Virus record (IMG/VR): IMGVR_UViG_3300027503_000059
Span: 1-23,822 of that record
Reading direction: 5' to 3' (one strand)
Source: a virus
DNA: 23,822 nt
Part shown: positions 1 to 23,822 of the stretch, piece by piece
Position numbering within the stretch: position 1 is the first letter of the stretch
How the letters are laid out: every line of letters begins with the position of its first letter
Translations under genes and position numbers: made by a program
The notes under the pieces: model-generated
The model's input: the letters and a program-made list of their open reading frames with translations, nothing else
What the model was told of the DNA's origin: nothing
Databases searched by the model: none

Positions 1-108
1 ACTATCTCGGTGACGGTATCGCCAATTTATAACAGAGCAAGACTACGTCAATTTAGTTTAGAAGATTTTGCTTCTGGCAATACAGCAAACACAACAGGAT
101 TCCTATAA
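1..108 (+). CDS. 3' end of an unidentified upstream gene (partial)
   Basis: Frame 1 is open from the left edge of the window to a TAA at 106-108 and gives the last 35 residues of a protein, ending NTTGFL. The next gene starts two bases after this stop (ATG at 110), the same tight spacing as the rest of the cluster, which supports it as a real gene end rather than chance. The tail contains an Arg-rich stretch (YNRARLRQF) followed by a Ser/Thr/Asn-rich end. No family can be recognised from so short a piece. From context it is probably another tail or baseplate protein. Confidence 0.6.
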   Translation, partial: TISVTVSPIYNRARLRQFSLEDFASGNTANTTGFL

Positions 109-109
109 C

Positions 110-409
110 ATGGCAAAGTATAGACAAAGTTCACCTTATTTTCTTACTAAACAAAACAATTTGTATCTTGAATTGTTGTCTATCAGACCCATTCCTGCAG
201 AGACTGATGATTTCAAATACAAAATAGAAAATCAATACAAACACAGACCGGATTTATTGTCCTATGATTTGTATGGAACACCAAAACTATGGTGGGTTTT
301 TGTTCAAAGAAATATGGATGTTATTAAAGATCCAATATATGATTTTGAACCCGGAACAGAAATTTATCTTCCAAAAAAAAGCAATCTAGAAAGATTTTTA
401 GGAATATAA
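110..409 (+). CDS. 53: Baseplate wedge protein, gp53-like
   Basis: This 99-residue protein resembles the T4 gp53 baseplate wedge family, whose members join neighbouring wedges into the hexagonal baseplate. The visible signature is the core at about residues 43-88: RPDLLSYDLYGTPKLWWVF, then IKDPIYDFEPGTEIYLP. It is rich in aromatic residues and ends in a basic stretch. T4 gp53 is roughly twice as long, so this is a minimal version. I chose the ATG at 110 because it follows the upstream stop at 106-108 by one base and has AGGA at 96-99. An in-frame TTG at 68 would overlap the previous gene with no better ribosome site. Its place just before hub and spike genes fits the assignment. An A8 run at 373-380 is read through in frame as Lys-Lys. 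Confidence 0.8.
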   Translation: MAKYRQSSPYFLTKQNNLYLELLSIRPIPAETDDFKYKIENQYKHRPDLLSYDLYGTPKLWWVFVQRNMDVIKDPIYDFEPGTEIYLPKKSNLERFLGI

Positions 410-410
410 T

Positions 411-2720
411 ATGGCTTTAGGATTACGAGACATTGGTCAAGTATTTGGTGCAGCATTAACTAAACCAGACGGTACAGGAATCGATCCAACTGCAACAGCA
501 TCAAACCTTGGACTTGGTTTTGCAAAAACTTCATCAGACATAAAGTTAAGTTTATTGCAGGGAAAAACACCTGCAGGAACTGATGCCAGAGCAACTATTA
601 GTGCAGGTAGCAAAGAAAATATTAAACCTAAACAACGAGGGTTTGCTAATCAGTTAGAACAATTTGCATCATATAATGTTTTATGGACGTTGGCATGTTT
701 AAAACCCGAGGAAGCAAATAATCCTTACCTATACAGAAATTCTGCATTCGTTGAAAAACAAGTTGTATTTTCGTCTGGCGGAAGATATGATCAGGAAAGA
801 GCAGCAACAGCCTACGGAGCCCCTGAATACTTTATTCAAAACTTTTCTATGGATACCTTAATGACAGGTACTCCTGCTACAGGCTCTTCAAATGCTATTA
901 ACTTTACCTTTGAAATTATAGAACCTTACAGCATGGGATTGTTTTTACAGAGTCTTCAGGTTGCGGCTCTGGCAGCAGGATATCCAAGTTATCTTGAAGA
1001 AGCAGTATATTGTTTAAAAATGGAATTTGTAGGATTTGATCAAGATATGAAATCCTATGCTTCTATAAAACCAAAATTCTTTTTAATGTTGTTAAAGAAA
1101 ACAACTTTTAATGTTACAGAATCTGGAAGCACTTATAAATTTGAAGCCATTGTTTATAATCAAGAAGGATTTTCTGAAACCTACACAGCATTAAAAACTG
1201 ATATAGCAATCACAGGAAGTACCGTAAAAGAATTATTAGCAGGCAGAGAAAGAAGTTTAACAACGGTTCTTAATGAGCACGAACAAAAATCTGTTCCTGA
1301 ATTAAAAACGTACCCAGACAAGTACGAAATACATTTTCCAGAAAATTCATTTGATCCAATCCCTGGAGTTGGACCAGACGATGCAGACAACAGAGCAGTA
1401 ATAAACACATCAAATGAACGAGTAATTTCAAAAAGTGCATCTTATGCTAATCCAGAGGACGATCCGGCATTTTTTATTTCAAACGCTATAGGCAATGCAA
1501 GTTTTAATTTCCAGGCAGACTCAGGAGGAAACTATGTTGCCCCAAAAGCAGAAGATGCATATGACGAAAGCACAGGAAAAGTTAATAGAGATAAAGTTTC
1601 AATAAATGCAAAAGAAAGAACATTTAACTATGCTCAAAAACAATCAATATTAGAAGTTATTACACAAGCCATTGAAGAATCCGATTATGCAGCTAAGGCA
1701 TTAAAAGAATCTAATATTGATCCAACTGGTATGATTAATTGGTTTAGAATTGATGTTCAAACACAGCTTTTGAATTGGGATCCTAAATTTAAAAAATATT
1801 CAAAACGTATTATTTTTAGAGTAATGCCATACAAAATTCATAATTCGGTTTTTACAAATCCTAATGCAGTCCCTTTAGGATATGACCAGTTAGAAGAACA
1901 AATAGTTAAACAATACAATTACATCTATACAGGTACAAATAATGATTTATTAAGATTTGATATACAAATTAATAATTCTTTTTATACCGCAGTTGCATCA
2001 AATAGAATTGAAGATGCAGGCCGCCTTGCAAATAAAGATTTACAAACATCAGGCGATCCGCAACAAAACAAAGCAGAAGTTGAAAAAGGATCGGGAGGAG
2101 TAACAGCAGCTAAGAGTCCTACAGGAAGTAGGCCGGTTGCACAGGATGTAAATGCTATTAAACTACCGTTTGGCGGTTCTGGAAATTTAACTGATGAACA
2201 AGTAGTTGCTAATAATTTTCACAAAGCATTCCTTGAAAGTTCTCAAGCTGAAATGGTAAAAATTTCAGCAGAAATTATTGGAGATCCTTACTGGATGGTA
2301 GATAGCGGCATGGGCGGATATTTTGCAGGCCCAGGAGCCACAGATCAAATTACCGAAGACGGGACAGCAAACTATGAAGCAGGTGATACATTCATCTATA
2401 TGAGATTTAGAACACCGATTGAACCAATGGAAGAAAAAGGAACTTATTTGTTTGTTGGAGAATCAGATAGTCCCTTTAGCGGCATTTATAAAGTTATTAA
2501 ATGTCAAAATAATTTTTCTGAAGGATTGTTTAAACAAACACTAGAGTGTATTAGAATGCCTCTACAACCTAACGATCTTGATGACAAAGTTGATCCAGAT
2601 AAACAAAGTACTCTTATGTACAATACAGATAAAGTTAAACCAGAATCGTCATCTCCTGTTGACACTGATGATGCCGGTGATGAGGGTGAACCGTCAGATC
2701 CACCTACATATTTTGCTTGA
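411..2720 (+). CDS. Large tail/baseplate protein, candidate hub component
   Basis: This 769-residue protein has no signal peptide or membrane segment. It resembles a structural protein I associate with marine T4-like phages, without an established T4 name. Recognisable blocks are ANQLEQFASYNVLWTL at about residues 79-94, SMGLFLQSLQVAALAAGY at about 175-192 followed by a KMEFVGFD strand, and a C-terminal block at about 660-720 with FSGIYKVIKCQNNFSEGLFKQ and CIRMPLQPND. That last block resembles the closing segment of hub proteins that lie on the spike. The final 45 or so residues are acidic and Pro/Ser-rich and probably disordered. The ATG lies one base after the gp53-like stop, with AGGA at 400-403. 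Being directly before the gp5-like spike, where many contractile tails encode the gp27-type hub, makes a hub role plausible. This rests on position and weak resemblance only. Confidence 0.6.
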   Translation: MALGLRDIGQVFGAALTKPDGTGIDPTATASNLGLGFAKTSSDIKLSLLQGKTPAGTDARATISAGSKENIKPKQRGFANQLEQFASYNVLWTLACLKPEEANNPYLYRNSAFVEKQVVFSSGGRYDQERAATAYGAPEYFIQNFSMDTLMTGTPATGSSNAINFTFEIIEPYSMGLFLQSLQVAALAAGYPSYLEEAVYCLKMEFVGFDQDMKSYASIKPKFFLMLLKKTTFNVTESGSTYKFEAIVYNQEGFSETYTALKTDIAITGSTVKELLAGRERSLTTVLNEHEQKSVPELKTYPDKYEIHFPENSFDPIPGVGPDDADNRAVINTSNERVISKSASYANPEDDPAFFISNAIGNASFNFQADSGGNYVAPKAEDAYDESTGKVNRDKVSINAKERTFNYAQKQSILEVITQAIEESDYAAKALKESNIDPTGMINWFRIDVQTQLLNWDPKFKKYSKRIIFRVMPYKIHNSVFTNPNAVPLGYDQLEEQIVKQYNYIYTGTNNDLLRFDIQINNSFYTAVASNRIEDAGRLANKDLQTSGDPQQNKAEVEKGSGGVTAAKSPTGSRPVAQDVNAIKLPFGGSGNLTDEQVVANNFHKAFLESSQAEMVKISAEIIGDPYWMVDSGMGGYFAGPGATDQITEDGTANYEAGDTFIYMRFRTPIEPMEEKGTYLFVGESDSPFSGIYKVIKCQNNFSEGLFKQTLECIRMPLQPNDLDDKVDPDKQSTLMYNTDKVKPESSSPVDTDDAGDEGEPSDPPTYFA

Positions 2721-2728
2721 GGTAATAA

Positions 2729-4231
2729 ATGGCAGAGTCAGTTAGAAAACCGCAGAATCAAAAATCTAGTCAAGGCATAGGCAACGGCCCTTATCTTGCT
2801 AAGGTGGTAAGCCATCTTGATCCTTCTTTTATGTCGGGATTAGAAGTTACACTACTTAGAGATTCTGCAAACGAAATTGGTGACGAAAGCCAAACATATC
2901 CTGTAAAATACTTAACACCATTTTATGGAAGTACTGCCTACGAATTTATGGGCAAAAACACCGGCAATGCAGATGCCTATCACGATACACAAAAATCCTA
3001 CGGCATGTGGTTTACCCCACCGGATATTGGCGTAACCGTAATGGTTATATTTGTAGATGGCAATCCTTCTGAAGGATATTTTATTGGTTGTGTTCCTAGC
3101 CGTTTTGCCAATAACATGATTCCAGCAATCGGCGGTACTGATGTGGTAGATATTTCGTCTACAGATAAATCTAAGTATTCAACTAGTATGCCGTTACCAG
3201 TTGCAGAAGTCAATAGAAAAGCCAACGATCTAACTAAAAGTACTGCGGTAGACAAGATTAAAAAACCAGTGCATCCTATGGCAGATAGATTTTTAGAACA
3301 AGGGTTAATTGAAGATGATGCACGAGGAGTAACTACATCTACCGTAAGACGAAATGTACCAAATATGGTTTTTGGTATTTTAACTCCAGGTCCATTAGAT
3401 CAAAGAGACGGTGCTAAAAAATCAAATATTGGTAGAAAAGATTCTGCAACAATATCTCCGGTTCCGGTAGGCCGACTAGGAGGAACACAATTAGTATTTG
3501 ACGACGGCGATGACAGATATTACCGAAAAACTTCTGCAGGTGAAGGAGGAGTTGAATATCTCGAAGGAAATAAGGGAGATAAAAATATTCCTTATAACGA
3601 ATACTTTAGGGTACGTACAAGAACAGGCCATCAGTTGTTGATGCACAATTCCGAAGATTTGATTTATATTGGTAATGCTAGAGGAACAGCCTGGGTTGAA
3701 TTAACCAGCAATGGAAAAATAGATATCTATGCTCAAGATAGCATTAGTATTCACTCTGAACAAGATTTAAACATTCGTGCTGATAGAGATATTAATTTAG
3801 AAGCAGGAAGAAACTTTAATGTTAGAAGTGTATTAGGAGCAGTTCATATTGATGCAACTACTAATTTAGAATTAGTTGTTGGAGCTAACGGATATCTAAC
3901 AACAGCAGGAAGTATTCATTTAAATGCAACCGGCGATGCAAACATTACAGCAGCAGGAAACAGCAATATAAAAAGTGCTCACCACTTTGAAACTGCAAGT
4001 GCTATTGACATGAACGGTCCAGCTGCAACACCTGCTACAAAAGCATTGCCGTTAACTTTAAATGACAATTTAGTAACAGACGGAACACTTGATTGGGCTA
4101 AAACAAAATATATTAAACCTGATCCTGTTAAAAGTATTATGAAACGTATACCAATGCACGAACCGTGGCCTTTGCATGAAAATCAAGCGCCACAATTTGT
4201 TACTCCGGATAACACGGATAGGGATGCTTAA
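2729..4231 (+). CDS. 5: Central spike protein, gp5-like, without lysozyme domain
   Basis: This 500-residue protein matches the two ends of T4 gp5. The N-terminal part (about residues 20-130) looks like the OB-fold domain, with the strand block MWFTPPDIGVTVMVIF and then GNPSEGYFIGCVPSRF. The C-terminal part (about 329-420) has the short alternating repeats of the triple-stranded beta-helix needle shared by gp5 and VgrG: GKIDIYAQDSISIHS, DLNIRADRDINLEAGRNFNV, then further Ala/Asn/Thr-rich turns. It is preceded by RVRTRTGHQLLMHNSEDLIYI. The middle (about 135-290) is a low-complexity linker with PVPVGRLGGTQLVFDDG, where T4 gp5 has its muralytic domain. No lysozyme-like sequence is visible. After the helix there is a roughly 80-residue tail. 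The start has GAGG overlapping the upstream stop, about seven bases before the ATG. Confidence 0.85.
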   Translation: MAESVRKPQNQKSSQGIGNGPYLAKVVSHLDPSFMSGLEVTLLRDSANEIGDESQTYPVKYLTPFYGSTAYEFMGKNTGNADAYHDTQKSYGMWFTPPDIGVTVMVIFVDGNPSEGYFIGCVPSRFANNMIPAIGGTDVVDISSTDKSKYSTSMPLPVAEVNRKANDLTKSTAVDKIKKPVHPMADRFLEQGLIEDDARGVTTSTVRRNVPNMVFGILTPGPLDQRDGAKKSNIGRKDSATISPVPVGRLGGTQLVFDDGDDRYYRKTSAGEGGVEYLEGNKGDKNIPYNEYFRVRTRTGHQLLMHNSEDLIYIGNARGTAWVELTSNGKIDIYAQDSISIHSEQDLNIRADRDINLEAGRNFNVRSVLGAVHIDATTNLELVVGANGYLTTAGSIHLNATGDANITAAGNSNIKSAHHFETASAIDMNGPAATPATKALPLTLNDNLVTDGTLDWAKTKYIKPDPVKSIMKRIPMHEPWPLHENQAPQFVTPDNTDRDA

Positions 4232-4233
4232 TT

Positions 4234-4671
4234 ATGGCAAAATTATATAATCAAAAAACGGTTGCAAGTAATATAGCATCTGTTGGAAATCAAAATATTA
4301 CAGAATTTACCTATAAAGGTTTTTGTTCAGCAGAAACAAAAAAAGGATATAAACTCTATGACATCGATCTTGTTAAACAAGATCTAATTAATCATTTTTA
4401 CATTCGTAAGGGCGAAAAGTTAGAAAACCCAGAATTTGGTACGGTCATTTGGGATTTATTATTTGAACAATTTACAGAAGAAGTAAAAAAATTAATTGCT
4501 AAAGACGTTGAAGAAATTATTAACTACGACCCTAGAATTGCTGTTAATTCAGTAATTGTCGATAGCACAGATCAAGGAATTCGAATAGAAGCAGAGTTAG
4601 TATATCTGCCTTTTAATGTTAGCGAGCGTATGACTTTTGACTTTGACAAGTTAAATTACTCAGTTAACTGA
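4234..4671 (+). CDS. 25: Baseplate wedge / sheath initiator, gp25-like
   Basis: This 145-residue protein belongs to the gp25/GPW family (W-gp25 domain), which starts sheath polymerisation at the baseplate in contractile tails and type VI secretion systems. The typical core is clear: RKGEKLENPEFGTVIWDLLF from residue 58, an amphipathic helix, then NYDPRI at 97-102, and VNSVIVDS plus IRIEAELVYLPF strands. The family's hallmark is the EPR motif (NYEPRI in T4 gp25); here the Glu is replaced by Asp, a conservative change. The length is close to T4 gp25, with a slightly longer N-terminus. The ATG is two bases after the gp5-like stop. The stop codon overlaps a 12-base palindrome at 4660-4671. Confidence 0.93.
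   Translation: MAKLYNQKTVASNIASVGNQNITEFTYKGFCSAETKKGYKLYDIDLVKQDLINHFYIRKGEKLENPEFGTVIWDLLFEQFTEEVKKLIAKDVEEIINYDPRIAVNSVIVDSTDQGIRIEAELVYLPFNVSERMTFDFDKLNYSVN
4660..4671. repeat. Perfect 12-base palindrome at the end of the gp25-like gene
   Basis: TCAGTTAACTGA is its own reverse complement and overlaps the stop codon of the gp25-like gene. It has no loop and no following T-run, so it is not a normal terminator. It could be chance in AT-rich DNA, or a minor RNA structure between two genes of the operon. Confidence 0.35.
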
Positions 4672-4687
4672 CCAGTTTATTTTCCGC

Positions 4688-4695
4688 GATAAATA
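4688..4695 (+). promoter_or_regulatory. Candidate T4-type late promoter before the gp6-like gene
   Basis: GATAAATA matches the NATAAATA core of T4-like late promoters (TATAAATA in T4), which are read by the sigma-like gp55 with the sliding clamp. It lies in the 41-base gap, the longest fully resolved gap in the window, 17 bases before the ATG at 4713. Transcription would begin a few bases downstream and still include the AGGA at 4702-4705 as ribosome site. Reading by eye, I found only one other exact copy on this strand, also in a gap, which supports function. Confidence 0.5.
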
Positions 4696-4712
4696 TTGAA
4701 TAGGACTATAAA

Positions 4713-7700
4713 ATGACAGCTACATCAAGACAAAATAACTTAATTCTCAACGAAGACTGGACTAGAATTTATCAGACATTTAAAAATGCTGACTTCAAAT
4801 CCTACGACTTTGAAAATCTTCGCAGGGTCATTATTGAATATATTCGCGAAAATTATCCTGAAGATTTTAATGATTATATTGAATCAAGCGAATACTTAGC
4901 TTTAATTGACGCCATTGCATTTTTAGGACAGAGTTTAAGTTTCCGTATTGACTTAGCTAGTCGTGAAAATTTTATTGAACTAGCAGAGCGTAAAGAAAGT
5001 GTTTTAAAACTTGCTAGGATGTTGAGTTATACTCCTAAAAGAAATATTCCGTCAAAGGGATTGTTAAAATTTGACACCATATCAACAACTGAAGATATTG
5101 TTGATAGTAACGGAAAAAATTTATCTAAACAAATTATCATCTGGAACGATCCTACTAATTCAAATTGGAGCGAGCAATTCCTATTGGTCCTTAATGCAGC
5201 TATGGCAGACAATACAGAGTTTGGCCGAAGCCAAGGATCTGGTACTATTGACGGTATTAGAACAGAACAATATAGATTAAGAACATCTAACAGAGATATT
5301 CCATTATACACATTTAGTAAAAATGTTGCAGGAAGAAGAATGTCTTTCGAGCTTGTTAGCACAACCTTTAAAGGCAAAGAAGAAATTTATGAAGAAGCAC
5401 CTACGCCTGCTAATCAACTAGGATTTATATATAAAAATGACAATAAAGGACCAGCAAGTTTAAACAATGGTTTCTTCTTAATGTTTAAACAAGGTAGTTT
5501 AGAATTAGCAGATTTCTCAATCGCAGTTCCTACGACAAATGAAAAAGTTTCTATTGACGCCGAAGGAATTAATAACAACGATATTTGGTTATATTCTTTA
5601 AACTCTGTTGGAGCACAAACAACAGAATGGTTGCAAGTTCCAAATTTAATTGGAAACAATATTGCTTATAATAGTTTGGTCAATCAGGTCAAGAACATTT
5701 ATTCTGTTGTAACTAAAGACAAAGACAAAGTTGATTTATTATTCTCAGACGGAGTATACGGAAACTTACCTCAAGGTAATTTTAGAATTTATTATCGTGT
5801 TTCAAATGGTTTGAGTTACTCTATAACTCCTAGCGACATGCGAGGAATCAGCATATCTATACCTTATGTTAATAAATTAGGATCAGCTCATACATTAACA
5901 ATTAGTATGAGTTTAAAATATACCGTATCGTCCTCAACTCCAAGTGAAAGTATTGATAGTATTCGTGCAAATGCACCAGCATCTTATTATACACAAAACA
6001 GAATGATCACAGGCGAAGATTATAATCTTGCGCCTTTAACCAGCAGTCAAGATATTCTTAAAGTTAAAGCAATTAATAGAACATCGAGCGGTATTAGCAG
6101 AAATTTTGATATTATTGATGCCAGCGGAAAATATTCAAGTATTGATGTATTCGCTGACGACGGTTTAATTTATAAAAACGAAGTTGAGACAACATTAGGG
6201 TTTAAATTTACAAATAAGATTGAAATTTATAACTTTATTAGAAATACTATTGAGCCATTAATTGACAGCACTGATGTTTTTAATTTTTATATAACAAAAT
6301 ATACAAAAATTTTGTTTACGGATCCAACATCGGTTTGGAATTCAGTAACCACATCAACTAATAGTTCAACAGGATATTTTATTAGTGGAGTTGACTCGTC
6401 ATTATTAAAAACAGGTGTTTATACAAATAATACTTTGAAATATCTTTTACCTGATTCAATAGTTAAATTTGTTCCGCCCGCCGGCAAAGCATTTAAAAAC
6501 GGAAAACTTGTTACTCAAGATTTAACAGATCCTTTACAAAAATCATATATTTGGTCTAAGGTTGTTAGAGTTGTTGGTGACGGTACAAATGCGGGCCGTG
6601 GAGTATTAAGTACAGGCCTAGGCCCAATTACATTTAGTGATAATATTCCTTCGGGTTCGGTAGCTTTTCAAATAGTACCAAAGTGGGTTTCAAATTTACC
6701 TAATGCATTTGAAACTGAAATGGCAAACCTTGCATTTTCAAATTTAAACTTTGGTTTGCGATACGATATTGAATCTGCCGCCTGGAAAATTATTACAGCC
6801 GCAAATCTAGATTTAATCAATAGTTTTAGTCTTGGTAAAGCAGGCGACACATCAAACTCTGGAATTGATTCTTCATGGATCATAGCGTTTGTTAAAGAAC
6901 CAGACAAGTATGTTGTCCACGTTAGAAGCATGGAATATATTTTTGCTAGTATTAGAAAAAATCGTTTCTATTTTGATTCAAATCAAAAAATCTACGATAG
7001 CAAAACAAACAAGGTTGTTAAAGATCAAATCAAGGTATTAGGAATTAATACCGACAACGGTCTTTTAGATTATCTAAAACAAGATCTTGTTTTTGAAATT
7101 AGTGATAGTATTCGTTTTGAAGATGGATATCAAAGCACCGATGCAATTAAAATTGCGTTTGCTGATTCTGACGACGACGGAGTTATTGATGACCCAGACG
7201 AGTTTATTAGAATTGTTGGAGAAGATTCAGCAAATAAATTTTTGTTTTTCCAAGAAACGGTCGACGACACCGGAGCAAAAATATTTCAATATTTCGATAA
7301 TACAAACAATGACATTGTATTAGCGGCTAAAGAAATTGACGTCAAGGTTACAGATTATACCGATGGCCAACTTGTATATTTTTATGACATTGCTGAAGAT
7401 GTTGTAAAAATGGTTGATAGAACAACAAATACATTTGTTCTTCAAAGTAATTTTAGAGCAAACATTGGTAGGGCTGGAATTAAATTCCAATATCTGCACC
7501 ATGCAAATGTTGACCGCCGTATCGATCCAAGCGTAAGTAATATTATTGATGTGTATCTATTAACACGTTCTTATGACACAGATTTTAGAAATTACTTGCA
7601 AGGTGTGTTAACAAAAATGCCCGAACCGCCAACAACAGAAAGTTTAAGAATTGCATTTGGCGGAAACTTGAGTGCAATTAAATCTATAAGCGATGATATT

Positions 7701-8120
7701 GTATATCATCCAGTTTCATATAAAGTGTTATTCGGAAAAACCGCAGATGAAAAATTACAAGCAATATTTAAAATTGTTAAAAACTCATCAAAGACAATCA
7801 ACGATAACGATTTAAAGGTTAGAATTATTGCAGCGATCAATGAATTTTTTGATTCGGCAAATTGGGACTTTGGAGATAAATTTTATCTTTCAGAATTAAT
7901 AACCTATGTGATTAATTCAACAGCGCCTGACATTACTAACATGGTTATTGTACCAAGACAACAATCTCAGGTGTTTGGTAGTCTGTTTGAAATTCAAAGT
8001 AGAGCAGATGAAATTTTTGTAAGCGGTGCTACCGTAGATGATATAGAAATAGTAACATCTATTAATGCAGCAGAAATTGGTGCAATTTCTGGAACAATTA
8101 TTACTTCAACGAGTACTTAA
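4713..8120 (+). CDS. 6: Baseplate wedge protein, gp6-like (enlarged)
   Basis: This 1135-residue protein matches the T4 gp6 / baseplate-J type wedge family, which forms the continuous ring at the core of the baseplate. Recognisable segments are the N-terminal YLALIDAIAFLGQSLSFRID with ENFIELAERKESVLKLARML (about residues 68-110), FSDGVYGNLPQGNFRIYYRV at about 344, and IRANAPASYYTQNRMITGED at about 417-436, the typical gp6/gpJ block. Near the C-terminus are AAINEFFDSANWDFGDKFYL and FGSLFEIQSRADEIFVSGAT. T4 gp6 has 660 residues, so extra domains are inserted in the second half (about 450-950). These include an aspartate-rich DxDDDGxxDDxDE loop at residues 818-830 that may bind calcium. The ATG has AGGA at 4702-4705 and follows a candidate late promoter. 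Confidence 0.92.
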   Translation: MTATSRQNNLILNEDWTRIYQTFKNADFKSYDFENLRRVIIEYIRENYPEDFNDYIESSEYLALIDAIAFLGQSLSFRIDLASRENFIELAERKESVLKLARMLSYTPKRNIPSKGLLKFDTISTTEDIVDSNGKNLSKQIIIWNDPTNSNWSEQFLLVLNAAMADNTEFGRSQGSGTIDGIRTEQYRLRTSNRDIPLYTFSKNVAGRRMSFELVSTTFKGKEEIYEEAPTPANQLGFIYKNDNKGPASLNNGFFLMFKQGSLELADFSIAVPTTNEKVSIDAEGINNNDIWLYSLNSVGAQTTEWLQVPNLIGNNIAYNSLVNQVKNIYSVVTKDKDKVDLLFSDGVYGNLPQGNFRIYYRVSNGLSYSITPSDMRGISISIPYVNKLGSAHTLTISMSLKYTVSSSTPSESIDSIRANAPASYYTQNRMITGEDYNLAPLTSSQDILKVKAINRTSSGISRNFDIIDASGKYSSIDVFADDGLIYKNEVETTLGFKFTNKIEIYNFIRNTIEPLIDSTDVFNFYITKYTKILFTDPTSVWNSVTTSTNSSTGYFISGVDSSLLKTGVYTNNTLKYLLPDSIVKFVPPAGKAFKNGKLVTQDLTDPLQKSYIWSKVVRVVGDGTNAGRGVLSTGLGPITFSDNIPSGSVAFQIVPKWVSNLPNAFETEMANLAFSNLNFGLRYDIESAAWKIITAANLDLINSFSLGKAGDTSNSGIDSSWIIAFVKEPDKYVVHVRSMEYIFASIRKNRFYFDSNQKIYDSKTNKVVKDQIKVLGINTDNGLLDYLKQDLVFEISDSIRFEDGYQSTDAIKIAFADSDDDGVIDDPDEFIRIVGEDSANKFLFFQETVDDTGAKIFQYFDNTNNDIVLAAKEIDVKVTDYTDGQLVYFYDIAEDVVKMVDRTTNTFVLQSNFRANIGRAGIKFQYLHHANVDRRIDPSVSNIIDVYLLTRSYDTDFRNYLQGVLTKMPEPPTTESLRIAFGGNLSAIKSISDDIVYHPVSYKVLFGKTADEKLQAIFKIVKNSSKTINDNDLKVRIIAAINEFFDSANWDFGDKFYLSELITYVINSTAPDITNMVIVPRQQSQVFGSLFEIQSRADEIFVSGATVDDIEIVTSINAAEIGAISGTIITSTST
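7164..7202 (+). other. Calcium-type Asp-rich loop inside the gp6-like protein
   Basis: Residues 818-830 of the gp6-like protein read DSDDDGVIDDPDE. This fits the DxDxDGxxDxxD/E pattern of EF-hand-like, dockerin-type or thrombospondin-type-3 calcium loops. It lies in the extra segment absent from T4 gp6. Calcium binding is inferred from the pattern alone. Confidence 0.45.
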
Positions 8121-8122
8121 GA

Positions 8123-11100
8123 ATGGCAAAGTTTTTTCCAAAAAGTCAATTACCTATTAGAAAGTCATCTGATTTATTACCAAAGGTATTTCAAACAGAT
8201 GCTAATGATAAATTTTTATCCGGCGTTTTAGATCCGTTACTGCAACCTGGTACACTAGAGAAGAACGTAGGATATGTTGGGCGTAGATACGGTAAAACAT
8301 ACAACGGCTCAGACATTTATTTAGATACCGACGCTACTCTTAGAAGTAGATATCAGTTGGAGCCTGGCGTTGTTCTTAAAAAAGATGGTAAGACACAAAA
8401 TTTTTATGACTTCATTGACTTTAAAAATATTTTAAAATATTTTGGAAATAATGAAGATAGAGATGATCTAATTGATCAACACCAGCACTATAGTTGGAAC
8501 CCTCCTGTTGACTGGGATAAGTTTATTAATTATAGAGAATATTTTTGGATGCCAAGCGGTCCTCCACCAATTAGAATTTTAGGCCAAAGTTCTTCTGTAA
8601 TAAGCACATATAGAGTTAAGCTCGGAGAAGCGTCTTCTTTTATTTTTTCTCCAGACGGCTATACAAACAATCCTAGAATAACATTATATAGAGGACAAAA
8701 ATACAAATTTATTGTAAATGTTCCGGGTAACGGATTTGTTATTAGAACATCATATGATACTGGTTCATTGACATTTAATCCTGATTTATTCTATCCTCAA
8801 GGATCTATTGTTGTATTCAATGGTTCTGTATGGAAAGCAAAAGTTCCAGTATCTCCGGCCGACGGTAGCACAATAACAACAGAATCTCAAGACTGGGAAT
8901 TTGTTGAAATTGTAAATGCAAATTCAGCAGCACTTGACTACACTAAAGGAATTACAAATTTTGGCATTGAGAATGGAACACTAACATTTGATGTGCCTTA
9001 CGATGCGCCGGATATTCTTTATTATCAAAGTATTACTGATCCAAATAAATTTGGTCAGTTTATTATTTCCGACATTGAAGAAAATTCAAAAATTAATATT
9101 AACGATGATATTATTGGAAAGACAACATATACAAGTAGCAACGGAATTGAACTAAGCAATGGTATGATTGTTAATTTTGGCGGTGTTGTTACCCCAGAGA
9201 AATATTCAAAAGGAAATTGGTTAGTTGAAGGTGTTGGTAAAGCAATCTCATTGACCAACTTTGATGATTTAGTTGTTCCTGTATTAACATCAGATGTTCC
9301 AGAAGTATTATTTGATAATGAAGGTTTTGACACAGCACCTTTTGATGATGCAAGCTCGTATCCGGGAACAAAAGATTATATCACAATAGCTAAAAGTAGT
9401 AAAGATTTAAATCCTTGGTCACGATATAATCGTTGGTTTCATAGAAGTGTATTGGAACTTTCTTTTAAATTATCAGGAGAAGATTTTTACCACGACGAAG
9501 CAGCTAGAGCAAAACGTCCTATTATAGAATTTTTACCAAATTTAAAATTATACGAACACGGAGTATTTGCTAAGGAAACCGTAGATTACATTGACACATT
9601 TACGTCAGACGTATTTTCTAAAATTGAAGGAAGTACTGGTTATAGTATTGACGGTGAGCCGTTGTTTAACGGAGCAAGAATTCTTGTAACGGCCGACACT
9701 GATAGTTTAGCTAATAATAAAATTTATCAAGTTAAATTCTTCACTCAAAACGGTCAAAATCAAATCACCTTAATAAAAGTTGATGATACTGAATCCATCA
9801 TTGGAGAAACCTTATTAGTTCGCCGTGGAAAGAAAAATAAAGGAACAATGTTCTACTATGATGGAACCGCTTGGTTAAGTAGCCAAGAAAAAACTAAAGT
9901 TAATCAAGCACCTTTATTTGATGCATTTGATGAAAATGGTGTAAGTTTTTCTGATAAAGATACGTATCCAGTTTCAACATTCCGCGGTACTAAAATTTTA
10001 GCATACAAAGAAAGCACAGGAGTTGTTGACCTAGAACTTGGATTTCCAATTAGCTATCTTAATATCAGCAACGTTGGAGATATAAGTTTTGAATTTGTAT
10101 GGGATATAGAATCCTTTACCTATGAAGTTTTAAGAAAATCATATTCAAAAAATATTAATACTGGTTTCTGTAAATTTAACCTAACAGACGAATATGTTAA
10201 TCATTGGATTGAAACTGAACAAAAATATCTACAACCAATCATTGATTCGCAGGTAATTACCACAGCAACTGACACGGTTTATTTTAATACCGTTGATTGG
10301 TTTAAAGTAACTGATCAAGACGAAATTTATTTTTATAAGAACGGAGAGCGTTATACAGAATCATATACAAGACAAGGTGGAAATTTTATTTTTGCTACAC
10401 CGTTTGCTGTAAAAGATGTTCTTGTAATAAAAATATTTTGTAATTTAATTCCAGAAGAAGGATATTATGAAATTCCTGTAGGTTTGGAAAAAAATCCGTT
10501 AAACAACGAACTAACAGATTTTACGTTTGGACAAGCAGTTGATCATATTTCGTCTGGATTAGAATTTTACAATGGATTCTCTGGACTTGTTGTAGGAAAT
10601 AATTCTTTAAGAGACATTCATGGATTCCAGGCATATACTAAGAGATTTTTAAAACATGAAAGTGTGGCACCTGTTGCATTAACATTGCTAGTTGATAAGC
10701 AGGTTAATTTAATTAAAGCTCTCCGATATGCTAAAAAGTCTTATACTGATTTTAAACATAATTTTATTAAAATTTCTGGAGAATTAGATTTTGATGGAGA
10801 TATTCCAAAGCTAGTTGACAATATTATTAATGAATTAACAAGAGGTAAAAATCCTTCAAGCCCGTTTGTAAATTCTGATATGATCGGTAGCGGAGCATAT
10901 ACAAATTTAATTTACGAAGTTGAAGATCCAGATATTAACACATTTGTTATTTCAGATAAATTTGATTTAAAAACTTTAAGTAATCGAGCTGTCTACCTAT
11001 ACATTAATAATCAACAATTAATTAATGGATTTGATTACGAATTTAATAGTGACTTTTCTTTTGTTAATATTTTAAAAACACTTAATGTTGGAGACATACT

Positions 11101-14100
11101 TGAAATTAGAGAATATGTTTCTTCAGGATTTAATCATATCCCTCAAACACCGACAAAGATTGGATTGTTTAAAAAGTTTGTACCTGAAAAATTCTTAGAT
11201 GACACCTTTGTTGAACCAAAATATATGATTCAAGGACACGACGGTAGCCTTACAACAGCATTTAATGACTATCGAGACGATGCGCTTCTTGAATTAGAAT
11301 TAAGAATTTTTAATAACATCAAAAAAGAATATGATGAAAATATATTTGATATTGATGCAACCGCTGGCGGATATTATAAGACTGGAATATTTGAATACAA
11401 TCAAATTATACAAATAAACACACAAGAATTTTTAAAATGGATTGCAGATACAAATATCGATTATGTAAGTAATAGCTATTTTGACAGCGAAAATTCTTTC
11501 ACTTATACATATTCTAATATGTCTGACCCAGCCGGATTAGAAAATTTACCAGGTTGGTGGAGAGGAGTCTACAAGTATTTTTACGATACAGATCGTCCAC
11601 ATCGCTGCCCATGGGAAATGTTAGGATTTTCTATTAAACCGACATGGTGGGAAAGTGAATACGGACCTGCACCATACACTAGAAACAATTTACTTTTATG
11701 GGAAGACCTGGCTGCCGGCCTAATTAGACAAGGTCCAAGAGCAGGTGTTCATAAACGATATGTAAGATCTACTTTGTTAACACACATTCCTGTAGATGGA
11801 GATGGTAAACTATTAAGCCCTCTAGATTCAAATCTAGCACAAAATTTTTCTTTGATTAATAATCAAGGGGATTTTAACTTTGGCGATATTTCCCCTGCAG
11901 AACATGCATGGTATAGCAGTAGTGAATATCCATTTGCAACAATTATTGGAATGGCATTGTTAAGACCTTTTGAATTTGTAGGCAAAAATTTTGACAATTC
12001 AAAAATTGTAAGAAACAAATTAAATCAATTAGTACATACCGATACAGGTATCTTTGTTAAAGTTGAAGATTTAGTTGGATCAAGTTCTGGCGGATATTTA
12101 ACCAGCGGATTAGTTTCTTATATTGTAGATTATTTAAAGAGCCATAATATTAATGAAAATGTGTTGCAGGAAAAATTAGATGAAATCGATGTTTACCTAA
12201 CACATAGATTATCTGGATTTGTTGATCAAACACAACAACGATTTATTTTAGATTCAAAAAATCCTAATTCTACTTCGGCAAATATTTTTGTTCCGGTAGA
12301 AAATCAGGAAATTTATTATAATGTTAGTGCTCCAATTGCAAGTATAATTTATAGCGCGGTCATTGTTGAAAAAATGACCAACGGTTGGAAAATTAGCGGC
12401 TATGACTTTTTAGATCCGCATTTTACATATTTTGCTCCGGTGATTAGTCAAATAGATCCTCTTATTTCAGTTGGCGGAGTTTCTGAAAATTTTGTTAATT
12501 GGACAGAAGATAAATTTTATGGAAATGGTGTAGTAGCAAGATATAATAATGAATATTATAGAAGTGTTAAAAGCCATCAAAGCGGATCCACATTTGATTT
12601 AACCCTGTGGAAAAAACTTCCAGACCTTCCTAAGAAAGACGACGTTCAAGCATTTAAGAGAAGAACATTTAACACCATAAGAGAACAAAAAATAAGTTAT
12701 GGAACTACCATCGGCACAATCCAAGGAGTAGTTGATTTCTTATTAGGTTATGAACAATATCTAATTTCTAAAGGATTTAAATTTGATAGATACGATACAG
12801 ACAGCAAGGTAACTCAAGATTGGTTCACTAGTGCTAAAGAATTTATGTACTGGACACAGCATAATTGGGCTCCTGGATCTTTATTAACTTTAAGTCCTGC
12901 TGCTGAAAAAATGGATGTATCTTATCCAATTGGTGTTCCTGATAATCTATTAGATAGCTTTTATGAATATCAAGTGTTTAGAGGTGACGGTCAGCCATTG
13001 ACTCCTAATTTCTTAAACATAAAAAGAGATTTTCAAAATATAACTATTGAAACTACAAACACAGCAGAAGGAATTTATTTCTTTAAAGCTCACTTAGTGT
13101 TAAAAGAACACGTTGCTATTTTCGATGACCGAACCGTTTTCAATGATGTTATCTATGATAAAACAACAGGCTATCGTCAAGAAAGAGTTAAGGCAAGAGG
13201 TTTTAGAACCGTTGACTGGGACGGTGATTATACAAGTCCCGGATTCTTATTTGATAATGTTAATATTATAGCATGGCAACCTTATACTGATTACAGATTG
13301 GGTGATATAGTTAATTACAAAAGTTATAACTGGGTAACAAAATCTAATCACACATCTACCGATCAATTTGTAAATGCATTCTGGACTAAACTTGATTCAA
13401 CACCGAACAAGAGATTAGTTCCAAACTTTGATTATAGAATTAATCAATTTGAAGATTATTATAATCTTGATGCAGATGGTCTTGGGTCAAGCCAACGAGA
13501 TCTTGGTCGACACGCCATCGGTTATCAAACTAGAGAATACTTACAAAATCTTGCAGAAGATGACGTAACACAATTTCAGTTATATCAAGGTTTTATTAGA
13601 GAAAAAGGTACATTAAATGCCGCTGTTAAAATATTTGATAAACTAAGCAAAACAACAGAAGATAGTATTGTTTTAAACGAAGAATGGGCGTTTAATGTTG
13701 GTACCTTAGGCGGAGTAGACGAGTTAAATGAAGTTGAATTTGCATTTAATAAAGACTCCTTACAAGTAAATCCTCAGCCAATGATATTTGTGTCATCGGC
13801 TTATACAGGAGTAATACTTGATCAATATCTAAGAATCCCTGCATCGGACTTTACAAATGCTCCGTCGCCTTTTACAACTTCGATTATTCCTAAAACAGAT
13901 TTTGATCAATTTCAGTCTGCGGGTTACGTAAAACTTGACCAAGTTGATTTTGTTATTAAGAATAGATCAGATTTAGAAACATTAGATATTACACAAGTAA
14001 AAGACGGCGACCATTTTTGGATTACATTCGATAATTCAGCATGGACGGTTTTAAGATTTACTAGAAAGCCATTATTAACTTTAATTTCAGCAATTAAAAC

Positions 14101-17100
14101 AGGTACAACAATTGAAATTACATTTAATCGTAGACACGCTTTTATTGTTGACGATTACATTGGCATTAACGATGTTCCTAACCTAACCGGCTTTTATAAA
14201 ATTAATGAAGTAACTCTTACTTCTGTTATCATTGCCTGCGCATCTGATGCTAAAGATCCATTAGTTGATACAAGTACATTAATTCGTGTTTACGGATTAG
14301 ACAATGTTAGATTTTCTTCTGGATCGGATATAGATCAAGAATATGTTGCATTATTGCCTAACAATTCAAAATTGTGGTTTGATTCTAATGATAACGGACT
14401 ATGGGAAGTTGTACAAAAAAATAAAGTCTTTAGCTATAAATCCTTAACTGATTATGGAACTACCGTGCCCGAAGGAACAGGACATGCAGTTTGTTATGTT
14501 GAAAGATTACAACAAACTATTACAAGCATGCCTTCAAATTCAATGGTTCTTGTTTATGTTGAGGGACCTACAGGTTTAAAAATTAAACAGACATTTGCCC
14601 CTGAGCCTGAACTATATTTGTTGCTTTCTAATTCTTTTGGAGAAGAACTTGCAGTAAGTCCTGACGGACATTTCTTAGCAGTTGGATGTCCTAGAGCATC
14701 GGGCGTGCCTTCAGCATATATTGGTGTTTTTGATCCTACAGCAAATTATGAAATAGGTGATGTTGTTGAATATGCTGGAAAATTGTGGAAGGCTACAACA
14801 GCAGTAGTAGGAGACGGCAGTACAATTGATATTCAAAGTAATGATTGGGAGCCTACATCTTTATTAACTTATGATCCAAATTTTGGCCGTGGCGAAGGAT
14901 TTAGAAATCAAGGAGCTGTTTCGATTTATGTTTGGAATAATCAAAACTGGTCATTAACAACTACACTAGTAAGTCCAAGACCTGCGTTTGATGAAAATTT
15001 TGGATCTAATATTTCTATTTCAAAATCTGGTTCAGATTATTGGATGGCTGTTTCAGCTCCTGGTTCGTTAGATAGCAGGGGTAGAATTTATCTTTACAGG
15101 TATAATAGTGAAACTTTGGCCTGGGAACAACACGAAAATAACAATTATATTGGAGTATATGTTTCAGATCCTGCTAGACAATATCCAAAAGGATCAATTG
15201 TATGGTGGAATAATTCCTACTGGAAAGCGGTTGAGGATACCAACGGTGACGGTAGTACCATTAGTATCAGTTCACCCGACTGGATAAAAATTGATGACAT
15301 ATCTAGTCAATCATCTTTACCAACAAACGTTTCTATTGAAGATGACGGATCAACAATTTCGTCTGGATTATTAAGTGAAAGTGATCTAGCAGAACTTACA
15401 AAACAAGGTGATATGTTTGGTTCTGCAATGGCAATGAATAAAGATGGATCTATATTAGTTGTCGGTGTTGCTGATAGTGATGGTATTTACTTTGCAAATT
15501 ATAAAGGAATCTGGTCAGCCACCCAAGAATATATTGCAGGAGATGTTGTAAAATATCAAGGTTACTATCATAGACTAACAAATGTTCGTCCTGAAGATCC
15601 TGTAGATTCAGCAACCTATAGAAGTTTTGGAGAATACCCAGACGATGGATTGCCATGGACTAACGTGGGCGACAGCACTATTCCGTATTCAACAGGTAAA
15701 GTTTATATCTACCAAAGAGATAGTAATAGTGTTTACAAACTAAAACAAACAATAACTGCTGGATCAATTGGATTATTTGATGATACTGGCAATAACGAAT
15801 CTATCACCGTTGGTGATAAATTTGGATTCTCTGTTGATGTTGATGCAACAGGTCAACACATTGTTATTAGTGCTCCTCAGGCAGATATTAATTTACAAAA
15901 TCAAGGTGCAGTATATTATTTCTCTGCAACTAGTTTAACAAATCCAGAATGGAGATTAAAACAAAAATTAGAAAGTTTTGAAGAATATAATAATTTGTTG
16001 TTTGGTTCTGATGTATCTATTAGTTCTGGAACAGAAAGAATAGTTGTTGGCGCAAAAAATGCTCCATACAAATCTTATGCATATTTTGAAACAGGAACTA
16101 CATTTGATAAAAATTCAACAATATTTTCAACATTTAACGGTTATTCGGGACAGGTATATTCTTTTGAAAGAGTTAGTGGAAAATATTTCTTAACAGAAAA
16201 ATTAGAAGCAGACGTAACCAATAATGAATCTTTTGGTTATGCCATTGATGCAACATCCGATGTTATTGTAGTTGGTTCTCCTAACTACAATAACGGTGAC
16301 GGTTTAGTTAGAACATTTAGAAAAGATACTTCTGTTAAATCTTTAAAAACATTAGCCGTTCAAGAACAATTAATTGATATTTCTAAAATTAAAAATATTT
16401 CTTTAATTGATGCAGATAAAAATGTTAAGATAAGCGACATTGATTTTATTGATCCAATTAAATTAAAAATATTAGGACTTGCAGAACAGGAACTTAATTT
16501 TAAAACACCGTACGATCCAGCAATTTATACCAACGGAACAGAAGAAACCGTAGTAGATCCTGACGCAGCTTGGTTTACAAAGAACGTTGGAAAACTATGG
16601 TGGAATTTAAACACAGCTAAGTGGTTGTACTATGAGCAAGGCGATATTGCTTATAGAAACGGTAATTGGGGACAATTAGCTAAAGGATCTACTATTGATG
16701 TTTATGAATGGGTTGAAACTACTCTATTACCTAGCGAATGGAGTGCCCTTGCTGACACCACTGCAGGATTAACTGAAGGAATCTCTGGACAGCCATTATA
16801 TCCTAATGATGATGTATATTCTGTAAAACAATTTTATAATGAAATTACACAACAGGTAACAGAAATAAAATATTATTATTGGGTTAAGGGCAGCACCGTT
16901 GTCCCACAAAAAGTTAATAGAAAATTGTCAGCAGGAGAAGTTGCAGCGTTGATTGAGACGCCAATTTCAAGCGGATATCCAATATTAGCATTGTTAGATA
17001 GTGATAAAATTTTAGCATACAATTTTAATAAATTTGTAACTTCTGGAAGAGCATTATTAAACATTGAATTCTACACAAATGAATCTTCAGTTAATCCTGT

Positions 17101-20100
17101 GCATAGAGAATATGTATTATTAGCTGAAGGCGTTGCAGACAACCTTCCTCCAGAAACTTTAGAGACTAAATGGATCGATAGTTTAGTTGGATTTGATCAA
17201 GCAGGTAATACCGTGCCTGATCCTAAACTTTCTACTAAAGAAAAATACGGATTATCATTCAGACCTCGTCAGAGTATGTTTGTAAATCGTTCTGAAATTT
17301 TAAAAATTGTTATTACTAATATTAATTCATTATTACTAACAAATCCATATTCTGAAATTTTAAATTTTGATAATTTAAATTCAACAGATTTAGAACCAGA
17401 TGAAAAATTAAACGAATATGATGTAGCAGTAGATACAATAACTGACTTAGAACAAATTGGTGCAATTCGTGTTCGCCAAGCAGTATTACAAGCAAATATT
17501 GTTAACGGCGAAGTTGATACAATTGATATTGTAGATTCTGGATTTGGTTATAAAAATGCTCCGTACATTGAAATACAAGGTGACGGAACAGGAGCCAGGG
17601 CTTATATTACAATTGATAATCAAGGTAGAGTAAGTAGTGTTAAAATTCAAACAACCGGAAGAAAATATACAACCGCCACCGTTAAAATTCGAGAGTATTC
17701 AGTATTAGTTAGAACTGATGAAACAATTAATAATTTCTGGAGTATCTATTCTTGGGATCAACAAAGAAGAATTTTCTATAAGAGTAAGTCTCAAGGTTAT
17801 GATGTAAGAAACTATTGGTCATATATCGATTGGTGGAAACCAGGATACTCAACCTCAACTAGAATATTATATGAAGTTCCAAGTTTGTATTTAGAACCAA
17901 CAATATATACTGAGCCAGGAGATTTAATTAGAGTTAAAGAATATGCTAACGGCGGATGGGCAGTACTTGAAAGAACAGCAGACGGCTCTGGTGAAATTTT
18001 AGGAAAATATCTGTTAGTTGCTAGACAAAACGGAACAATTGAATTTAAAGATTCTCTTTATAATACTAAAACAACCGCTATTGGTTTTGATAATGTTGGA
18101 TATTATGATACAGCATTATATGACTTAGAACCTTCAAGAGAATTAAGGATTATTTTAAATTCTATTAAAACTGATTTATTTGTTGGAGATCTTAAAGTTG
18201 AGTGGAATAAATTATTCTTCACTTGTGTAAGATATGCTTTCTCAGAAAATCAGCCAATTTTCTGGGCATTTAAAACAAGTTTTATTAATGCATTACATAA
18301 TGTTGGATCGTTAGAACATAAAGTTTCTTACAAGAACGATAACCTTCCTGCGTATCAAAAATATCTTGAAGAAATTAAACCATACAAAACTTCTATTAGA
18401 GAATATACAAGTCGTTATGTAAATCAAGAATCAACAAATACAGATATTTTAGATTTTGATTTACCTCCCGTATATTCCACACGCGATAATAAAATTGTTC
18501 CAGTGAATAATGGATACAATTTATTTGATCAGTATCCATGGAAGTGGTGGTATGACAACAAAGGATTCTCAGTAGTATCTATTGAAGTTTCATATGCAGG
18601 TGCAGATTATACATCTGTTCCTACCGTTCTTATTGAGGGCAACGGAACAGGAGCAAAAGCTAAAGCATATATTTCAAATGGTAAAGTTTCTGGTATCACA
18701 ATGGTTGATATTGGAGAAGGGTATACTGAAACACCAACAATTACGTTAGTTGGTGGCAACGGTTCGTCTTTATTAAAAGCAAAAGCAATTGCAATTTTAG
18801 GTCAAACAAAAGCAAGAACATTTAATCTTGGAATTAAGTTTGACAGAATTTCTAAAGAAGGCATTTATAACGCATTTACGCATTCTCAAACATTTACTGC
18901 ATCAGGACGTACTGCGGTTTTTGATTTAGCATTTGCGCCAACAAGAGATAAATCGAAAATTACTATTGTTAAAAACAAACAATTAATATTGAATAATGAA
19001 TATAGTTTATCATTGTTCAAAACATCTACCGATGATTATAAGATCCTAAAAGGTAGATTGATTTTTGTTGACCCGCCAGCTAAAGATGATGTTATTACAA
19101 TAACATATGAAAAGAATGATGAATTGTTAGATGCTGTTAACAGAATTAACAAGTATTATTCACCAACTAGCGGAATGATTGGAAATGAAGTTGGACAATT
19201 AATGACCGGTATTGATTTTGGCGGAGTTCAAGTTCAAGGAACAACATTTGATGTAACTGGCGGATGGGACGCTCTTCCGTGGTTTACTGATAGCTGGGAC
19301 AGCGTTGACTCTAACGACGATTATTATGTAATTGTTGACGGTAGTACCTCTGGGATTGAACTACCAGAAGCTCCTGTAGAAAATCAAATAATTACAATTT
19401 ATCTACAAAGAGCAGGAACATCTAAACCGATTAGAATTGACGATCCACACTTTGATCATGCCGGCGACTCGGCATTAGTAACAAATTCTAATGCTCTTAT
19501 GCCAACGTTTGTTGGAGATGGTTCTACAAAAATTGTTTCTATTGAAAATTATTTCCAAACATATGCAGGCGATGTATTAATTTTCCGTCCTGCAGAAAGC
19601 GACGGATCTGTTAATATTACAGATACAAACCTTCTCGATTCTAAGATTAGTGGCGGAACATTAGCATCAATGAGCGGTGCATATTCAACTGCTACAGGAA
19701 TGACAGCAGAAGAAATTGTAATTAGCGGTGGCGCATTTAATACGCCAGATCATACACCTGCTCCTGAAGAAAATGTACCGGGACAAATACTTGATAGTGT
19801 TTCTATTAAGGTGTTCCAAACTACAATCAGTGGTGCTGCAACTATTCAAAATAAAGTTGTTATTTCAGATGGAATTACTTCTCGATATGCCATTGATTTA
19901 ACTATAATAGAAGAAGCATCAATATTGGTCTATGTAGATAAAATTTCCTATGTTTCATTTGGAGATAGCACAACCAGTTATAGCATAGATTTTACAACCA
20001 ACGAAATTGTGTTTAATACTCCACCTGCGCTAGGCTCTACAATTGAGATCATTGCAATTGGTCGTGGGGGTATTGCATTATTAGATTTCCAAGAGTTTGT

Positions 20101-21808
20101 TGCAGATGGCAATACAAGATTGTTCTTAACAAAAGCAGATTATTCTTTAACACAAAATATTTTAGTAACCGTTGACGGTCATCAAGTCGACACAGGATTT
20201 ACTAATAGTACTATTGTTGCTGAAGATACAGGAACAACTATTGAACCTGGAAAAACAATGGTAGAATTTGGATTAACACCAGATGCAAATTCAATTATTA
20301 AAATCATTTGTTTGGGTTCAACATCAAATGTTGATAGTTCTGGATTGTCTGTAATTCGTGTTAATAAACAAATTTTAACATATGAGGGATCAACACGATC
20401 TTTTATGCTAGACAAATTTGTAGATCCATCTAGAAGTTCAGCAATTGCGTCTATGGTTGTTTTGTTAAACAATAAAAAATTAAAAGGCCCAGATACTTAT
20501 TATAGAATATACGACGGATCAAATAACGAAGTTGAAGTAGGTGTAGATCCAACATCTGTGGTAACATCAGTTGATGTTAGAGTTTATATTAATAATATAT
20601 TACAGCCATTTGTTACGGCATATATCTATGACGGCACTACCGGAACCGTGGTTGTTAATACAGAATATCTAGAATTGCAAGATGTTATTAGAATAGAAAT
20701 TATTAATAATGCAGAATATTCTGTTACAGATAACATTTTACAAATTTCTGATTTAGTAACCTTAGTAGACGAAGATCAAATAGAAGTAACTTGGTTTAGC
20801 GAATATCCAACGTTTGACATTGTTTCTGACGTTCATTCAGGAGGAAAAGTTCAATATCAATTGAATAGAGCCCCATTAGATTCTCATTATGTATGGGTTT
20901 ATAAGAATGGCGAGAGACTAGTTCAAGGAAAAGAATTTGTTGTTTCAACACCAAGGAATGTTGTATATCTGAATATTCCTTCTTTGTTAACTGACAAAAT
21001 TGAAATTATGGAATTTGGTAATAATGTTTATAAAACTCCAAGAGCTTTTGAAATGTATAAAGACATGTTTAACGTAACTCATTATAAGCGTTATGCTATT
21101 AATGATGTTCAGTTATCAAAAGAATTAAATTATTACGATACTACTATTGAAGTTAATGATGCTTCGGCTCTTGACGAACCTAATATGTCTAAAAATATTC
21201 CTGGAGTGGTAACAATCAACAAAGAACGCATCGAGTTCTTAACTAAATCCGGAAACGTGTTAGGACAATTAAGAAGAGGAACGTTAGGATCTTCAATCGG
21301 TCAAACTTATCCTGCAGGAACCCCAGTAATCAGTGCAGGTGTTGATGACATTATTCCTTATATTGATTCTCAAGAAAAAGAAGAGTTTGTTAGCGACGGA
21401 AGTACATTGTTGATTGGACCATTATCTTTTGTTCCAACAAAATCAACAAGATCTAGCTTTACCAGAAAAACAATTCCAGAAGATTTTGGAGCCTGCGATC
21501 AAGTAGAAATATTTGTTGCAGGCAAAAGATTAAGAAAAGATCAGTTATCTGTTTATAACGAATCTTTAGGATCAGTAAGTCCATCGGCAGATGAAATTTT
21601 AGAAGCAGAATTTTCTGTAGACGGAGCAACACCTTATATAAGATTAACTAAGCCAGCAACTGAAGGTACACGAATTTTAATAATTAGAAAAGTTGGTAGA
21701 TTATGGTACGAGAGAGCTGAAACTACAGCAAGTAGAGGTATTACGCTGCTTGATAACAATACAGCTATTGCTCGTTTCATTGATCAAAAGCCAACGGAAT
21801 TGCCATAA
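8123..21808 (+). CDS. Giant baseplate-associated structural protein, multi-domain (4561 aa)
   Basis: This single uninterrupted frame encodes about 4561 residues, roughly 0.5 MDa, with no frameshift or stop. N-terminal blocks typical of giant marine T4-like structural proteins are RYQLEPGVVLKKDG at about 75-88 and HYSWNPPVDWDKFINYREYF at about 123-142. A further block is KYFYDTDRPHRCPWEMLGF near 1150. The middle (2141-2735) carries six FG-GAP propeller blade motifs with Trp-rich modules between the first three. Gly/Tyr repeat blocks lie at 3131-3189 and 3484-3559, with EIKPYKTSIREYTSRY between them (from about 3417). From about 3587 to the end are beta-sandwich-like modules, then YKRYAIND and PGVVTINKERIEFLT. 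No catalytic motif, signal peptide or membrane helix is visible. It starts two bases after gp6, where T4 has gene 7. Orthology to gp7, which is far smaller, is only positional. The stop is followed by another in-frame TAA. Confidence 0.9.
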   Translation: MAKFFPKSQLPIRKSSDLLPKVFQTDANDKFLSGVLDPLLQPGTLEKNVGYVGRRYGKTYNGSDIYLDTDATLRSRYQLEPGVVLKKDGKTQNFYDFIDFKNILKYFGNNEDRDDLIDQHQHYSWNPPVDWDKFINYREYFWMPSGPPPIRILGQSSSVISTYRVKLGEASSFIFSPDGYTNNPRITLYRGQKYKFIVNVPGNGFVIRTSYDTGSLTFNPDLFYPQGSIVVFNGSVWKAKVPVSPADGSTITTESQDWEFVEIVNANSAALDYTKGITNFGIENGTLTFDVPYDAPDILYYQSITDPNKFGQFIISDIEENSKININDDIIGKTTYTSSNGIELSNGMIVNFGGVVTPEKYSKGNWLVEGVGKAISLTNFDDLVVPVLTSDVPEVLFDNEGFDTAPFDDASSYPGTKDYITIAKSSKDLNPWSRYNRWFHRSVLELSFKLSGEDFYHDEAARAKRPIIEFLPNLKLYEHGVFAKETVDYIDTFTSDVFSKIEGSTGYSIDGEPLFNGARILVTADTDSLANNKIYQVKFFTQNGQNQITLIKVDDTESIIGETLLVRRGKKNKGTMFYYDGTAWLSSQEKTKVNQAPLFDAFDENGVSFSDKDTYPVSTFRGTKILAYKESTGVVDLELGFPISYLNISNVGDISFEFVWDIESFTYEVLRKSYSKNINTGFCKFNLTDEYVNHWIETEQKYLQPIIDSQVITTATDTVYFNTVDWFKVTDQDEIYFYKNGERYTESYTRQGGNFIFATPFAVKDVLVIKIFCNLIPEEGYYEIPVGLEKNPLNNELTDFTFGQAVDHISSGLEFYNGFSGLVVGNNSLRDIHGFQAYTKRFLKHESVAPVALTLLVDKQVNLIKALRYAKKSYTDFKHNFIKISGELDFDGDIPKLVDNIINELTRGKNPSSPFVNSDMIGSGAYTNLIYEVEDPDINTFVISDKFDLKTLSNRAVYLYINNQQLINGFDYEFNSDFSFVNILKTLNVGDILEIREYVSSGFNHIPQTPTKIGLFKKFVPEKFLDDTFVEPKYMIQGHDGSLTTAFNDYRDDALLELELRIFNNIKKEYDENIFDIDATAGGYYKTGIFEYNQIIQINTQEFLKWIADTNIDYVSNSYFDSENSFTYTYSNMSDPAGLENLPGWWRGVYKYFYDTDRPHRCPWEMLGFSIKPTWWESEYGPAPYTRNNLLLWEDLAAGLIRQGPRAGVHKRYVRSTLLTHIPVDGDGKLLSPLDSNLAQNFSLINNQGDFNFGDISPAEHAWYSSSEYPFATIIGMALLRPFEFVGKNFDNSKIVRNKLNQLVHTDTGIFVKVEDLVGSSSGGYLTSGLVSYIVDYLKSHNINENVLQEKLDEIDVYLTHRLSGFVDQTQQRFILDSKNPNSTSANIFVPVENQEIYYNVSAPIASIIYSAVIVEKMTNGWKISGYDFLDPHFTYFAPVISQIDPLISVGGVSENFVNWTEDKFYGNGVVARYNNEYYRSVKSHQSGSTFDLTLWKKLPDLPKKDDVQAFKRRTFNTIREQKISYGTTIGTIQGVVDFLLGYEQYLISKGFKFDRYDTDSKVTQDWFTSAKEFMYWTQHNWAPGSLLTLSPAAEKMDVSYPIGVPDNLLDSFYEYQVFRGDGQPLTPNFLNIKRDFQNITIETTNTAEGIYFFKAHLVLKEHVAIFDDRTVFNDVIYDKTTGYRQERVKARGFRTVDWDGDYTSPGFLFDNVNIIAWQPYTDYRLGDIVNYKSYNWVTKSNHTSTDQFVNAFWTKLDSTPNKRLVPNFDYRINQFEDYYNLDADGLGSSQRDLGRHAIGYQTREYLQNLAEDDVTQFQLYQGFIREKGTLNAAVKIFDKLSKTTEDSIVLNEEWAFNVGTLGGVDELNEVEFAFNKDSLQVNPQPMIFVSSAYTGVILDQYLRIPASDFTNAPSPFTTSIIPKTDFDQFQSAGYVKLDQVDFVIKNRSDLETLDITQVKDGDHFWITFDNSAWTVLRFTRKPLLTLISAIKTGTTIEITFNRRHAFIVDDYIGINDVPNLTGFYKINEVTLTSVIIACASDAKDPLVDTSTLIRVYGLDNVRFSSGSDIDQEYVALLPNNSKLWFDSNDNGLWEVVQKNKVFSYKSLTDYGTTVPEGTGHAVCYVERLQQTITSMPSNSMVLVYVEGPTGLKIKQTFAPEPELYLLLSNSFGEELAVSPDGHFLAVGCPRASGVPSAYIGVFDPTANYEIGDVVEYAGKLWKATTAVVGDGSTIDIQSNDWEPTSLLTYDPNFGRGEGFRNQGAVSIYVWNNQNWSLTTTLVSPRPAFDENFGSNISISKSGSDYWMAVSAPGSLDSRGRIYLYRYNSETLAWEQHENNNYIGVYVSDPARQYPKGSIVWWNNSYWKAVEDTNGDGSTISISSPDWIKIDDISSQSSLPTNVSIEDDGSTISSGLLSESDLAELTKQGDMFGSAMAMNKDGSILVVGVADSDGIYFANYKGIWSATQEYIAGDVVKYQGYYHRLTNVRPEDPVDSATYRSFGEYPDDGLPWTNVGDSTIPYSTGKVYIYQRDSNSVYKLKQTITAGSIGLFDDTGNNESITVGDKFGFSVDVDATGQHIVISAPQADINLQNQGAVYYFSATSLTNPEWRLKQKLESFEEYNNLLFGSDVSISSGTERIVVGAKNAPYKSYAYFETGTTFDKNSTIFSTFNGYSGQVYSFERVSGKYFLTEKLEADVTNNESFGYAIDATSDVIVVGSPNYNNGDGLVRTFRKDTSVKSLKTLAVQEQLIDISKIKNISLIDADKNVKISDIDFIDPIKLKILGLAEQELNFKTPYDPAIYTNGTEETVVDPDAAWFTKNVGKLWWNLNTAKWLYYEQGDIAYRNGNWGQLAKGSTIDVYEWVETTLLPSEWSALADTTAGLTEGISGQPLYPNDDVYSVKQFYNEITQQVTEIKYYYWVKGSTVVPQKVNRKLSAGEVAALIETPISSGYPILALLDSDKILAYNFNKFVTSGRALLNIEFYTNESSVNPVHREYVLLAEGVADNLPPETLETKWIDSLVGFDQAGNTVPDPKLSTKEKYGLSFRPRQSMFVNRSEILKIVITNINSLLLTNPYSEILNFDNLNSTDLEPDEKLNEYDVAVDTITDLEQIGAIRVRQAVLQANIVNGEVDTIDIVDSGFGYKNAPYIEIQGDGTGARAYITIDNQGRVSSVKIQTTGRKYTTATVKIREYSVLVRTDETINNFWSIYSWDQQRRIFYKSKSQGYDVRNYWSYIDWWKPGYSTSTRILYEVPSLYLEPTIYTEPGDLIRVKEYANGGWAVLERTADGSGEILGKYLLVARQNGTIEFKDSLYNTKTTAIGFDNVGYYDTALYDLEPSRELRIILNSIKTDLFVGDLKVEWNKLFFTCVRYAFSENQPIFWAFKTSFINALHNVGSLEHKVSYKNDNLPAYQKYLEEIKPYKTSIREYTSRYVNQESTNTDILDFDLPPVYSTRDNKIVPVNNGYNLFDQYPWKWWYDNKGFSVVSIEVSYAGADYTSVPTVLIEGNGTGAKAKAYISNGKVSGITMVDIGEGYTETPTITLVGGNGSSLLKAKAIAILGQTKARTFNLGIKFDRISKEGIYNAFTHSQTFTASGRTAVFDLAFAPTRDKSKITIVKNKQLILNNEYSLSLFKTSTDDYKILKGRLIFVDPPAKDDVITITYEKNDELLDAVNRINKYYSPTSGMIGNEVGQLMTGIDFGGVQVQGTTFDVTGGWDALPWFTDSWDSVDSNDDYYVIVDGSTSGIELPEAPVENQIITIYLQRAGTSKPIRIDDPHFDHAGDSALVTNSNALMPTFVGDGSTKIVSIENYFQTYAGDVLIFRPAESDGSVNITDTNLLDSKISGGTLASMSGAYSTATGMTAEEIVISGGAFNTPDHTPAPEENVPGQILDSVSIKVFQTTISGAATIQNKVVISDGITSRYAIDLTIIEEASILVYVDKISYVSFGDSTTSYSIDFTTNEIVFNTPPALGSTIEIIAIGRGGIALLDFQEFVADGNTRLFLTKADYSLTQNILVTVDGHQVDTGFTNSTIVAEDTGTTIEPGKTMVEFGLTPDANSIIKIICLGSTSNVDSSGLSVIRVNKQILTYEGSTRSFMLDKFVDPSRSSAIASMVVLLNNKKLKGPDTYYRIYDGSNNEVEVGVDPTSVVTSVDVRVYINNILQPFVTAYIYDGTTGTVVVNTEYLELQDVIRIEIINNAEYSVTDNILQISDLVTLVDEDQIEVTWFSEYPTFDIVSDVHSGGKVQYQLNRAPLDSHYVWVYKNGERLVQGKEFVVSTPRNVVYLNIPSLLTDKIEIMEFGNNVYKTPRAFEMYKDMFNVTHYKRYAINDVQLSKELNYYDTTIEVNDASALDEPNMSKNIPGVVTINKERIEFLTKSGNVLGQLRRGTLGSSIGQTYPAGTPVISAGVDDIIPYIDSQEKEEFVSDGSTLLIGPLSFVPTKSTRSSFTRKTIPEDFGACDQVEIFVAGKRLRKDQLSVYNESLGSVSPSADEILEAEFSVDGATPYIRLTKPATEGTRILIIRKVGRLWYERAETTASRGITLLDNNTAIARFIDQKPTELP
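8792..8905 (+). repeat. Trp-rich module A1 of the giant protein
   Basis: Residues 224-261 contain GSIVVFNGSVWKA, then DGSTI and a closing DWEFV. The pattern hydrophobic-G-x-I/V-V-x-x-x-G/N-x-x-W-K-A recalls small chitin- or glycan-binding modules (CBM5/12-like). It shares the DGSTI and final DW with copies A2 and A3 far downstream. The binding role is inferred. Confidence 0.55.
12515..12619 (+). repeat. Trp-rich module B1 of the giant protein
   Basis: Residues 1465-1499 contain GVVARYNNEYYRSVKSH and end FDLTLWKKL. It shares the opening V-V-x-x-x-x-x-x-Y/W pattern with the A modules, but has the H-x-S/T ... F ... W-x-K-L ending seen again in B2. Confidence 0.5.
13274..13393 (+). repeat. Trp-rich module B2 of the giant protein
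   Basis: Residues 1718-1757 contain YRLGDIVNYKSYNWVTKSNH and end FVNAFWTKL. The YxxGDxVxYxxxxWxxxxxH layout is the clearest carbohydrate-module-like pattern in the chain. The ending pairs with module B1, about 220 residues upstream. Confidence 0.55.
14729..14854 (+). repeat. Trp-rich module A2, inserted after propeller blade 1
   Basis: Residues 2203-2244 contain NYEIGDVVEYAGKLWKATTA, then GDGSTI and the closing DWEP. The copy is closely related to A1 and A3 at protein level, but its DNA has diverged, so the duplication is old rather than recent. It lies between the FG motif of blade 1 and that blade's outer strand GAVSIYVW. Confidence 0.6.
15155..15292 (+). repeat. Trp-rich module A3, inserted after propeller blade 2
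   Basis: Residues 2345-2390 contain YPKGSIVWWNNSYWKAVED, then GDGSTI and the closing DWIKI. This is the same subtype as A1 and A2. It follows blade 2's outer strand GRIYLYRY and precedes blade 3 at residue 2432. Confidence 0.6.
15506..15667 (+). repeat. Trp-rich module C, inserted within propeller blade 3
   Basis: Residues 2462-2515 contain YIAGDVVKYQGYYHRLTNV and end DGLPWTNV. It has the GDVVxYxGxY core of the other modules, but a longer second half without the DGSTI segment. It lies between the blade 3 FG motif and that blade's outer strand GKVYIYQR. Confidence 0.5.
17513..17689 (+). repeat. Gly/Tyr (GxGY, GDGTGA) repeat block 1
   Basis: Residues 3131-3189 read as a half-repeat pair: SGFGYKNAPYIEIQGDGTGA, then a variable strand, a turn with QGRV, and VKIQTTGRKYTTATVKI. 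The same plan, G-x-x-Y-x-x-x-P-x-hydrophobic then G-x-G-T-G-A-x-A, is repeated in block 2. These are probably small beta modules. Their function is unknown. Confidence 0.6.
18572..18799 (+). repeat. Gly/Tyr (GxGY, GNGTGA) repeat block 2
   Basis: Residues 3484-3559 contain AGADYTSVPTVLIEGNGTGA, a KVSGI turn, and then a second copy, IGEGYTETPTITLVGGNGSS, ending KAKAIAIL. Both halves match block 1, about 350 residues upstream, so the unit occurs at least three to four times in the giant protein. Confidence 0.65.
18881..21808 (+). other. C-terminal beta-sandwich-like module array of the giant protein
   Basis: Residues 3587 to the end show a loosely repeated plan: an opening F-x-x-x-G-x-T/S-x-x-F-x-L, then a strand with V-x-V-x-x-x, a tyrosine-bearing turn, and a closing I/V-x-F-x-x-P-P-x-x-x-x-x-I-x-I. 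Clear copies start at about residues 3587 (TFTASGRTAVFDL, closing LIFVDPPAKDDVITITY), 3940-3983 (closing EIVFNTPPALGSTIEIIAIG) and 3989 (FQEFVADGNTRLFLT). The terminal part has FVSDGSTLLIGPLSF. This looks like a chain of small all-beta domains, as in elongated tail or fibre proteins. Domain limits are estimated. Confidence 0.5.
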
Positions 21809-21814
21809 TAAATA
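21807..21814 (+). promoter_or_regulatory. Candidate T4-type late promoter after the giant gene
   Basis: AATAAATA matches the NATAAATA late-promoter core and overlaps the stop codon of the giant gene. Initiation a few bases downstream would place the ATG at 21819 at or before the transcript start, and the ATG at 21840 inside a short leader. It therefore helps decide the start of the next gene. It could give the 21840 gene and the fibre gene their own transcript in addition to read-through. Confidence 0.45.
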
Positions 21815-21839
21815 ACATATGGAGATAAAAGAGTCTAAA

Positions 21840-22487
21840 ATGCCACAAGATCAAAACACAAATAGCAAGGTAACCGAACAAAAACCCAACGAAACGGGCG
21901 GGTTTCACTTCGAAGGTCATATTAAAATATTTGATCCGCAGACCAAAGAGGTTTTTGTGGATAAGAGAAACGCCATTCACTATGAAAATATGTCAGTAGC
22001 AATGGTAAACAGCCTTTCAAATCAAGGGCTAGGAACAATATATCAAATGGCTTTTGGAACAGGAGGAACAATTGTTGATCCTACAGGGCTTATTTCGTAT
22101 TTGACCCCAAATACCGTTGGTGTTAATTCTAGCTTGTATAATCAAACTTATCAGAAAATTGTTGACCAAAACGCTTCTGAAAACACCGACCCTGTTCGAA
22201 ATAAAATGGAAATTCGACATGTAAGCGGAGCAACATATTCAGATATTGTTGTTAGTTGTTTACTTGATTACGGAGAGCCCGACGGTCAAGAAGCATTTGA
22301 TAATAGTCAAGATATGAGCGGAAATTTTGTGTTTGACGAGCTTGGGCTAAAAAGTTATGATCCAAACGGTAACGGAAAACTATTAACTCATGTAATTTTC
22401 CACCCAGTGCAAAAATCATTGAATAGATTATTGCAAGTTGATTATACAATTCGAGTTCAAAGTTTAACTGGATATAATGAGGTTTAA
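21840..22487 (+). CDS. Unrecognised small structural protein between giant protein and fibre
   Basis: This 215-residue protein is not one I can name. It has a polar N-terminus, then GGFHFEGHIKIFDPQTKEVF and KRNAIHYENMSVAMVNSL, a Gly-rich YQMAFGTGGTIVDPTG stretch, and a C-terminal beta-rich part with FVFDELGLKSYDP and HVIFHPVQKSLNRLLQVDY. The F-D-E-L-G-L-K strand and the short all-beta build recall small baseplate or fibre-attachment proteins, but no T4 counterpart (such as gp8) is evident. Upstream GAG at 21831-21833 is well spaced for the ATG at 21840. An in-frame ATG at 21819 would add seven residues, but lies at the expected transcript start of the candidate late promoter. No membrane segment or signal peptide is visible. 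Confidence 0.75.
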   Translation: MPQDQNTNSKVTEQKPNETGGFHFEGHIKIFDPQTKEVFVDKRNAIHYENMSVAMVNSLSNQGLGTIYQMAFGTGGTIVDPTGLISYLTPNTVGVNSSLYNQTYQKIVDQNASENTDPVRNKMEIRHVSGATYSDIVVSCLLDYGEPDGQEAFDNSQDMSGNFVFDELGLKSYDPNGNGKLLTHVIFHPVQKSLNRLLQVDYTIRVQSLTGYNEV

Positions 22488-22489
22488 TC

Positions 22490-23822
22490 ATGCCGTATAG
22501 CGTAAATTACACAGATAAAAATACAAAATCGCCAATTACGGTATATGACAATACTTCAAGTACCGATACAACATTAACATTTCCCGGACGAAATGTTACA
22601 GGCTACGGCCAGATTATTGCAGAAAATTTTCTCCACCTATTAGAAAATTTTGCTAGCCCCACCGAACCAGTTAATCCAGTTGAAGGGCAATTGTGGTATG
22701 AAAGTGAAACTGGTACACTGATGATCTTTGACAACACCAGTTGGAAAGCAGCAGGCAGTATTCAGAAAAGCCCAACACAACCATCTGTTAGTGCAGACAA
22801 GGTTGGAGAGATCTGGGTCGACACCGTTAAACAACAATTATATGTTTGGTCAGGTGAAACATGGGTGTTGGTTGGTCCTCAATTCAGTACAACTAGCGGT
22901 TTAAGAACTGGACCAATTGTTGACATTATTGACGACTCGGACAACACAGCTCGTAAAATTATTAAATTTTTAGTAGATGAAACGCCAATTGCTATTATTA
23001 GCGAAGATAGTTTTACTCCTAAAATTAGTATTCCTGGTTTTATCGATATTAAATCAGGAATTAATTTAACAACCGTTGCATCGGGCGACGGTAATTATGC
23101 TCCAAAATTGTACGGAACTGCTCAAGCAGCAGATGCATTGATTGTTAATGATGTAGAAGTTGTTGCTTCAAAGTTTTTAAGATCTGATATTACTAATACA
23201 ACTGAATATGGAATTAACGTTAAAAGTAATAGCGGTATTACATTAGGAGTTGACAGCGGATTTAGAATTTCATCTTCTGCAACATCGGCAAAAATTTATA
23301 ATGCCAATCCTGGAAGTAGTATTGATTTACAAGTTAATAGAAACGGTAGTCAATCAACAATTTTAAGAGTTATTGATAATAAGATTGGTATTAATATTGA
23401 AACTCCTCAGCGTGAACTTGACGTAGGTGGCGATATTGGTGTTAGCGGTGATGTTATTATCACAAGCACAGATCCAAGTACAAATTTTAATAACGGATCT
23501 TTGAGAACAGCAGGCGGAGCCGCAGTTACAAAAAATTTAATTGTTGGAACAGAATTAGAAGTTGGCGGAACAACTACTATTAAAAATCTTCTTCCAAAGA
23601 CAACTGAAACATATAGTTTAGGTGCAGATCCTACAACCGGCGGAAAACGTTGGGATACGGTTTACGCTAAAACTATCAAAGCAGATTTCTTAAAGGGTGT
23701 GTTAGACGGTGACGTTGCAGGTAATGCTAGAACAGCCACTAATTTAAGAACGGTTACTAGTTTTCAAATTAAAGGCGACGTAACATCTCAGGTTATTAAT
23801 TTTGACGGTTCTGTTGGCGGAA
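22490..23822 (+). CDS. Tail-fibre-like protein, N-terminal part (cut by window edge)
   Basis: An open frame of 444 codons starts at the ATG at 22490, two bases after the previous stop, with GAGG at 22479-22482, and runs past the right edge. The N-terminus, with TLTFPGRNVTGYGQIIAENF then LHLLENFA, is a block I associate with tail-fibre or structural proteins of marine T4-like phages. Two tandem Trp modules follow at residues 64-90 (GQLWYESETGTLMIFDNTSW) and 104-130 (GEIWVDTVKQQLYVWSGETW). Residues 299-320 (IGINIETPQRELDVGGDIGV) match the stalk motif often found before peptidase-S74 intramolecular chaperones. The end has LGADPTTGGKRWDTVYAKTI and GNARTATNL, typical of fibre shafts. A C-terminal chaperone would lie outside the window. 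Confidence 0.85.
   Translation, partial: MPYSVNYTDKNTKSPITVYDNTSSTDTTLTFPGRNVTGYGQIIAENFLHLLENFASPTEPVNPVEGQLWYESETGTLMIFDNTSWKAAGSIQKSPTQPSVSADKVGEIWVDTVKQQLYVWSGETWVLVGPQFSTTSGLRTGPIVDIIDDSDNTARKIIKFLVDETPIAIISEDSFTPKISIPGFIDIKSGINLTTVASGDGNYAPKLYGTAQAADALIVNDVEVVASKFLRSDITNTTEYGINVKSNSGITLGVDSGFRISSSATSAKIYNANPGSSIDLQVNRNGSQSTILRVIDNKIGINIETPQRELDVGGDIGVSGDVIITSTDPSTNFNNGSLRTAGGAAVTKNLIVGTELEVGGTTTIKNLLPKTTETYSLGADPTTGGKRWDTVYAKTIKADFLKGVLDGDVAGNARTATNLRTVTSFQIKGDVTSQVINFDGSVGG
22679..22879 (+). repeat. Tandem Trp-rich repeat in the fibre N-terminus
   Basis: Residues 64-90 and 104-130 share G-Q/E-L/I-W-Y/V-x-x-x-x-x-x-L-x-I/V-x-x-x-x-x-W-x-x-x-G. The two units are about 40 residues apart and joined by a Pro/Ser linker. 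They are related at protein level but diverged in DNA. Confidence 0.65.

Follow-up and report, generated by a model that had tools for sequence, protein, structure and literature searches.

A Predicted Seven-Bladed FG-GAP Propeller with Nested CBM5/12-Like Modules in a Giant Baseplate-Region Protein of a Large Phage

Introduction

What a beta-propeller carrying carbohydrate-module-like inserts might do inside a giant virion protein is the question raised by a 23,822-nucleotide stretch of viral DNA (IMG/VR record IMGVR_UViG_3300027503_000059, positions 1 to 23,822), referred to here as the window. The initial annotation, made from the sequence of the window, described positions 14543-16327 as six FG-GAP blades with Trp-rich segments in the gaps between them, placed this arrangement within a phage baseplate protein, and proposed that it serves as a multivalent host-surface binder. 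Two protein families provide the points of reference. The FG-GAP blades of integrin alpha subunits possess calcium-binding D-x-D-x-D-G loops, and the integrin alpha-I domain is itself an insert between two blades. In ChiA1, Trp687 is the exposed aromatic residue used in chitin binding.

Genomic Context of the Giant Protein

An open frame on the plus strand (8123-21808) encodes a giant protein of 4,561 aa, assigned to PHROG 10938 (virion structural protein), and the studied region (14543-16327) corresponds to its residues 2141-2735. The gp6-like gene (4713-8120) immediately precedes it, and before that comes a gp25-like gene (4234-4671); these two labels are based on matches to 'baseplate wedge subunit' PHROGs together with gene order. 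A hub or lysozyme-like gene lies farther upstream. In the gene order of T4, the position directly behind gp6 is that of gp7 (BW3), and it is this position that the giant gene occupies. Gene order and the neighboring PHROGs thus support the placement within a baseplate protein, and we infer that the giant protein is located at the baseplate periphery. Profiles of the scaffold on both sides of the slot described below matched no baseplate chain in the PDB, a miss that is no proof; the scaffold before the slot retrieved CBM chains only, and that after it none. An open frame of 116 aa runs opposite to the gp6-like gene (5027-5377, minus strand) and is probably due to chance.

The identical full-length giant protein was recovered from four longer contigs, one of 219,444 bases, and hence the window represents a fragment of a large phage. 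Within the six contigs searched, all matches to FG-GAP_2 (E ≤ 0.001) were confined to this giant frame. A search for the psbA family, as an indicator of a cyanophage host, gave no match in any of these six contigs, each of which may be incomplete. Origin from a bacterial genome was rejected, as a single scan of bacterial and archaeal genome contigs found no relative.

Architecture of the Propeller

An FG-GAP-like pattern matched the whole 4,561-aa protein exactly six times, at residues 2172, 2293, 2432, 2567, 2627, and 2704, precisely where the initial annotation had placed its blade motifs. In 2,000 shuffles of the region, the pattern, which was composed after the motifs were known, gave a mean of 0.0045 matches and a maximum of one. 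Independent support was provided by the Pfam family FG-GAP_2 (PF14312), which matched the region in the window (E 1.2e-19; score 70.6 bits, cut-off 23) and was matched in all 38 rows of an alignment that includes the window (E 0.1 or better); FG-GAP_3 (PF13517) had no match in the window. The motifs are spaced by 121, 139, 135, 60, and 77 residues, confirming the approximate doubling remarked upon for the first three gaps.

Structure prediction of the region had been set beforehand as a check, and it yielded a propeller in which the modules own separate strands. The AlphaFold2 model, covering residues 2046-2770 and based on the 38-row alignment (the window and 37 relatives), has a mean pLDDT of 81.9 and a pTM of 0.83. 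A propeller of four-stranded blades, probably closed, is predicted, with seven sets of strands representing seven blades, the first of which has no FG-GAP motif. Its best match among solved folds is the head of integrin alphaL (5e6u; Z 26.9, rmsd 3.0 over 360 residues), integrin heads aligning over approximately positions 56 to 698 of the model (residues 2101 to 2743), and the seven-bladed WD40 propeller 5yzv follows with Z 25.6 (282 of 284 residues aligned, beginning at model residue 57). The propeller of the initial annotation was therefore upheld by both the model and the solved folds, but its count of six blades was rejected, because seven-bladed propellers could be aligned over almost their full length and the strands of the extra blade precede the first FG-GAP motif. 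Foldseek, ranked by E-value, put large multi-propeller chains first (rmsd above 20 A) and integrins next (TMq up to 0.40, rmsd of 8 A or more), these poor global scores being attributable to the big inserts. At the level of sequence, the propeller region used as a single query against solved structures returned weak, unrelated matches only, and the whole protein none; the profile of the region retrieved CBM chains, one unrelated chain, and weak rows of integrin alphaM (E 0.5 or worse). In a library of predicted viral structures, in which many of the top rows are nameless, the matches bearing names include FG-GAP proteins from large DNA viruses and from a few phages.

The inserted unit, comprising the seven-bladed propeller and three modules, spans 14423-16354 on the plus strand (residues ~2101-2744) as defined by fold alignment and the slot edges, its C-terminal edge being uncertain by a few residues. 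Blade 1, which lacks the motif, is found at 14423-14605 (residues ~2101-2161) according to the model strands and the WD40 alignment. The remaining blades were delineated by combining the model with the motif pattern. Strands A and B of blade 2 (14636-14701; motif at 2172) lead into module 1 (14711-14860; residues 2197-2246), which occupies the B-C loop of this blade as judged by HMM, profile, model, and fold, and strands C and D follow at 14900-14980 in the model (residues 2260-2286). Blade 3 (14990-15133; residues 2290-2337, motif at 2293) is separated from strands A and B of blade 4 (15407-15481; residues 2429-2453, motif at 2432) by a loop containing module 2 (15143-15301; residues 2341-2393), identified by HMM, profile, model, and comparison of relatives. 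The divergent module 3 (15491-15679; residues 2457-2519), assigned by HMM, profile, and model, lies in the B-C loop of blade 4, the strands C and D of which occupy 15689-15766 in the model (residues 2523-2548). Blade 5 (15812-15982; residues 2564-2620, motif at 2567), for which Pfam adds evidence, blade 6 (15995-16213; residues 2625-2697, motif at 2627), and blade 7 (16220-16366; residues 2700-2748, motif at 2704) complete the propeller, and the last strand of blade 7 overlaps the start of the conserved flank. All of these features are encoded on the plus strand.

The claim that the modules sit in gaps between blades was consequently borne out for module 2, between blades 3 and 4, but not for modules 1 and 3, which are within blades. 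In propellers, B-C loops and inter-blade loops lie on one face. Given this rule and the order of strands in the model, all three modules probably leave a single face, that of three neighboring blades.

The likeness to integrin alpha, the head of which is a seven-bladed FG-GAP propeller like that of the window, raises the notion that the propeller itself recognizes a host protein as integrin heads do their ligands, and that the modules are not the recognizer. The fold match is consistent with this, as is the occurrence of FG-GAP proteins in other phages. ORF127 of Vibrio phage nt-1 has five stretches of FG-GAP repeats of the kind seen in the window, but it is a stand-alone protein of 402 aa with no CBM5/12 match at E 0.1, whereas the propeller of the window is embedded in 4,561 aa and bears loop modules. 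The 'Hemagglutinin' of Atu_ph07 (A0A2L0UZX4; 393 aa) and H6WG31 of cyanophage S-TIM5 (407 aa) have predicted folds that match the propeller, the likeness being one of fold only. However, the blades are conserved and not hypervariable, and inspection of the six FG-GAP motif strings by eye revealed no clear integrin-type calcium loop, the nearest being that of the blade at 2567 (VDVDATG); recognition by the propeller is thus the least probable of the readings weighed here. The phage protein differs from integrin alpha further in its low identity (14-19% among the integrin matches listed), and in having CBM5/12-like modules in place of the alpha-I domain. Sinorhizobium phage Phosso also has an FG-GAP-rich giant protein, distinct from the one compared with the window below: CDS 108 (locus L097, 2764 onward; 11,079 coding bases) shows 15 such stretches within its N-terminal 1,325 residues, which may form a tandem of several propellers; it has no CBM5/12 match at E 0.1.

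Identity and Fold of the Modules

The three Trp-rich segments had been described as glycan-module-like, and both Pfam and a family HMM agreed. CBM5/12 (PF02839) scored 44.9 bits with the whole protein against a cut-off of 26.2, and 30.8 bits with the propeller region, and it was matched in 37 of the 38 alignment rows (E 0.1). An HMM whose training set was modules 1 and 2 across the family, with the window's own copies among them, located modules 1 and 2 at residues 2201-2245 (1.5e-21) and 2344-2390 (4.6e-19), and, for module 3, only residues 2461-2484 (3.1e-4). It also detected a strong module far from the propeller (8774-8902, plus strand; residues 218-260, E 7.6e-15) and two weak ones at 12500-12598 (residues 1460-1492, 0.11) and 13274-13351 (residues 1718-1743, 0.025); each of the three has HMM matches at the corresponding site in those of the listed IMG/VR relatives that cover these parts.

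Modeled alone, module 1 attained a pLDDT of 94.6, and it is predicted to fold independently. Its profile matched the chitin-binding domain 2rts (E 3.2e-7), chitin deacetylases, phage tail fibers and spikes, and 1ed7 in the PDB. Designed TIM barrels were matched as well (E 2e-4 to 3e-3), the similarity lying in the final ten positions of the profile; this is noise, and module matches with similar E-values, such as that of the module 1 profile to 7b5h (4.6e-4), are therefore not strong alone. The profile of module 2 found All3316/Cis13 (7b5h) as its first and sole sensible match (6.2e-4), and that of module 3 likewise placed All3316/Cis13 first (1.2e-3), together with chitin deacetylases. By fold, the best 50 matches listed for module 1 (Z 3.8-7.4) comprise 37 chitinases or chitin deacetylases and 13 chains of phages or injection systems; none had a Z of 8 or more, and the best Foldseek E-value was 1.2e-3 with none below 0.001, scores that are modest for so small a domain.

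The alternative that the modules are integral propeller strands was rejected for module 1, which is predicted to fold by itself, and for module 2, which some relatives lack. Sequence and fold are shared with the CBM5/12 chitin-binding domains (2rts, 1ed7, and the chitin deacetylases), but the modules of the window are nested in a propeller, and modules 1 and 2 are without the expected aromatic residue. Specifically, the stretch that separates the anchor from the last Trp, where the chitin-binding Trp of ChiA1 should lie, is free of W, Y, and F in both. Across relatives, an aromatic is present in this stretch in 10 of 17 module 1 rows and 3 of 15 module 2 rows, and missing from 7 and 12, respectively; the count pertains to modules 1 and 2 only, and includes row L012, which was anchored too early and still has an aromatic without the anchor.

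A CBM5/12-like domain, recognized by fold, also occurs in virion or virion-like proteins, namely the tail spike of phage Milano, Cis13 of Anabaena, and gp23/gp24 of T4. In these, however, it is part of a capsid protein or of the N-terminal portion of a spike or fiber-like protein, and not of propeller loops.

Conservation and Loss of the Modules Among Relatives

A first scan of environmental virus contigs returned 136 relatives of the propeller region. All three modules were kept in 38 of 38 rows, as judged by filled alignment columns, a figure biased by the fact that two of the six search peptides lay inside modules. A fairer count came from a second scan, for which the peptides were taken from outside the propeller; it recovered 465 relatives of the segment formed by blades 5-7 and the flank. 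Eighty were retained, every one with at least three FG-GAP-like motifs. At 76 of the loci the slot is covered in full, and here the HMM matched the position of module 1 in all 76 and that of module 3 in 65. Among the 11 loci in which it missed module 3, the alignment of one (L143) shows the module to be present; L111, L134, and L160 were judged by HMM.

Module 2 is absent from 11 of the 76 loci (L144, L151, L153, L171, L173, L175, L176, and L180-L183), as indicated by HMM spacing in all 11 and by alignment in five. The 11 represent six distinct sequences and four spacing types, with six loci identical over the region. Blades 3 and 4 are retained in all five aligned loci, and module 2 is accordingly regarded as an insert, being absent while its neighboring blades stay. 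In a tree of the flank behind the propeller, built from three cultured rows and the 76 rows (window included) that remained of 147 once near copies had been removed, the six distinct sequences without module 2 nest within a 42-row branch (support 98/99), the other 36 rows of which fall outside that set; label counts on this tree serve for comparison against the outgroup only. If the outgroup roots the tree, such nesting favors loss over primitive absence, and the pattern fits one to three losses of module 2. Other differences in loop size were also observed, with an extra insert of ~90 residues between blades 4 and 5 in L144 and L176, and variations in the L009 group (at the module 2 site), L080 (blade 3), and L079 (blade 7).

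Over seven pairs chosen by hand, with L021 used twice, 19 of 21 module comparisons were computable and gave dN/dS values between 0 and 0.21; the scaffold before the slot gave 0.046 to 0.091. In both of the L021 pairs, module 2 had values of 0.20-0.21 compared to 0.09 for the scaffold, and in the pair L001/L006 modules 1 and 2 were 80% and 85% conserved as opposed to 93% for the whole propeller. The mean column entropy of the modules (1.25-1.46) is in the range of that of blade segments (1.00-1.50). As judged from dN/dS, the modules are under purifying selection that mostly resembles that on the scaffold.

A Variable Slot in the Giant Proteins of Cultured Jumbo Phages

The giant proteins of five cultured jumbo phages, RaK2, PA5oct, Atu_ph07, Phosso, and SCTP-2, share with the window a conserved scaffold on both sides of a slot. 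The match to the window runs up to residues 1885-1970 and resumes at residues 2729-2773. Between these points, the slot has a length of ~240 residues in RaK2, 320 in PA5oct, 420 in SCTP-2, and 1,500 in Atu_ph07 and Phosso, compared to ~850 in the window. With E-values calculated for five sequences, the scaffold matches strongly behind the slot (domain E 1.1e-23 to 1.2e-10), and its match just before the propeller is weak, the best domains having E-values of 0.0012 (SCTP-2) and 0.0033 (PA5oct), with a value of 0.041 for the PA5oct piece adjoining the empty site; the slot edge before the propeller is thus no more than suggestive. Unlike the window, none of the five giant proteins has a match to FG-GAP at E 1, and CBM_5_12 was below its cut-off in four of them and without a match in RaK2. 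In Atu_ph07 and Phosso (L081 and L084), the slot, at residues ~1,660-3,200, is filled with ~1,500 residues rich in GxGY-type repeats, and segments similar to these repeats match residues 3481-3563 of the protein in the window.

A slot that accepts almost anything might simply be filled with bulk or stiffening material, of which the propeller and its modules would be one example. The variation of slot content among phage groups, and of extra inserts among relatives, would agree with such a module-tolerant spacer. A spacer would not, however, be expected to show dN/dS values well under 1, nor to match module 1 in every full-slot locus and module 3 in most of them, and this explanation is considered quite improbable.

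Proposed Function

The balance of the evidence gives roughly even odds to the proposal that a seven-bladed FG-GAP propeller, set in a variable slot and nesting three modules of the CBM5/12 fold, acts as a docking and bridging platform at the baseplate periphery. The unit would dock and bridge proteins, the partners being fibers or neighboring parts of the wedge, and the modules would serve either as clamps, like the chitin-binding-like domain of the T4 capsid, or for docking, as similar domains do in some tail spikes. Residues 27-71 of the Milano tail spike match the fold of module 1 (Z 7.2, rmsd 1.4 over 45 residues), and the N-terminal portion of the spike that contains them is described by the authors as tail-binding (PMC10811340). 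Residues 38-88 of All3316/Cis13 are matched by the profiles of modules 1-3 and by the fold of module 1; the N-terminal domains of Cis13 are reported to bind the baseplate, and residues 38-88 belong either to that part or to an intermediary domain (PMC8894136). For the T4 capsid, a bridging or clamp role of the chitin-binding-like domain is reported (PMC3185693).

The principal competitor is that the modules bind a polysaccharide of the cell surface or of particles, with the propeller merely presenting them as a multivalent glycan adhesin. The modules are indeed CBM5/12-like by both sequence and fold, chitin-binding domains being equally close to module 1 by way of 2rts and the 37 chitinases and chitin deacetylases among the best 50 matches listed; the aromatic count for module 1 across relatives (10 of 17 rows) is in keeping with such a role, and arrays of modules in companion proteins would raise avidity. 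Against this, modules 1 and 2 of the window lack the aromatic at the expected site of the chitin-binding Trp, there is no sign of diversifying selection, module 2 is missing from some relatives, and docking or bridging is the described role of some of the module's phage counterparts. Glycan adhesion is consequently held to be possible yet unlikely, and the multivalent host-surface binder of the initial annotation was not sustained, given the missing aromatics, the purifying selection, and three kinds of phage or phage-like relatives described as docking or bridging. Because of the same absence of aromatics in the window, low dN/dS, and phage-side relatives with such described roles, docking or bridging is rated as more probable than glycan adhesion.

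The companion proteins themselves suggest an extension of the docking platform. CBM_5_12 matches (E 0.001) number 18, 16, 16, 17, 3, and 19 in contigs G001 to G006, respectively, all of which may be fragments and the first and last of which carry the same giant protein. The three contigs inspected each encode two companion giant proteins that begin with seven or eight CBM5/12-like modules; the regions concerned are L094 (G001:C1:97000-116500), L095, and L096. It is conceivable, if improbable, that the module-bearing face of the propeller constitutes a homotypic docking hub. Modules of the fiber-like companions would then contact those on the propeller and elsewhere in the giant protein, and so hold the companions at the baseplate.

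Concluding Remarks

The nested arrangement of propeller and modules was not found in the phage record collection, the single scan of bacterial and archaeal genomes, or literature searches, and a survey of jumbo phages contains neither the word FG-GAP nor propeller (PMC7824862). The layout pointed out at the outset looks both real and unusual. Its parts are known; their nested combination in a giant protein of the baseplate region is new. The layout joins two known building blocks of virions, and it recurs in environmental virus contigs of uncultured large phages. It also cautions that a tail protein of a phage may be labeled CBM5/12 and still not bind sugar. The propeller has the appearance of a plug-in scaffold, the loops of which gain and lose small modules, such that the periphery of the baseplate would evolve with its core undisturbed.
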